IMG/VR virus record: IMGVR_UViG_3300044981_000039
Location: 1-49,601 of that record
Origin: a virus
Length of the DNA: 49,601 nucleotides
Strand: one strand, 5' to 3'
This document shows positions 1 to 49,601 of this stretch, one piece after another. Below the pieces are notes generated by a model that made no database searches, was not told the origin of the DNA, and saw nothing but the letters and a program-made list of their open reading frames with translations. The position numbers were made by a program, and so were the translations under genes. Numbering within the stretch: position 1 is the stretch's first letter; the number at the start of each line of letters is the position of its first letter.

Positions 1-1
1 A

Positions 2-616
2 ATGAACCCTAAATTGCTCGATTTGTTTTGCGGCGCTGGAGGATGTTCAATGGGATATTATCAAGCCGGGTTTGATGTTGTCGGCGTAGACATTGAACCC
101 TGTAAGGATTACCCATTTGAATTTATAAAAGCTGATGCGATGACATTTCCGCTACAAGGCTTTGATGCTATTCACGCCAGTCCACCATGCCAGGCTTATT
201 CGGCTATGCAACATATTCACAAAAATAAAGAATCTCACCCCGACTTAATTCAGGGAACACGTGATCGACTTTCTTTGTCAGGGGCGTTCTATGTTATTGA
301 GAACGTAGTTGGAGCACCGCTTCGACAAGACCTTCTTCTTTGTGGAACGATGTTTGGACTTAAGATAATTAGGCATAGAATTTTTGAATGTAATTTTGAT
401 GTTCCAACATTACTGACCCCTTGTGACCACAGGGAAACATATGATCCGTGGCATGGAAAAAGCGGAGATCGAAGCGCGAACAAATTACGAGAGGCGATGG
501 GAATTGATTGGATGCGCGATGCCGGGGGCGGAAAGAGGAAGGGTACACTGTCCCTGGCTGTCCCGCCCGCCTATACTAAATTTGTGGGAGAACATTTAAT
601 CAAAAAAATTAAATGA
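2..616 (+). CDS. C5-cytosine DNA methyltransferase-like protein (first of two)
   Basis: 204 aa. Motif I (LDLFCGAGG, residues 6-14, SAM binding), the catalytic motif IV with its cysteine (SPPCQAYS, about residue 60) and motif VI (ENV, about residue 100) are all visible, as is a C-terminal stretch (AVPPAYTKFVGEHL) like the usual motif X end. It is short for the family, which is normal for phage enzymes with a reduced target-recognition region. The expected role is 5-methylcytosine formation protecting phage DNA from host restriction. The ATG is base 2, so no ribosome binding site is visible inside the window; joining the window ends would supply GGAG seven bases upstream. In that case the frame open at 49432 would also run into this gene in frame. 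Which bases it methylates cannot be told. Confidence 0.88.
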   Translation: MNPKLLDLFCGAGGCSMGYYQAGFDVVGVDIEPCKDYPFEFIKADAMTFPLQGFDAIHASPPCQAYSAMQHIHKNKESHPDLIQGTRDRLSLSGAFYVIENVVGAPLRQDLLLCGTMFGLKIIRHRIFECNFDVPTLLTPCDHRETYDPWHGKSGDRSANKLREAMGIDWMRDAGGGKRKGTLSLAVPPAYTKFVGEHLIKKIK

Positions 617-643
617 CCATACACCCATAAATAGGAGCACAAA

Positions 644-1426
644 ATGATCCAGACCACAGGCCGGGAGCCAGGGAAGGCGCAGGGGGTTTGCCAGACATGT
701 AAGGGAGCGAAAGGATTTTATACATCAGAGCAAGAGACGGGTGTTCATGGAATCCATTGGCAATATTGCCCCACCTGCCACGGCACAGGCCAAGCCCCAG
801 GCGAAGCGCCAATAGTTTTAGATTTGCCTGACCTTGGCTATTGCGAATGTGAAATCAAGAAAGGCTTTTACGGTGGTTTCACTATCCAGCAAGGCAAGGT
901 TATTTGCTCCACTTGCCATTTAGAGCGTGGGGCCTCGCACAAAAATAGCTTGCCGCCTATTCCTTGTGAGCGTTGCGGGCAAGTGGGAACTCGAAGCCAT
1001 GCCTGTATAAATGGCAAAAGCCACACAACGAGCCCTGATCCGATTCACCCGGCACGATTGGCCTACGAAGGGCACAGTAAAAGCGAAGCGCCCAGCATCG
1101 AGGCGCAGAGGCCGAAGCGACCCTGCACAGGAGACACCTGCGACTTACCGAAAGGGAATGTTTGCGGTGGGTGTGTGAATTGCCAAATTAACGAAGCCAC
1201 CGACTCCCTCAGCGCCCGCCTCGCTGACTTGGAGGCCAAGTTAAAGCAAGCCTTAGAGGACCACGACTTGCGGGAGAACTTCTTCAACGAAACTTGCGAG
1301 AAGATGGAGGCAACGGCAGAGGCGTGGAAGGAATACGCAAAAGGTTTGATGGATGGCGTAGCTGTCTTAGGCGAGGACGGAAAAAAATCCCGCGCCAAAC
1401 TCAAATCCTTGGGCGAGCTGCCGTGA
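644..1426 (+). CDS. Cysteine-rich zinc-finger-like protein with C-terminal coiled coil
   Basis: 260 aa. The N-terminal half has CxxCxG pairs resembling the DnaJ central zinc domain (CQTCKGAKG near residue 18, CPTCHGTG near residue 44), then further CxC/CxxC pairs (CSTCH, CERCG) and a CGGCVNC motif near residue 175. The C-terminal third is predicted coiled coil (alternating Leu/Ala/Glu heptads around 185-240). A clean AGGAG sits eight bases before the ATG. The Cys pairs suggest zinc binding; a DnaJ chaperone function is not supported because no J domain is present. It overlaps the next methyltransferase by four bases (GTGA), implying co-translation. Function unknown. Confidence 0.7.
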   Translation: MIQTTGREPGKAQGVCQTCKGAKGFYTSEQETGVHGIHWQYCPTCHGTGQAPGEAPIVLDLPDLGYCECEIKKGFYGGFTIQQGKVICSTCHLERGASHKNSLPPIPCERCGQVGTRSHACINGKSHTTSPDPIHPARLAYEGHSKSEAPSIEAQRPKRPCTGDTCDLPKGNVCGGCVNCQINEATDSLSARLADLEAKLKQALEDHDLRENFFNETCEKMEATAEAWKEYAKGLMDGVAVLGEDGKKSRAKLKSLGELP

Positions 1427-2223
1427 GGACTAGCAAGCCCGTTGCGCTGGATCTTTGCTGTGGCCTGGGTGGAGGCGGGAAGGGCCTCAAAGCGGCCGGC
1501 TTCTTTGTCGTGGGCGTGGATATTGAGGCATGGCCTAACGAGCACAATGACGCCTTTATCTTGGGCGATATGCGGGAGCTGAAGGGCTCGGAGATCGAGG
1601 CGAAATACGGGAAGGTCAGCTTTATTTGGGCAAGTCCACCTTGTCAGCAGTTTTCGTATCGCAGTTTCCCTTTCAAACGATGCAGGCATTTAAGGGATAA
1701 CGTGCCGCCCGACAAATCCATTTGGCTTGCCTGCGAACGTTTGGCGAAGGAATTGGATTGCCCTATCGTGATCGAGAATGTGCGGGGAGCCGAGGGAGTT
1801 AACTACTTGCATCCAGAATGGTTCATGGGAAAAGCGGCAACGCATTACGGGAGTTTTTACCTATGGGGAGATGTGCCCACAATGCTGCCCTACGGAGGCG
1901 GTCGAAAAGGATTTAAGCGAATAGATCCTATGTATAAAGGCGGTAAGCCTTTCCAGGGCCAAGGCAATCGCGGTAATTTTGGATGGAATGATCCCGCCGT
2001 TCAAAATCCAAGGAACGGTTATAAGGTTGACGCAACTGATGGGAAACAATGGCGTGGGAATTCGCCCACACATGCGGACATTAAAGAATTTCACCGAGGC
2101 GGTTCGCAGAATACTTCATTCAATAGTAAAGCCCGCAAACTCTGGTCAGCCCAAGCCGCCATGATCCCCTTTGAACTGAGCTACTGGATAGGACAGTGCT
2201 ATTACCCTGAGCCCCCCGCCTAG
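1423..2223 (+). CDS. C5-cytosine DNA methyltransferase-like protein (second of two)
   Basis: 266 aa from the GTG that overlaps the stop of the previous gene; an upstream ATG at 1294 is in frame but lies deep inside that gene and would add a stretch unlike the family. Motif I is LDLCCGLGGGGKG, the catalytic motif is SPPCQQFSYR and motif VI is IENVRG. Between motif VI and the C terminus is an insertion rich in Gly, Trp and Asn, a likely target-recognition segment. It is diverged from the enzyme at 2-616, so the two probably recognise different sites. Its position beside a Lar-like gene supports a role in evading restriction. Confidence 0.85.
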   Translation: MRTSKPVALDLCCGLGGGGKGLKAAGFFVVGVDIEAWPNEHNDAFILGDMRELKGSEIEAKYGKVSFIWASPPCQQFSYRSFPFKRCRHLRDNVPPDKSIWLACERLAKELDCPIVIENVRGAEGVNYLHPEWFMGKAATHYGSFYLWGDVPTMLPYGGGRKGFKRIDPMYKGGKPFQGQGNRGNFGWNDPAVQNPRNGYKVDATDGKQWRGNSPTHADIKEFHRGGSQNTSFNSKARKLWSAQAAMIPFELSYWIGQCYYPEPPA

Positions 2224-2243
2224 GGGATAACGGAGGAGGAAGT

Positions 2244-2408
2244 ATGATCATGATTACTGTAAAGGGATGCCAGCGTTGTGGGAGAACGCACCGCAATATG
2301 AAGTTCTACAAACTGCGAAACGCGGTGGACAGTTGGAATCACTACTCCCGCTGCTCCACCACGAATCAACCGGTGCTGCTCAAAATCGTGAAGGATAAAA
2401 AGCCATGA
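2244..2408 (+). CDS. Small cysteine-containing hypothetical protein
   Basis: 54 aa, starting MIMITVKGCQRCGRTH. It has a strong ribosome binding site (GGAGGAGG, four bases before the ATG) and a four-base ATGA overlap with the next gene, both of which argue that it is real. The CQRCG pair and a later single Cys suggest a minimal zinc ribbon, but one ligand is not obvious. Basic and hydrophilic, no membrane segment. Function unknown. Confidence 0.6.
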   Translation: MIMITVKGCQRCGRTHRNMKFYKLRNAVDSWNHYSRCSTTNQPVLLKIVKDKKP

Positions 2409-2797
2409 GCGACGAGAAGGAATTGAAGCCGTGCCCGTTTTGTGGAGCTGAGCCAACTTGGCTTGAATGGAATGAAGGCAGCGAAACAAACACATGGACA
2501 TTAGGATGCTCTGCACCTGGATGCCTCGGCTGTGAAGCGGGGCCTTACGGAGATAAGGCTGCTTGCATTCTTCAGTGGAACACTCGCGCCTCCCTCTCCG
2601 CGCCCGAACGGGAGTGGAGGCCGATTGAAAGTGCGCCGAGGGATGGGACCGAGATCATTGCGTGGCGTGAGGTCAGCGAAAACTCGTTCACTTGCAAATA
2701 CATCGAAGGTATTTGGAAATTCAGCGGCGGGGTGCATATGCACAGTGGGCCTGACGGTTGGATGCCCCTGCCCCCACCCCCAAGCCAGCCTAAATAG
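2405..2797 (+). CDS. Lar-like restriction alleviation protein fused to a DUF551-like domain
   Basis: 130 aa. Residues 6-60 match the Lar pattern: LKPCPFCGAEP, then a Cys pair (CSAPGC) and a final WNTRA-like segment, arranged as a zinc ribbon. Residues 68-127 look like DUF551: W-P-I-E-S-A-P-R-D-G-T near the start and a terminal DGWMPLPPPP. Lar proteins of Rac prophage modulate type I restriction-modification, so an anti-restriction role is inferred; the DUF551 part has no known function. The combination is common in phages. It starts within the stop of the preceding small gene. Confidence 0.75.
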   Translation: MSDEKELKPCPFCGAEPTWLEWNEGSETNTWTLGCSAPGCLGCEAGPYGDKAACILQWNTRASLSAPEREWRPIESAPRDGTEIIAWREVSENSFTCKYIEGIWKFSGGVHMHSGPDGWMPLPPPPSQPK

Positions 2798-2806
2798 GGA
2801 GTGCCG

Positions 2807-3142
2807 ATGAGAAACATGAGCTTTGCCTTGACCACGCCGCAATTTAAGGCCCGCACCAAGACTGTAACGCGCCGTTTGGGATGGGGTTTCCTGAAGCCCG
2901 GGGATTTGGTGCAAGGCTGCGTGAAGTGTATGGGCCTGAAACCGGGCGAGAAGATTCAAAAGCTAGGCGTCATTCGGATAAAAAGCGTGAAGCCTGTGCG
3001 CCTAGACACTATTGGCCAAAACGATGTGAACGACGAAGGCTTTCCTGAAATGACCTGCGGACAATTTATCACGATGTTCTGCAAACACATGAAAGTGGAC
3101 AACGCCAAGATCGTCAACCGCATCGAGTTTGAATATCTTTAA
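2807..3142 (+). CDS. ASCH-domain protein
   Basis: 111 aa from the ATG at 2807, chosen because AGGGA lies six bases upstream; an in-frame GTG at 2801 is too close to that site. The family signature is clear: ALTTPQFKARTKTVTRRLGW at the start, GD in the first strand, KCMGLKPGEK in the middle and a terminal IEFEYL strand. ASCH folds are PUA-like RNA/nucleic-acid-binding domains and are frequent in phages; some are hydrolases acting on modified nucleosides. Specific substrate unknown. A second, different ASCH gene lies at 45946. Confidence 0.75.
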   Translation: MRNMSFALTTPQFKARTKTVTRRLGWGFLKPGDLVQGCVKCMGLKPGEKIQKLGVIRIKSVKPVRLDTIGQNDVNDEGFPEMTCGQFITMFCKHMKVDNAKIVNRIEFEYL

Positions 3143-3186
3143 CCCCGCGTCCCAGCCTTCTAGGGCGCTAACTGAAGGAGATGGAA

Positions 3187-3297
3187 ATGTATAGTTGTCG
3201 GATTCACGACCACTTTGACACTGTGCCGTGTCCCGGCAAGGATTGTAAGAAATTAGGATGGTCAAAAATAAGCGGGCGGGGGGGGGCATTGGATTGA
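3187..3297 (+). CDS. Small Cys/His protein, probably frameshifted at a G9 run
   Basis: As read, 36 aa (starts MYSCRIHDHFDTVPCPGKDC), with a good GAAGGAG seven bases before the ATG. The frame enters a run of nine G at 3278-3286 and stops soon after. Removing one G lets the frame continue as HWIDVKPKKKRKKR and end at 3331 with an ATGA overlap onto the next gene, the arrangement used by most neighbours. The true product is therefore probably about 47 aa with a basic tail. The Cys/His spacing suggests a small metal-binding protein. Function unknown. Confidence 0.55.
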   Translation: MYSCRIHDHFDTVPCPGKDCKKLGWSKISGRGGALD

Positions 3298-3327
3298 CGT
3301 TAAACCCAAGAAAAAGCGGAAGAAAAG

Positions 3328-3495
3328 ATGAAAAGCATTGATGTCTACGAAGAAGGAGAAGGTAAAGGCCGGACGATCGCTTTCAATTCGGAACCAAAGA
3401 AAGGTAAGATTGAAGTAGTTCGAAATGTGGATTCCTATGAATTGGAACGTTATTGGAAAGAAGTAATTAAAAGGAAGGTGGAGAAGGAGAAATGA
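3328..3495 (+). CDS. Small charged hypothetical protein
   Basis: 55 aa, starting MKSIDVYEEGEGKGRTIAF and ending in a Lys/Glu-rich helix. It begins exactly where the repaired upstream frame would end (ATGA) and itself ends with an ATGA overlap on the next gene, so it fits a translationally coupled series. No recognisable domain. Confidence 0.5.
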   Translation: MKSIDVYEEGEGKGRTIAFNSEPKKGKIEVVRNVDSYELERYWKEVIKRKVEKEK

Positions 3496-3764
3496 AGGAA
3501 ACCAACAAAAAGCGTCGTCAAAGGATTCGTCGCTTCCACAAGAACCGGCGAATTTACGCTTTAAGGTCTTGGGGCAAAAAGATGCCCGATCAAATTTTGA
3601 CAATGGAAATGATGCAAAAGGCTCTTTTCTTTGGAGCGAGTGGAAATCAATCGGAAGAAATGGAAGTTTTGCCAAATGCCACTGGAAAAGATGAAGTAGA
3701 CATTCCTAAAATTATTAAAACATTTGAAGAATTTGATAAGGAATATAAAGACTTACTCCTCTAG
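3492..3764 (+). CDS. Hypothetical basic protein
   Basis: 90 aa. The first 30 residues are very basic (KKRRQRIRRFHKNRRIYALR) and the last 25 acidic (FEEFDKEYKDLLL). GAGAAGGAG upstream is a good ribosome binding site. It is the last gene of the left accessory cluster, followed by about 100 bases with a candidate promoter. Function not recognised; nucleic-acid binding is possible from charge alone. Confidence 0.5.
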   Translation: MKETNKKRRQRIRRFHKNRRIYALRSWGKKMPDQILTMEMMQKALFFGASGNQSEEMEVLPNATGKDEVDIPKIIKTFEEFDKEYKDLLL

Positions 3765-3778
3765 CCCTTGAATTTTCT

Positions 3779-3813
3779 TTGACTTAAAAGCCCAATACAG
3801 TTTACGTTATAAA
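3779..3813 (+). promoter_or_regulatory. Candidate promoter before the packaging genes
   Basis: TTGACT at 3779-3784 and TATAAA at 3808-3813. The spacing of 23 bases is longer than the sigma70 optimum, so this is weak as a standard promoter. The segment GTTTA-CGTTA-TAAAC (3800-3814) is a small inverted repeat, and CGTTATA recurs in other intergenic stretches (33189 and the -10 region at 33310), so it may be a phage-specific element. It lies in the only sizeable gap between the left accessory genes and the HTH/terminase block. Confidence 0.3.
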
Positions 3814-3863
3814 CCATAAGTAGACGGATCCGACTTGTCTTCTCCCGGAAGGACGCGGCACCT

Positions 3864-4079
3864 ATGGTGAGACGTAAACGGCGAACGCCTTGGAATGGAT
3901 GGACACAAACCGAATTTTTGGAAATTTTAAAACAGAATGATTTGAATTTAACAAGGACCGCCGCCGCTTGCGGTTTTACTATTCAGAACGCTATTAAGCT
4001 ATCCAAACGCCTTGGCATAAAAATAAGCAAACAGGTCATTTTATCCGAACCGCAACAGAAGCGGACCTTCCGGCCTTAG
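3864..4079 (+). CDS. Small helix-turn-helix protein
   Basis: 71 aa. Residues 22-53 read as a Fis-type (HTH_8-like) helix-turn-helix: LNLTRTAAACGFTIQNAIKL followed by SKRLGIK, with the usual Ala-Ala in the first helix and the Leu-Gly-Ile end. The N terminus is basic (VRRKRRTPW). GGAAGGA lies upstream. It is immediately before the small terminase and could be a late-gene regulator or an accessory packaging-site binder; the sequence does not decide between these. Confidence 0.55.
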   Translation: MVRRKRRTPWNGWTQTEFLEILKQNDLNLTRTAAACGFTIQNAIKLSKRLGIKISKQVILSEPQQKRTFRP

Positions 4080-4085
4080 AAAACT

Positions 4086-4676
4086 ATGGGAAGGCCAAAG
4101 CCACAGCGCGCGCCTTTAAAGCCGCCATCCGAAAATCGTCCCAAGGACAAGCCAAAACCGCCGGAGCCTAAAGGCCCGCGTGGCCGGCCGCCAAATACGG
4201 ATAGCTTTGATGCGATTGGGAATCGGAGCTGGATTAATCCGATTACGGAGAAGAAAGAGACATTACCGCCCTTGACCGATTTTGTTTTGGAACGCCTGGT
4301 CTATATGCGGCGTTGGGAAATTGTCGATGTTTGCATGGAGCATTACAAATGCTCGGAAAAGACGGTCGATAAATATATTTCAAAGGCAAAGAGGATTCTT
4401 TACGACACGGCCGGCGAACGTCGTCCGCAACGAGTTAGGCAGCTCGAAACACGTTTGGAGCAGCTTTATAATTTGGCATTGAAGAACGGTGATCTTCGAA
4501 CGGCGCGTTTGGTTGCGATGGATAAAGCCAAACTCTTCGGGGATATCCAGATTCAGCAAGGGGTTGATGTCGGGCAGCAAACGGGGCCAGTGGATCCAAA
4601 GCAAATGAATGACGAACAACTTTTGAAGCGGGCCAATGAGCTTAGAAACGCAACGGCAAGAACTACAGGTTCTTGA
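4086..4676 (+). CDS. terS: Terminase small subunit (putative)
   Basis: 196 aa. The N-terminal 50 residues are Pro/Lys-rich and disordered. Residues 60-105 form a probable DNA-binding helical region (VLERLVYMRRWEIVDVCMEH, then a segment SEKTVDKYISKAK), followed by helices around 115-155 suited to oligomerisation. Position directly before, and overlapping by 41 bases, the large terminase gene is the main argument. Small terminases recognise the packaging site and stimulate the motor. Sequence similarity to a specific family cannot be checked here. Confidence 0.7.
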   Translation: MGRPKPQRAPLKPPSENRPKDKPKPPEPKGPRGRPPNTDSFDAIGNRSWINPITEKKETLPPLTDFVLERLVYMRRWEIVDVCMEHYKCSEKTVDKYISKAKRILYDTAGERRPQRVRQLETRLEQLYNLALKNGDLRTARLVAMDKAKLFGDIQIQQGVDVGQQTGPVDPKQMNDEQLLKRANELRNATARTTGS

Positions 4677-6093
4677 CGAAATTATCGCTCGGCGTATGTC
4701 GCGGGCGCATTTCAAAGACTATATCCGATATACGAAGCCGGATTATATATCAACATGGTTCAACGAATTAATTTGTGACACCTTGGAAGGACTTGAAGGG
4801 GATATTGTTAATCAGAAGGATGCCCGGATTTTGGTTCGGATGCCTCCTAGAGCTGGAAAAACAGAAATGATTAGCCGAAGGTTCCCGGCCTGGTTATTAG
4901 GTCGACATCCTGAATTGGAAATCATTGGCAGTAGTTATAATACCGATCTAGCAAAAGCGAATGGTTCAGATGCGAAGAATATTTCCGAGTCGACTGAAAA
5001 TTTAAACATCTTTCCTAATTTTCGAATCAGTCATTCGACTCGTTCAAAGAACCGTTGGCGAACTTTATTGGACAATGACAAAGAAGGCGGCGGCCTTAAA
5101 TCGGCGGGATGTGGAGCGGGTATTACTGGATCCGGAGCGCATCTTTTCATTATCGATGATCCGTATAAAGACCATGAAGAAGCTTGGTCGGAGAATCACC
5201 GTAAGAAAATTTGGGATTGGTATACGACAGCCGCTTATACTCGCTTGGCCCCAGGCGGAGCCATCATTATGCTTTTAACTTCTTGGCACGATGCCGGCCT
5301 GGACAACCAGGTCTTAGAGCAATTCAAGAAAGACGGTGGACCGCCTTGGACTGTGATTGATATCCCGGCAATTATGACGGCCGATTATGTCGGTCGGCAT
5401 CCAATGGACAAACGGAATATCGGTGAAAGCTATTGGCCCGAACGTTGGCCTTTGACTCGTTTAGAAGCGACCAAGAAGCTTTTGGGAACTTATAAATGGT
5501 CTGCCCTTTATCAGCAAAGGGCTGAACCCGAAGGCGGAACGATCATCCAACGCCATTGGCTGAAGTATTGGCAAAAGCGGCCTTTGAATATTGGAGAGAC
5601 GGTTGTTAGCGGTGACTTGGCTTTTAAATCGTCCAAAGTATCCAGCCGAGTATCTTTCCAAGTGTGGGGATTGAGTCTTCAGAAGCAATATGTCCTTCTT
5701 GATTTCATTTGTGAACCAATGGAATTCACGAAATGTCTTCATGTTTTCGACAAGATGATGCGAAAATGGCCCAAGGCCACGCCTTTGATCGAAGATAAGG
5801 CAAATGGTCCAGCCCTGCAAAGCGTCATGCAACGTAAGTATCCGAAAATGAAGATGATCCCGGTTACGACTGATAAGGACAATCGGTTTCGGGCCGTTGC
5901 TCCGGCGTTTGAACGTGGTGACGTTCTGGTCCCGGATCCAGTAGCATTTCCAGAATATGAAGAAGTATATTCGGAGTGGACCAAGTTTCCGAATTCAGAG
6001 TTCAACGATAACGTCGACACAGCGTCACAAGCGATTTCACATTGGGAAGTTCCGGCAAATGGTCTACCGCGATTTGTCGGCTATGAGGATTAA
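4636..6093 (+). CDS. terL: Terminase large subunit
   Basis: 485 aa, usual length. The ATPase domain has Walker A PPRAGKTE (about 70-77), Walker B LFIIDDP (about 169-175) and a coupling motif LLTSWH near 214. The nuclease domain has the acidic triad of the RNase H-like fold: SGDLAF (about 324), LIEDKA (about 390) and a late FNDNVDTASQ segment. It cuts concatemers and drives DNA into proheads. The annotated ATG lies inside the small-subunit gene without an obvious ribosome binding site; a second ATG at 4696 would remove 20 residues, so the start is slightly uncertain. Confidence 0.95.
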   Translation: MSLETQRQELQVLDEIIARRMSRAHFKDYIRYTKPDYISTWFNELICDTLEGLEGDIVNQKDARILVRMPPRAGKTEMISRRFPAWLLGRHPELEIIGSSYNTDLAKANGSDAKNISESTENLNIFPNFRISHSTRSKNRWRTLLDNDKEGGGLKSAGCGAGITGSGAHLFIIDDPYKDHEEAWSENHRKKIWDWYTTAAYTRLAPGGAIIMLLTSWHDAGLDNQVLEQFKKDGGPPWTVIDIPAIMTADYVGRHPMDKRNIGESYWPERWPLTRLEATKKLLGTYKWSALYQQRAEPEGGTIIQRHWLKYWQKRPLNIGETVVSGDLAFKSSKVSSRVSFQVWGLSLQKQYVLLDFICEPMEFTKCLHVFDKMMRKWPKATPLIEDKANGPALQSVMQRKYPKMKMIPVTTDKDNRFRAVAPAFERGDVLVPDPVAFPEYEEVYSEWTKFPNSEFNDNVDTASQAISHWEVPANGLPRFVGYED

Positions 6094-6096
6094 ACG

Positions 6097-7611
6097 ATGA
6101 AACGACCGACGAAGAAGGCACTTCAAAAAGTTACGAAGCGGATCAAAGGCGAATTGGTTCGCCAAGAAAGTTCCGCAATTCAATTTAAACAGCAAATCCT
6201 AGACCGTCGATCGGCGCGCATGTCGATCAATGTCAATGACGGATGGAAAAACTTCATGACTGGTATTGGCGAACAAGGCCGGGATAAGCGGACTGGCAAT
6301 CGCGCAGTTTGGGAATCGGCATTACCCGAACAAGTCTGTGAAGATATTTTTGCTTCGGATGCTTTAGCTCGGCGGATCGTTGAAATTTTGCCGAATGATG
6401 CTTTGCGGGAATGGATTGAGTTCAAGAAAGAAGTTTATAAGGATCCGCTCGAAAGCGAATTGGATCGCCTTCAGGTTAAAGAACGCCTTCAATTGGCCTG
6501 GGATTGGGCAAGGGAATATGGCGGAGCTGGAATTTTTATCAATGACGGAACGCCGATCAATGATCTTTGGAAGCCTTTGGACGTCGACAATTTGAATCGT
6601 ATTAAGTCATTGACGGTTTTACATCGTTACGAACTTTGGGCCTGGGCGACCGATCTTCAACGCAATATCGAGAAGCCGGATTTCGGCAAGCCAAAGCGAT
6701 ATCATGTCTTTCCGCGCAATGCCTTTGGACAAGTCGCTTATCAGCTCCATGCATCCCGGATCGTTCGTTTCGACGGCCGAGTTTTACCAAGACTTTTAAA
6801 CATCCGTAATAACTTTTGGGGCGATTCCGTCTTGACGCCTTTGTATTCGGCGTTAGGAGATTACGCTAATTCAAATTCCGCGATTGCGAACGTCATTACA
6901 GACTTCCGCCTTCTCATGATCAAGATTTCGGGATTGACCGAACAAGTGAATAGCGGGCAGGAAGCCCAGGTCATGAAGAAGATTGAATTGATGAACCAGG
7001 CGCGAAGTGTAATCGGCGCAATGATCATGGACAAGGAAATGGACGATGCCGACTTTTTCAGTGCATCCGTTGCCGGTGTGGCTGAATTGGCGGAGAAGGT
7101 AAAAGAATGGCTTGGAGCCTTGACCGATATCCCGCATTCGATCCTTTTCAATGAAAGTGCCGGTCAAAAGAAAAGCATGGGATCCAGTGGCGATCACGAA
7201 GAAACGAATTGGTATAACACAGTCCATGCTTATCAAATGAATTATTTGAAGCCGCGCCAAGACGAAATTTTCAAATTGATCTTCGCGCAGCAAGGCGGAC
7301 CTTTCCGGGGTATGGAGCCGGAAAATTGGGAATATGACTTCAAGCCTTTGGCTCAAACAGACGAAGGTGAAGACGCCAAGAACTTCCAGGCTCGCGCCCA
7401 AGGCTATGATCTTTATATTCAGAATGGGACACTTACTTCCGCACAAGTCCAGGTCATGGAGTTTCCGGATTTAGCGGTTGATCCTTCTTTGACACAACTT
7501 CAACTCGATCTTCAGGAATTACCGGAAGACGATGATAAGAACGAGAAAGATCCAGATGCAAGCGAAGGGATTGATAAAGATCCGAATCCAGGCTTGAATA
7601 AGTTTTCGTAA
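6097..7611 (+). CDS. Portal protein (DUF1073-like)
   Basis: 504 aa. The pattern is that of DUF1073-type portals: an N-terminal segment with WESALPEQVCEDIF and ARRIVEILPNDALREW, the GGAGIFINDG segment near 145, the FGDSVL-like WGDSVLTPLY near 240, and an acidic C terminus. The portal forms the dodecameric DNA entry channel at one vertex, binding the terminase. It follows terL by three bases and its stop overlaps the start of the head protein gene, as in most phages of this type. Confidence 0.9.
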   Translation: MKRPTKKALQKVTKRIKGELVRQESSAIQFKQQILDRRSARMSINVNDGWKNFMTGIGEQGRDKRTGNRAVWESALPEQVCEDIFASDALARRIVEILPNDALREWIEFKKEVYKDPLESELDRLQVKERLQLAWDWAREYGGAGIFINDGTPINDLWKPLDVDNLNRIKSLTVLHRYELWAWATDLQRNIEKPDFGKPKRYHVFPRNAFGQVAYQLHASRIVRFDGRVLPRLLNIRNNFWGDSVLTPLYSALGDYANSNSAIANVITDFRLLMIKISGLTEQVNSGQEAQVMKKIELMNQARSVIGAMIMDKEMDDADFFSASVAGVAELAEKVKEWLGALTDIPHSILFNESAGQKKSMGSSGDHEETNWYNTVHAYQMNYLKPRQDEIFKLIFAQQGGPFRGMEPENWEYDFKPLAQTDEGEDAKNFQARAQGYDLYIQNGTLTSAQVQVMEFPDLAVDPSLTQLQLDLQELPEDDDKNEKDPDASEGIDKDPNPGLNKFS

Positions 7612-8417
7612 TGCTTCGTTTCAAGCCAAAGAAGTTCAAACGCCTTCATTTGCCGATCGCGCTTGAAAATGAATACATTGCTTCGCTTTCAAAAGTTGGG
7701 ATTGCTACAGCCAAGGCAGTCGATAAGATCCTGATTCCGGAATTGCGGACTTATGGCGTTATGTTGGACGCTTCGAAAGAAAAGAAGCCTGGTCCGATCT
7801 CTCGTTTGGTGAAACAGCAAGTTTTTAATTGGGTCGATCCAAAATTAATCGAAGCCACAGTCGCGTCAATGGCGCAAGGCGTTGATACTTATCACAAGAA
7901 TTTAATCATCCGTCGATTCAAAGAAGCGATTGGAGTCGGGCCTTGGATTAATGGCCTATCCGATGCCGATGTCAAATTACAGTTGTCGAATTGGATGCGG
8001 TCGAATGCGGACTTGATTGAATCGATTCCTGAAAAATATGTCCGAAGCGTTGAAAATTTGGTGAACCGAAACTTATCTGAAGGAACCAGCGTTAAAGAAT
8101 TGGTGAAGCAAATCAAAATGCACGCGCCTGTTGCTTTGTCTAAAGCTAGACTCCTTGCCCGCGATCAAACCATGAAGCTATATGGTAATTTGAATCAGGT
8201 CCGTCAAGTCGCAGTAGGAGTTACGAAATACACTTGGGAAACGATGGAAGATAGCCGGGTCCGTGAAATGCATGAAGACTTAGCAGGGACAATTCAGTCT
8301 TGGGATAATCCGCCGGTGACGAATCCCGAAGGTGAAACGAATCATCCTGGCGGTGACTACCAGTGCCGTTGCACAGCCGAACCCATACTAGACGACCTTT
8401 TGAAACTGCAATCATAA
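7611..8417 (+). CDS. Minor head protein, Mu gpF / SPP1 gp7-like
   Basis: 268 aa. The C-terminal half carries the family hallmarks: the helical segment ARLLARDQTMKLYGNLNQVR, then TKYTWETMEDSRVREMHEDL and a terminal NHPGGDYQCRCTAEP with the characteristic Cys pair and Pro. These proteins sit inside the prohead near the portal and help head morphogenesis. Start codon overlaps the portal stop (taATG). No fused ART or protease domain is seen. Confidence 0.88.
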   Translation: MLRFKPKKFKRLHLPIALENEYIASLSKVGIATAKAVDKILIPELRTYGVMLDASKEKKPGPISRLVKQQVFNWVDPKLIEATVASMAQGVDTYHKNLIIRRFKEAIGVGPWINGLSDADVKLQLSNWMRSNADLIESIPEKYVRSVENLVNRNLSEGTSVKELVKQIKMHAPVALSKARLLARDQTMKLYGNLNQVRQVAVGVTKYTWETMEDSRVREMHEDLAGTIQSWDNPPVTNPEGETNHPGGDYQCRCTAEPILDDLLKLQS

Positions 8418-8507
8418 AAATATTTTTGATTTCGCTTTAATTCGTGAATTTAAGGCTTTTCTGATTTTTAAGACCGTCTATCGTTTATAACCACAACCCG
8501 AAAAGTT

Positions 8508-8537
8508 TTCGACAAGTTTTGAACAATACCATATATT
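8508..8537 (+). promoter_or_regulatory. Candidate promoter giving a leaderless or nearly leaderless transcript
   Basis: TTCGAC at 8508-8513 and TATATT at 8532-8537, spacing 18. The ATG of the next gene is only six bases after the -10 box and has no Shine-Dalgarno sequence, so initiation would fall on or beside the start codon. The surrounding 8418-8543 gap is AT-rich and contains CGTTTATAACC (about 8482), similar to the element near 3804. Confidence 0.4.
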
Positions 8538-8543
8538 GCGTCC

Positions 8544-9899
8544 ATGAAGACGCTTCGGACTTTCTGCGACGTTTCGGTCCAGGCCCGTTCGAAGCTGAAA
8601 GTGAGCAGCGAACGGACGCCGGAAGGGTATTTAGTTGCTGAAGTCAACGCAACGCGTCCAGGGATCTTTGAATACGTCGATGAACGCGGGGTTGTCTTAC
8701 GAGTCTTGCGCCCGCGCGACCAGGTCTTCGACAAAGAATCGATGGACTCGCTCCGGAACAAGCCGGCGACCTTCGATCATCCGGAAAACGAGATTCTCCC
8801 GGATTCGACCAACATTCAGAAATACATGGTCGGCGCGGTTCACGACCAGGTCGAAGAAGTCGACGACTTTGTCCGGACAAAATTAACGGTTTACCGCAAG
8901 GACGCCATTGATGCGATCGACGCGGGGAATGACGAAGTCAGTTGCGGTTATAAAGCGGTGTTTGAGGAATGCCCTGGTTCGGTCGATCCCGAATTCGGGC
9001 CTTACGACTTAAAGCAAACGAATATCCGCTATAACCACTTGGCGGTAGGTATCGATGAAGGACGCGGCGGTCCAAGTGTCCGGATTCTCTTAGACTCAAA
9101 GACCGCAACCATCAAAGGAGAAAATCCAATGGGCAAGAAATTTAAGCTTGGCGACAAGGACTTCGACGTTCCCGAAGATTTGCATGACGCGCTTTCGAAG
9201 CACTTCTCCGACAAGGATACCGAAATGTTGGGCATGAAGGCCCTTGCCGACAAATACAAGATTGACTCTGAAGGCTTGGCGAAAGAATTGGACAAGATGA
9301 AAAAGGCCAAAGATTCGATGGACGACGAGGAAGGCGAAGAGGCCGACGATGCCGCCGAAGCCGAAGAGAAAGATTGCAAAGATTCCGCCGGCTCGCTTTT
9401 GAATCTCGAAACCCTTCGTCCGCATACTTCAGTCGGTAAACGCATCAAGACTGCGTTCATCCGCCTTCATTCCACGATCAAAGCCGAGAAAGAAAAGACC
9501 GTTAAGGCCGTGACGGATTCCGCCGATCCGAACAAGTTGGCTGAAGCCGCCCAGGAACGCGCCAAGCTTGTTGGTGTGGCTTTGAATGTCTTGGACAAGG
9601 CCGACGCTCAAAAGCTTTTCCGGACGAATGCCGACGACATCAAGAAGCAGGTGATCGCGGCCAAGAATCCGAAATTGACCGCCGAGGTGATCGCGGCCAA
9701 GTCCGCCGAATGGCGCGACGGAATGTATGAATCGATTGCGAACAGCATCGATTTCAACATGGGCGAAACGCTCGGGGCCATGTTCATGCCTCCCGCCGAG
9801 ACGCGGCAAACGGTTCCTGGCCCTGGCAATGGCCGTCAACAGCGCGCGCCTTGGGTGAAGCCGAGTCTTTCCCATAGCCGGGCTTTGACCAAGAAGTAA
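8544..9899 (+). CDS. DUF2213 head protein (protease-like) with C-terminal scaffold region
   Basis: 451 aa. Residues 1-190 match DUF2213: SSERTPEGYLVAEV, a segment NKPATFDHPE, DEVSCGYKA and a YNHLAVGIDEGRGG end. DUF2213 proteins sit between portal and capsid genes and are usually regarded as prohead proteases; residues such as H in DHPE and S in VSCGY could serve catalysis, but this is inference. Residues 196-451 are highly charged, Ala/Lys/Glu-rich and helical like a scaffolding core, with an acidic stretch near 258-275. An internal in-frame start makes that part a separate product as well. Confidence 0.82.
   Translation: MKTLRTFCDVSVQARSKLKVSSERTPEGYLVAEVNATRPGIFEYVDERGVVLRVLRPRDQVFDKESMDSLRNKPATFDHPENEILPDSTNIQKYMVGAVHDQVEEVDDFVRTKLTVYRKDAIDAIDAGNDEVSCGYKAVFEECPGSVDPEFGPYDLKQTNIRYNHLAVGIDEGRGGPSVRILLDSKTATIKGENPMGKKFKLGDKDFDVPEDLHDALSKHFSDKDTEMLGMKALADKYKIDSEGLAKELDKMKKAKDSMDDEEGEEADDAAEAEEKDCKDSAGSLLNLETLRPHTSVGKRIKTAFIRLHSTIKAEKEKTVKAVTDSADPNKLAEAAQERAKLVGVALNVLDKADAQKLFRTNADDIKKQVIAAKNPKLTAEVIAAKSAEWRDGMYESIANSIDFNMGETLGAMFMPPAETRQTVPGPGNGRQQRAPWVKPSLSHSRALTKK
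9129..9899 (+). CDS. Nested scaffold-like protein from an internal in-frame start
   Basis: 256 aa, beginning MGKKFKLGDKDFDVPEDL at codon 196 of the DUF2213 gene. A textbook AAGGAG at 9115-9120, eight bases before the ATG, is buried in the coding sequence and is far better than anything upstream of the full-length start. The product would be the charged helical region alone. This copies the lambda C/Nu3 arrangement, where a protease gene contains an internally started scaffold gene. Inference, but with strong local evidence. Confidence 0.7.
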   Translation: MGKKFKLGDKDFDVPEDLHDALSKHFSDKDTEMLGMKALADKYKIDSEGLAKELDKMKKAKDSMDDEEGEEADDAAEAEEKDCKDSAGSLLNLETLRPHTSVGKRIKTAFIRLHSTIKAEKEKTVKAVTDSADPNKLAEAAQERAKLVGVALNVLDKADAQKLFRTNADDIKKQVIAAKNPKLTAEVIAAKSAEWRDGMYESIANSIDFNMGETLGAMFMPPAETRQTVPGPGNGRQQRAPWVKPSLSHSRALTKK

Positions 9900-9920
9900 C
9901 GATTTGAAATTTTCCTAACT

Positions 9921-9939
9921 AGCGCGAAGGCGCTTTTTT
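9921..9939 (+). terminator. Intrinsic terminator
   Basis: AGCGC (9921-9925), loop GAAG, GCGCT (9930-9934), followed by a T run to 9939. It separates the DUF2213/scaffold gene from the abundant structural genes. Confidence 0.8.
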
Positions 9940-9951
9940 GAGGTAAACAAA

Positions 9952-10530
9952 ATGGCCGGTGCAAATCCATTTCCGATTCCCTACCCCGCAGCGACGGTTC
10001 AATTAGCCTATCAGGCGAATTTCAATCAGCCCGGAGCTGGACGCCTTGCGGAGAATACCCGTTTCAAGAAGATCGTAACGGGTATCAATCCGAACGGCAT
10101 CTTGGTTTTCGGTTGCTTGGTCTGCGTCGACCATACCGTGACGACCACGCTTCAGGGCGGCATTGCTCAAGGCGTAAAGCATCCGGCCAGTTCCGGCGAT
10201 TTGAATTATGGAATCGTCGGTTTGGTCATGGCGTCGGCTGCGATGGAAACCCGCCGCGACACGAACCCGCCTTCTTATCAGCAATTCGACCCCGCCAACA
10301 TTCTTCGCGCCGGTGTCATGTGGACCGCCTTCGAAACGGCGACCACGGTTCATGGTGCTGTGTATGTCCGCACCACCGCCAACGGTTCGCTTTCGCAGCT
10401 CGGCGCGCTTCGCGGCGATAACGACGGCGGCAATGCGACATTGGTTGCCAACGCCTACATGATGGACGCGTCTAGCCAAGGCACTTATGGCGGCTATTCG
10501 CGGATCGACTTCAACTTCACCGGGCAGTAA
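9952..10530 (+). CDS. Putative head decoration or cement protein
   Basis: 192 aa, rich in Gly, Ala, Thr and Asn, with a beta-rich pattern and no membrane segment or signal peptide (starts MAGANPFPIPYPAAT). It lies directly before the major capsid gene and between two terminators, so it is likely made in large amounts. DUF2190-like and other decoration proteins occupy this position; I do not recognise the family with certainty. Ribosome binding site GAGGTAA is moderate. Confidence 0.6.
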   Translation: MAGANPFPIPYPAATVQLAYQANFNQPGAGRLAENTRFKKIVTGINPNGILVFGCLVCVDHTVTTTLQGGIAQGVKHPASSGDLNYGIVGLVMASAAMETRRDTNPPSYQQFDPANILRAGVMWTAFETATTVHGAVYVRTTANGSLSQLGALRGDNDGGNATLVANAYMMDASSQGTYGGYSRIDFNFTGQ

Positions 10531-10550
10531 AGACCTGCCCGGTTTCTTTT
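10519..10550 (+). terminator. Intrinsic terminator overlapping the stop codon
   Basis: Perfect 9-bp stem ACCGGGCAG (10519-10527) / CTGCCCGGT (10535-10543) with a seven-base loop that contains the TAA stop, followed by TTCTTTT. It lies between the decoration-like gene and the capsid gene. Confidence 0.75.
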
Positions 10551-10572
10551 CTCTTTCAGGGGACGCTAAACA

Positions 10573-11658
10573 ATGAAAACTTCGAGTCGTTACTCCGGAC
10601 GCGCGAAAATGAAGTCGCCGGTTCATAACTTTGGAGCCATGACCGGGCAGGGCCGGCATCGTAAGCAAGGCTACTTCGGAGCGCCGGCGAACTTCGAAGT
10701 CAATGTCCATGATTCCGTGAAGGGGATTACCCGGACGGTCTTGGATAGCGGGGAAAGCGTCTTCTTCCTGCGTGAACTTGAACACATCATGAAGTATGTG
10801 CATGAAGTGGAATACGAAACGCTGAAGGGCCGGAAGTTCGTTCCGGTGAACACCGAAGTTCCGGAAGGCGCGACGAATTGGACCTGGCGTCAATTTGACC
10901 GTGTCGGTATCGCGCGCGTGATTCGCGACTATAGCGAAGACATCGCCCGCGTCGACATCGTCGGCACCGAGTTCTACAACAACCTGATTGTGAGTTTGTC
11001 GGCCGGCTTCGGCTACAACCAACAGGAAATTCGCTCGGCTCAATACACCGGCCTTCCTTTGGATGCCCGCCGGGCTGCGACTGCTGCTGAATCCATCCGT
11101 CGCCTGGAAGATGATTTGATCTTCTTTGGTGATGCGCGGACGAACTTGGGTGGGTTCATTAACAATGCCAACATGACGGAAATCACGCTCACGGCCGATG
11201 GCGCGGGAAGCGTGGTTAACTGGTCGGCCAAGACCGCCGATCAAATCCTTCGCGACTTGAACCAGATCGCGAACACGATCGTTGCGGATACGAAAGAAGT
11301 GGAGATCCCGGATACGATGATCTTCCCGACTTCGGAATTCCAGTTGATCGCGACCAAGCGCATTGGCGTCGACAGTAACATGACCGTCTTGAAATACTTC
11401 CTCGAAACGAATCCGTATATCACGGATATCGATTCTTCGCCGAAGTTGGTCGGAGCTGGCGCGGGTGGAGATGATCGGGTTCTTTGCTACCATCGCGACA
11501 AGACGAAATTGGAAGTGATTATCCCGATGGACATCAAGCAATACGAGCCGGAGAAACGCGGCCTGGAATATATCGTCGACATGGAAAGCCGTTTTGGCGG
11601 TGTCGCGGTATACAAGCCCCTTTCGATGGCCTATACCGACCTTCCGTCCGGCGACTAA
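10573..11658 (+). CDS. Major capsid protein (DUF2184-like, HK97 fold)
   Basis: 361 aa. The pattern fits DUF2184 capsids: an N-terminal arm, then REVEYETLKGRKFVPV-like strand (here HEVEYETLKGRKFVPV near 80), a helical spine with WRQFDRVGIARVIRDY, the segment EDDLIFFGDARTNLGGFIN near 180-200, and a C-terminal MESRFGGVAVYKPLSMAY. Length and position after scaffold and decoration genes agree. Flanked by strong terminators on both sides, consistent with very high expression. Ribosome binding site AGGGGA. Confidence 0.9.
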   Translation: MKTSSRYSGRAKMKSPVHNFGAMTGQGRHRKQGYFGAPANFEVNVHDSVKGITRTVLDSGESVFFLRELEHIMKYVHEVEYETLKGRKFVPVNTEVPEGATNWTWRQFDRVGIARVIRDYSEDIARVDIVGTEFYNNLIVSLSAGFGYNQQEIRSAQYTGLPLDARRAATAAESIRRLEDDLIFFGDARTNLGGFINNANMTEITLTADGAGSVVNWSAKTADQILRDLNQIANTIVADTKEVEIPDTMIFPTSEFQLIATKRIGVDSNMTVLKYFLETNPYITDIDSSPKLVGAGAGGDDRVLCYHRDKTKLEVIIPMDIKQYEPEKRGLEYIVDMESRFGGVAVYKPLSMAYTDLPSGD

Positions 11659-11690
11659 GGCGGAAGCCGACCCTGATTTTTAAAACCAGA

Positions 11691-11723
11691 AGGGCGGTCT
11701 TCGATAAGGGGACCGCCCTTTTA
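11691..11723 (+). terminator. Intrinsic terminator after the capsid gene
   Basis: Perfect 9-bp stem AGGGCGGTC (11691-11699) / GACCGCCCT (11711-11719) with an 11-base loop, then TTTTA. Third terminator within 1.8 kb. Confidence 0.85.
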
Positions 11724-11739
11724 TTCTCTCCCGGAGAAA

Positions 11740-12354
11740 ATGACCATGCTTAAGACGATTGTCAAACCTGGAAAGCAGAGCGAAGTAAAGCGCCTGGAAG
11801 CGGAAGAGTCCGCGAAGAAAGACTCCAAAGGCGTTGTGTGGCTGGATTGGAAGGAAGCGCGCTTGAACACGATCTATCCGAGTGCTTACGCCAAGGCCAG
11901 TTCGCGTTTGACCAAAGCCGACGAAGTTTTGAGTCCTGAAGAACAGGCCGAACTGAAGAAGACGGTAAAAAAGGTTCGTTTGATTCCTGGCTTGAATTCC
12001 TATTCGATCGCTGAATACAACGCGATCAAGGATCATCCCTCGGTGATCAAGAAGTTCAAGGATGGACGCCTGAAGCTTTGGACTAAGGAAGAATTGAATC
12101 CGAAGGACAATTCTGGCGATGAAAAGCCGATTCAGTCGCTTCCGGATTCCCTGGACGAAGTCGCAACAGCTTCCGCGAAAGAATTGGCGGAGTCTTGCGG
12201 CGACTTAAAGCTTTTGAAGAAGTGGTTGAAATCGGAAGAGGCTGGCAAAGCGCGCGGCGTGGTCCTTGGGGCGATTGAAGCCAAGATTGAGGACATTGAG
12301 GAAGTCGAAAAGTCGATGGCTTCCGCCGGAGAAGAAGACCGAGACAACGACTAA
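11740..12354 (+). CDS. Hypothetical charged protein of the head-connector region
   Basis: 204 aa. N-terminal residues are basic; the middle has a Pro/Tyr-containing segment (LIPGLNSYSIAEYNAIKDHP). Residues 135-195 form a helical module with SAKELAESCGDLKLLKKWL and ARGVVLGAIEAKIEDIEE. Similar small helical modules occur at the ends of phage proteins in this position. Ribosome binding site CGGAGA lies just before the ATG; a second ATG two codons later is equally possible. Probably a structural or assembly protein. Confidence 0.55.
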   Translation: MTMLKTIVKPGKQSEVKRLEAEESAKKDSKGVVWLDWKEARLNTIYPSAYAKASSRLTKADEVLSPEEQAELKKTVKKVRLIPGLNSYSIAEYNAIKDHPSVIKKFKDGRLKLWTKEELNPKDNSGDEKPIQSLPDSLDEVATASAKELAESCGDLKLLKKWLKSEEAGKARGVVLGAIEAKIEDIEEVEKSMASAGEEDRDND

Positions 12355-12364
12355 GGGGTGAATC

Positions 12365-12769
12365 GTGGACCTGATTACTTGGTCGATCTTTTCGAGTTTC
12401 TTTCCGGAGTTCGCTAACGCTTCGGCGGCGGTTCAAGCGGCCGTCGGAGCCTTGGCTCCGGTTGCTCAGGTCTTCGTATCGGCCCAGGTCTTTCCGGTTC
12501 AAACGCAGGATTACGCGCAAAGTTTGGTGATCGCCCACTTATTGCAGCTCGGATATTGGCAAGGTGGGGGATCGGTAATTGGAATGACGGTCGGCAAAGT
12601 ATCGCAACAGCAAGCCGCGATGCCCACGGATAAGACCGACTTTAACATGACCAGTTACGGCAAACGGTATCTCTCTTTAGGCCGCGTCTTTAGGACGCCT
12701 GTTCTTTTCGCCGGCGGTGGATCGTATCAAATTCCGCCCTATGGCAACCGTCAACCGACATGGTCTTAG
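12365..12769 (+). CDS. Head-tail connector protein (DUF4054-like)
   Basis: 134 aa from a GTG with AGGGGTG just upstream. The family pattern is F-F-P-E-F at the start (SFFPEFANA), an all-helical middle with LVIAHLLQLG, a Gly-rich turn and a terminal basic/aromatic segment (YGKRYLSLGRVF). DUF4054 proteins are adaptor-like head completion proteins in myoviruses of this type. It is followed after three bases by the HK97 gp10-like gene. Confidence 0.65.
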   Translation: MDLITWSIFSSFFPEFANASAAVQAAVGALAPVAQVFVSAQVFPVQTQDYAQSLVIAHLLQLGYWQGGGSVIGMTVGKVSQQQAAMPTDKTDFNMTSYGKRYLSLGRVFRTPVLFAGGGSYQIPPYGNRQPTWS

Positions 12770-12772
12770 GCC

Positions 12773-13330
12773 ATGTCTAAGCCGGTCACGGTTTCGAAGC
12801 TTACCCCGGAAGGGATTAAGTTCTTCGAAGCCGTCCAACAGTTTCAGAAAAAGCCGTATGTGAAAGCTGGCGTCTTAAAGTTGGACGCCAAACAGCCAAA
12901 AGTCCTGGACGAAGAAGGCAATCAAAGCGCCACGGTTCATTTAATCGACGTCGCGATTGCCAATGAGTTTGGGACGAAGCATATACCAGAACGAAGCTAT
13001 TTACGCGCCACGATCCGCAAGCAATCCGGAAAATGGGCGGATATGGGCAAGAAGCTTATCGTTCGATGCTTTCATGGCGAAATTTCTACCGAAGATGCCC
13101 TAGGTATCATGGGCCTTCAGATTGTGAAGGATGTCCAGGCGACCATGCGCGGGAATGTGCCGCCGCCTAATGCACCTTCAACGATTCGGAGAAAGACGGC
13201 CACGATTCAGGGCAAGAAGGCTCGTTTACATGCGGATATTCGCGGGGCCTTCGGTGAAGGGACTTTGAGGGACACCGGTCAACTTCTCAATTCCATGTCG
13301 TCGCAAGTGATTATGGGTGACGGCAAATAG
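12773..13330 (+). CDS. HK97 gp10-like neck/tail completion protein
   Basis: 185 aa. The diagnostic segment IANEFGTKHIPERSYLRAT (about 62-80) matches the conserved family core, and the C terminus has a LRDTGQLLNSMSS motif typical of these proteins (first strand of a membrane-free beta sandwich, then LxDTGxLxxS). It should act at the head-tail joint. No RBS stands out; translation is probably coupled to the gene three bases upstream. Confidence 0.8.
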   Translation: MSKPVTVSKLTPEGIKFFEAVQQFQKKPYVKAGVLKLDAKQPKVLDEEGNQSATVHLIDVAIANEFGTKHIPERSYLRATIRKQSGKWADMGKKLIVRCFHGEISTEDALGIMGLQIVKDVQATMRGNVPPPNAPSTIRRKTATIQGKKARLHADIRGAFGEGTLRDTGQLLNSMSSQVIMGDGK

Positions 13331-13342
13331 AAGGAAGCAATC

Positions 13343-14698
13343 ATGGCTAATTGGAACGTCAATCAAGAATTCGTTACCTATCCACCGGCTACACAGCCGA
13401 GCGCGCCCGTTTTGGCCCAAAACGTCAATCGGAAGTTTCTTCAGGTCTCGAATAATGGGACGTCTTCGGCGATCCGGATTAAATTCAGCAATAACTTTTC
13501 GGTTCCTACGAACCAGGTCGATAACATTTCGTTCAATGGGACGCCGAATTCTGGAACTTGGACGATCACGGATTGGCTTGGAAATGTGAGTTCGGCTTTG
13601 AGCGCCACGGAAACGGCGGTGAATTTGCAGACAGCGATTAACGCTTTAGCGGCTGTCTCTGCCTTTGGATCGGTTGTGGTAACGGGATCTATGACCACCG
13701 GTTTTACAGTGACGTTTAGTGGAACTGGATTGGCGAATCTTCCGATTCCTTCGCCTGGTCTTACAGTCCAGAGCAGCATGACGAATACGACCGTTGAAAC
13801 CAATGCGGTCCAGGTGATCAATTGGAGCGCCGCGCCTACATCCGGAACCTTCAAATTACAAGATTGGCTTGGCAATCAGACAGGGGCTTTGAACTACAAC
13901 GCTTCGGGAGCCACGATCGAGACAGCCTTAAACGCCTTAGCTGCTATCAATAACGGTGTTTCTAGCGTGGTTGTGGGGACTTCGACAATCACGATCACCT
14001 ATGGCGCGGGCGCTTTGGAATACACGGTCGTTCCCTTAATTTCCGTTGTCGCCAATACCTTGACCAATAACACCACGCTTCAAAGTGGCGTCCAAGTCTT
14101 CTACGTCTTGCCTCAACCCTTACAGGGAACCTATGCCCTTCAATATGGCGGTCAAGTTACAGCCCAATTGGCCTACAACGCCACGGCGATGCAAATCCAA
14201 ACTGCCTTGCAAGCTTTGTCGACGATTGGGGCGGGGAATTGCGAAGTTGCTGGCGTGTCTTTGTCCGAAGGCTTTTTTGTGACGTTTACTGGTTCTTTGG
14301 CAAATAGCTTCGTGACTTTGATTTCGGTCTTCAATGGAGAATACAACCAAGGCAAACAGGATTGGGGGCAGACTCCCGGCGAACTTTTCCCGGATGTTTT
14401 TGTTGCTCCCCAAAAGCGCGGTCCTGCCGGTGGATGCTCAATTTTTGTTGATGTAGTGACGCCTGGCATTGGACCCGTTTCGGTGACGGATACGGTTGTG
14501 ACAACGACTGTTGGGGTTCCGGCTGCTGCTGTTGCGGCCTCAATTGTGGTTACGATCCCAGGCGTTGCGCCGGTGATTGACGGTGTCGTTGTGAATCCCG
14601 GAGTTCCCTTGGTTTACGACTACGAAGTCCCGGTCGGAGCTATGTATATGATCGGCGATGCAACGGGGATTCCGGTTCAAGTCTTAGAAGGCGTCTAA
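13343..14698 (+). CDS. Virion protein with three tandem Ig-like modules
   Basis: 451 aa, Ala/Thr/Val/Asn-rich. Three repeats of roughly 85 residues start near residues 58, 152 and 242. Each opens with a strand of the type SGTFKLQDWLG or QGTYALQYGG, has a helix with a pattern like IETALNALAAI, and ends in a strand of hydrophobic/Thr alternation. After them come a Pro-rich segment (GPAGGCSIFVDVVTPG) and a beta-rich C terminus. Related single modules occur in the two following tail proteins. Probably a neck, collar or decoration protein exposed on the virion. AAGGAAG precedes the ATG. Confidence 0.6.
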   Translation: MANWNVNQEFVTYPPATQPSAPVLAQNVNRKFLQVSNNGTSSAIRIKFSNNFSVPTNQVDNISFNGTPNSGTWTITDWLGNVSSALSATETAVNLQTAINALAAVSAFGSVVVTGSMTTGFTVTFSGTGLANLPIPSPGLTVQSSMTNTTVETNAVQVINWSAAPTSGTFKLQDWLGNQTGALNYNASGATIETALNALAAINNGVSSVVVGTSTITITYGAGALEYTVVPLISVVANTLTNNTTLQSGVQVFYVLPQPLQGTYALQYGGQVTAQLAYNATAMQIQTALQALSTIGAGNCEVAGVSLSEGFFVTFTGSLANSFVTLISVFNGEYNQGKQDWGQTPGELFPDVFVAPQKRGPAGGCSIFVDVVTPGIGPVSVTDTVVTTTVGVPAAAVAASIVVTIPGVAPVIDGVVVNPGVPLVYDYEVPVGAMYMIGDATGIPVQVLEGV

Positions 14699-15058
14699 GT
14701 GAACTTGCCGATTTCAAGTTTCGGCCAGATTTACAACTTTACGCGCTATACGCCAATGCCGCCTTTGAATGGGCAAGCCCAAAAGCCGACGGCGGCAACT
14801 TTGACAATCTTGGCTTTGATCGAACCGATTACCGGAATGGAGACGTTGAACCTTCCGGAAGGATGGCGGGATAAGGGAGCAATTACGATTTGGTCGGAAA
14901 TCTTGCTTCAGATTGCGGACGATCAAAAAGGGCAGCTTGGCGATCGTGTTTCGTGGAACGGTTATATTTATGAAGTCCGGCTTCGGGCGGATTGGGAAAG
15001 GCCGGTATTCCTGAATAACTTGGAATACATAGCCTTCAAACAGGATAGGGCGCAATGA
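14699..15058 (+). CDS. Putative head-tail joining protein
   Basis: 119 aa from a GTG immediately after the previous stop. It is compact, with a strand-rich second half (DRVSWNGYIYEVRLRADWER) of the sort seen in small head-closure and tail-joining proteins, where an oligomeric beta barrel is formed. Stop overlaps the start of the next gene by four bases (ATGA). Assignment rests mainly on position between connector and tail terminator genes. Confidence 0.5.
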   Translation: MNLPISSFGQIYNFTRYTPMPPLNGQAQKPTAATLTILALIEPITGMETLNLPEGWRDKGAITIWSEILLQIADDQKGQLGDRVSWNGYIYEVRLRADWERPVFLNNLEYIAFKQDRAQ

Positions 15059-16107
15059 ACGTTAATCTGGTCGGTATGGATACCGGCACAACTAGCGCAA
15101 GGTTGCTTTGGGATCCGACCCAGGATCCCGGAGCGACTTTTAACGTTTATCGCGGGACAACCAATGTCTTCGGAAGTGCCACGAAATTAACCAGTTCGGC
15201 CCTTGCTGTTGGCGCTTTTCTTTATAACGACTACAGTGCTTCCGCAGACACGCTTTATTACTATTGGCTTGAAGACCAGAATTCCAATGTTTTTGGTCCC
15301 GCAAGTGTCACAACCGATGCGGTAACGCCAAGCGAAAATGAACTGGACGAAACACAGTTAAACGCCCTTTTCACATGGGCAAATACCGTCCTAGGAGGCC
15401 TATACCCGATTCAATGGGCCTATCAGCCACTAGACCAGGGGATTAACCCGAAAGTCGTCCTGAACGTCGTGAGCGTTGAAAAACCGCTATACAGTGACGA
15501 CCTTCGGGCGAATAACCAAGTTTACGCGGGTGCTAGAACCGCCTTAATTAGCGTGACTGTGTCTTCAGTCCCTCAATCGTCCGAACGGACTTTGATTTCA
15601 ATCCCGGAAGCTTTGTCTGGGACTTATACAGTCACGATTAACGGAGTTGCCTTTACGGTGACTTATAGAAGTGCTCCTACCAATACGACCGTCATTCTTC
15701 AAGCCCTTTTGGCTTTGATCCAAGCGGATTACGACAACGCGGGTCTTTGTGGCCTGGATCCGGCCAATCAGATCCTTTTTGTCCAGCCAACTGATGGAAA
15801 TGTCGAAGAATTGACGATCACGGTTTCCAGCAATATCAATACGCCAACGACAGCCCAAACTCCGAAGGCGATGTCAATTGCTCAAACGCTTCGGAATTCC
15901 TTGGAAGATCCGGTTAATCGGGATCCGCTTTGGGCGGCGAATATCGCGATTGCGGCTTATTCCGTTATTCGGGATATTTCGACAAATCTTCAGACAAGCG
16001 CGGAATTGCGGGCACAGTTCGACCTGGATTTGAACTTGGCGGCGGTGACACAAACCACGCCTCCAATTATCGATACGGTCACGCCTTTGACCGGCACTTA
16101 TTCTTAA
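15055..16107 (+). CDS. Tail terminator / neck protein with inserted Ig-like domains
   Basis: 350 aa. Residues 10-90 look like a fibronectin type III domain (SARLLWDPTQD, FNVYRGTTNV, YYYWLEDQNS). Residues 95-180 plus 265-350 resemble the neck terminator (gp12-like, LIC_12616) family, ending with VIRDISTNLQTSAELRAQFD and a beta strand. Between these halves is an Ig-like module beginning SGTYTVTINGVAFTVTY, the same kind found in the flanking genes. The terminator ring caps the tail tube. Overlaps the previous gene by four bases. Confidence 0.65.
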   Translation: MNVNLVGMDTGTTSARLLWDPTQDPGATFNVYRGTTNVFGSATKLTSSALAVGAFLYNDYSASADTLYYYWLEDQNSNVFGPASVTTDAVTPSENELDETQLNALFTWANTVLGGLYPIQWAYQPLDQGINPKVVLNVVSVEKPLYSDDLRANNQVYAGARTALISVTVSSVPQSSERTLISIPEALSGTYTVTINGVAFTVTYRSAPTNTTVILQALLALIQADYDNAGLCGLDPANQILFVQPTDGNVEELTITVSSNINTPTTAQTPKAMSIAQTLRNSLEDPVNRDPLWAANIAIAAYSVIRDISTNLQTSAELRAQFDLDLNLAAVTQTTPPIIDTVTPLTGTYS

Positions 16108-16123
16108 CTAGAAGGAAAAGCCC

Positions 16124-17476
16124 ATGTCCTACATTGATACAGTATTAGATATCGCGATTTCGCTTCAAACCCTCGGCGCGCAACAGAAGGGCTTTGGAAC
16201 CGGGATGATCATTGGATCCAGCAATCGTTATACCGGCGGGACGCTTTACGCGACCTTCACAAGCGCGGCGGCGATGTTGGTTGCTGGATCTTGGGGCGGT
16301 CCGTTCATGAATACGGACCCGGAATATTTGGCGGCTGTTGAATACTTTGAACAATCTCCGGCCCCGACTTCGGTTCTTGTAGGTTACACGCCCGCTTCAG
16401 TTGCCCAAGTTGTGGTGACGGCTTATCCGACGGTCGGAGATGTGGTTTACAACGTCACGATTAACGGAGTGACGGCGTCTTATGACAATACGGGTGGTGG
16501 AGACACGACCAAAAGCGAATTGAGCGCGTCTTTGAAAACCGCGATCGATGCTTTAAGTCAACCTGTTACGACCGCTTTGTCTGGATCGAGTCCGAACCAA
16601 GTCTTGACGATCACCGCAACTAACGCAGGACAGCCCTTCACCTTTTCAACCACGACTTCTTCGTCTGACTTAACCTTGACGCAAACAACGGCCGATGTTG
16701 GACCCGACACCGGCTTGACCGCGATTGTTGCGGCCGGCGGATACAATTGGTATGGCTTGATCATGACAAGCCGCAATGACCAAGACATTTTGCAAGCCGC
16801 CGCTTGGATCGAAGCCCAGGCCTACGGATATATCTTTATTGCTTGCAATAGTGACTCGGCGGTCATTAGCAATTCGGGCGGGAATGTCCTTGCGACCTTG
16901 AAAGGCGATAGCTACACACGAACCGCCTTCCTTTGGTCCAGTCAACAGGCTCATTATCCGGAAGCCGGATGGATGGGCCTGGGCTTGCCGCAAACTCCCG
17001 GTTCCTGGAATTGGTCCTGGAAAACGATTGCCGGAATTACGGCGGATACTGAATCCGGTTTGACAGATACCGGCATTTCGAACCTGAATTTGAACAACGG
17101 CAACTTTTTCATTAGCTTTGGCGGATTGAGCGAAACCCAAAACGGGATCATGGTCGGCGGTCAATATATCGATGTGATTATCGGCCGCGATTGGATCAAG
17201 GCCAATATCCAGTCGGCTTTGATGAACCTGTTTTCGCAGACGCCCAAGATCAATTATGACGATCACGGCATTGGCTTGATTTGTAACGCGCTTCAAGGCG
17301 TTTTGAAACAGGCCGTAACGATGAATATTCTTTCAAGCTATGTCTTGACGCCGCCTTTGGCTTCAAGCTTTTCTTCGGCTCAAAAACAGACGCGCGTTTT
17401 GCCGAATATCACCTGGACCGGCAAGCTTGCCGGCGCGGTTGACGCGGTAACCATTACCGGCACTTTGACGAACTAA
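16124..17476 (+). CDS. Contractile tail sheath protein (DUF3383-like)
   Basis: 450 aa. N terminus contains the family start (YIDTVLDIAISLQTLGAQQK), then a domain with DPEYLAAVEYFEQSPAPTSV. Residues about 90-195 are an inserted Ig-like module (YNVTINGVTASYDNTGGG). The C-terminal two-thirds has the sheath core: YGLIMTSRNDQDILQAAAWI, a WMGLGLPQTPGSWNWSWKT segment and INYDDHGIGLICNALQGVL, ending in a strand that joins neighbouring subunits. This identifies the phage as a myovirus. AAGGAAAAG precedes the ATG. Confidence 0.88.
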   Translation: MSYIDTVLDIAISLQTLGAQQKGFGTGMIIGSSNRYTGGTLYATFTSAAAMLVAGSWGGPFMNTDPEYLAAVEYFEQSPAPTSVLVGYTPASVAQVVVTAYPTVGDVVYNVTINGVTASYDNTGGGDTTKSELSASLKTAIDALSQPVTTALSGSSPNQVLTITATNAGQPFTFSTTTSSSDLTLTQTTADVGPDTGLTAIVAAGGYNWYGLIMTSRNDQDILQAAAWIEAQAYGYIFIACNSDSAVISNSGGNVLATLKGDSYTRTAFLWSSQQAHYPEAGWMGLGLPQTPGSWNWSWKTIAGITADTESGLTDTGISNLNLNNGNFFISFGGLSETQNGIMVGGQYIDVIIGRDWIKANIQSALMNLFSQTPKINYDDHGIGLICNALQGVLKQAVTMNILSSYVLTPPLASSFSSAQKQTRVLPNITWTGKLAGAVDAVTITGTLTN

Positions 17477-17488
17477 AGGAGAAGGCAA

Positions 17489-17950
17489 ATGCCCGACGTT
17501 ATCCATTCGGTAGACCCAGGAAAATTTATTCTTTCGATTGGCGCGCCTGGCGGCGTTGCCAATTCTCCGATTACGGGTTACGGCCCGGACACGATGATCG
17601 AGATTTCCCGCGATGCCCAGGCTTTCGAAAAGGAAGTCGGGGGGGACGGTGAAGTGACTCGAATCCGGAATCGGAACACGGCTGGAAAAATCAAGATCAT
17701 CTTGAATGTCGGGTCGACGTCCAATGTTTTGCTTACGAATTTGGCCAACTTGGACGAAGTGTCTGGCGGTGGAGTGATTCCGATTTCCTTTTTTGATATG
17801 TCGGGTTTGTTGCCGAATAACACGATGGCGGCGGCGACCTATGCTTGGATCATGAAGAAGCCGGATCGCAAGTTTCAAGGTAAGGCGGGCGGGACAGTCG
17901 AATGGACTTTCGATTGTGGCTCGCTCGAATTCTTCCTGGGCGCGAATTAA
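17489..17950 (+). CDS. Tail tube protein (DUF3277-like)
   Basis: 153 aa. Starts with a strand pattern around KFILSIGAPGG, has the typical EKEVGGDGEVTRIRNRNTAG loop, and ends with a beta-rich segment (GGTVEWTFDCGSLEFFLGAN). The pairing with the DUF3383-like sheath twelve bases upstream is characteristic of this myovirus group. Ribosome binding site AAAGGAGAAGG. Confidence 0.88.
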   Translation: MPDVIHSVDPGKFILSIGAPGGVANSPITGYGPDTMIEISRDAQAFEKEVGGDGEVTRIRNRNTAGKIKIILNVGSTSNVLLTNLANLDEVSGGGVIPISFFDMSGLLPNNTMAAATYAWIMKKPDRKFQGKAGGTVEWTFDCGSLEFFLGAN

Positions 17951-17990
17951 TCGTTTGTCGCCTTTTTAAAACCATTCTCCCGGATGGAAT

Positions 17991-18464
17991 ATGCCACGCG
18001 AAAAGATCACACAGAATATCGACGGCGTTGATTATACGTTCCTTTATTTAAACACCTCAAAGGCGCTTGCCGTCGCTTCAGAGATAGGCAAGCGCGCCGC
18101 GCCGTTTTTCGCGGCGATCGCATCCAGCGCGGATAAGGATGCGCTTGCCAAACTCTCTAAAAAAGAAAAAGAAGCCAAGGAAGCGGAAGGCATTCGATCC
18201 GTTTTCTTGTCCCTAGGCGAAGCCCTGGACCCGGATGTTGTTGTCCGGCTTTGCAAGGAACTTTGCGCGGTGGTTGCCTGTTCCGACGGCATGTTGGATC
18301 AGGGAGCTATCTTCGAAACGCATTTCCAGGGCCGGCCCTCGGCGGCGATTCAGGTTGCTGCTAAATCATTCGAGGTGAATTGCGGCGATTTTTTCGCGTT
18401 CGTCGGGAAAGCCGTTTCAAATCGGAAGTTCCCGCTTACGACGCCGGTCCCAACGTCCAAGTAA
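17991..18464 (+). CDS. Tail assembly chaperone, short (zero-frame) product
   Basis: 157 aa. Residues 20-100 are helical and Ala/Lys-rich (ALAVASEIGKRAAPFFAAIA), like other tail chaperones, and position between tube and tape-measure genes is standard. The gene holds a slippery heptamer at 18389-18395 that permits a -1 shift into a 74-codon extension, so two products are expected, as with lambda gpG and gpGT. The short form probably coats the tape measure during tail assembly. Confidence 0.8.
   Translation: MPREKITQNIDGVDYTFLYLNTSKALAVASEIGKRAAPFFAAIASSADKDALAKLSKKEKEAKEAEGIRSVFLSLGEALDPDVVVRLCKELCAVVACSDGMLDQGAIFETHFQGRPSAAIQVAAKSFEVNCGDFFAFVGKAVSNRKFPLTTPVPTSK
18389..18395 (+). promoter_or_regulatory. 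Slippery site for -1 ribosomal frameshift
   Basis: TTTTTTC in the zero-frame context GAT-TTT-TTC fits the X-XXY-YYZ rule exactly. A slip by one base places the ribosome in the frame that is open until 18619. The site is about 70 bases before the zero-frame stop, a typical distance. Confidence 0.75.
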
Positions 18465-18619
18465 ACTTTTGGATATGGCGTCCGGTTCTGGCAAAGGTCG
18501 CAAGGTATGAAGAAGTTGAATATATCTGGACCTTGAAAGAATTGCTGGATTGTCACGAAGCTTTAGATATTCAGGCCGAACAGGATGATTTTGTTCGGCG
18601 TTTTTATGAGAAGAAATAA
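18395..18619 (+). CDS. Tail assembly chaperone, frameshift extension
   Basis: 74 aa read only after the -1 shift, making a fusion of about 209 aa with the preceding 135 codons. It begins RVRRESRFKSEVP, contains ARYEEVEYIWTLKELLDCHE and ends VRRFYEKK. The second half looks like the conserved C-terminal part of tail chaperone fusions, with Trp/Tyr and a helix. It has no start codon of its own with a ribosome site. Its stop overlaps the tape-measure start by one base. Confidence 0.75.
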   Translation, partial: RVRRESRFKSEVPAYDAGPNVQVNFWIWRPVLAKVARYEEVEYIWTLKELLDCHEALDIQAEQDDFVRRFYEKK

Positions 18620-19953
18620 TGACGGTTGAAGAATTAATCACAACTTGGGGTTTCGACATCAAGACGAAACCAATCACCGAGCTAAAGGAAAGTTTGGCTG
18701 GTGTTCGGGAAACTGTCTTGCATCTTGGCGAATTGATCGCCGGAGAAGGTGCCTCTTTGTTTGGCTTGACCGAATCCACGGCGGACGCGGCGGTCGGTTT
18801 TAAGCGGACGGCGGAAGAAGTCGGAACGACGACTGATATGCTTCAAGGCCTTTCCTATGTGGCGAAGCAATGGGATTTGAGCAACGAAACGGTCCGTATG
18901 GGATTAAGGCATTTGTCGACGGAAGCTGTTTCCGCGATTCGAGGCCAAACGGAAGCGATGCAAAACCTTTCCCAAGTTGGAATCACGACTTTAACGGATA
19001 GCCAAGGGCATTTGCTTCGAAGCGATCAATTGATGGCCCAGGTTGCAAGACATTTCCAATCCATGCCTAATGACATTATGAAGGCCGGTTTGGCAATGAA
19101 GGTTTTTGGACGCGGTGGGTCTGACGTCATTCCGCTTTTAAATCGTTGGGACGAAGTCCAAAAGACGATGCAGGAAGGCCGGGAACTCGGCGTCATTATT
19201 TCGCCGGAACAGATTGAAAAGGCAGAGCTATTCAAAGAATCCATGAATCGGATTCGGGCGATTTTGACCGGTCTTCGAACGGAACTTGGCGTTGCTTTGA
19301 TGCCAGCACTTGAAGATACGGTGACTCAAATCACGAAATGGTATATGGCGAACCGGGACATGATCCAACAAAACGTCGTCAAATTCGCGGAAGAATTTGG
19401 TTCTGCTATGCAGCAAATTTTTCATTGGATTGTCGCTGTCCTGCCAGTCCTTACTTCGGTGGTTAGTGTCTTTGGTGGTTTAGCGAATGTCTTGGCTTTG
19501 ATCACGGCGGGATTCGTGGTGTGGACTGGCCTAGGTTTGATTACTTCAATGATCCAAATGGTTAAGGTAGTTCAAGAATTAGCTGAAGCTTTTCGCCTTA
19601 CCGCAATTTGGGAAGCCTTTGCAAGTGGCGGAGCGAACTTATTAGCTGGTGCTGCTGTTTTAGGTCTTGCGGGCGGAGCTGCGTATTTCGGATACAAGAC
19701 ATATCAAGGCTTGACCCAGGACTATTCCAAGACACCGGCGGCGGATGCGAATAAATGGGGCGGAACCCCGACTCCTTCTCCGACAGCTACGCCTACGGCG
19801 GTTCATCTTGAACAGATGAACCAATACACGATCAACGCCGCGCCTGGAACAACTGCACAGCAAGCAGCAGATATTTCTAAGCAAATTTCAGATCATCAAA
19901 AATCATCGCTTCGGATGCTCGCGGGATCCGTTGCTAGTCCGGCGAATTACTAA
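18619..19953 (+). CDS. Tape measure protein
   Basis: 444 aa, short for the class, implying a short tail. The N-terminal 230 residues are alpha-helical with the usual tape-measure features (VGTTTDMLQGLSYVAKQWDL and FGRGGSDVIPLLNRWDEV). Hydrophobic segments at about 270-310 and 335-360 could cross the host membrane during DNA entry. Residues about 380-392 form a TPT-type linker (GGTPTPSPTATPTAVH), the same kind found in the secreted proteins downstream, then a helical C terminus. Start overlaps the frameshift-product stop (taATG). Confidence 0.85.
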   Translation: MTVEELITTWGFDIKTKPITELKESLAGVRETVLHLGELIAGEGASLFGLTESTADAAVGFKRTAEEVGTTTDMLQGLSYVAKQWDLSNETVRMGLRHLSTEAVSAIRGQTEAMQNLSQVGITTLTDSQGHLLRSDQLMAQVARHFQSMPNDIMKAGLAMKVFGRGGSDVIPLLNRWDEVQKTMQEGRELGVIISPEQIEKAELFKESMNRIRAILTGLRTELGVALMPALEDTVTQITKWYMANRDMIQQNVVKFAEEFGSAMQQIFHWIVAVLPVLTSVVSVFGGLANVLALITAGFVVWTGLGLITSMIQMVKVVQELAEAFRLTAIWEAFASGGANLLAGAAVLGLAGGAAYFGYKTYQGLTQDYSKTPAADANKWGGTPTPSPTATPTAVHLEQMNQYTINAAPGTTAQQAADISKQISDHQKSSLRMLAGSVASPANY

Positions 19954-20633
19954 TGGCCGAGCCTCTAGCTTCTCTTTATTCATTCATTCCGAAACGCGGC
20001 TTCGTTTCTCCGGCTAGTTCTGGCCAATCCGACAATCCGGCGACGACGGAAGTCCCTTTTTTGTCTTTGGATTGCCTGGTCAACGAAGCTCCGAATTTCA
20101 GTTTTGAACCGACTAAAAGCGCCTTAGAAGACGGAAGCGAAGCTTCGGACCATGTGATTACCCGTCCCGCGAAGCTCGCCGTTACCGCGATCATCACGGA
20201 CACGCCACTTCAATATTCCAATGTAGTTGCTTCGGCTTTCTTTAACGGGCCGAGTCCAAGTCAACAGGCATATTCGTGGTTGAAGGGATTAGCTCAAAAC
20301 AAGATCCCTTTCGATTTCGTTGGAAGCCTGGATGTTTACAAGAATATGGTCATTACGAGTTTCGATCCTGTTCGGAACGCTAAGACAGGTGACGCGCTTC
20401 GTTTCAATTGCGAAATGTCCCAAATCATCGTGATTTCGGATCAAATCCTTTTGAAGCCAACGTCCAAAAAAATAAATCAGGCTCCGACAAGTCACGGCGG
20501 ACAGCCGCTTAAACCGGTTTCGTCGACGACTTCGACAAGCGTCTTGAATTCCATCTATTCGGGAACTTATCAGGACACAACGCCGACCGCCGGAGTTACG
20601 GCGACGCCGACAGTTATCGGAGCGGCCTTCTAA
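19953..20633 (+). CDS. Baseplate distal-tail (Dit-like) protein
   Basis: 226 aa. The central region from about 50 to 175 reads as the N-terminal Dit-like domain: DHVITRPAKLAVTAIITDTP, a WLKGLAQNKIPFDFVGSLDV segment and MSQIIVISDQI. The C terminus is Thr/Pro/Ser-rich and probably flexible. Such proteins join the tail tube to the baseplate hub. Overlaps both neighbours by one base. Confidence 0.65.
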   Translation: MAEPLASLYSFIPKRGFVSPASSGQSDNPATTEVPFLSLDCLVNEAPNFSFEPTKSALEDGSEASDHVITRPAKLAVTAIITDTPLQYSNVVASAFFNGPSPSQQAYSWLKGLAQNKIPFDFVGSLDVYKNMVITSFDPVRNAKTGDALRFNCEMSQIIVISDQILLKPTSKKINQAPTSHGGQPLKPVSSTTSTSVLNSIYSGTYQDTTPTAGVTATPTVIGAAF

Positions 20634-20941
20634 TGGCGAATCCTACGGATGGTAGCTTTACGCAACGGACGGTTTTGGATGGCGTGGCCTATAACCTTTC
20701 CTTTCGCTATAACGCGCGCATGGACCGTTGGCTTTTGAGCGTGGCGGACGCGAATCAAAATTTGCTTTTGTCCGGCATCTGTATCCAAAGTAATTGGCCG
20801 GTCATAAGCACTTGGCATAATTTAATAGTCGGTCTTTTTACTGGCGATTTTATCGCGGTGGACTTGACCGGGCAAGGCAGGGATCCCCAGGAATTCACGC
20901 TAGGCGGTGATATTCCTTTGTTCTTTGTGGACGGAATTTAA
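20633..20941 (+). CDS. Baseplate plug-like protein
   Basis: 102 aa. Pattern of the phage baseplate plug family: RTVLDGVAYNLSFRYNARMD, WLLSVADANQNLLLSGI and a terminal LGGDIPLFFVDG. These small all-beta proteins sit between the Dit-like and hub genes in many myoviruses. Start overlaps the previous stop. Confidence 0.7.
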   Translation: MANPTDGSFTQRTVLDGVAYNLSFRYNARMDRWLLSVADANQNLLLSGICIQSNWPVISTWHNLIVGLFTGDFIAVDLTGQGRDPQEFTLGGDIPLFFVDGI

Positions 20942-21805
20942 GTGGAATATCTGAATCGGACATTTTCTTTGGTTCTCGGAACGGCGCAAATTGCGACGCA
21001 AGTCGGAGTGCGCGTTAAATTCGAAATCGAAAAGGAAATGACAAGCCAAGGCGCATCCAAAAGCCAATTGGAAATCTATAACTTGTCTGAATCGAATATC
21101 CGTAGTCTTGAAAATAACGCTTCGAATTATACGATCATCTTTTCGGCGGGGTATAGCGACCAGAACAAGCAAATTTTAAACGGAACGATCATGTATGCCG
21201 AGACGGAACGCAAAGGCCCGGACCTGGTCACGACCCTTCAAATTCTCCCTGGTTCAGCTGCTCGAACGGCCGCTTTCGTGTCCATTAATAAGGCCCAAAG
21301 CGATTATCAAATTTATCAAGCTTGCCTTCAGGCCCTAGCGCCTTACGGGATTGCACAAGGCTATTTTTCACCGGCGGTTCGATCGATTTTGGAAGACGCA
21401 CAATATTCTAGTCCGCATTCTGATTTTGGGCCGGTATCGCGAATTATGGATCTTTTGGCTCGAAAGAATGGCCTGAACTTTAATACAAGTGACAACCAGG
21501 TTAATCTTTTCTTACCGAGTGAAACGGAAGATTCGAGCCTTTTTTTGCTTTCTTCGCAAACTGGCATGGTCGGCGTCCCTTCTAAAATGCAGGATGGAAA
21601 TTATAAGGTCGTTAGCTTTTTGAACGGAGATATTGTCCCTGGAAAATTACTTCGCGTCCAAAGCACAGATTTTCCGATTAATGGCGATTTAAAGGTTTTG
21701 AAAAGCACCTTCAAAGGCGACACATGGGAAGGTAATGAATTTTACGTTGAAGTCGAAGCGGCTTTGATCGGGACACAACCCGGTTTCGTTTTGGAGAAGA
21801 ACTAA
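20942..21805 (+). CDS. Baseplate hub protein (gp27-like)
   Basis: 287 aa from a GTG directly after the plug-gene stop. The features fit hub proteins: an N-terminal barrel with SKSQLEIYNLSESNIRSLEN, a second region with FSAGYSDQNKQILNGTI, a helical linker with SRIMDLLARKNGLNF and a C-terminal barrel (GTQPGFVLEKN end). It would form the trimeric hub holding the spike encoded next. Confidence 0.75.
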   Translation: MEYLNRTFSLVLGTAQIATQVGVRVKFEIEKEMTSQGASKSQLEIYNLSESNIRSLENNASNYTIIFSAGYSDQNKQILNGTIMYAETERKGPDLVTTLQILPGSAARTAAFVSINKAQSDYQIYQACLQALAPYGIAQGYFSPAVRSILEDAQYSSPHSDFGPVSRIMDLLARKNGLNFNTSDNQVNLFLPSETEDSSLFLLSSQTGMVGVPSKMQDGNYKVVSFLNGDIVPGKLLRVQSTDFPINGDLKVLKSTFKGDTWEGNEFYVEVEAALIGTQPGFVLEKN

Positions 21806-22456
21806 ATGGAACCGGCCAGTGCATCCCCAGGCATTTCCGAATTGATCGAAATCGCGATTGATCGCGTTTTGATGGACGTCCATACGTCCGCACCTGGAAC
21901 CATTGTTTCCTATAATCCTTCGACACAGATCGCGACGGTTCAGCCTTCTTTTCAACGAAATATTGGAGGGACGCTTTACACGTTGCCAGAAATTGCGGAT
22001 GTCCCGGTTTGTTTTCCTAGGACTAAAACAGCGTGGCTTAAATTCCCGCTTCAGGCTGGCGATAACGTCCAGCTTCATTTCATGGAACGGAGCCTGGATG
22101 CTTGGCTTCAAAATGGCGGAACGGTTGATCCGGGGATGCCACGCAAGTTTTCGCTTTCGGATTGTGTGGCTGTTCCTGGCCTTGAACCGATTTCAGATGC
22201 CTTTACGGCAAATACTCCGGCAACGTCTTTGGAATTGGCTTTAGGCGAAAGCTTCTTTGAGATCAACGAAGCCGGATTAATCCGCGTCAAGAATCCGGCG
22301 ACCGATCTTTTGACGGTTTTAAAAAGCGTCCTGAATCATTTGATCGGATTGTCTACGATCAATTGCGTGGTCGGTTCGCCGGTGACTTTATCCCCGGCTA
22401 CGATCCTTCAATTGAACCAGGATATCGCTAATCTTTCGGCTTTGTTGACGTCGTGA
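21806..22456 (+). CDS. Baseplate spike protein (Gp138/gpV-like)
   Basis: 216 aa. An OB-fold is suggested by PGTIVSYNPSTQIATVQPSF, ADVPVCFPRTK, FPLQAGDNVQLHFMERSLD and a RKFSLSDCVAVPGL segment, all typical of the Gp138 N-terminal domain. The C-terminal third alternates hydrophobic and polar residues and could start a triple beta-helix needle, followed by a short helical end. It would puncture the host outer membrane on sheath contraction. Confidence 0.8.
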   Translation: MEPASASPGISELIEIAIDRVLMDVHTSAPGTIVSYNPSTQIATVQPSFQRNIGGTLYTLPEIADVPVCFPRTKTAWLKFPLQAGDNVQLHFMERSLDAWLQNGGTVDPGMPRKFSLSDCVAVPGLEPISDAFTANTPATSLELALGESFFEINEAGLIRVKNPATDLLTVLKSVLNHLIGLSTINCVVGSPVTLSPATILQLNQDIANLSALLTS

Positions 22457-22809
22457 GCATCATTCTATGCACAGCCGAAGGCGATTTCGATATGACGTCC
22501 GGCAATATGCAGTTGACGGACGGACAGCAAGAAACCCTTCAGTTGTTGCGGAATACGCTTCGTTTTTTTTTAGGTGAAGAGGAATTGGATACGTCGATCG
22601 GGATGCCCTGGATTCAGGTAATTTTTCAGAAGGGGACGCCCCAAGCGACGATTCAAAGCATCATTTATCAGGCGATCTTGAATTGCCCAGGCGTTATTTC
22701 GGTGACGAACTTCAGCATTACGATCAATAACGCGGCTAGGAATTTGACAGTATCGTTTACGGCCCAAAGTGCGGCGGGACCGATTCCTTTTAACGAGACT
22801 TTCCCATGA
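22453..22809 (+). CDS. Baseplate wedge protein (gp25/gpW-like)
   Basis: 118 aa from a GTG that overlaps the spike stop (GTGA). The conserved segment QETLQLLRNTLRFFLGEEEL, the IGMPW turn and FSITINNAARNLTVSFTAQS match gp25-like lysozyme-fold wedge proteins. Ends with an ATGA overlap on the J-like gene. Confidence 0.82.
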   Translation: MSIILCTAEGDFDMTSGNMQLTDGQQETLQLLRNTLRFFLGEEELDTSIGMPWIQVIFQKGTPQATIQSIIYQAILNCPGVISVTNFSITINNAARNLTVSFTAQSAAGPIPFNETFP

Positions 22810-23999
22810 ACGGAAATTTCGGTGTCACAGCAACAGGCTTTATTCCGAAACAACTTTCGGATATCGAATCTCAAATTCAGACGGCATTACAAGGGGACTT
22901 CGGAGCGAACTATACGCTTCAATCCCAAACGCCCGATGGACAGTTGGTTAATCGTTTTTCGCAACAAATGGCGGATGCGTGGCAAGCGATTGAACAGGCG
23001 GTCAATGGATTCTATCCGCAAACAGCAAGCGGGCCAAATTTGGACTTGGCAAATTCTTTGACCAATGTCCCGCGCATCAAAGCAACTGCGACCGTCGTTA
23101 ATGGCGCTTTAGTTCAAGGTGTTCCGGGAACGGGAGTTCCGGCGAATTTCACGATTTATCCGACTTCTAATCCGTCGCTTTTGTTCCAGGTCTATGCAGC
23201 GACTACGATCGGCGGCGGCGGAACCATTAGCGCGTCTTTCGTTTGCGAAACGACCGGGCCGAACGCTATACCGGCGGATACGATTTGGGCCATATCAACG
23301 CCGGTTTCAGGAATAACAGGCGTAACGAATCCAACGGCCGGGCAAACAGGAACGAATGCCGAGTTAGATTCAGCATATCGAGTCCGCGCAGCTCAATATC
23401 GCAACCGCCCAGGCACAGCGACAATGAACGGAATTATCGCGGCGGTAACTGCAACTCCCAATGTCTCGCAAGTGTGGGGTTATGCGAATACTGGTGACAC
23501 GGTCAATAGCTATGGAGATTTGCCGCATTCGGTCCATTTGGTTGTCAGTGGTGGAGCGGATCAAGACGTTGCTAACGCGATTTATGCGGCGGTCGGCGGT
23601 GGAATTAATACCAATGGATCAACGACCGTTGACGTCACGACAAGTCAAAATCAGATTATTCCGATTCATTTCGACCGAATCGAAAATATTCCGGTTTATG
23701 TTGTGGTCAACGTCAATCCGAATACCGCGCCGGCACAAGGTCCGGTCTATCCGACAAACGGCGATGTTTTGATCCAACAGGCCATTGTCGCTTATGCCTT
23801 GACGCAATATCAGCCCGGACAGACGGTCGTCCAAACCGGTCTTTTTACACCGGTCAATACAGTTCCAGGCGTGGCGGATGCGGAGTCCTTGGAAATCTTT
23901 ATCGGCCTTGCGCCGAATCCGGCGGGAACCGCAAACATTCCGATGGCAATCAATCAACTTGCCAGCTTCACGGCTGGCAATATTACGGTGAACAGCTAA
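22806..23999 (+). CDS. Baseplate J-like protein (Mu gp47 / P2 gpJ type)
   Basis: 397 aa. Conserved landmarks: FGVTATGFIPKQLSDIESQI at the start, QTPDGQLVNRFSQQMADAWQ, LDLANSLTNVPRIKATATVV, then the G-x-x-x-E-x-D-x-x-x-R-x-R motif seen here as GTNAELDSAYRVRAAQYRNR, and a C-terminal domain with GDVLIQQAIVAYALTQY. It forms the wedge arms of the baseplate. Overlaps both neighbours. Confidence 0.88.
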   Translation: MNGNFGVTATGFIPKQLSDIESQIQTALQGDFGANYTLQSQTPDGQLVNRFSQQMADAWQAIEQAVNGFYPQTASGPNLDLANSLTNVPRIKATATVVNGALVQGVPGTGVPANFTIYPTSNPSLLFQVYAATTIGGGGTISASFVCETTGPNAIPADTIWAISTPVSGITGVTNPTAGQTGTNAELDSAYRVRAAQYRNRPGTATMNGIIAAVTATPNVSQVWGYANTGDTVNSYGDLPHSVHLVVSGGADQDVANAIYAAVGGGINTNGSTTVDVTTSQNQIIPIHFDRIENIPVYVVVNVNPNTAPAQGPVYPTNGDVLIQQAIVAYALTQYQPGQTVVQTGLFTPVNTVPGVADAESLEIFIGLAPNPAGTANIPMAINQLASFTAGNITVNS

Positions 24000-24550
24000 T
24001 GGGATACGCGGCAAACATGATGGCGGGAACCGCCCAACAATTCCAAAATGCAGCGAACTATACGGCGTTCGTGAATGCCTTTGGCGCGCAGTTAGACGAT
24101 ATCTTGGAAGCCACGATCCAGGTTTTGACGGAACTGTTTATCCCGAACGCTGTTGGAGCACAGTTGGACGCATTAGGCGTTGAATTAGGGTTGCCGCGCG
24201 CTTCTTTGAGCGATGCGGATTATATGGCGGCACTTCAAATGATGATTCGGGCCTATCAATCGGAAGGATCGATTGAGGACTTGATTCAAATCATGTTGGG
24301 TTTTGGTGGGGCCTCTTCGGTCCAAGTAGTCCAACAGGCACATGCAAACGCCAATATCACGATTACAGGGATTGATGCCACGCCGCTTTATAGCGATCAA
24401 CAAACGGCTTCGATCCTTCGCCGTTCGGCGGTTGCCGGAGTTGGCGTTCAAGTGCAAATTGGCTCGCATCTTCCGACTTTTCAGTTTGATAAGCCGGTGT
24501 CGGGAAATAACGCGGGCCTGGATCAAGGCCACGCTTTAGGGAGTTTCTAA
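23999..24550 (+). CDS. Baseplate protein (DUF2612-like / gpI position)
   Basis: 183 aa. Family-like segments are GAQLDALGVELGLPRASLSD, YMAALQMMIRAYQSEGSIED and a strand ITITGIDATPLYSDQQ. DUF2612 proteins follow the J-like gene and link baseplate to tail fibre. Its first base overlaps the stop of the J-like gene. Confidence 0.75.
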   Translation: MGYAANMMAGTAQQFQNAANYTAFVNAFGAQLDDILEATIQVLTELFIPNAVGAQLDALGVELGLPRASLSDADYMAALQMMIRAYQSEGSIEDLIQIMLGFGGASSVQVVQQAHANANITITGIDATPLYSDQQTASILRRSAVAGVGVQVQIGSHLPTFQFDKPVSGNNAGLDQGHALGSF

Positions 24551-24551
24551 A

Positions 24552-25937
24552 ATGTCGAATCCTATTTTACCGCCAAACAGTCCTTCCGTTTGGGATGCCA
24601 ATGGGGTTAATTCCACGGCTCCGGATGCAGGGCATTTAAACGACGGATATGTGGTCGACGAAGTCCCTTCAAGTTCGGTTTGGAATTGGCTGTTCAATAA
24701 TTTCTCGGCTTGGTTGACCTGGTTTCAATTTCGCTTCCCGTTGATGTTGGGCGGATCCGCACAAACGGCCATTATTTTAAGTGCAGGGAATAACCAGATC
24801 ACGCCGGCAAATTCCAATATCAGCTTTGGATCTGGAACCGGGACCGTCACGGATATTTTGCCGACAAACTTTAAGCCTGGTTCCGGTTCTTCATTTGGAA
24901 CTTTAGTGATTCAAGGTGGGGGTGGTGGGACAGGCATCTTGGCACATGGAATCGGGACGACCTGTCCAATCTATTTAGCGACTCAAAGTAATGTCGTGGT
25001 TGCAAACTCACAAGATTTCGTTGTCCTTCAGTTGAACAACGCAGGAAACGCTTGGTATGAAGTGAGCCGTTCCGTTAGTTTGGGCGGTATTGGCAAAGAA
25101 ACTTTTCAGGCCCGTTTAACTGGAACGACAGGTGTCGCTGTTTCTCCTACGGATAACAACAACATCGCGAATCTTTATTTAACGCCCTACAAGGGAAATA
25201 CGATTTCCCTTTTCAATGGAACAAATTGGCAAGCTTTCAATTTGAGTGCGGACCTTTCCCTAGCGGTTCCCGCAACGACATTGACGGTTTACGACGTCTT
25301 TGTTTCACAGACAGGCGGTGTTTTGAGTTTGAATGCGATTGCTTGGGGAGCGACAAACAGCCGGTCGACACCTTTAGCAATGCAAAATGGAATTTACGTC
25401 AATAGCGCGAATACGAGTCAACGTTATGTCGGTTCGTTTATGACTGGCGGAACTTCCGGGCAGACGAAGGATTCCAGGGCCTTTCGCTATATCTGGAATT
25501 ACTACAACCGCATTCGGCGTGCTATGGAATTTCATGAAGCAACCGCAACTTGGTCCTATTCGTCCCAAACGATCCGGAATTCCAACAATGATGCTAATGC
25601 TCAATTAGATTTTGTTGTCGGGGTCATGGAGGACGAAATTTTGATCCGGGCTTTTGGTTGCTGTTCCAGCACATCTGCAACCGGTATTGGATTTCAAACC
25701 TCGATCGCGATCAACGGAGTCAACATTTCGGGATCCACGACATTCGGTTTGACTCCAAATGTAACGGCAACGGAAACCACACCTGCCCAAGCCCAGGCAT
25801 CTTTTCTTTTGGATGCAAATTCGATTGTGGCGGGACGGACAACGGCAGCTTGGACAGAAGCAAACGGTCAAAGTTCCGGGACTTTGACTTGGTATGGAAA
25901 CCAGAATTCCGGAATCTTTGGCGAACTTTTAGCCTAA
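24552..25937 (+). CDS. Putative tail fibre protein
   Basis: 461 aa, Gly/Asn/Ser/Thr-rich and beta-rich. The N terminus (SNPILPPNSPSVWDANGVNS, then VWNWLFNNFSAWLTWFQFR) looks like a baseplate-attachment segment; residues 70-170 have a repetitive beta pattern with GGGGGTG; the C-terminal 250 residues form a possible receptor-binding domain. Position at the end of the baseplate block supports a fibre. No signal peptide, in contrast with the next two secreted proteins. Adhesion specificity cannot be inferred. Confidence 0.65.
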   Translation: MSNPILPPNSPSVWDANGVNSTAPDAGHLNDGYVVDEVPSSSVWNWLFNNFSAWLTWFQFRFPLMLGGSAQTAIILSAGNNQITPANSNISFGSGTGTVTDILPTNFKPGSGSSFGTLVIQGGGGGTGILAHGIGTTCPIYLATQSNVVVANSQDFVVLQLNNAGNAWYEVSRSVSLGGIGKETFQARLTGTTGVAVSPTDNNNIANLYLTPYKGNTISLFNGTNWQAFNLSADLSLAVPATTLTVYDVFVSQTGGVLSLNAIAWGATNSRSTPLAMQNGIYVNSANTSQRYVGSFMTGGTSGQTKDSRAFRYIWNYYNRIRRAMEFHEATATWSYSSQTIRNSNNDANAQLDFVVGVMEDEILIRAFGCCSSTSATGIGFQTSIAINGVNISGSTTFGLTPNVTATETTPAQAQASFLLDANSIVAGRTTAAWTEANGQSSGTLTWYGNQNSGIFGELLA

Positions 25938-25955
25938 ACAAAGGAGAAGAAGACA

Positions 25956-27227
25956 ATGAAACGGGTATTCGCATTTTTAGCGACGCTTTTCTTGGCGACG
26001 ACGCTTCGATCGGCGGTAACGCTTGATTCGAGTGCTTCGTTTGACAATGTCACATCCGCCGCGTTTACGAACGGCGGGAGCTATCACACGATGCTATTGG
26101 TAGGTGTTTTTACAGACGGCGCTTCATTAGGCCAACTGGAAAGCGTGTCCTACGGCGGAACTTATCTAGCCCAACAAAGCGTAGGCGGCAATTTGAGCAC
26201 ATCCGCTTATTGGTTTTCTTTAGCTGCACCTGCGACCGGAAGCAATACGGTCTATATCAATTTTGCCAATATGCCGACCGACTATCATTTTGTGATCGCG
26301 GCCTATGATGGAGTTGCGGGGATTGGATCGGTTGATAGCGGTTCGGCCTACAACGCTTCAATCACATTTGGCGGCGAAGCGGTTTCGGGATCTTGGTCGG
26401 CTTATATTTCGGGAGTTTATTCGGCAACGTCTGCTCCTAGTGTGACGAATACAGCAATTACGATTCGTCAAAGTGAGACACAAACGGCGGAATCCTATAT
26501 TTACGGTGATACCACGTTCACGGCTTCACAGAATTTTTCGGTCACTGGTCCGGCGGCTTTTTCTTTAGCTGGCGCAATGGTTGAACTTCAGGCCCAAGCC
26601 AATACTCCGACTTATTCGCCGACAATTTCCGCGACTGTGACTCCTACAAATACGCCGAGTATTAGTGCAACGAATACTCCGACCGCGACGCCCAGTAGAA
26701 CGCCGACTTGGACTCCGACACCAAGTCCGACTTCGACTCGAACCATGACGTTTACTTTCAGTCCGACAGCTACACCAACGTCAAGTCCTACGCTTACGAC
26801 TTCTCCGACTTTAACACCTTCTCCAACGTCTTCAACGACTCCAACTTCAACGCCGACTTGGACTCCGACAACGACTCCAACTTCGACACCTGGGCAGCAA
26901 CTTTGGAGCGCCTACGGAGTCTTGACGGATGATTTGCGGCCGGCGAATTGCACTGATATCAATTTCAATTCGACGAACGCTTGGACCTTCGCGGCCAGTG
27001 GATGCACAACGCAACCTTGCCGCGCATCCATTTACGTTCCACAGACCGCGACCTATACGTTTACGTATTGGCTTTCGCTTCTGTCTACGACTCCGACGGT
27101 CCACGGGGCGGACCTGATTCCGGGAGCGTCGGCGACGCTTCAGTTGAGGCCGTCGGAGAACATTTGGTATAAGGAAGGCGTTGCCAGCAATGTTTCGGCA
27201 TCCGGACAAGTCTGCAACAACTACTAA
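25956..27227 (+). CDS. Exported protein with beta domain, TPT-rich linker and C-terminal domain
   Basis: 423 aa. The N terminus MKRVFAFLATLFLATTLRSA is a good Sec signal peptide (basic start, hydrophobic core, small residues at the cleavage site). Residues 21-212 are a beta-rich, lectin-like domain; a related one appears to lie at about 776-1003 of the 1209-aa protein. Residues about 214-313 are almost only Thr, Pro, Ser and Ala. Residues 314-423 form a small Cys-containing C-terminal domain. AAAGGAGAAG gives strong translation. Phage virion proteins are not normally exported, so this may be secreted or displayed on the infected cell. Function unknown. Confidence 0.7.
   Translation: MKRVFAFLATLFLATTLRSAVTLDSSASFDNVTSAAFTNGGSYHTMLLVGVFTDGASLGQLESVSYGGTYLAQQSVGGNLSTSAYWFSLAAPATGSNTVYINFANMPTDYHFVIAAYDGVAGIGSVDSGSAYNASITFGGEAVSGSWSAYISGVYSATSAPSVTNTAITIRQSETQTAESYIYGDTTFTASQNFSVTGPAAFSLAGAMVELQAQANTPTYSPTISATVTPTNTPSISATNTPTATPSRTPTWTPTPSPTSTRTMTFTFSPTATPTSSPTLTTSPTLTPSPTSSTTPTSTPTWTPTTTPTSTPGQQLWSAYGVLTDDLRPANCTDINFNSTNAWTFAASGCTTQPCRASIYVPQTATYTFTYWLSLLSTTPTVHGADLIPGASATLQLRPSENIWYKEGVASNVSASGQVCNNY
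26598..26895 (+). repeat. Degenerate Thr-Pro-rich coding repeat
   Basis: About 100 codons of degenerate repeats such as ACTCCGAC and ACGCCGAC encode TPT/SPT/TPS units. Comparable stretches lie at 28318-28456, 29628-29868 and 30553-30720 in the next large gene. They encode extended, flexible linkers and offer sites for recombination between the two genes. Confidence 0.8.
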
Positions 27228-27236
27228 GAGGAAACC

Positions 27237-27539
27237 ATGACCGTCAAAGATGTTAAAGATCCGGGAGAAGCCGATTTTTCGCTTGGCCCTTTCCATTTAA
27301 TTTTAAGCGGAAAGCTTGCGTATCAATCGCTTGCCGTTTGTTTATTTCTTTTGGCGGGAGGGTGGGTCCAAAGCCAAATTATGACTGAACTGCGTTTGAT
27401 GCGCCGGGACATCTTGGATACAAAGATTGATGTCCAGGCGCTTATCGAAGCAATGCCAGCATCACAACAGGAAGAGTTAAAAAAGGACATTGCAGAGAAA
27501 CAAGCCGTTCTTAATTTGGCGCAACAGGTTCAGAGATAA
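27237..27539 (+). CDS. Small membrane protein, holin or spanin candidate
   Basis: 100 aa. One membrane segment at about 29-47 (LAYQSLAVCLFLLAGGWVQS) is followed by a long charged helix with heptads (LRLMRRDILDTKIDVQALIE) to the end. One transmembrane helix with a C-terminal coiled coil could suit a spanin or a type III holin, but no family is recognised. It lies between two exported-protein genes, and its stop overlaps the next start (taATG). Confidence 0.55.
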   Translation: MTVKDVKDPGEADFSLGPFHLILSGKLAYQSLAVCLFLLAGGWVQSQIMTELRLMRRDILDTKIDVQALIEAMPASQQEELKKDIAEKQAVLNLAQQVQR

Positions 27540-30500
27540 TGTTGGATACTGGATTTAGTTCAATGCGTTTTTATGAAGTTTCTAGCCTAGGCTTCTGGCC
27601 AATGCTAGGAATTACTTTATTCCTACTTTGCTTCTTAGGATCGATTTGGCTAATTACATTCGGAATTATGAAGAAGTTTGGTCTCTTAGCTTTATTGCTT
27701 ATTGGCTTAGCTTCCTCAGCTCATGCTGCAACGCTCGTTGCACATTATCCCTTAGTTTCAAATGCAACGGACATTTCCGGTAATGGCTACAACGGGACCG
27801 CGACAGGCTCTATCCAATATCAGACGATAGCTGGATCGGCTTGCGTTGAGATTGCCAATACAACTTCATATATCGCACTTCCTTCGGGATTTTTGACGGC
27901 CTGGGGGCCAGCAGGGAATTCCTGGGAGGTGGATGCTTCCGTTTACATCACAGCTACAGCAGCTCCGAATAGCATCTGTTCTTGGATTGCCAATTCAGGA
28001 CAGTGCGGCGGGAACTTGCTTGTTCAAGCCACGACTTCAAATTATTTTGGCATTGAGGCCCCAGGCGGGGGCACTTGCATTGATATTTTCAACAGCACTG
28101 GAATTCCGGCGACAACTTGGACGCAAGTTCGGGTCATTTGGAATGGGACGAATTTCGAGACCGCTTACAACGGGACTTATAATTACTCGACGACTTCAAA
28201 TGGAAGCTACGCGACGACCGTCATTTCGGCGATCATCGGAAATTATTGCGGCTCTGCGAACTATGGATTTCAAGGATACCTACACGATCTTTATTTTTAC
28301 AATGGGATTCAAAATCCACCGCCAAGTCCAACGCCTAGTGATACTTCGACTTATACGCCGACGAATACCCCTTCACCCACAGTAAGCCCAACAGTGACCA
28401 TTACGCCTTCAAGAACTCCGACGTTGACAGCAAGTCCGACGCCAACTTCGCTGGTGACTTACGTTCCAGCGGCTCCAAATGGGTTATTGACTTCTTCGTA
28501 TCATGGCTTTAATTGCATGACCATGACGAGTCAGGCGATGGGTTCTTTGATCACGGATGCGGTCAATGGCGGCTATATTTCGGCTGGCTATACTTGGATG
28601 CATTGGGATGCAGGATGGGCTCAGACGACACGCGATGTAAACGGAAACTTGCAGGGGGTTTCTGGAATCAGTTTAAGCTTCACAGCAGCAGCGGCCCATG
28701 CGGCGGGAATGAAGTTCGATGTTTATATAAGCGCCGGAACTTTAAGCTGCCCTTCTCCAACAGGACAATACAGCATTGGAAGTTACCAAAGTGAATACAA
28801 AGATTTGGCCTATCTTTCAAGTCAAGGTGTGGACGGCGTCGCTATCGATACATGCAGCATTACTTCCGATCCGAATTTCAACCTTCAAAACGAAATGAAT
28901 CTTTTCAGTGCGGCAGCGGCAGCTTGCCCGAATCCCATGTGCACCTTCTATTGGGGAAACACTTTTTATTCATGGCTTCCTAGCACTGGATTTAATACGT
29001 GGTTTGAAGATAGTGGCCCATTGAGCTACAACGATATCATTACGCACGGGCTCGGTGCCCAAACAAATAGCTCTTACAACGTTGCTTCTCCTCTTCAGAC
29101 AGGGGCCGATGAATGGATTTTAGATACTAACGCCATGCCGATGCTATCCGACAATTGGGGTCGCGTTCAATATGATATGTGGAGCATGTCACATTCTCAG
29201 ATTGTTGATTCCTTAGCCCATGTGGATTTGAGTGCGACGAGCGCCGCACAAAAAGCATATCTCCAAAATCCAATTATTTTAAAGCAACTGGATCAAGACC
29301 CGGCACTTTTGCCCTGCTATCGCGATACTGCCGACGGAAATGCTTCAAGCTTAGCTTTGGCAACTTCAGTTTCCCCTACGAGCAATGCTTGGTTCGTTCA
29401 ATTCGTGAATACGAGCACCGGGGCCAGCACGAATATTCCAATGGCAACAACCAATATTCCTGGAATGTCAAGCGGACCTTTTTGGGTTACGAATGCGAAT
29501 CTGGCAGGGACAGGTTCTTCTGGGGCCTATCTTGGTGAATACTCAAACGCTTACACTTTCGCCTATCTCTCGGGATCGGCAGTTTCCAGCGTTGGTAGTG
29601 ATGTAGTGCTTTTGCTGAATTTCAATTCACCTTCACCAACTTTTACAGATACGATTTCTCCGACTTTTACGAATACGCCTCCTTATACGGCAACGCCAAC
29701 ATATACCGCCGTTTGCCACACAACCGTAACTTCAACTTTCACGACATCGCCAAGCTTCACTTCGTCGCCGACTTTTTCTTATTCGCCAACTTCAACTTTG
29801 ACTCCGACTGAAACCACGACTCCAACTCCGATTAATAGTCCGACGTCGACTGTGACTCCGGCGATTATGACATTTATTACTGGAACGGCGGCTTGTGGAT
29901 CTTTAATTACGGCCTTAACAACTGGAAATGGAGTTACCCATACGGCCTTAATTGTTATCCCAAATAATAACGATGGGCTTTCTTATACTTTTAACGCAGT
30001 AACTTGGGATGGATTATCTTTTACTAAAGTTTTTGATACAGGAAATTTAGCTAATGGCGAGGGCTACGAAGCGGATACTTCAATTTGGATTTTACTAAAT
30101 CCACCATCAAATACGGCCTCTAATGTCACAGTTACAGTTAGCGGTTCCGATTTACCTATCGATGGAATTACGGCTTTAGAATATTCAAACGTTTATATTT
30201 ATAATGGTCCATCCGGAATTTATAAACAGCTCAATTTATTGAATCAATTAGGGATACAAGGCGGAGCACTTGCCTTGACCTTTACGGCAAATTATCCAGG
30301 TGGAATTTATGGATTTGGATCTGGTGGAACTATTTTGGGATGGACTGGTTATAATCAATCCAATGTTTTGACACAATGGAATTTTGATCAAAGTTTTGTG
30401 AATCGAATTATGAGCACTTGTGGTTCGAGTTCAACTTTGAATTCGATTTCAATTCAAGATTATTCTGAATACAACATTAATTATGATGTTTCTTATACTG

Positions 30501-31168
30501 CATCTTTGACGCCTGGAATATTTGTTGCCGGCGCTTTTGAAATTGCGCCTTTTATGACGCCGACCTTTAGTCAATCGCCGACCTGGTCGATTACTCCAAC
30601 CATTACTGAAACCGCTACTCCTACCCCGACCGTTCCGACACAAACGGCAACAATTTCTCCAACTCCAACGAATTCCTTTACGGTCACTTCGACATATTCA
30701 CCTTCACCTACGCCACAATGCCAGCCAATCGGAAATATAAATACAACGTCGTATAGCTTCAATGCTTACGACACGACGATTTTAAAAGGAATTACGATTT
30801 CAGCATTCTGCAATGCCTATCAATATTTCGACGATATTTCGGTTTATGTGGCGTCTGGATCCGGGAAACTTTACGGAGCGATTTATCAGACAACAGCAAG
30901 TTATCCGAATTTGCTTTATACAACGATGGTTACGGAAGCCACGCCCGGAGCCTGGAATACCTTACCGGCTAGTATCGGGCCAATTTCACCTATGAATCCC
31001 GGATATTATTTGATCGCGGTCCAAGGAAGTGGGAATGTCAATTTCTCATTCGGGCTTCCGGGGAATGACCAATATTTCAATGGTCAATTTGGCTTCTTCC
31101 CGTTTATCATCAATCCACAAAATGAGGAAATTAATACTTCGCTTTACGCAACCTTCTGTTATGAGTGA
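27539..31168 (+). CDS. Large exported multidomain protein with LamG-like and GH27-like domains
   Basis: 1209 aa. Residues 44-63 (MKKFGLLALLLIGLASSAHA) form an ideal signal peptide, preceded by a 43-residue extension with a transmembrane helix. Residues 64-258: LamG-like lectin domain. Residues 260-305: TPT linker. Residues 306-695: a TIM-barrel glycosidase resembling GH27 alpha-galactosidases (AGYTWMHWDAGWAQTTRDVN, AAGMKFDVYISAGTLSCPSP, SQGVDGVAIDTCS, where the Asp aligns with the family nucleophile). Residues 697-776: linker. Residues 776-1003: second beta domain. 1005-1060: linker. 1061-1209: C-terminal domain, perhaps carbohydrate binding. Likely degrades or binds host surface polysaccharide. 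The true start may be 27668. Confidence 0.75.
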   Translation: MLDTGFSSMRFYEVSSLGFWPMLGITLFLLCFLGSIWLITFGIMKKFGLLALLLIGLASSAHAATLVAHYPLVSNATDISGNGYNGTATGSIQYQTIAGSACVEIANTTSYIALPSGFLTAWGPAGNSWEVDASVYITATAAPNSICSWIANSGQCGGNLLVQATTSNYFGIEAPGGGTCIDIFNSTGIPATTWTQVRVIWNGTNFETAYNGTYNYSTTSNGSYATTVISAIIGNYCGSANYGFQGYLHDLYFYNGIQNPPPSPTPSDTSTYTPTNTPSPTVSPTVTITPSRTPTLTASPTPTSLVTYVPAAPNGLLTSSYHGFNCMTMTSQAMGSLITDAVNGGYISAGYTWMHWDAGWAQTTRDVNGNLQGVSGISLSFTAAAAHAAGMKFDVYISAGTLSCPSPTGQYSIGSYQSEYKDLAYLSSQGVDGVAIDTCSITSDPNFNLQNEMNLFSAAAAACPNPMCTFYWGNTFYSWLPSTGFNTWFEDSGPLSYNDIITHGLGAQTNSSYNVASPLQTGADEWILDTNAMPMLSDNWGRVQYDMWSMSHSQIVDSLAHVDLSATSAAQKAYLQNPIILKQLDQDPALLPCYRDTADGNASSLALATSVSPTSNAWFVQFVNTSTGASTNIPMATTNIPGMSSGPFWVTNANLAGTGSSGAYLGEYSNAYTFAYLSGSAVSSVGSDVVLLLNFNSPSPTFTDTISPTFTNTPPYTATPTYTAVCHTTVTSTFTTSPSFTSSPTFSYSPTSTLTPTETTTPTPINSPTSTVTPAIMTFITGTAACGSLITALTTGNGVTHTALIVIPNNNDGLSYTFNAVTWDGLSFTKVFDTGNLANGEGYEADTSIWILLNPPSNTASNVTVTVSGSDLPIDGITALEYSNVYIYNGPSGIYKQLNLLNQLGIQGGALALTFTANYPGGIYGFGSGGTILGWTGYNQSNVLTQWNFDQSFVNRIMSTCGSSSTLNSISIQDYSEYNINYDVSYTASLTPGIFVAGAFEIAPFMTPTFSQSPTWSITPTITETATPTPTVPTQTATISPTPTNSFTVTSTYSPSPTPQCQPIGNINTTSYSFNAYDTTILKGITISAFCNAYQYFDDISVYVASGSGKLYGAIYQTTASYPNLLYTTMVTEATPGAWNTLPASIGPISPMNPGYYLIAVQGSGNVNFSFGLPGNDQYFNGQFGFFPFIINPQNEEINTSLYATFCYE

Positions 31169-31178
31169 GGGATAAATC

Positions 31179-31769
31179 ATGGGCGCTTTAAAAACTTACG
31201 GAACTTCGCGCGGACTTCGGAATCATAATCCGACGAATCAACGGATCTTACCCAACAAACAGACTTGGGATGGACAGGCCCAAGGGCCAGCCGGGATAGA
31301 TAATTCAAAGGGCGGCCCCTTCTGTATCTTTGAAGACTTCAACGGTAAGGAAGCGGATTTTTGGGGTCTTCGGGCCGGAGCCAAGAACTTCCGAAGCTAT
31401 CAGACGGTCGACGGATGCGACACTTTTACAAAAATCATTAACCGCCATGCCCCCCCAACAGATAGTAATGACACGACTTCTTACATTGCCTTTGTTTGCA
31501 GCTCGATCAAAGCTAGTCCAAATGCGATTGTGGATCTTTCGAAAAATATCCCTTTATTCCTTTCCTTCATGAAATTTATTTGTAAGGAAGAGGAAGGTAT
31601 TGATCCATATCCGGACACCTTAATTTTAGCGGCAATTCAAGATGCGCTAGGGATTGTGGCAGAGATTGCGACTTCCGCGCCTGTTTTGCCAATTATTCCA
31701 AGTGTGCCAACTCCGACACCAAAAGAAAGTGTTTTGCAAGAAATCGAAGATGATTTGAAGAAACTTTAA
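31179..31769 (+). CDS. Putative muralytic enzyme (virion-associated lysozyme-like)
   Basis: 196 aa. The N-terminal part has the pattern RGLRNHNPTN, then a Trp/Gly segment and FCIFEDFNGKEADFWGLRAG, NRHAPPTDSNDTTSYIAFV and DLSKN, which match the family of phage lytic-transglycosylase-like structural proteins with the RGxRNxNPGN opening. The C terminus ends in PSVPTPTPKES and a short helix. No signal peptide, so it needs a holin or acts from the virion. A shorter, exported relative follows directly. Confidence 0.7.
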   Translation: MGALKTYGTSRGLRNHNPTNQRILPNKQTWDGQAQGPAGIDNSKGGPFCIFEDFNGKEADFWGLRAGAKNFRSYQTVDGCDTFTKIINRHAPPTDSNDTTSYIAFVCSSIKASPNAIVDLSKNIPLFLSFMKFICKEEEGIDPYPDTLILAAIQDALGIVAEIATSAPVLPIIPSVPTPTPKESVLQEIEDDLKKL

Positions 31770-31788
31770 GGGAAAGGAGTTTTAAGAA

Positions 31789-32244
31789 ATGAAGGCTCTA
31801 TTAAGTTTGTTTTTTTTGTTTGCGGTTATGGTTCATGGGCAGACATTAGGAGTTTTAGACAATAACCCAGGCAATATTAGCGCGGACAGCATCAAGGATT
31901 TAAAATATTGGAAAGGCGCAGACGGCTTAGATCCTTATCATCATCTTCACTTTGTAACACCGGAAGACGGAGCCGAGGCCCTTTTAAAGAATCTTAGACT
32001 GTATCGATCCAGGCATGGAATCCATACGATACGTAAAATTATAGGACGGTGGATATGGCGTGGCTTGCCAGTAAGCGAAAGAGAAGCGTATATCCTTTTC
32101 GTATCCCGTCGCTTGCACGTATCGCCAAACTTAAAGCTGGACCTAACGGATCGGGATACCCTTATCGGCGTAGCTCGATCGATCGCCCGTTACGAGTGCG
32201 GGCAAGAATATGGCTCCCTCGATTGGTGGAAGCGGCTTCCATAG
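31789..32244 (+). CDS. Exported muralytic enzyme, paralogue of the preceding gene
   Basis: 151 aa. A signal peptide or signal-anchor (LLSLFFLFAVMVHGQ) precedes DNNPGNISADS, a HFVTPEDGAEALLKNLRLYR segment, RHGIHTIRKIIGRWIWRGL and SPNLKLDLTDRDTLIGVARS. This has the same order as the previous protein (NNPGN, FE-D, I-I-R-x-A/W, LDL). An N-terminal export signal is the hallmark of SAR-type endolysins, so it may act without a classical holin. AAAGGAG gives strong translation. Confidence 0.7.
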   Translation: MKALLSLFFLFAVMVHGQTLGVLDNNPGNISADSIKDLKYWKGADGLDPYHHLHFVTPEDGAEALLKNLRLYRSRHGIHTIRKIIGRWIWRGLPVSEREAYILFVSRRLHVSPNLKLDLTDRDTLIGVARSIARYECGQEYGSLDWWKRLP

Positions 32245-32309
32245 CCCTTTTAGGCGCGGCTTTTGTTGCTTGTCTTTTCTACGTGGCACTTTTAATATTT
32301 AGTCCTTGA
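32055..32309 (+). CDS. Possible overlapping small membrane protein
   Basis: 84 aa from an ATG at 32055, five bases after AGGACGG. The first 50 residues are very basic and overlap the end of the lysin gene in another frame; the last 30 leave the overlap and form one membrane helix (SIALLGAAFVACLFYVALLI). A holin or Rz1-like partner overlapping an endolysin gene would be typical, but the overlapped part looks compositionally like a shadow frame. Keep as a candidate only. Confidence 0.3.
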   Translation: MAWLASKRKRSVYPFRIPSLARIAKLKAGPNGSGYPYRRSSIDRPLRVRARIWLPRLVEAASIALLGAAFVACLFYVALLIFSP

Positions 32310-32335
32310 TAGTTTCGTCCGTAAGAAATACTAAG

Positions 32336-32371
32336 GGCGGGCGATATTCCCGGTATCGTCCGCCTTTTTTT
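32336..32371 (+). terminator. Intrinsic terminator
   Basis: GGCGGGCGATA (32336-32346) pairs with TATCGTCCGCC (32354-32364), 11 bp with one G-T pair and a seven-base loop, followed by seven T. It ends the lysin block. Confidence 0.85.
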
Positions 32372-32394
32372 ATTCCGGGTTTGGAGAAATAAAG

Positions 32395-33129
32395 ATGGAT
32401 GTTTCCGCAACGGCTCAAACGGCAACAATCACGGTTCCGAATATCGCGGGCGCAATCAGCTATCTATACAGCCCGATTGTCGCCATGATTTTCGGTTCAG
32501 TTCTGGTTAGCTTCAAAAGTATTTACAACGAAGTGAAGACGGTTGTTTCGGCCGGCATCGCGTTCTTGGCATCGAAGCAAGGTCAAGCAGAAGTGAAAGA
32601 CGTTACGGCGCTTGCGACCGACCTTCAAGCTGCTATGGCGGACGCAGGGCATCCGGCCCCTGCAAACGTGACGGCGGTTTTGAACGGGCTTTTGTCGCAG
32701 ATCCCCAACGTGGCGCAAATCAAGACGTCTTTGATCTTGGCTTTGATCGGCGCTTCGCTTTTATTTGCTTCAACTGCCAAAGCGGGGATTGATTTTGGGC
32801 CGATCTCGATTAGCCCGACTGCATCTGGAACGGCAACTTTGATTATTGAACCAGCTCTTTCAGCAACTTTCGGGACCATATCAGGTGGTGTCTGGACGCC
32901 TTCACCGGATAAGGCTGGCGGCCTGGACATTCTGTATGGCTTCGGGGCCTATCAGATCGGCCTGGAAGGCGCGTTCGATTACGATTCGAATTCGCAAATT
33001 TTTTATCTTACGGGAGGGATTACGGCGGGCATTGCTCCTTACGGAACCTTGGCGGTTTTGTGGCGAGAGAATGCTTGTCTTTTAGGCTATTCATTACCGA
33101 TAGGGGTCGGAGCGCAAGTCACGCAATAA
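32395..33129 (+). CDS. Membrane protein with internal signal-peptide-like segment and beta C terminus
   Basis: 244 aa. Residues 20-60 contain a membrane segment (YLYSPIVAMIFGSVLVSFKS) and a second weak one; then a helical Ala/Val region to about 108. Residues 111-132 (IKTSLILALIGASLLFASTA, then KAG) would be a perfect signal peptide if the codon ATC were ATG. The rest is beta-rich with aromatic alternation (YGFGAYQIGLEGAFDYDSNS) and could be an outer-membrane barrel or exported domain. It looks like two genes fused by loss of a start. Holin function of the first part is possible but unproven. Confidence 0.55.
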   Translation: MDVSATAQTATITVPNIAGAISYLYSPIVAMIFGSVLVSFKSIYNEVKTVVSAGIAFLASKQGQAEVKDVTALATDLQAAMADAGHPAPANVTAVLNGLLSQIPNVAQIKTSLILALIGASLLFASTAKAGIDFGPISISPTASGTATLIIEPALSATFGTISGGVWTPSPDKAGGLDILYGFGAYQIGLEGAFDYDSNSQIFYLTGGITAGIAPYGTLAVLWRENACLLGYSLPIGVGAQVTQ

Positions 33130-33160
33130 TTATAAGAAGCTACAAATCTTTACTAAACGG

Positions 33161-33187
33161 AAAGCCGCCTCACAAGGGCGGCTTTCT
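33161..33187 (+). terminator. Intrinsic terminator
   Basis: Perfect 9-bp stem AAAGCCGCC (33161-33169) / GGCGGCTTT (33177-33185), loop of seven, short T-rich tail. Ends the export/lysis block just before the replication genes. Confidence 0.75.
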
Positions 33188-33250
33188 TCGTTATATGCCA
33201 TTCCTAGGCCCCTTCAAGGCTCTATAGCCCTTTATACGTTAGGGCGAATG

Positions 33251-33284
33251 TTTCCTGGGAAAAAGGTTAATTTCCTAGGAAATT
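33251..33284 (+). promoter_or_regulatory. Tandem operator palindromes before the helicase gene
   Basis: TTTCCTGGGAAA at 33251-33262 and AATTTCCTAGGAAATT at 33269-33284, 20 bases centre to centre, or about two helical turns. A related TTCCTAGG is at 33201. The second copy plus its flank TAACTTG is repeated upstream of the gene at 35377. A dimeric regulator bound on one DNA face is the natural reading. Confidence 0.7.
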
Positions 33285-33288
33285 TAAC

Positions 33289-33317
33289 TTGCTATAGGGT
33301 CTGCCTTTCGTTATATT
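33289..33317 (+). promoter_or_regulatory. Promoter of the helicase gene
   Basis: TTGCTA at 33289-33294 and TATATT at 33312-33317, spacing 17, with the operator palindrome ending four bases upstream of the -35 box. The transcript would start near 33324 and leave a 5-prime leader of about 57 bases before the ATG. The 33130-33380 gap also holds a small inverted repeat GCCCT/AGGGC at 33227-33245. Confidence 0.65.
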
Positions 33318-33380
33318 ATTGAAATTCCAAAGCAAACGCTTTGGCCTTCCCGGAAGGGCTTCGGAGTGGAGAGTTTATAA

Positions 33381-35294
33381 ATGCCAAATACAATTGAAAG
33401 TGCCTTAGAAAACCTTTTAGGAGTCTGTGACGGCGCACATTCTCAGGATGGAACGGGTTTCAATGGCTATGACGCTCCATTCGCGAAAGATCTTTGGGCA
33501 AAGCGTCCCTGGACTATCAAACAGCAAGCTGCCCTTTACAAGATGTTACGGAAATACACGAAGCAATTGTCGGGCTTTGGCGTCGACTATGCCGCGATCC
33601 CGGTTCCATTAATTGATGCTCCGCCAGCGCCTTCGGCCTCGCCCACGCCCGCGCCTTTGAAGCCCTGGTCGGCGATTGAACTTGTCGGCGAAACAAAAGT
33701 TGAAGTCCGTTTCCCTTACAATCCCGATATCGTCGAAATGATCCGCGAAGTGTCGGGCCGGTCCTGGAATCCGCAAGCGAAGTGCTGGTCGATTGATCTA
33801 ACAAATCCTTTGGCCTTGGACGATCTCTTTGGCTTCGCGGTAAAAGCCAAGATGGAAATGCCGCAAGTCTTACAATCTCGCCGAGCTGAAGCTACGGCGA
33901 AGCGAAAGGAAGTCGAAGAACAGAGCGCGAAGGCAGTTGCATCATCTTTAGCGACCGACGCGGAAATTGAAGTTGCGGGCCTAGGTGGGATCTTGATGCC
34001 CTTCCAACGGGCAGGGGTTGCTTATGCTTCAGAAAAACGCCGGTCTTTGATAGCAGATGAAATGGGGCTCGGAAAGACGGTCCAAGCTTTAGCGACGATT
34101 AAAAATTTGAATGCTTTTCCTGTGATTATCTTTTGCCCCGCGTCCCTCAAATTGAATTGGTATCGCGAAGCAAGGAAGTGGCTTCCTGGTCATTCAGTTG
34201 CCTTATTTGAAGATGCCAAAGGTGCGGACGTCTCGATCTGCAATTACGAACAGTTAGTCAAATTCAAGGACTACTTAACCGAAGTTTGCAAACATCGCGG
34301 TTTGGTCTTCGATGAAATGCACTATCTCAAAAATTACAAAGCCCAACGCAGTATTGCAGCTAAGGAATTGGCGGATGCGGTTTACAAAAAATTTAAGAAG
34401 GATGCTTTGATTCTAGGCTTAACTGGAACTCCGATCCTGAATCGTCCTGGCGAACTCCTTCATTTGCTTCAGATCCTTCACAGACTGGAAGATATTGGCG
34501 GCTTTCAAAAATTCCGTTCGCGGTATATGTGGGGACAGGGCCTTGAAGAATTGCAGCAAATTTGCCGTTCGACTTTTTTAATCCGCCGGGAGAAGTCGCA
34601 AGTTTTGAAGGATTTACCTGCGAAACGTCGCGTTGATGTTGGGATTGCGATGGAAGATCCGGAAGCCTATCATGCCTTGGAAAATTCGACTTTGCCTGGA
34701 TTGACTGAAGCGGATGCCTTGGTTCGGATAGGTGAATTACGCCGCGAAGCGGCGCGTCAAAAGGTTCCGGGCATTATTCAATGGATCAAAGAATTCCAGG
34801 AAAACGAAAAGAAGCTGGTTCTCTTCACGGTCCATAAGGAAGTTCAAGCTGCCTATATGAACGCCTTTCCAGGATGCGCGGCCGTCCTGGGTGATATGGA
34901 AATCCAAGACCGTCAAAAGGCTGTCGACCGTTTCCAAGAAGATCCTGCTTGCAATTTGATTGTCTGTTCCCTTAAAGCGGCCGGAGTTGGTTTGACTTTG
35001 ACCGCGTCTTCGGATGTGGCCTTTGCGGAATTCGGCTGGACGCCCGGAGATATGGACCAGGCGGAAGATCGTTGCCATCGTATCGGTCAAAAAGATTCTG
35101 TGACGGCCTGGTATTTAGAAGGCAATGGAGCAGGAATTGATGAAAAAATGTTGGCCTTAATTGAAGAGAAGCGGGAACACGGCGACCGGCTCTTAAATGT
35201 GGAACGGATCGGAAGCGAACACAAGGAAGCCGCCAAAGGCCAGTTGGTCAAAGCGATTCTTCGGAATGCGAAAATCGCGGCGGGATTGCTTTAA
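33381..35294 (+). CDS. SNF2-family helicase (SMARCAL1-like)
   Basis: 637 aa. Residues about 95-155 form a small domain (TKVEVRFPYNPDIVEMIREV, SWNPQAKCWSI) similar to the HARP-like domain before SNF2 cores. The ATPase core has motif I DEMGLGKT (about 226), Ia FCPASLKLNW, motif II DEMH where DEAH is usual, motif III LTGTP, motif V SLKAAGVGLTLT and motif VI QAEDRCHRIGQ with its arginines. Such phage enzymes remodel forks or branched DNA during replication or recombination. It begins the replication block behind a regulated promoter. No clear ribosome site just before the ATG, only GGAGTGGAGAG about nine bases upstream. Confidence 0.88.
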   Translation: MPNTIESALENLLGVCDGAHSQDGTGFNGYDAPFAKDLWAKRPWTIKQQAALYKMLRKYTKQLSGFGVDYAAIPVPLIDAPPAPSASPTPAPLKPWSAIELVGETKVEVRFPYNPDIVEMIREVSGRSWNPQAKCWSIDLTNPLALDDLFGFAVKAKMEMPQVLQSRRAEATAKRKEVEEQSAKAVASSLATDAEIEVAGLGGILMPFQRAGVAYASEKRRSLIADEMGLGKTVQALATIKNLNAFPVIIFCPASLKLNWYREARKWLPGHSVALFEDAKGADVSICNYEQLVKFKDYLTEVCKHRGLVFDEMHYLKNYKAQRSIAAKELADAVYKKFKKDALILGLTGTPILNRPGELLHLLQILHRLEDIGGFQKFRSRYMWGQGLEELQQICRSTFLIRREKSQVLKDLPAKRRVDVGIAMEDPEAYHALENSTLPGLTEADALVRIGELRREAARQKVPGIIQWIKEFQENEKKLVLFTVHKEVQAAYMNAFPGCAAVLGDMEIQDRQKAVDRFQEDPACNLIVCSLKAAGVGLTLTASSDVAFAEFGWTPGDMDQAEDRCHRIGQKDSVTAWYLEGNGAGIDEKMLALIEEKREHGDRLLNVERIGSEHKEAAKGQLVKAILRNAKIAAGLL

Positions 35295-35311
35295 AATTTC
35301 CTAGGAAATTT
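35294..35311 (+). promoter_or_regulatory. Operator palindrome, second locus
   Basis: AAATTTCCTAGGAAATTT is a perfect 18-base palindrome. With the following AACTTG it repeats the site before the helicase gene, also just upstream of a -35 box. Starts at the last base of the helicase stop. Confidence 0.75.
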
Positions 35312-35314
35312 AAC

Positions 35315-35343
35315 TTGTATTAAAAATGGATTTGGAATATTAT
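35315..35343 (+). promoter_or_regulatory. Promoter paired with the second operator
   Basis: TTGTAT at 35315-35320 and TATTAT at 35338-35343, spacing 17. Same geometry to the palindrome as the promoter at 33289. It would drive the recombination genes from 35377 onwards and shows that an in-frame ATG at 35326 lies inside the promoter and cannot be the start. Confidence 0.65.
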
Positions 35344-35376
35344 TCCGAATCTTTAAACAACAGAAAGGAACTTGTT

Positions 35377-35769
35377 ATGGCAATGGACGTTAAAAAGTTT
35401 TTCAAGGCTGGCGGACCTGCGTTTCCGCTTGAAGTGAAAGTCCCGAACAAATTGTCGGGCGGAGTCGACTTCTCGTATCACTTTGGCGTTTCGATGCGGG
35501 ATTGGTTCGCGGTCCAAGCCCCGAAGGAAGCCCCGGATGATTTCGGAAATCAGCATCCCGAAAAGGATTTGGAGTTTCCGAAAAAGCCTAAAGGCTCTTA
35601 TTGCTCCGGTTGTGATTGTGGGTCGGACTGTGAGACACCGGAAATTTGCGACAGGTGGAACGAATGGAAGCAAAAGGCCAGTGACTTCTCGGTCGAATTT
35701 CAGGCCAAACGTCAAATTGCTTGGTCCTACTATTGGGCGGATTTGATGATTGCTGAAAGGGGCAAGTAA
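35377..35769 (+). CDS. Hypothetical protein with Cys cluster
   Basis: 130 aa from the ATG at 35377 with AGAAAGGA upstream. Residues about 85-100 have a Cys cluster (YCSGCDCGSDCETPEICDRW) that may bind zinc or another metal. An earlier part with YHFGVSMRDWFAVQAP resembles segments of small phage proteins of unknown role. First gene after the second operator-controlled promoter; ends in a TAATG overlap with the next gene. Confidence 0.6.
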   Translation: MAMDVKKFFKAGGPAFPLEVKVPNKLSGGVDFSYHFGVSMRDWFAVQAPKEAPDDFGNQHPEKDLEFPKKPKGSYCSGCDCGSDCETPEICDRWNEWKQKASDFSVEFQAKRQIAWSYYWADLMIAERGK

Positions 35770-36032
35770 TGCGGATCTCCGGGATCATCGAATTGCTTCA
35801 GAAGATTCAGAAGGAACGCGGGGATATCCATTTCGGCGTTCGTGGCAATTGGACGCCGCAAATTGACTCCGATCCTTTTCCGGCAATCATGCCTTGTAAG
35901 GCGATGCCGGAACGGAAGGATCAATTTTTTATCACGCAAGAATTGGTCAAACACGGCAAACCGCATTTCGTGGAACCGTATCAGTCGACTTTGGTAAATC
36001 TTCCGGATGTCGAAGTTTTCTTTTTCATGTAA
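35769..36032 (+). CDS. Small hypothetical protein
   Basis: 87 aa, translationally coupled to the preceding gene. It starts MRISGIIELLQKIQKERGDI and ends with the strand VNLPDVEVFFFM, a pattern seen in small alpha/beta phage proteins that begin with a helix and end in two strands. No known function. Confidence 0.55.
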   Translation: MRISGIIELLQKIQKERGDIHFGVRGNWTPQIDSDPFPAIMPCKAMPERKDQFFITQELVKHGKPHFVEPYQSTLVNLPDVEVFFFM

Positions 36033-36049
36033 GGAAAGGATAGCTCCCA

Positions 36050-37528
36050 ATGCTGAAAATTAGAGCGTCAAATCTTGAACGTGTCGCGCTTTGCCCTGGA
36101 TCGGCTAGGGCTTGCGAGGGTGTAACAAGTCCTTCAACCCCAGAATCGCGAAGAGGAACACAACTGCACGAAATTATGGCTAGTTGTATCGGTTCCGATC
36201 CCCGCAAGCCGATGGACCCAAACAAAATAACGGAAGCTTTGGAAAAATGCCCGGATACCACAGCCGGGGATGCTGAATTAATTCAGCAAGCGCACCGCGA
36301 TTTTATGTTGAACAAAGGTGAAGGGGTTATTGGTATTGAACAGGAAATTCCTTTGGACTTCCTAGGTTTGACCAAAGGCCGCGCGGATTTGATTCAAATC
36401 GATTTGGATAAAGGCCAAGCGATGATCGTTGATTGGAAGTTTGGCGTTTCGCATGTGCCAGATGCCCAAAATAATCTTCAGCTTGCCGCCTACGCCGCCG
36501 GTCTGGCTAAAGGTGAAGCGAGTATCCGGAAAGCGATTGAAGTTTGCATTATTCAGCCGGGAACCTTTGCCCAGGACAAACGGGTTAGCAGTTATGTCTA
36601 TGACATGCCGACTTTGAACAAGGCGGCAGCTTTGATTAAAGATGTTGTGGCGAAAGCGAACGCAGAAGACGCCCGATTGTTAGCCGGTGAAGTTCAATGC
36701 CGTTTTTGTCCGGTGAAGGCGACCTGTTCCGAATATGCCAAGTTTGCCGGACAACTAGGACGTGCCCAGGAAAAAGCCAAGGCCATCGCTTTAGCGACTG
36801 TGACGGAAGGCGAACCGGTGATTGTTTCTTCCTCGGTTCCACTTCAAAGCCCGGTTGTGGTTATTGGCGGAGAAATTGTCACTAAGGCCCGCGATCTTTT
36901 AGCCCGCATTAAAACCTTCAAAGCGACTGACCAATTAACCGCGAATGCTCTTGGCGAAATGTCAAAGGAAGCGCGCGGCCTTATGAAGTTAATCGACGAC
37001 AATCGGAAACAATTGAAAGAACCGTCTTTGAATTTCGGCCGCATGATCGATGCAGCAGCTAAAGGGGCGACGGATCCTTTAAACGAAGCTGCGAATTATG
37101 CCGATAAGCAAGTTTCGGACTATTTCAAGGAACAGGAACGAAAAGCCCAGGAAGCTGCTAGACAGGCCCAGGAAGCCGCCCAGAAGGCCCAGGAAGCCTT
37201 AGATAAAGCTTCCAAGCTAAAGGAGGGCGGGAAGGCCCAAAAGGCGGCTGAAGCCGAAGCAGAGCGCCAAATTGAGGCCGCTAGGGAAGCCCAGAACAAA
37301 CAGCAACAGGTCCAGGTCGAAACGAAAGTTGGAGGATATCGGCTTAAAGAGGAAATGACTTTTGAAATTCCAGATTTTTCCAAGATCCCTCCCGAATTCT
37401 TGTCGGTTGTCCTTATGAAAAACGACAAGGTAATCAATGCGATGATTAAGTCCGGCGCATTGAACGAAGCCAAGCATTCCGCATGGCTTCAAATTAAACG
37501 CGAAACGGTAGCGGGCCGGAGCCGCTAA
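36050..37528 (+). CDS. PD-(D/E)XK exonuclease (DUF2800-like) with coiled-coil extension
   Basis: 492 aa. Residues 1-240 match DUF2800/Cas4-RecB nucleases: SNLERVALCPGS, RRGTQLHEI, the catalytic GRADLIQID and MIVDWKFG (D and DxK), the QLAAYA motif and a Cys cluster (CRFCPVKATC) that, with the early Cys, could hold an iron-sulfur cluster. Residues about 360-425 are a long Gln/Ala/Glu/Lys coiled coil made of AQEAA units. The C-terminal 70 residues are a separate small domain. Likely supplies ssDNA for recombination together with the SSB-like protein encoded next. Confidence 0.82.
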   Translation: MLKIRASNLERVALCPGSARACEGVTSPSTPESRRGTQLHEIMASCIGSDPRKPMDPNKITEALEKCPDTTAGDAELIQQAHRDFMLNKGEGVIGIEQEIPLDFLGLTKGRADLIQIDLDKGQAMIVDWKFGVSHVPDAQNNLQLAAYAAGLAKGEASIRKAIEVCIIQPGTFAQDKRVSSYVYDMPTLNKAAALIKDVVAKANAEDARLLAGEVQCRFCPVKATCSEYAKFAGQLGRAQEKAKAIALATVTEGEPVIVSSSVPLQSPVVVIGGEIVTKARDLLARIKTFKATDQLTANALGEMSKEARGLMKLIDDNRKQLKEPSLNFGRMIDAAAKGATDPLNEAANYADKQVSDYFKEQERKAQEAARQAQEAAQKAQEALDKASKLKEGGKAQKAAEAEAERQIEAAREAQNKQQQVQVETKVGGYRLKEEMTFEIPDFSKIPPEFLSVVLMKNDKVINAMIKSGALNEAKHSAWLQIKRETVAGRSR

Positions 37529-37544
37529 ACAGGAGACTCCCGAA

Positions 37545-38216
37545 ATGAGAATTCCACAAGGCAGCTTCAAAAATGTTTCTCCGGGATCGCATGACGCGCG
37601 ATTGTTGCGCGTGATCGATCTTGGAACGCGGATGGAAGCTTACGAAAACAATCCGCCTGAACTTCGACATACCGTCCAATTGGCTTTTGAAGTCTTGGAT
37701 GAATATGCCGATTCCGGCGATCCGCTTTTGATCATGGCTTGGTTTACGCTTTCGCTTTGGAAGACATCCAATATGCGGAAGTTTTTTGATAGTTGGATCG
37801 GCCGGGAAATGACCAAGGAAGAATGCGACCGCTTTTCTTTTGAACCTTTTCTTGGCAAGGCTTGCGAAATCTTTGTTGTCGCTCACAATGACGGCGTCAA
37901 GATTCAGTCGGTTGTCAAAGCCAAGGCTCAAAAGAATTATCCGCCCTTGGTCAATGCGCCGTTTATCTTTGACCTGGACAATCCGGATCCGGCGATCTTT
38001 GCCCGTATCGGAGAAAAGACGAGAACAAAGATTTTGGAAAGCCAAGAAGCCGGCCCAATCCAAGTCAAGCTGTTAGCCGGTGTCGATGCTTCGCGTCTAG
38101 GAAACCATAGCGGAGCAGCTGTCGCGCCAACGGATGCCGAGGAAATTGCCTTTGGCGATCCAAAGCAACCGGTCGCAGCCGGAGTTCCGAAGGGTGCCGA
38201 AGATATTGATTTTTAA
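37545..38216 (+). CDS. Single-stranded DNA-binding-like protein
   Basis: 223 aa. The N-terminal 150 residues fit the phage SSB-like (NGO0469-type) pattern: ARLLRVIDLGTRMEAYENNP, LAFEVLDEY, then WFTLSLWKTSNMRKFFDSWI. The C terminus is Ala/Pro-rich and ends in acidic EDIDF, similar to the SSB tip that recruits partners. It follows the nuclease gene with AGGAG at 37531. Likely protects ssDNA in replication or recombination. Confidence 0.7.
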   Translation: MRIPQGSFKNVSPGSHDARLLRVIDLGTRMEAYENNPPELRHTVQLAFEVLDEYADSGDPLLIMAWFTLSLWKTSNMRKFFDSWIGREMTKEECDRFSFEPFLGKACEIFVVAHNDGVKIQSVVKAKAQKNYPPLVNAPFIFDLDNPDPAIFARIGEKTRTKILESQEAGPIQVKLLAGVDASRLGNHSGAAVAPTDAEEIAFGDPKQPVAAGVPKGAEDIDF

Positions 38217-38225
38217 AGGAAGCCC

Positions 38226-38474
38226 ATGCCCAAGGAATATACATTCAAGGATATAGGGGACGAACTAGGATTACCACATCGTCTAGTTCGCGCCCGATTG
38301 AAAAACTGGAACCGCATGAACCCGGACGTTGCCATTGAACCCGACGTCCGGGTTCCCAATCCAACAATGGCCTTTTCAAAAACACTTGCCGAGAAGATTA
38401 AAAAAATTTGTAGCGGCAAGGTCCGGGCTAAGGGAAGGCCGAAGAAAAAGAAAGGGAAGCGCCTTGAAAAATAG
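38226..38474 (+). CDS. Small putative DNA-binding protein with basic tail
   Basis: 82 aa. YTFKDIGDELGLPHRLVRAR at residues 5-24 is a helix-turn-helix candidate, and the last 20 residues are almost all Lys/Arg/Gly. AGGAAG precedes the ATG. Could regulate the replication genes or bind the operators, but nothing links it to a specific site. Confidence 0.55.
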   Translation: MPKEYTFKDIGDELGLPHRLVRARLKNWNRMNPDVAIEPDVRVPNPTMAFSKTLAEKIKKICSGKVRAKGRPKKKKGKRLEK

Positions 38475-38679
38475 ACTCCAACAAATTGAAGGATGGCATG
38501 ATCGGCAACCAGTAAAACCGATTCCGCCTAGAATGCGCCTAGTCTGTGAAGGTGAAACACAAAGCCTCCAATCGAAGACGTCCAAGAAAATCGACAATTT
38601 ATTTGCTTGGACCGCGATTTCCTCGATTGTTGTTCTAATCGCGATCGTAATCGCCAAAGAAATTAAGTTGATTTTTTAG
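38464..38679 (+). CDS. Small single-pass membrane protein
   Basis: 71 aa from a TTG at 38464 that follows GGGAAG and overlaps the end of the previous gene; an ATG in the same frame at 38329 would overlap that gene far more. The last 30 residues form a membrane helix (NLFAWTAISSIVVLIAIVIA). Function unknown; inserting a membrane protein in the replication block is common in phages. Confidence 0.5.
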   Translation: MKNRLQQIEGWHDRQPVKPIPPRMRLVCEGETQSLQSKTSKKIDNLFAWTAISSIVVLIAIVIAKEIKLIF

Positions 38680-38713
38680 GCAGGATGGAATAAAAGGGTT
38701 TGATGATTTCGGC

Positions 38714-38839
38714 GGGGTATTCCAGCTACCCCTTCAAAGGCCTTGTTTTACGATGCCGGGACTCCTTACTTAGCGGTTTGGACGTTCCGGGCTGGAACCG
38801 GATTTTCCCGGTATCGTAAAACAAGGCCTTTTTTTATTT
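38714..38839 (+). ncRNA. Long structured attenuator/terminator or small RNA before the initiator gene
   Basis: A first hairpin GGGGTA (38714-38719) / TACCCC (38727-38732) has loop TTCCAGC. Then two arms of 26 bases (38736-38761 and 38806-38831) pair perfectly except for one G-T pair, followed by a T-rich run, making a giant intrinsic terminator. Its 44-base loop contains hairpin GTTCC/GGAAC (38784-38798) including GCTGGAA (38791-38797), which is exactly complementary to the first loop. The two loops could kiss or form an alternative fold, as expected for a conditional attenuator of the initiator gene. A CCCCTTCA iteron-like octamer is at 38729. Confidence 0.7.
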
Positions 38840-38854
38840 TATGGAGCCCTAAGA

Positions 38855-39847
38855 ATGCAAGAACAACGCCAAAGAATAAAAACACCGCCTGATAATTATG
38901 GACGTCTTTATATTGCTCTTTTGGAAAGCGACACCACTTCTTTGGCGCGCCTTTGCTATGCGGTTATGTGGAGTTTTGGACAAGATTGTTGGGCTTCAAT
39001 TCCTTCTATAGCTCGGCGGATGAATACCAGTGAAAATACGGTTCGGAAATGTCAAATTGAACTTCAAGGAACACACTGGATTGTTTTGGTGGATTCCAAA
39101 GACGGTGTTGGAAAAACATGGGAGATGCAAACTCCGGAAACAAGAAAAACATTGCTTAATACCCCTTCACCAGGTGAAGGCCTACCCCTTCACGATATGA
39201 AGGGGACCCCTTCACCAGGTGAAGGCCTACCCCTTCACGGCGTGACGTATAAGAAAGAAAGGAATCAAGAACCTAAAGAACTTAAACAAACCGCCGCTAA
39301 CGCGGCGAAGGATCCCGCCAAACATCCGAATCAAGATTCCTGTTGGCTTGGCTTAAAGGCTCTTTGGTCTGAAAGATTTAACGGGGCGGCGCTAAAATGG
39401 CCGGCGATGCATTTTAAAGGCTGGCAGAAGATTTTCACGGAAGCCCTAGAAAGCCTGGGCGAAGCCGAAATTTTAAGGCGTTGGAAAATTTGTATTTATG
39501 ATCCCTGGTCGCGCCCTAGCTTGCGGGTCTTTTTCAATGACCTGGACAAGTGGATGGAAGCGCGGGGTCAATCAGCTCCGGAAGTTTTGGAAGAATATCC
39601 CGCCGGGACTTTTGATCCTGCTAGAGAATGGCGGATCCAATCGAAGAAACACGAATTAGCGCCGGAACAAAATATTAAGTCTTTGATTGAACTCCGCCAA
39701 AAGTGTAAAGGCATTAAGCTTTTGATTGTCTGCGACATGATCGAAGAATATTTCAATGTGGAATTTTACGGCCGGAATGGAAGATCGCTTCGCGCCTTTT
39801 TGAATCAGTTCGAACGCCTTCATGACAAACACAAGGAAAGGGATTAA
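38855..39847 (+). CDS. Replication initiation protein with internal origin repeats
   Basis: 330 aa. Residues 10-75 resemble the winged-helix of phage replication initiators (WASIPSIARRMNTSENTVRK). Residues 100-130 encode a Pro/Gly-rich linker with the peptide TPSPGEGLPLH twice, arising from DNA repeats. The C-terminal 170 residues (CWLGLKALWSERFNGAALKW, FNDLDKWMEARG) resemble the loader-contacting half of lambda O/DnaD-type proteins. GGAG lies eight bases before the ATG. Placing the origin inside the initiator gene is the lambda O arrangement. Confidence 0.75.
   Translation: MQEQRQRIKTPPDNYGRLYIALLESDTTSLARLCYAVMWSFGQDCWASIPSIARRMNTSENTVRKCQIELQGTHWIVLVDSKDGVGKTWEMQTPETRKTLLNTPSPGEGLPLHDMKGTPSPGEGLPLHGVTYKKERNQEPKELKQTAANAAKDPAKHPNQDSCWLGLKALWSERFNGAALKWPAMHFKGWQKIFTEALESLGEAEILRRWKICIYDPWSRPSLRVFFNDLDKWMEARGQSAPEVLEEYPAGTFDPAREWRIQSKKHELAPEQNIKSLIELRQKCKGIKLLIVCDMIEEYFNVEFYGRNGRSLRAFLNQFERLHDKHKERD
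39161..39239 (+). repeat. Candidate replication origin: two 34-bp exact repeats rich in dyads
   Basis: The 34 bases at 39161-39194 recur exactly at 39206-39239. Each contains CCTTCACCAGGTGAAGG (8-bp arms) and two CCCCTTCA octamers; between them is CCCCTTCA-CGATA-TGAAGGGG (39185-39205), another perfect dyad. In all, four direct CCCCTTCA and three inverted copies of its TGAAGG core lie within 80 bases. This matches iterons bound by an initiator dimer. Confidence 0.75.
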
Positions 39848-40351
39848 ATGGAAATTCCAGGCGGATTCTTAAAGCCCCAGGAATGGGACGATCAAGCGAA
39901 GTTGATTTTGTCCGGATACAAAAAACGGATTAAAGGCGAACGCGCCAAAGACGGAAATTTGGTGACGCATGAATATTTTGCCGCGCGGATCAAGGAAATG
40001 TTTTTGCCGGAATATGAAAACTTGCTCGACGCATGGAAGCGCGGAACTTTATTCAAGGCCCAAGGCTTCCATGTGATTGAAACTTGGCTTGGTGTTCCGG
40101 CGGTTACTTACTACAACGACATCCGTTTTTTGAATGCGATTGTTGGAACTGCCGGCTGTTGCGGTTTTGAGTTTGAACCTTTGGTTCTACAAGCTGCTGC
40201 CTTTGGTGAAAAGTGGCTGAAGCCGGACCTGGATTTTCGACGCCAGTTTTTCAAGGGCGGTCGCGTTGATATTGAAATGTCGGGAAAGATGGAAACGAAA
40301 TTAAACATTCTTCGGACTGAATTCGACCAAATGGTCCGCGAAAGGATTTGA
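39848..40351 (+). CDS. Hypothetical protein next to the initiator
   Basis: 167 aa, beginning directly after the initiator stop. A helical, soluble protein without motifs I recognise; it has a segment FLNAIVGTAGCCGFEFEPLV near 95 and basic residues near the end. Position is where helicase loaders often lie, but no Walker motifs are present, so that role is not supported by the sequence. Confidence 0.5.
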   Translation: MEIPGGFLKPQEWDDQAKLILSGYKKRIKGERAKDGNLVTHEYFAARIKEMFLPEYENLLDAWKRGTLFKAQGFHVIETWLGVPAVTYYNDIRFLNAIVGTAGCCGFEFEPLVLQAAAFGEKWLKPDLDFRRQFFKGGRVDIEMSGKMETKLNILRTEFDQMVRERI

Positions 40352-40353
40352 GG

Positions 40354-40722
40354 ATGTCCGAAGAAAAAATGTCCGAAGAAATGATTAAGGCCCTGAATGA
40401 TGATCGCCCCGAAAGCCTTCAGATGGCGAAGAAGCTTCGGATGCGGAATCTTGAATTAAAAGGTTCCTTGGAAAAATCCGGGGATTTGAATCAAAGGCTT
40501 CTCGAAAAATTGATCCGGGTATCAGTAGGCCTGATAGGTGTTAAAACAGCTTTGGAACGGATGGCGAAATCAACTCGGTCGACCAGGCAGGACCGGGCGA
40601 TGGCAAAACAAGGTTTAAGCGTTCTTGAAGTCGCGAAGGAAGATATTGAGGCGGCGAAAAAAATAAACATAGAATCCAAGGGACTTCAAGTTGAATTGAA
40701 GCATCCCGAAAATTTTAATTAA
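40354..40722 (+). CDS. Hypothetical coiled-coil protein
   Basis: 122 aa from ATG 40354 with AAAGGA seven bases upstream; an in-frame TTG at 40348 is too close to that site. Charged and helical throughout, with heptads between 28 and 75. No domain recognised. Confidence 0.5.
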   Translation: MSEEKMSEEMIKALNDDRPESLQMAKKLRMRNLELKGSLEKSGDLNQRLLEKLIRVSVGLIGVKTALERMAKSTRSTRQDRAMAKQGLSVLEVAKEDIEAAKKINIESKGLQVELKHPENFN

Positions 40723-40727
40723 AGTTC

Positions 40728-40756
40728 TTGAAATCCCAACGGGGTTAGGATATCTT
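40728..40756 (+). promoter_or_regulatory. Candidate promoter with near-leaderless start
   Basis: TTGAAA at 40728-40733 and TATCTT at 40751-40756, spacing 17. The ATG of the next small gene is seven bases after the -10 box, so the transcript would begin on or beside its start codon, as suggested for the promoter at 8508. Confidence 0.45.
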
Positions 40757-40763
40757 TTTAAAA

Positions 40764-40913
40764 ATGAAAACATACACCACGGACAAATTTAAGGCCTGGG
40801 GAAAGAAGGGCGGACAGTCTAAGAGCGAAGCGAAGATTGCCGCTTCTATCGCCAATGGGAAAAAGGGCGGAAGGCCCAAGACCAAGAAAGGGAAGAAAAA
40901 TGTCGAAAAGTAG
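40764..40913 (+). CDS. Small Gly/Lys-rich hypothetical protein
   Basis: 49 aa, starting MKTYTTDKFKAWGKKGGQSK. The motif GKKGG occurs twice (KAWGKKGGQSKS and NGKKGGRPK), a pattern common in small basic phage proteins. Shine-Dalgarno is poor (TAGGA 13 bases upstream), in keeping with a leaderless start. Overlaps the next gene. Possibly nucleic-acid binding; not known. Confidence 0.5.
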   Translation: MKTYTTDKFKAWGKKGGQSKSEAKIAASIANGKKGGRPKTKKGKKNVEK

Positions 40914-41109
40914 GCCATTCAAAAATCACGCTAAGAACCGGCGTTATATGTCGTATTTGCGGCATAACCGTATTCACGGCCGCCCCCGCGTCAAAGTTGG
41001 CTTAGATAACGAAAAGATGCATTGGTTTGACTTGGTCTTTGGTGGATGGATGCAGGGGATCAAGAAAATCATTTTGACTCCTTCGAAGCCTGAAGGAAGC
41101 GCCCAATGA
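40900..41109 (+). CDS. Small basic hypothetical protein
   Basis: 69 aa from the ATG at 40900 behind AAAGGGAAG; the longer in-frame frame back to 40837 has no ribosome site and lies in another gene. Basic N-terminal half (KSRPFKNHAKNRRYMSYLRH), with a mixed hydrophobic segment WFDLVFGGWMQGIKKIIL later. Not recognised. Confidence 0.5.
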   Translation: MSKSRPFKNHAKNRRYMSYLRHNRIHGRPRVKVGLDNEKMHWFDLVFGGWMQGIKKIILTPSKPEGSAQ

Positions 41110-41330
41110 AGATCGGTAACGGTGAACCCTTGAACGCAAAAAGGGTTTCTGATTTTTTCGACAATGCCGATGATTTTATGGAGCATCTTGATTTGGCGGA
41201 TTCCAACGCCGATACAGAGACACAGATGCAATTCGTCTCGGATCTTCGGGAGAAGTTTGAGCAATACGGTACACAAATGTTTTTTAGCGATAAGCAAAAC
41301 AATTGGCTTAAATCTTTGGCGCGGACCTAA
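41106..41330 (+). CDS. Small acidic hypothetical protein
   Basis: 74 aa, acidic, with the segment AKRVSDFFDNADDFMEHLDL. It has ATGA and taATG junctions with its neighbours. No family recognised; size and charge would fit a DNA mimic or regulator, but this is guesswork. Confidence 0.45.
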   Translation: MKIGNGEPLNAKRVSDFFDNADDFMEHLDLADSNADTETQMQFVSDLREKFEQYGTQMFFSDKQNNWLKSLART

Positions 41331-41629
41331 TGTTGAGCTGCAAAGCCACTTTTTGGACTCACGGTCGGGCTTCCACTAAGACCCGTTGCCATTACGAAGG
41401 CAAGCGCGATGGTTTTTGCGGTTTCCATCATCCGGAAGCGATCGCTAAAAGGAAGGCGAAGCAAGATCAAAGAATTTCGGACATGCTGAAAAGGATGAAC
41501 ACAAATCACGAAAAGCAGGACCGTATTCGGTCTACTCATGAACGGGTTTACGATTATTTGAAAAAGTCTTTAGATCCAGAAGCGATGATTTTGGACAAAC
41601 TTCTTAGGGATGATGGCGTTATCCAATGA
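41330..41629 (+). CDS. Small zinc-finger-like protein with coiled coil
   Basis: 99 aa. CKATFWTHGRASTKTRCHYE and GFCGFHHPEA give a Cys/His set (C, C-H, C, H-H) like the short phage zinc fingers that end in FCGxH. Residues 40-75 are a charged helix. Function unknown; likely a small regulatory or nucleic-acid-binding protein. Start overlaps the previous stop. Confidence 0.55.
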   Translation: MLSCKATFWTHGRASTKTRCHYEGKRDGFCGFHHPEAIAKRKAKQDQRISDMLKRMNTNHEKQDRIRSTHERVYDYLKKSLDPEAMILDKLLRDDGVIQ

Positions 41630-41919
41630 ACGATTCGCATTACACCGAAGCCGATAAAAAGCGCCTTCGCCCTTCCGAAGCCAAGATCGTCGCGGAAATG
41701 GTAGACGGCCAATTTTATACGCTGGATATCTTGGCGATTGTTTTAAAAATGCGGCCTGGGACGATCGCTAGTCGACTTCGCGATATCAAGGCTTCGGGAT
41801 TTTGGAGCTACGAACGGAAACGTGACAAGGACGTTCAAGGACTCCATTGGTATCGGCTTTATAAAGTGGAGCCTGGGCAAATGCCTTTATTCGAGTCGCA
41901 AGATGCCGCTTCCCTTTAG
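41626..41919 (+). CDS. Winged-helix protein
   Basis: 97 aa. SEAKIVAEMVDGQFYTLDIL followed by VLKMRPGTIASRLRDIKASG matches a helix-turn-helix with the recognition helix TIASRLRDIK, and the wing-like strand WSYERKRDKDVQGLHWYRL follows. Such proteins are usually transcriptional regulators. A candidate for one of the phage regulators, alongside the small protein at 38226. Confidence 0.6.
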   Translation: MNDSHYTEADKKRLRPSEAKIVAEMVDGQFYTLDILAIVLKMRPGTIASRLRDIKASGFWSYERKRDKDVQGLHWYRLYKVEPGQMPLFESQDAASL

Positions 41920-41953
41920 AGGCCCGTTCTTGAACTTGAATGAAAGGGACTTT

Positions 41954-42100
41954 ATGGTCATTACGCTTCGACAGCCTTGCAGATCTTGTGAAGAAGGGCA
42001 TTTTGCCAGATACGCCTATAAGCGAAATCAAACTCCGGAGCCTTGCAAGTTTTGGCTCCAGGAAATTCAGGAATGGCAAACAGGGCAATGGAAAAATTAG
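41954..42100 (+). CDS. Small Cys-containing hypothetical protein
   Basis: 48 aa with AAAGGG just upstream of the ATG. It contains CRSCEEGHFARYAY and a later EPCKFW, a possible zinc site (C, C, H, C). Overlaps the following gene by about 28 bases. Confidence 0.45.
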   Translation: MVITLRQPCRSCEEGHFARYAYKRNQTPEPCKFWLQEIQEWQTGQWKN

Positions 42101-42321
42101 GGGATTCAATATGGCGGCCTTACAAAGATTTGACGGTCGACGAACTTTTGGAACTCTATGAACTCCCAAGCCTTGAACAATACCGGCGGGACAGGCGGGA
42201 ACGGGAAGAAAAAGCGAAATTCGGAAGTCTTGTTCAGGGTTCCGAATCTAAGCGAGGAACAGAAAGCAAGGCTTCGAAGGACGCCAATGCATCCAAGGAA
42301 AGCGGCGGAAACTCTTTATGA
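42073..42321 (+). CDS. Hypothetical protein, possibly frameshifted
   Basis: 82 aa from the ATG at 42073, which has AGGAA seven bases upstream; 42088 has a site that is too close. The first 50 residues are helical (YKDLTVDELLELYELPSLEQ), then Lys/Glu-rich, and the last 30 are Ser/Lys/Gly and look disordered. A different frame overlapping the last part (42158-42346) reads more like protein, so an indel near 42215 may have broken a single gene. Confidence 0.45.
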   Translation: MANRAMEKLGDSIWRPYKDLTVDELLELYELPSLEQYRRDRREREEKAKFGSLVQGSESKRGTESKASKDANASKESGGNSL

Positions 42322-42346
42322 ACGTATGCGAAGGGAACTTCAATGA
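42158..42346 (+). CDS. Overlapping frame with protein-like C terminus
   Basis: Up to 62 aa from ATG 42158. The end reads VLFRVPNLSEEQKARLRRTP then MHPRKAAETLYERMRREL, a plausible small helical domain, and it stops with the standard ATGA overlap on the resolvase gene. Either this is a short overlapping gene, or it is the true C terminus of the gene at 42073 displaced by one base. No clear ribosome site exists for a separate start. Confidence 0.4.
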   Translation: MNSQALNNTGGTGGNGKKKRNSEVLFRVPNLSEEQKARLRRTPMHPRKAAETLYERMRRELQ

Positions 42347-42804
42347 ATAAGTTAGCTGTTCAACAAATCTGGAAAAATGAATTTTTGGAGCCGCCTTTTC
42401 CTAGTGCGTTTCCTGATTATTTTGGATACGAAGTCTTTCTTGGTTCCTGTAGTTTTCCTATGTCCTTGATTTCCAAGTCAAATCATAAAGGGAAGTCCCG
42501 GCATTTGCCGAAACGCTTTTCGACTTTCGAAGATGTTATTGGCATGATCGCACGCCAGGCTTATAAACCTTTGAAGCTGGTTGACGCCTGGGTCTTCTTA
42601 GAAGCGCGATTCAAGGCCAGACGTCACGTTGACTATACGAACGCCTTCAAATCGGTCTTGGACGGCCTGGTCAAAGGCGAAGTGCTTCAAGACGACAAAT
42701 ATGTCCTGGGTTGTAACTTGCCGTTTTTGTATGAAAAAAATACGGAAGAGAATTTTACGGTCCATCTTTTCACAAAGCCATTTCCTTTGGAGAAAGCTCG
42801 ATGA
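42343..42804 (+). CDS. RusA-like Holliday junction resolvase
   Basis: 153 aa. Conserved residues of the RusA family: DYTNAFKSVLDGL near 95-107 with D, N and K, then VLQDDKYVLG near 115 with DD. The earlier segment KPLKLVDAWVFLEARFK fits the first strands. Resolves four-way junctions left by recombination or replication. Strongly consistent with the nuclease, SSB-like and SNF2 genes. ATGA overlaps on both sides. Confidence 0.8.
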   Translation: MNKLAVQQIWKNEFLEPPFPSAFPDYFGYEVFLGSCSFPMSLISKSNHKGKSRHLPKRFSTFEDVIGMIARQAYKPLKLVDAWVFLEARFKARRHVDYTNAFKSVLDGLVKGEVLQDDKYVLGCNLPFLYEKNTEENFTVHLFTKPFPLEKAR

Positions 42805-43112
42805 GTTTCTTTTCTACAGCCGCGATTGAATCCGCTTTTTGGATTTTGCTTTGGACTGTCTTGATTCTGGCTTTGATTTGCGAAGCGATCGGCATTCATT
42901 TGCTTTGGAAGCAATCCAGAAAAGAGAAGCCCTTGCATCCTTTTATTTCGGCGGCATACCTAGTGAACGAAGCGAAAAGGCGACAAGAAATTTTGAAAGA
43001 ATTTTATGGCAACGTTGCTTTTGATTTAGTGCCGAAAGAATTAACTTTGGCGCAAAAGATTCGTCAAAGCTGGAAAGAATTTAATCGAAATGGCGGCCTT
43101 AATGAAAAATAA
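42801..43112 (+). CDS. Single-pass membrane protein
   Basis: 103 aa. A strong membrane helix at about 11-35 (FWILLWTVLILALICEAIGI), followed by a basic cytoplasmic helix with NEAKRRQEILKEFYG. Lies between the resolvase and the HerA-like ATPase, overlapping both (23 bases with the latter). Could anchor or regulate the ATPase, but nothing proves this. Confidence 0.5.
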   Translation: MSFFSTAAIESAFWILLWTVLILALICEAIGIHLLWKQSRKEKPLHPFISAAYLVNEAKRRQEILKEFYGNVAFDLVPKELTLAQKIRQSWKEFNRNGGLNEK

Positions 43113-44841
43113 GATTGGAGTTTTCCAAGATGTGAAGGCGAAGAAGTCGGTCGGCATTGAACTGGACCGTTTGGTTTCAAGTCGCGCTTTGGTCATGGCG
43201 TCTTCCGGCGGTGGAAAATCCTATTTGCTCCGAAAGTTGATTGAAACGCTTTACGGACAGATTCAAATCATTGTCTTGGATGCAGAAGGCGAATTTTCTT
43301 CGATGCGAAAGGATTATGACTTTGTCGTGGCTGGCAAAGGCGGAGATATTGCGGCAAGTCCGCATTTGGCCGCGACTTTGGCGCGCCGTTGCCTGGACCT
43401 AAAGTTCAATTTGATTGCCGATCTTTACGAACTTCCGAAACATGATGTTCGCGGACAGGACCGCGTTCAATTTGTGAAGAATTTTTTGGATGCCTTGGTC
43501 GATGCGCCGAAGGAACTTTGGCATCCGGTCCTTATCATTCTTGACGAAGCCCATGAGTTTGCGCCGGAGTCTGGCAAATCATCTAGCTTAGAAGCGGTAG
43601 CAGCTTTGGCGTCACGCGGGAGGAAGCGCGGATTTTGCCTTATCGCTGCAACGCAGCGTATGAGTAAGTTCCATAAGGATGTTGCTGCCGAACTCCAAAA
43701 TAAATTAATTGGTTTGGCGAATATGGATATTGATCGGAAGCGCGCGGCCGATGAACTTGGTTTCGCGAATAAAGCGGAAGTTTTAAGTCTTCGCGATCTT
43801 GGTCCAGGCCAATTTTATACCGTTGGACCGGCCTTCAGTGAAAAAGGCGTTGTCCTTGTCGATGTTGACGAACCTGCTACGCGGCCGGCGAAGACCGGAA
43901 AGGCCATGTCTTTAACGCCAGCTCCGACAGCTAAAATTAAGGCAATGCTTTCCCAATTGGCGGATCTTCCTAAGGAAGCAGAACAGGAATTGAAGGATGT
44001 TCAAGCTTTGAAAGAGAAAGTTAAAGGCTTGGAATTGGCTTTGAAGATGCAAGCGGCGGTGAAACATATTCCGCCACAACCGAAGATTGACGAAAAGGCA
44101 TTGGAAAAAATTCGGGCCGAGATCCAAAAGATCGGATTGAAAAAGTTTAAAGATGAAATGATTAAAATGAAAAGTTCTTTGAATAATTTTATTTCCGATC
44201 ATTACGCGGATGCTATGACGCGGCTTGGAATCGAAAGTGTCGATTTAAAAGTAACGGCCGCGCCTTTTGATATGAATATTAAGCCGGTAAATAAGAATCC
44301 GGATAATTTTATGAAACGTTTTAGCGATGGAATGCCAGAAGTAACAAAAGTTATGTCGATAAATTATGAAATAGGCGAAGGAGTTGAAAAAGTTTTAGGA
44401 AAATGCGAACGGGCAATCCTTTCGGTTTTAGCCTTACGGCCTGGACATCCGTTTTCAAAATCGATGGTCGCGGCTCGATCCGGCTATAGTCATACTTCTA
44501 GCAGCTTCAAAAATTGCGTTTCGAAGCTTGTAACGCTCCGATATGTTGGTCGCCAAGGTTCAGGTTTGTATTTGGAGTCGAATGCGCCAATTCAAGGTTT
44601 GGTCATGCCGCAACTGAACACGATCCAAGATTGGATTCCAAAGCTTGGGAAATGTGAAAAGGAAATTGTTCAGATGATGTTATTTGCTCCGCAAAATGTT
44701 TGGTCGAAGGAGGATGTTGCTCACAAAACCGGCTATTCGGTTACGTCTTCAAGTTTTAAAAATTCTTTAAGTCATTTAGCAACGCTCGGATTGATTGTTC
44801 GCATTAGTGTTGGTATCCAAATTAATCCCGAACTTCTTTAG
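43090..44841 (+). CDS. HerA/FtsK-like ATPase with tandem winged-helix C terminus
   Basis: 583 aa. Walker A ASSGGGKS (about 37-44), a VLDAEGEFSSM segment that fits the HerA loop, Walker B LIILDEAHEFAP (about 147-158) and the ATQRMSK motif with its catalytic Gln/Arg near 200. Residues 305-400 are a charged helix. Two repeats at the end (ILSVLALRPGHPFSKSMVAA..., and IVQMMLFAPQNVWSKEDVAH) each continue with a winged-helix pattern containing TSSSFKN. HerA-like motors pump or translocate DNA and usually work with NurA-type nucleases; no NurA gene is recognised here. Role in phage DNA processing is inferred. Confidence 0.75.
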   Translation: MAALMKNKIGVFQDVKAKKSVGIELDRLVSSRALVMASSGGGKSYLLRKLIETLYGQIQIIVLDAEGEFSSMRKDYDFVVAGKGGDIAASPHLAATLARRCLDLKFNLIADLYELPKHDVRGQDRVQFVKNFLDALVDAPKELWHPVLIILDEAHEFAPESGKSSSLEAVAALASRGRKRGFCLIAATQRMSKFHKDVAAELQNKLIGLANMDIDRKRAADELGFANKAEVLSLRDLGPGQFYTVGPAFSEKGVVLVDVDEPATRPAKTGKAMSLTPAPTAKIKAMLSQLADLPKEAEQELKDVQALKEKVKGLELALKMQAAVKHIPPQPKIDEKALEKIRAEIQKIGLKKFKDEMIKMKSSLNNFISDHYADAMTRLGIESVDLKVTAAPFDMNIKPVNKNPDNFMKRFSDGMPEVTKVMSINYEIGEGVEKVLGKCERAILSVLALRPGHPFSKSMVAARSGYSHTSSSFKNCVSKLVTLRYVGRQGSGLYLESNAPIQGLVMPQLNTIQDWIPKLGKCEKEIVQMMLFAPQNVWSKEDVAHKTGYSVTSSSFKNSLSHLATLGLIVRISVGIQINPELL

Positions 44842-44848
44842 GAGCATT

Positions 44849-45253
44849 ATGTCAAAGGAAAAACCTAGCGGTCTAGGCGTTGAAGTCGACTTAGCTTTGA
44901 AACATGAAGCGGACGCCGAAGAAAGAATGAAGCTTTGCCCGGTCATGGATTCGGTCGACAGTTCGAGGATCTGCACTTTGGGGTTCAGACTTGTTGAAAA
45001 GGGATACGCGACTGATTCCGACAAGGAAGAACCAAATGATTCGGGCTGGATCTACGTCCAATTTCATAGTGGCGTGGTTTGGCGATACGGTCTTTTTAAG
45101 CGCATGAATTTCGAGAACTTGAAGGCCGGTGGTGATTTTGTTCCGCCTTCCATTGGGAAAGCTTTTGGAGAAATCAAGAAAGCTTGCGAGACTCCGGGCC
45201 TGGGTTTGAAGGCGGAAAAGGTGTGGCCCGTAGCTGAAAAAGCAAAGTCATGA
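44849..45253 (+). CDS. KTSC-like domain protein
   Basis: 134 aa from the ATG at 44849 with AGGAG directly upstream; an earlier in-frame ATG at 44795 lies in the previous gene. The pattern IYVQFHSGVVWRYGLFKRMN followed by GGDFVPPSIGKAFGEIKK resembles the small KTSC domain found at ends of many bacterial proteins and in phages. Function of KTSC is unknown. Overlaps the next gene by four bases. Confidence 0.5.
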   Translation: MSKEKPSGLGVEVDLALKHEADAEERMKLCPVMDSVDSSRICTLGFRLVEKGYATDSDKEEPNDSGWIYVQFHSGVVWRYGLFKRMNFENLKAGGDFVPPSIGKAFGEIKKACETPGLGLKAEKVWPVAEKAKS

Positions 45254-45474
45254 CCTGTCAACAGTTAGGAATTTTATTATTTGTTTTGGCTATTATCGTG
45301 CCAATTCTTTTCACGATCGGATTTATTATTTATCAATTATTTGATTTAAAGAGATTCGATAAATCTTTGGAAAATCAAAGGAAGATCGAATTCGAACGTA
45401 TGGAAAGGGAATGGCACAAACATTTTGATAAGGAATGGATGCCAATTGCTATGGCTCCAAAGGACGATAAATAA
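45250..45474 (+). CDS. Small membrane protein
   Basis: 74 aa. A clear membrane helix at about 8-32 (LLFVLAIIVPILFTIGFIIY) with a charged C-terminal helix carrying FERMEREWHKHFDKEW. Overlaps the previous gene. Immediately after its TAA stop the same frame stays open for 52 more codons with protein-like content. Confidence 0.55.
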   Translation: MTCQQLGILLFVLAIIVPILFTIGFIIYQLFDLKRFDKSLENQRKIEFERMEREWHKHFDKEWMPIAMAPKDDK

Positions 45475-45633
45475 ACAAAACTTTGGTGCGCGGAGTGTTC
45501 GACTTCCAATCCTCAATCTTGGTTGCTTTATACGGCCTATTGGTGTCCACAACATAAGATTTGGAAACATGATTATCATACGCCAGCATATCCAGAATTC
45601 TTTTGTGTGTTGCCGCCGGCTCCTAGCTGGTAA
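45475..45633 (+). pseudogene. Open frame with zinc-ribbon-like sequence but no start codon
   Basis: Fifty-two codons in the frame of the preceding gene, directly after its TAA stop. The translation reads TKLWCAECSTSNPQSWLL, later WCPQHKIW and FFCVLPPAPSW, with a C-x2-C...C-x2-H pattern typical of short zinc ribbons. No ATG, GTG or TTG begins it sensibly. A one-base change at the junction (for example ATGA instead of ATAA) would create a normal coupled start. It is either a gene with a lost start or mis-called base, or a readthrough extension. Confidence 0.45.
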
Positions 45634-45652
45634 ATGCATGTCGAATCGGAAA

Positions 45653-45812
45653 GTGAAGCGCAAATGGCGCTTCACGATAAGGAATAACCTTCTTTGCGCC
45701 TTGGAAACAGGGCGCTTAGAAGGACATCAAAGAGAATCTTTAGCCGCCGTTCACTATAGCGGATTCACTAGCCCATGTGGGCGATTTACTCTTTGATGTC
45801 TTAAATTTTAAG
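45653..45812 (+). ncRNA. Array of consecutive hairpins, including a three-way junction
   Basis: H1: GTGAAGCGC/GCGCTTCAC (45653-45661 with 45667-45675), loop of 5. H2: CCTTCT-tt-GCGCC/GGCGC-tt-AGAAGG (45688-45700 with 45711-45723). H3: 45723-45800, P1 GACATCAAAGAG + AATC with GATT + CTCTTTGATGTC, enclosing hairpins CCGC/GCGG (45744-45762) and GCCC/GGGC (45771-45782), a three-way junction. H4: CTTAAA/TTTAAG (45800-45812), touching the ribosome site of the next gene. No gene fits well: a 52-aa frame at 45641-45796 looks like a shadow, and a 17-aa frame at 45634-45687 overlaps H1. Candidate ncRNA or cis-regulator. Confidence 0.6.
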
Positions 45813-45823
45813 GTGGATTCATA

Positions 45824-45949
45824 GTGAGAATTTTAAAATATGTTATTCGAATTCCAATATTAATTATTTGGCTTCCATTGGTTGTTATGGAATGGGCAAG
45901 TAATGGCGACACTTCCGAATATTGGCGTCTTTGGGATCCGAGAATATGA
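45824..45949 (+). CDS. Small membrane protein (GTG start)
   Basis: 41 aa. GTG with AGGTGG seven bases upstream. One membrane helix (KYVIRIPILIIWLPLVVMEW) then a short polar end (YWRLWDPRI). Ends with an ATGA overlap on the ASCH gene, a strong sign that it is real. Function unknown. Confidence 0.55.
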   Translation: MRILKYVIRIPILIIWLPLVVMEWASNGDTSEYWRLWDPRI

Positions 45950-46320
45950 AAACTCTATCCGTTAAACAACCGTGGGCCTGGTTGATTGTTCAAGGCATTA
46001 AGGATGTTGAAAACCGGAGTCGGCGAACGAACTTTAGGGGTCGTATTCAAATTCACGCCAGCAAGATTGTTGATTACGATGCATTGCTTTGGCTTGAAAA
46101 GAAAATGGGTATTTTTAAGCCTAAGATGCCGTTATTAAAAGATATGGCAACTGGCGTAATTATTGGAAGCGTCGAAATTGTTGAATGCACCCAAAGTTGT
46201 TTTTCTCCTTGGTATCAAGGCCGGTGGGGATGGATCTTGTCGGAAGCCAAGGCATTGAAGACACCAATCCCGGCAAGGGGACATTTGGGATTATGGGATC
46301 ATCCGGAGATCAAGGAATGA
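45946..46320 (+). CDS. ASCH-domain protein (second)
   Basis: 124 aa from the ATG at 45946. KTLSVKQPWAWLIVQGIKDV, ENRSRRTNFRGRIQIHASK and the C-terminal GRWGWILSEAK-PARGHLGLW are classic ASCH features, including the IHAS/K cluster. Different subtype from the gene at 2807. Nucleic-acid binding or modified-nucleoside hydrolysis is typical. Confidence 0.8.
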   Translation: MKTLSVKQPWAWLIVQGIKDVENRSRRTNFRGRIQIHASKIVDYDALLWLEKKMGIFKPKMPLLKDMATGVIIGSVEIVECTQSCFSPWYQGRWGWILSEAKALKTPIPARGHLGLWDHPEIKE

Positions 46321-46676
46321 TCCGCAGGCGCAGTTATATCAAGCGATCTTCAAAGCCTTTGAAGCGTAGTCCTTTGAAACGTGAAGGGAAACGCGGGAAA
46401 GCAAAAAGGCTTTTCAGAGTTGTTTGCCGTGAAAAGTATTTTGGTAAGGAAGAATCGAAACCTTGCCAATTTTGCGGCTTTTCAATGGAGCCCAAAGATT
46501 GCGCGGCGCACCATAAATTGAAACGAAGTTTAGGCGGAAAGGATGAATTCGAAAATATTGTTTGTATTCATCATTCTTGCCATGAACTGATTCATGAAAA
46601 CGTGCATTTACTGGCAAAAGTAAAAATGTCAAAGGCTAATGTTCTGAATGGCGAAATTATAGTTTCGGAGTCCTAA
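46317..46676 (+). CDS. HNH endonuclease
   Basis: 119 aa from the ATG at 46317, four bases overlapping the ASCH gene; the longer in-frame frame back to 46185 is inside that gene. CQFCG and a later CHELIHEN provide the zinc Cys pairs; AAHHKLKRSLGGKDEFENIV is the ββα-metal core with its His residues. The N terminus is very basic. Phage HNH proteins may be homing enzymes, packaging partners or recombination nucleases; this one is free-standing and not beside an intron. Confidence 0.82.
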   Translation: MIRRRSYIKRSSKPLKRSPLKREGKRGKAKRLFRVVCREKYFGKEESKPCQFCGFSMEPKDCAAHHKLKRSLGGKDEFENIVCIHHSCHELIHENVHLLAKVKMSKANVLNGEIIVSES

Positions 46677-46732
46677 TGCCCCGCGACAGCGCCGAGAGGA
46701 TTGTGAGTTTTAAAAAGGAGAATGGGAAATGA
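46676..46732 (+). CDS. Possible 18-codon leader peptide
   Basis: 18 aa (MPRDSAERIVSFKKENGK). The ATG overlaps the HNH stop by one base, has GGAG five bases upstream and ends in an ATGA overlap on the next gene. Too small to judge by composition; a translationally coupled leader is plausible. Confidence 0.3.
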   Translation: MPRDSAERIVSFKKENGK

Positions 46733-47859
46733 AAAAGATTGAGAAGTTAAGCGAAGATCAAGAAGCGCAACTAGCGGTCTATCGTGATCGAGGCCTTAAG
46801 TTTGGACTTCGCACCGAAGGACTTGATAGACCGAAAGCCGAAGAAGCGGTTGCCGAACTCTATCAAGCTGCTGGATTAAAAGCGCCTTGCATGATTTGGT
46901 GCCTTTCCCCTTTTTCTGCCGAACTCACGATCAATATTTTGAAGAATATGAAAAACTGCCCCTCGATTGGGGACAGCGTGAGGGCCAGCGTGAGGGCCAG
47001 CGTGAGGGACAGCGTGAGGGCCAGCGTGGTGGCCAGCGTGGTGGCCAGCGTGAGGGACAGCGTGAGGGCCAGCGTGAGGGCCAGCGTGAGGGCCAGCGTG
47101 GGGGACAGCGTGTGGGACAGCGTGGGGGACAGCGTGAGGGACAGCGTGTGGGACAGCGTGAGGGCCAGCGTGTGGGCCAGCGTGTGGGACAGCGTGAGGG
47201 ACAGCGTGGGGGCTCTAAAAATGGAAGTTCACGGCCGCCTTTATGCTGATCCGGAAGCCGGTTGGTATTATTGGTATCTTTATTACCGTGACGTTCTCAA
47301 GTTGGACTTCTCGAAACTGGATCAAGTTAAGCTCAACGCGTGGTGGAATTTCGTGGAATCCTGCCATTGGATTTTCCCATTCGCTAACACTTGCTTTCTA
47401 GTCGAATCGCCTGAATTTGTGAAACTAGAAAATAGGGTGATCCACAACGAAAAGGGAATGGCCGTCAAGTATCGTGACGGATGGGGTGTTTGGGCAATCC
47501 AAGGCGTCCGAGTCACGGAACAAATCGTGATGATGCCCGAGACCTTGACTTTGGATCAAATCGAAAAGGAGTCGAACGTTGAAGTAAGGCGCATTATGAT
47601 TGAACGATTCGGCTATGAAAGATATTTGGTAGAGTCCAAGGCCGAGTGCATCGACTTCAGCGCAGGGCTTGGTTTGATTGGCTCGGCTCCAAGGGCTCTC
47701 TATCGCTTGAGCAAGGGAGAGAAAATTTTGTTCGGGACGGACGGTTCGACGAAGAGACCTTACTTCATGTCTGTTCCAAGCGAAGCGAATACCTGTTCAG
47801 AGGCCCACAGGTTGATTAGTGGCCTCGATAACGAAAACCGCATTTTAGTGGAGTGCTAA
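46729..47859 (+). CDS. DUF6745-like protein with a [AD]SV[RWGV] repeat domain
   Basis: 376 aa, good AAGGAG eight bases before the ATG. Residues 1-80: helical, with EAVAELYQAAGLKAPCMIWC. Residues 82-161: twenty tetrapeptides alternating ASVR, DSVR, DSVW, ASVW and similar, coded by an exact 12-base period. Residues 162-376: a conserved-looking region with WYYWYLYYRDVLKLDFSKLD, HWIFPFANTCFLVESPE and a late LIGSAPRALYRL. Proteins with these features (DUF6745-like) are found in environmental bacteria and phages and have no known role; the next gene is its usual partner. Domain name is from recall. Confidence 0.6.
   Translation: MKKIEKLSEDQEAQLAVYRDRGLKFGLRTEGLDRPKAEEAVAELYQAAGLKAPCMIWCLSPFSAELTINILKNMKNCPSIGDSVRASVRASVRDSVRASVVASVVASVRDSVRASVRASVRASVGDSVWDSVGDSVRDSVWDSVRASVWASVWDSVRDSVGALKMEVHGRLYADPEAGWYYWYLYYRDVLKLDFSKLDQVKLNAWWNFVESCHWIFPFANTCFLVESPEFVKLENRVIHNEKGMAVKYRDGWGVWAIQGVRVTEQIVMMPETLTLDQIEKESNVEVRRIMIERFGYERYLVESKAECIDFSAGLGLIGSAPRALYRLSKGEKILFGTDGSTKRPYFMSVPSEANTCSEAHRLISGLDNENRILVEC
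46972..47211 (+). repeat. Twenty 12-bp tandem repeats
   Basis: Unit GNCAGCGTGNGG. Only a few positions vary: C/A in GCC/GAC (Ala/Asp), and the last codon (AGG, TGG, GGG, GTG: Arg, Trp, Gly, Val). AGC-GTG (Ser-Val) is invariant in all 20 units. Copy number is probably unstable. Confidence 0.9.
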
Positions 47860-48269
47860 TGGAAACGATGATCGCATTAGAAAAAGTCAAACAAGGGGCC
47901 GAACTGAACGTCCCTGAAATCCGCATCCTCAAGAAATGTGAGATCGGCCAAGGCTGGCGTCAAGGCGACATTTACATCTATCGTGTTGCCGATGATCATG
48001 CCCACGGCAAGAAGCTTGGGTCTCGCAAGCTGGCAATCGGCGAAGGTGAGGGAAGCAATCACTTTGCAGAAGGCGAGATCGAACTGTTCGAGGGAACGAC
48101 CTTGCCGTCCTTCCTGGCTCCCGGCACCTTCCTTGGCCCTTTGATCAAGGCTCCCAAGGGATTCAAGAACACGCATCCGAAACATGCTTGGTGCGTTGTG
48201 GAGCAGGGGGGAACTTATCAAGTGAGTCACCAGATGGACGCCCGCACCTCGCAGCGCGTGAAAGACTAA
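47859..48269 (+). CDS. Partner of the DUF6745-like protein
   Basis: 136 aa from the ATG overlapping the previous stop; the in-frame GTG at 47853 is inside the previous gene. GWRQGDIYIYRVADDHAHGK, then SRKLAIGEGEGSNHFAEGEI and a terminal YQVSHQMDARTSQRVKD. I recall a small protein with the pattern QGD...GEGEGxxH next to DUF6745-type genes in bacteria and phages; no function is known. Several His/Asp/Glu residues could bind a metal. Confidence 0.55.
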   Translation: METMIALEKVKQGAELNVPEIRILKKCEIGQGWRQGDIYIYRVADDHAHGKKLGSRKLAIGEGEGSNHFAEGEIELFEGTTLPSFLAPGTFLGPLIKAPKGFKNTHPKHAWCVVEQGGTYQVSHQMDARTSQRVKD

Positions 48270-48273
48270 ACCC

Positions 48274-48483
48274 ATGACCCGCCCCAGTGACCGGGAACTG
48301 ACTTTTCTAGAAGTTTCCAAGCTATGGAGTAAATTTTTGAAGACGTTGCCTAATAGCGGTTTTGTCCCTCCGCTTAAAGAATTTGCGAACAAGGCTTTGG
48401 AGCTGGAAAATAATGAGCTACGCGACATGAACAACCGCCAAGAATATCGAATTAAAGAACTAACTGGGAGATTGTTGCCATGA
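48274..48483 (+). CDS. Small helical hypothetical protein
   Basis: 69 aa. Helical with a C-terminal coiled coil (KALELENNELRDMNNRQEYR). Overlaps the next gene by four bases. No domain recognised. Confidence 0.45.
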   Translation: MTRPSDRELTFLEVSKLWSKFLKTLPNSGFVPPLKEFANKALELENNELRDMNNRQEYRIKELTGRLLP

Positions 48484-48692
48484 AGCCCAGTGACTGGGAA
48501 AGGCTAGACTGGCTAAGCAAGAAACTTCCAGATGGGCAAACTTTCACTTGGCTTTTGTGCAATCGTAATTTTTGGACAACGCCAAACGACGATATTAACG
48601 AGTGGCATTCGACACCCCGCGCAGCCATCGATGCCGCCCTTAAAGCCGAGCGCGTCAAGCCGGGGCGCAGAACGGGAAAGGGGAGGAAATGA
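48480..48692 (+). CDS. Small hypothetical protein
   Basis: 70 aa, starting MKPSDWERLDWLSKKLPDGQ; Trp-rich first half, basic end (KPGRRTGKGRK). Begins and ends with ATGA overlaps, so it belongs to a coupled series with its neighbours. Not recognised. Confidence 0.45.
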   Translation: MKPSDWERLDWLSKKLPDGQTFTWLLCNRNFWTTPNDDINEWHSTPRAAIDAALKAERVKPGRRTGKGRK

Positions 48693-49435
48693 AGCCTTTG
48701 ATAGCGGTCTGGTTTTCCTGTGGAGCTGCCAGCGCAGTTGCCGCGAAAAAGACCTTGGAGCTTTACGGCAAAACGCATCGGGTTCGGGTAATCAATAATC
48801 CGGTGATCGAGGAGGAGCCCGACAACAAACGCTTCCTGAAGGACGTTCAGAAATGGCTCGGCGTGCGAATTGAGTTTGCTAAGAACAAAAAATATCCCAA
48901 GTGTTCGGCGCGGGAAGTGTGGGAACGCAGGCAGTATATGTCCGGCCCCTCTGGCGCTCCCTGCACTGGCGAATTGAAAAAGAGGGCTCGGCAGCAATGG
49001 GAACTGAAGCACAAGCCCGACTATACGGTTTTGGGCTTTACCTACGACGAAATCAAAAGGCATCAGGATTTCATTTTGACCGAAAGGCCCCTCTTGCCTG
49101 TTTTGATCGACGCCAAAATCACCAAGGCCATGTGCTTTGAGATCCTGAAGGTCGCTGGCATCCAGCCGCCCGCGATCTATTCAATGGGCTATCCGAACGC
49201 CAATTGCATTGGGTGTGTGAAGGCAACGAGCCCGACTTACTGGAATCTGGTGCGTCAAAAACACCCCGAAGTTTTTGCGGACCGCGCCGCTCAATCCAAA
49301 AGGCTAGGGGTTAGATTGGTGCGCGTCAAAGGCGAAAGGAAATTTTTAGATGATCTGAAACCTACCGACAAGGGGCAACCTTTGAAGGGGATGAACTTCG
49401 AGTGCGGCATCTTTTGTGAGGAGCAGCGTCCATGA
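48689..49435 (+). CDS. PAPS-reductase-like ATP pyrophosphatase-fold protein
   Basis: 248 aa. A modified PP-loop at the N terminus (WFSCGAASAVAAK, about 8-20), GAPCTGELKKRARQQW near 90, a NANCIGCVKA Cys pair near 170 and a terminal FECGIFCEEQ. This matches phage members of the phosphoadenosine phosphosulfate reductase family, which resemble DndC-type and other thiolation enzymes. The Cys residues might hold an iron-sulfur cluster or an activated sulfur. In phages these enzymes are suspected of DNA or tRNA modification; the substrate is unknown. Confidence 0.75.
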   Translation: MKPLIAVWFSCGAASAVAAKKTLELYGKTHRVRVINNPVIEEEPDNKRFLKDVQKWLGVRIEFAKNKKYPKCSAREVWERRQYMSGPSGAPCTGELKKRARQQWELKHKPDYTVLGFTYDEIKRHQDFILTERPLLPVLIDAKITKAMCFEILKVAGIQPPAIYSMGYPNANCIGCVKATSPTYWNLVRQKHPEVFADRAAQSKRLGVRLVRVKGERKFLDDLKPTDKGQPLKGMNFECGIFCEEQRP

Positions 49436-49601
49436 AACTGAGTGAGCTAGCCAAAATTAAAGAGGCGCTGGAAAGCGCGGAGGAAAAACTCAGGAAAGCC
49501 GGGGGTTGTTTTGAAATGTCCCCGGTGGAAGCACGGTCCAAACCGTTCGTCGAATGCTACGACGTGATTTTAGATGCCAACACGGATCTTTGGAGAGCCA
49601 A
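49432..49601 (+). CDS. Partial gene at the right edge
   Basis: 56 codons, overlapping the previous stop, starting MKLSELAKIKEALESAEEKL and still open at the window end. The visible part is helical then mixed. If base 49601 is followed by base 1, the frame continues through the methyltransferase at 2-616 to give 261 residues, with GGAG at 49592-49595 then seven bases before the methyltransferase ATG. That supports either an internal start or a fusion. Function of the visible part unknown. Confidence 0.55.
   Translation, partial: MKLSELAKIKEALESAEEKLRKAGGCFEMSPVEARSKPFVECYDVILDANTDLWRA

Follow-up and report, generated by a model that had tools for sequence, protein, structure and literature searches.

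Llp of T5 and Cor are small lipoproteins through which phages bring about superinfection exclusion; they are exported and act at the host surface. The known sugar-degrading proteins of phages are either carried on the virion or released at burst and lack export signals. PghP and LevP of Bacillus phage phiNIT1 are soluble non-virion depolymerases of the latter kind, with PghP being a late protein absent from the virion (PMC6966330), and phage GH32 enzymes related to this group are also devoid of a signal peptide (PMC4595243). Outside the phages, the MAT fibre proteins of Bdellovibrio are signal-bearing, exported, and equipped with glycan-binding tips (PMC10769870). For the endolysin of phage Enc34, Glu131, Trp79, and Tyr95 have been described as site residues (PMC8943055). 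In contrast to the sugar-degrading phage proteins, the gene cluster analyzed here combines predicted Sec signals with lectin-like and glycoside hydrolase (GH)-like domains.

The cluster is located in an IMG/VR record of 49,601 bases, referred to in its full length as the window, which stems from an environmental tailed virus of bacteria, a myovirus. Profile searches identified the left part of the record as a myovirus structural module with genes for terminase (4636), portal (6097), head maturation protease (8544), major head protein (10573), sheath (16124), and tape measure (18619), followed on the plus strand by a gpJ-like baseplate wedge (22806–23999; phrog_6, E = 7.8e-51) and a gpI-like baseplate protein with DUF2612 (23999–24550; PF11041 and several baseplate PHROGs). 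Directly after the gpI-like gene lies a tail fibre or spike gene without signal peptide (24552–25937, plus strand), whose tblastn match was the tail spike of Pseudanabaena phage Pam5 (E = 1e-6). The cluster extends from this gene to the SNF2-type helicase gene that starts at 33381 on the replication side, and its genes are tightly spaced and all oriented in one direction. A strong intrinsic terminator (32333–32367, plus strand; a 16-pair stem with a T run after it) closes the fibre-lysis unit, and by its arrangement the cluster up to this point reads as a single late fibre-plus-lysis operon. An assembly chimera was ruled out, as the gene of the large protein B described below lies between fibre genes and lysis genes. 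The phage search at the DNA level yielded no match. Elsewhere in the window, the strand opposite the major head protein gene contains an open frame of 512 aa (10003–11541, minus strand), which is probably a composition effect. The replication half of the phage encodes a HerA-like (DUF87) ATPase (43090–44841). A 23-bp tandem repeat (39160–39238; 3.5 copies) lies within gene 38855–39847, and about 20 copies of a 12-bp repeat (46970–47213) in the gene of a DUF6745 protein (46729–47859) give rise to a run of SVRA/SVWD/SVGD tetrapeptides.

The gene next to the fibre (25956–27227, plus strand; AAGGAG ribosome site) encodes protein A, which has 423 aa and consists of a signal-like N-terminus, a beta-type domain, a Thr/Pro/Ser linker of about 100 aa (residues 214–320), and a C-terminal domain. 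Both modules lacked a family match in the Pfam and PHROG profile searches, and homologs of the protein were detected neither in phages (tblastn) nor in IMG/VR by a single-protein scan that reaches close relatives only. A PDB match (8zvk) was discounted because it covers only the linker. Protein B (27539–31168, plus strand) has 1,209 aa, or 1,166 aa if translated from the ATG at 27668, and contains a transmembrane (TM)/signal region, a LamG_3 domain, a GH27-like domain, and two beta domains, with linkers of Thr, Pro, and Ser at residues 254–313, 694–781, and 1002–1065. This linker style resembles that of candidate phyla such as Elusimicrobiota or Goldbacteria, at most a tentative pointer to the host. 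The reading frame of B opens at 27539, 43 codons before 27668, in a TAATG overlap with the preceding stop; if translation started there, the signal would be the second of two hydrophobic segments, and with either start cleavage after SAHA would be plausible. The 43-codon hydrophobic segment (27539–27667) has a G + C content of 36%, deviates in base composition, and is fused in frame before the signal; in gene 32395 a TM part likewise precedes an internal signal.

The preliminary description had reported lectin-like and GH-like domains joined by TPT linkers, and this layout was borne out. LamG_3 (residues 134–256 of B) scored 29.6 bits against a Pfam cut-off of 27.6 when the domain was searched alone, and 26.4 bits, under the cut-off, within the whole protein. 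The GH27/melibiase-like domain (28472–29647, plus strand; approximately residues 313–700 of B) matched Melibiase_2 (PF16499) with 28.4 bits (curated cut-off 23; E = 1.3e-6) and rice alpha-galactosidase (1uas; phmmer, 1.1e-6), and tblastn matched it to genes on plasmids from Streptomyces and haloarchaea, including one with an alpha-galactosidase annotation. In the alignment, Asp437 of B within GVAIDTC pairs with KYDNC and corresponds to rice Asp130, the catalytic nucleophile, and the DQDP motif is present. The second Asp of IDD, the Lys of KYD, the acid/base motif WRTTGD, and WNDPDM are changed; in the places of the acid/base and substrate motifs B shows WFEDSG, WDAG, AID, and YNVASP. Melibiase_C was not detected in B by the Pfam search. 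Because most active-site motifs are lost, enzymatic activity of the domain is doubtful, and it should be regarded as a GH27 homolog and not be called an alpha-galactosidase. The earlier label “polysaccharide-active” thus holds only as far as one GH27-like domain with its nucleophile Asp goes. The last two modules of B had no family match. GC3 values of the modules range from 24 to 47%, a spread as in a protein that may have been assembled by domain gain from parts of different origin. No homolog of B was found in phages by tblastn; single-protein scans, covering close relatives only, revealed no relatives of the GH domain and the last domain in IMG/VR, and none of the GH domain in genomes either. 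AlphaFold without an alignment modeled the GH domain with a pLDDT of 32. A match of B to phrog_15511 disappeared when the GH domain was searched alone and was probably caused by linker composition.

Export signals were scored with a home-made n/h/c-region scorer, which evaluates n-region charge, hydrophobic core, and cleavage-site residues, and for which shuffled N-termini exceed a score of 3.0 in 2.4% and of 3.9 in 0.6% of trials. The four Sec signal-like segments proposed earlier, at 25956, 27668, 31789, and about 32725, are all present according to this scorer. The signal of B (27668–27727, plus strand) is very good (score 4.69; MKKFGLLALLLIGLASSAHA before ATL), and those of 31789 (score 3.62; MKALLSLFFLFAVMVHG before QTL) and of an internal segment that starts at GTG 32710 and includes position 32725 (score 4.27; MAQIKTSLILALIGASLLFASTAKA before GIDF) are good. 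These three clearly display a positive n-region, a hydrophobic core, and an AXA-type site. The segment of protein A (25956; score 2.69; MKRVFAFLATLFLATTLRSA) has a good hydrophobic core and a poor cleavage site, with Arg at −3 or Ser at −1. All four signals fall within one run of seven of the approximately 52 genes, for which the chance is about 0.006 with position allowed for. The other matches of the scorer in the window (48689, 46729, 41786, and 14699) look like false positives. A search of the plus strand between 24000 and 34000 for a lipobox gave no credible candidate. Predicted Sec export of A and B is the better supported half of the reading favored below, the role in glycan recognition or modification being suggested by domain type only.

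Lysin candidates and small membrane proteins had also been suspected in the cluster, and both were recovered. Two genes on the plus strand, 31179–31769 (phrog_873, 5.6e-26) and 31789–32244 (phrog_873, 3.5e-23), code for paralogous Enc34-type (PHA02564) proteins, only the second of which carries an N-terminal signal. The solved Enc34 endolysin (7q47) was matched by 31789 only (9.2e-5), whereas 9vvp was matched by both. Trp79, Tyr95, and Glu131 are all present in 31789; in 31179 the Tyr and Glu are present and the Trp is replaced by His. Both products are putative muralytic Enc34-type endolysins, and the signal of 31789 fits an exported endolysin. Vibrio phage D526 has the identical order of fibre followed by endolysin, and a single-protein scan for close relatives of 31789 in IMG/VR retrieved none. 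An overlapping ORF of 84 aa with a C-terminal TM segment (32055–32309, plus strand; TM 63–81) is possibly spurious but might also encode a small lysis protein. Between A and B, a gene without Pfam or PHROG match (27237–27539, plus strand) encodes a 100-aa protein with one TM segment (21–39) and a helical tail, a holin or i-spanin-like candidate. The last gene of the cluster (32395–33129, plus strand) encodes a 244-aa protein (TM 20–38 and 106–124) with an N-terminal TM segment and helices, the internal signal (32710–32784, ending in AKA before GIDF), and a beta-rich C-terminal part; AlphaFold without an alignment predicted a helical and then beta structure at low confidence (pLDDT 42), and tblastn gave no phage match. 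Both this product and that of 27237 resemble membrane proteins of the holin/spanin type. Given the lysins, the TM proteins, and the terminator, much of the supposed island, about half of it, is an ordinary lysis cassette, and since 31789, 27237, and 32395 fit lysis, neither a glycan nor a superinfection role needs to be invoked for them. The original export-and-glycan reading is therefore restricted to the large products, for which export, the domains, and the link to lysins are supported by the sequence; the block of superinfection suggested along with it is speculative.

For comparison with related phages, alignment of the head protein provided approximately 80 IMG/VR relatives with 35–43% identity. 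The baseplate wedge gene, used as flank to locate the equivalent slot, was matched in 31 of 50 related records tested, and the slot downstream of it could be read in 27 relatives. Related phages have lysis genes in this position. In two of the 27 slots, L106 (record G041) and L107 (record G009), the fibre gene is immediately followed by genes for large proteins with a signal (748 and 253 aa in L106, 242–260 and 638 aa in L107; scores 3.93–4.97), and the remaining 25 have none. The first signal-bearing proteins of both share a short module (K.FE.D.GL..NPK...FA.DGVN) that is fibre-like by eye, an identity for which PHROG, Pfam, and phage matches provided no support. L107 has an additional signal-bearing protein of 214 aa (8279–8923, minus strand), several genes downstream of the lysis genes, whose motif is also fibre-like by eye. 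No homology to A and B was detectable in the slot proteins of L106 and L107, and Melibiase_2 occurs in none of the 50 related records. As the slots were picked after the signals in L106 and L107 had been seen, a Fisher test of slot enrichment is descriptive only. The recurrence of exported genes, proposed earlier as a check, was thus seen for the position in two distant relatives but not for the proteins themselves. The slot seems to take up predicted exported proteins recurrently, though rarely and with differing content. A broader generalization, in which the post-fibre position is a recurrent myovirus site for Sec-exported proteins built of adhesive or lectin modules that coat or edit host receptors as a secreted counterpart of the fibre, and thereby mask the surface on behalf of the phage, appears rather doubtful.

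The interpretation favored here, with moderate confidence, sees A and B as accessory proteins that are not part of the virion, leave the cytoplasm via Sec, and act on glycans of the host, with their genes placed in a late operon next to an ordinary lysis cassette. Exported, host-style modular proteins would have been inserted into the segment between tail fibre and lysis genes. After late synthesis, A and B would be translocated by Sec with removal of their signals and would finally reside in the periplasm or outside the cell as non-virion accessories; no anchor was found in either. Glycans on the host surface or in the matrix would serve as ligands for their LamG and beta modules, and the GH27-like module would either bind such glycans as well or trim them. 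Progeny could thereby re-adsorb less to debris and dying cells or spread more easily, while the two lysins (one exported, one cytoplasmic), 27237, and 32395 would accomplish ordinary lysis. This interpretation is supported by the clustered signals, the LamG_3 and Melibiase_2 scores over their cut-offs, the endolysin residues, the gene spacing and terminator, the GC3 spread, the proteins following the fibre in L106 and L107, and the late, non-virion precedent of PghP and LevP. Thr/Pro/Ser linkers between domains, a layout of secreted carbohydrate-active enzymes and not of trimeric fibres, support it further. Against it stand the poor cleavage site of A and the possible start of B at 27539, which may produce a two-TM N-terminus. 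Also, B perhaps lacks enzymatic function owing to the degenerate GH27-like site, Sec by itself would lead no further than the periplasm in a host with two membranes, and comparable proteins occur in only two of 27 relatives and are unrelated to A and B. As phage homologs of A and B are lacking in the tblastn searches, no conservation argument for their function can be made.

Depolymerases that include lectin or GH domains are frequent on virions. A and B might be virion proteins, in the form of accessory fibres or spikes that combine glycan-binding with hydrolase modules; their hydrophobic N-termini would then be membrane-active or attachment segments rather than export signals. Their position directly after the tail fibre in the structural operon agrees with this, as does the module in L106 and L107 that resembles fibre modules by eye. 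It is nevertheless unlikely, considering the near-ideal signal peptidase I site formed by the n-, h-, and c-regions of B, the secreted-enzyme layout of linkers, LamG, and GH27, and the dedicated fibre without signal already encoded at 24552. Less probable still is that the gene of B, perhaps together with that of A, acts as an auxiliary metabolic gene and provides an exported enzyme with which the infected cell obtains sugars from polysaccharide in its environment. The homology to GH27 alpha-galactosidases with NEW3/CBM partners and the soil viruses reported to possess functional GH and chitosanase genes (PMC6786970, PMC9485262) would be compatible with such a function, but the late position next to lysis genes leaves little time for feeding, the active site is degenerate, and no metabolic gene is among the neighbors. 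That the whole cluster is a lysis cassette, with all signals and TM segments on lysis factors and with A and B disrupting the periplasm or outer membrane, is improbable despite the two endolysins, the TM proteins, the terminator, and the lysis genes in the same slot of related phages, because no spanin or holin is known to make use of LamG, GH27-like, or long linker modules, and the relatives lyse without them.

If A and B are indeed exported non-virion accessories, the phage would alter the exterior of its host via the host secretion route before lysis, beyond what virion enzymes or release at burst achieve. Judging from the proteins of L106 and L107, the post-fibre site could be a place to search for phage proteins that are exported and act on receptors, and that would escape virion proteomics. 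Among the systems introduced above, the Llp and Cor lipoproteins differ from A and B by their lipobox, and the MATs are bacterial trimeric beta-prism fibres, whereas A and B have flexible linkers; identity with MATs was rejected, as the PDB search gave no MAT match for A or the L106 and L107 proteins. The Enc34 endolysin has a C-terminal two-TM domain, whereas here one paralog is soluble and the other has an N-terminal signal. With GH27 alpha-galactosidases B shares about 280 aa of homology including the nucleophile Asp and DQDP, and it departs from them in the altered motifs and the undetected Melibiase_C. Like PghP and LevP, which degrade polymers, A and B are phage-encoded and apparently host-derived, but they belong to other families, and B combines a lectin and a GH module with linkers, whereas PghP and LevP are single-module proteins. 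Because PghP and LevP are released at burst and the related GH32 enzymes lack signals, the signal-bearing lectin/GH27-like protein predicted here would be a variant on the known soluble phage depolymerases.
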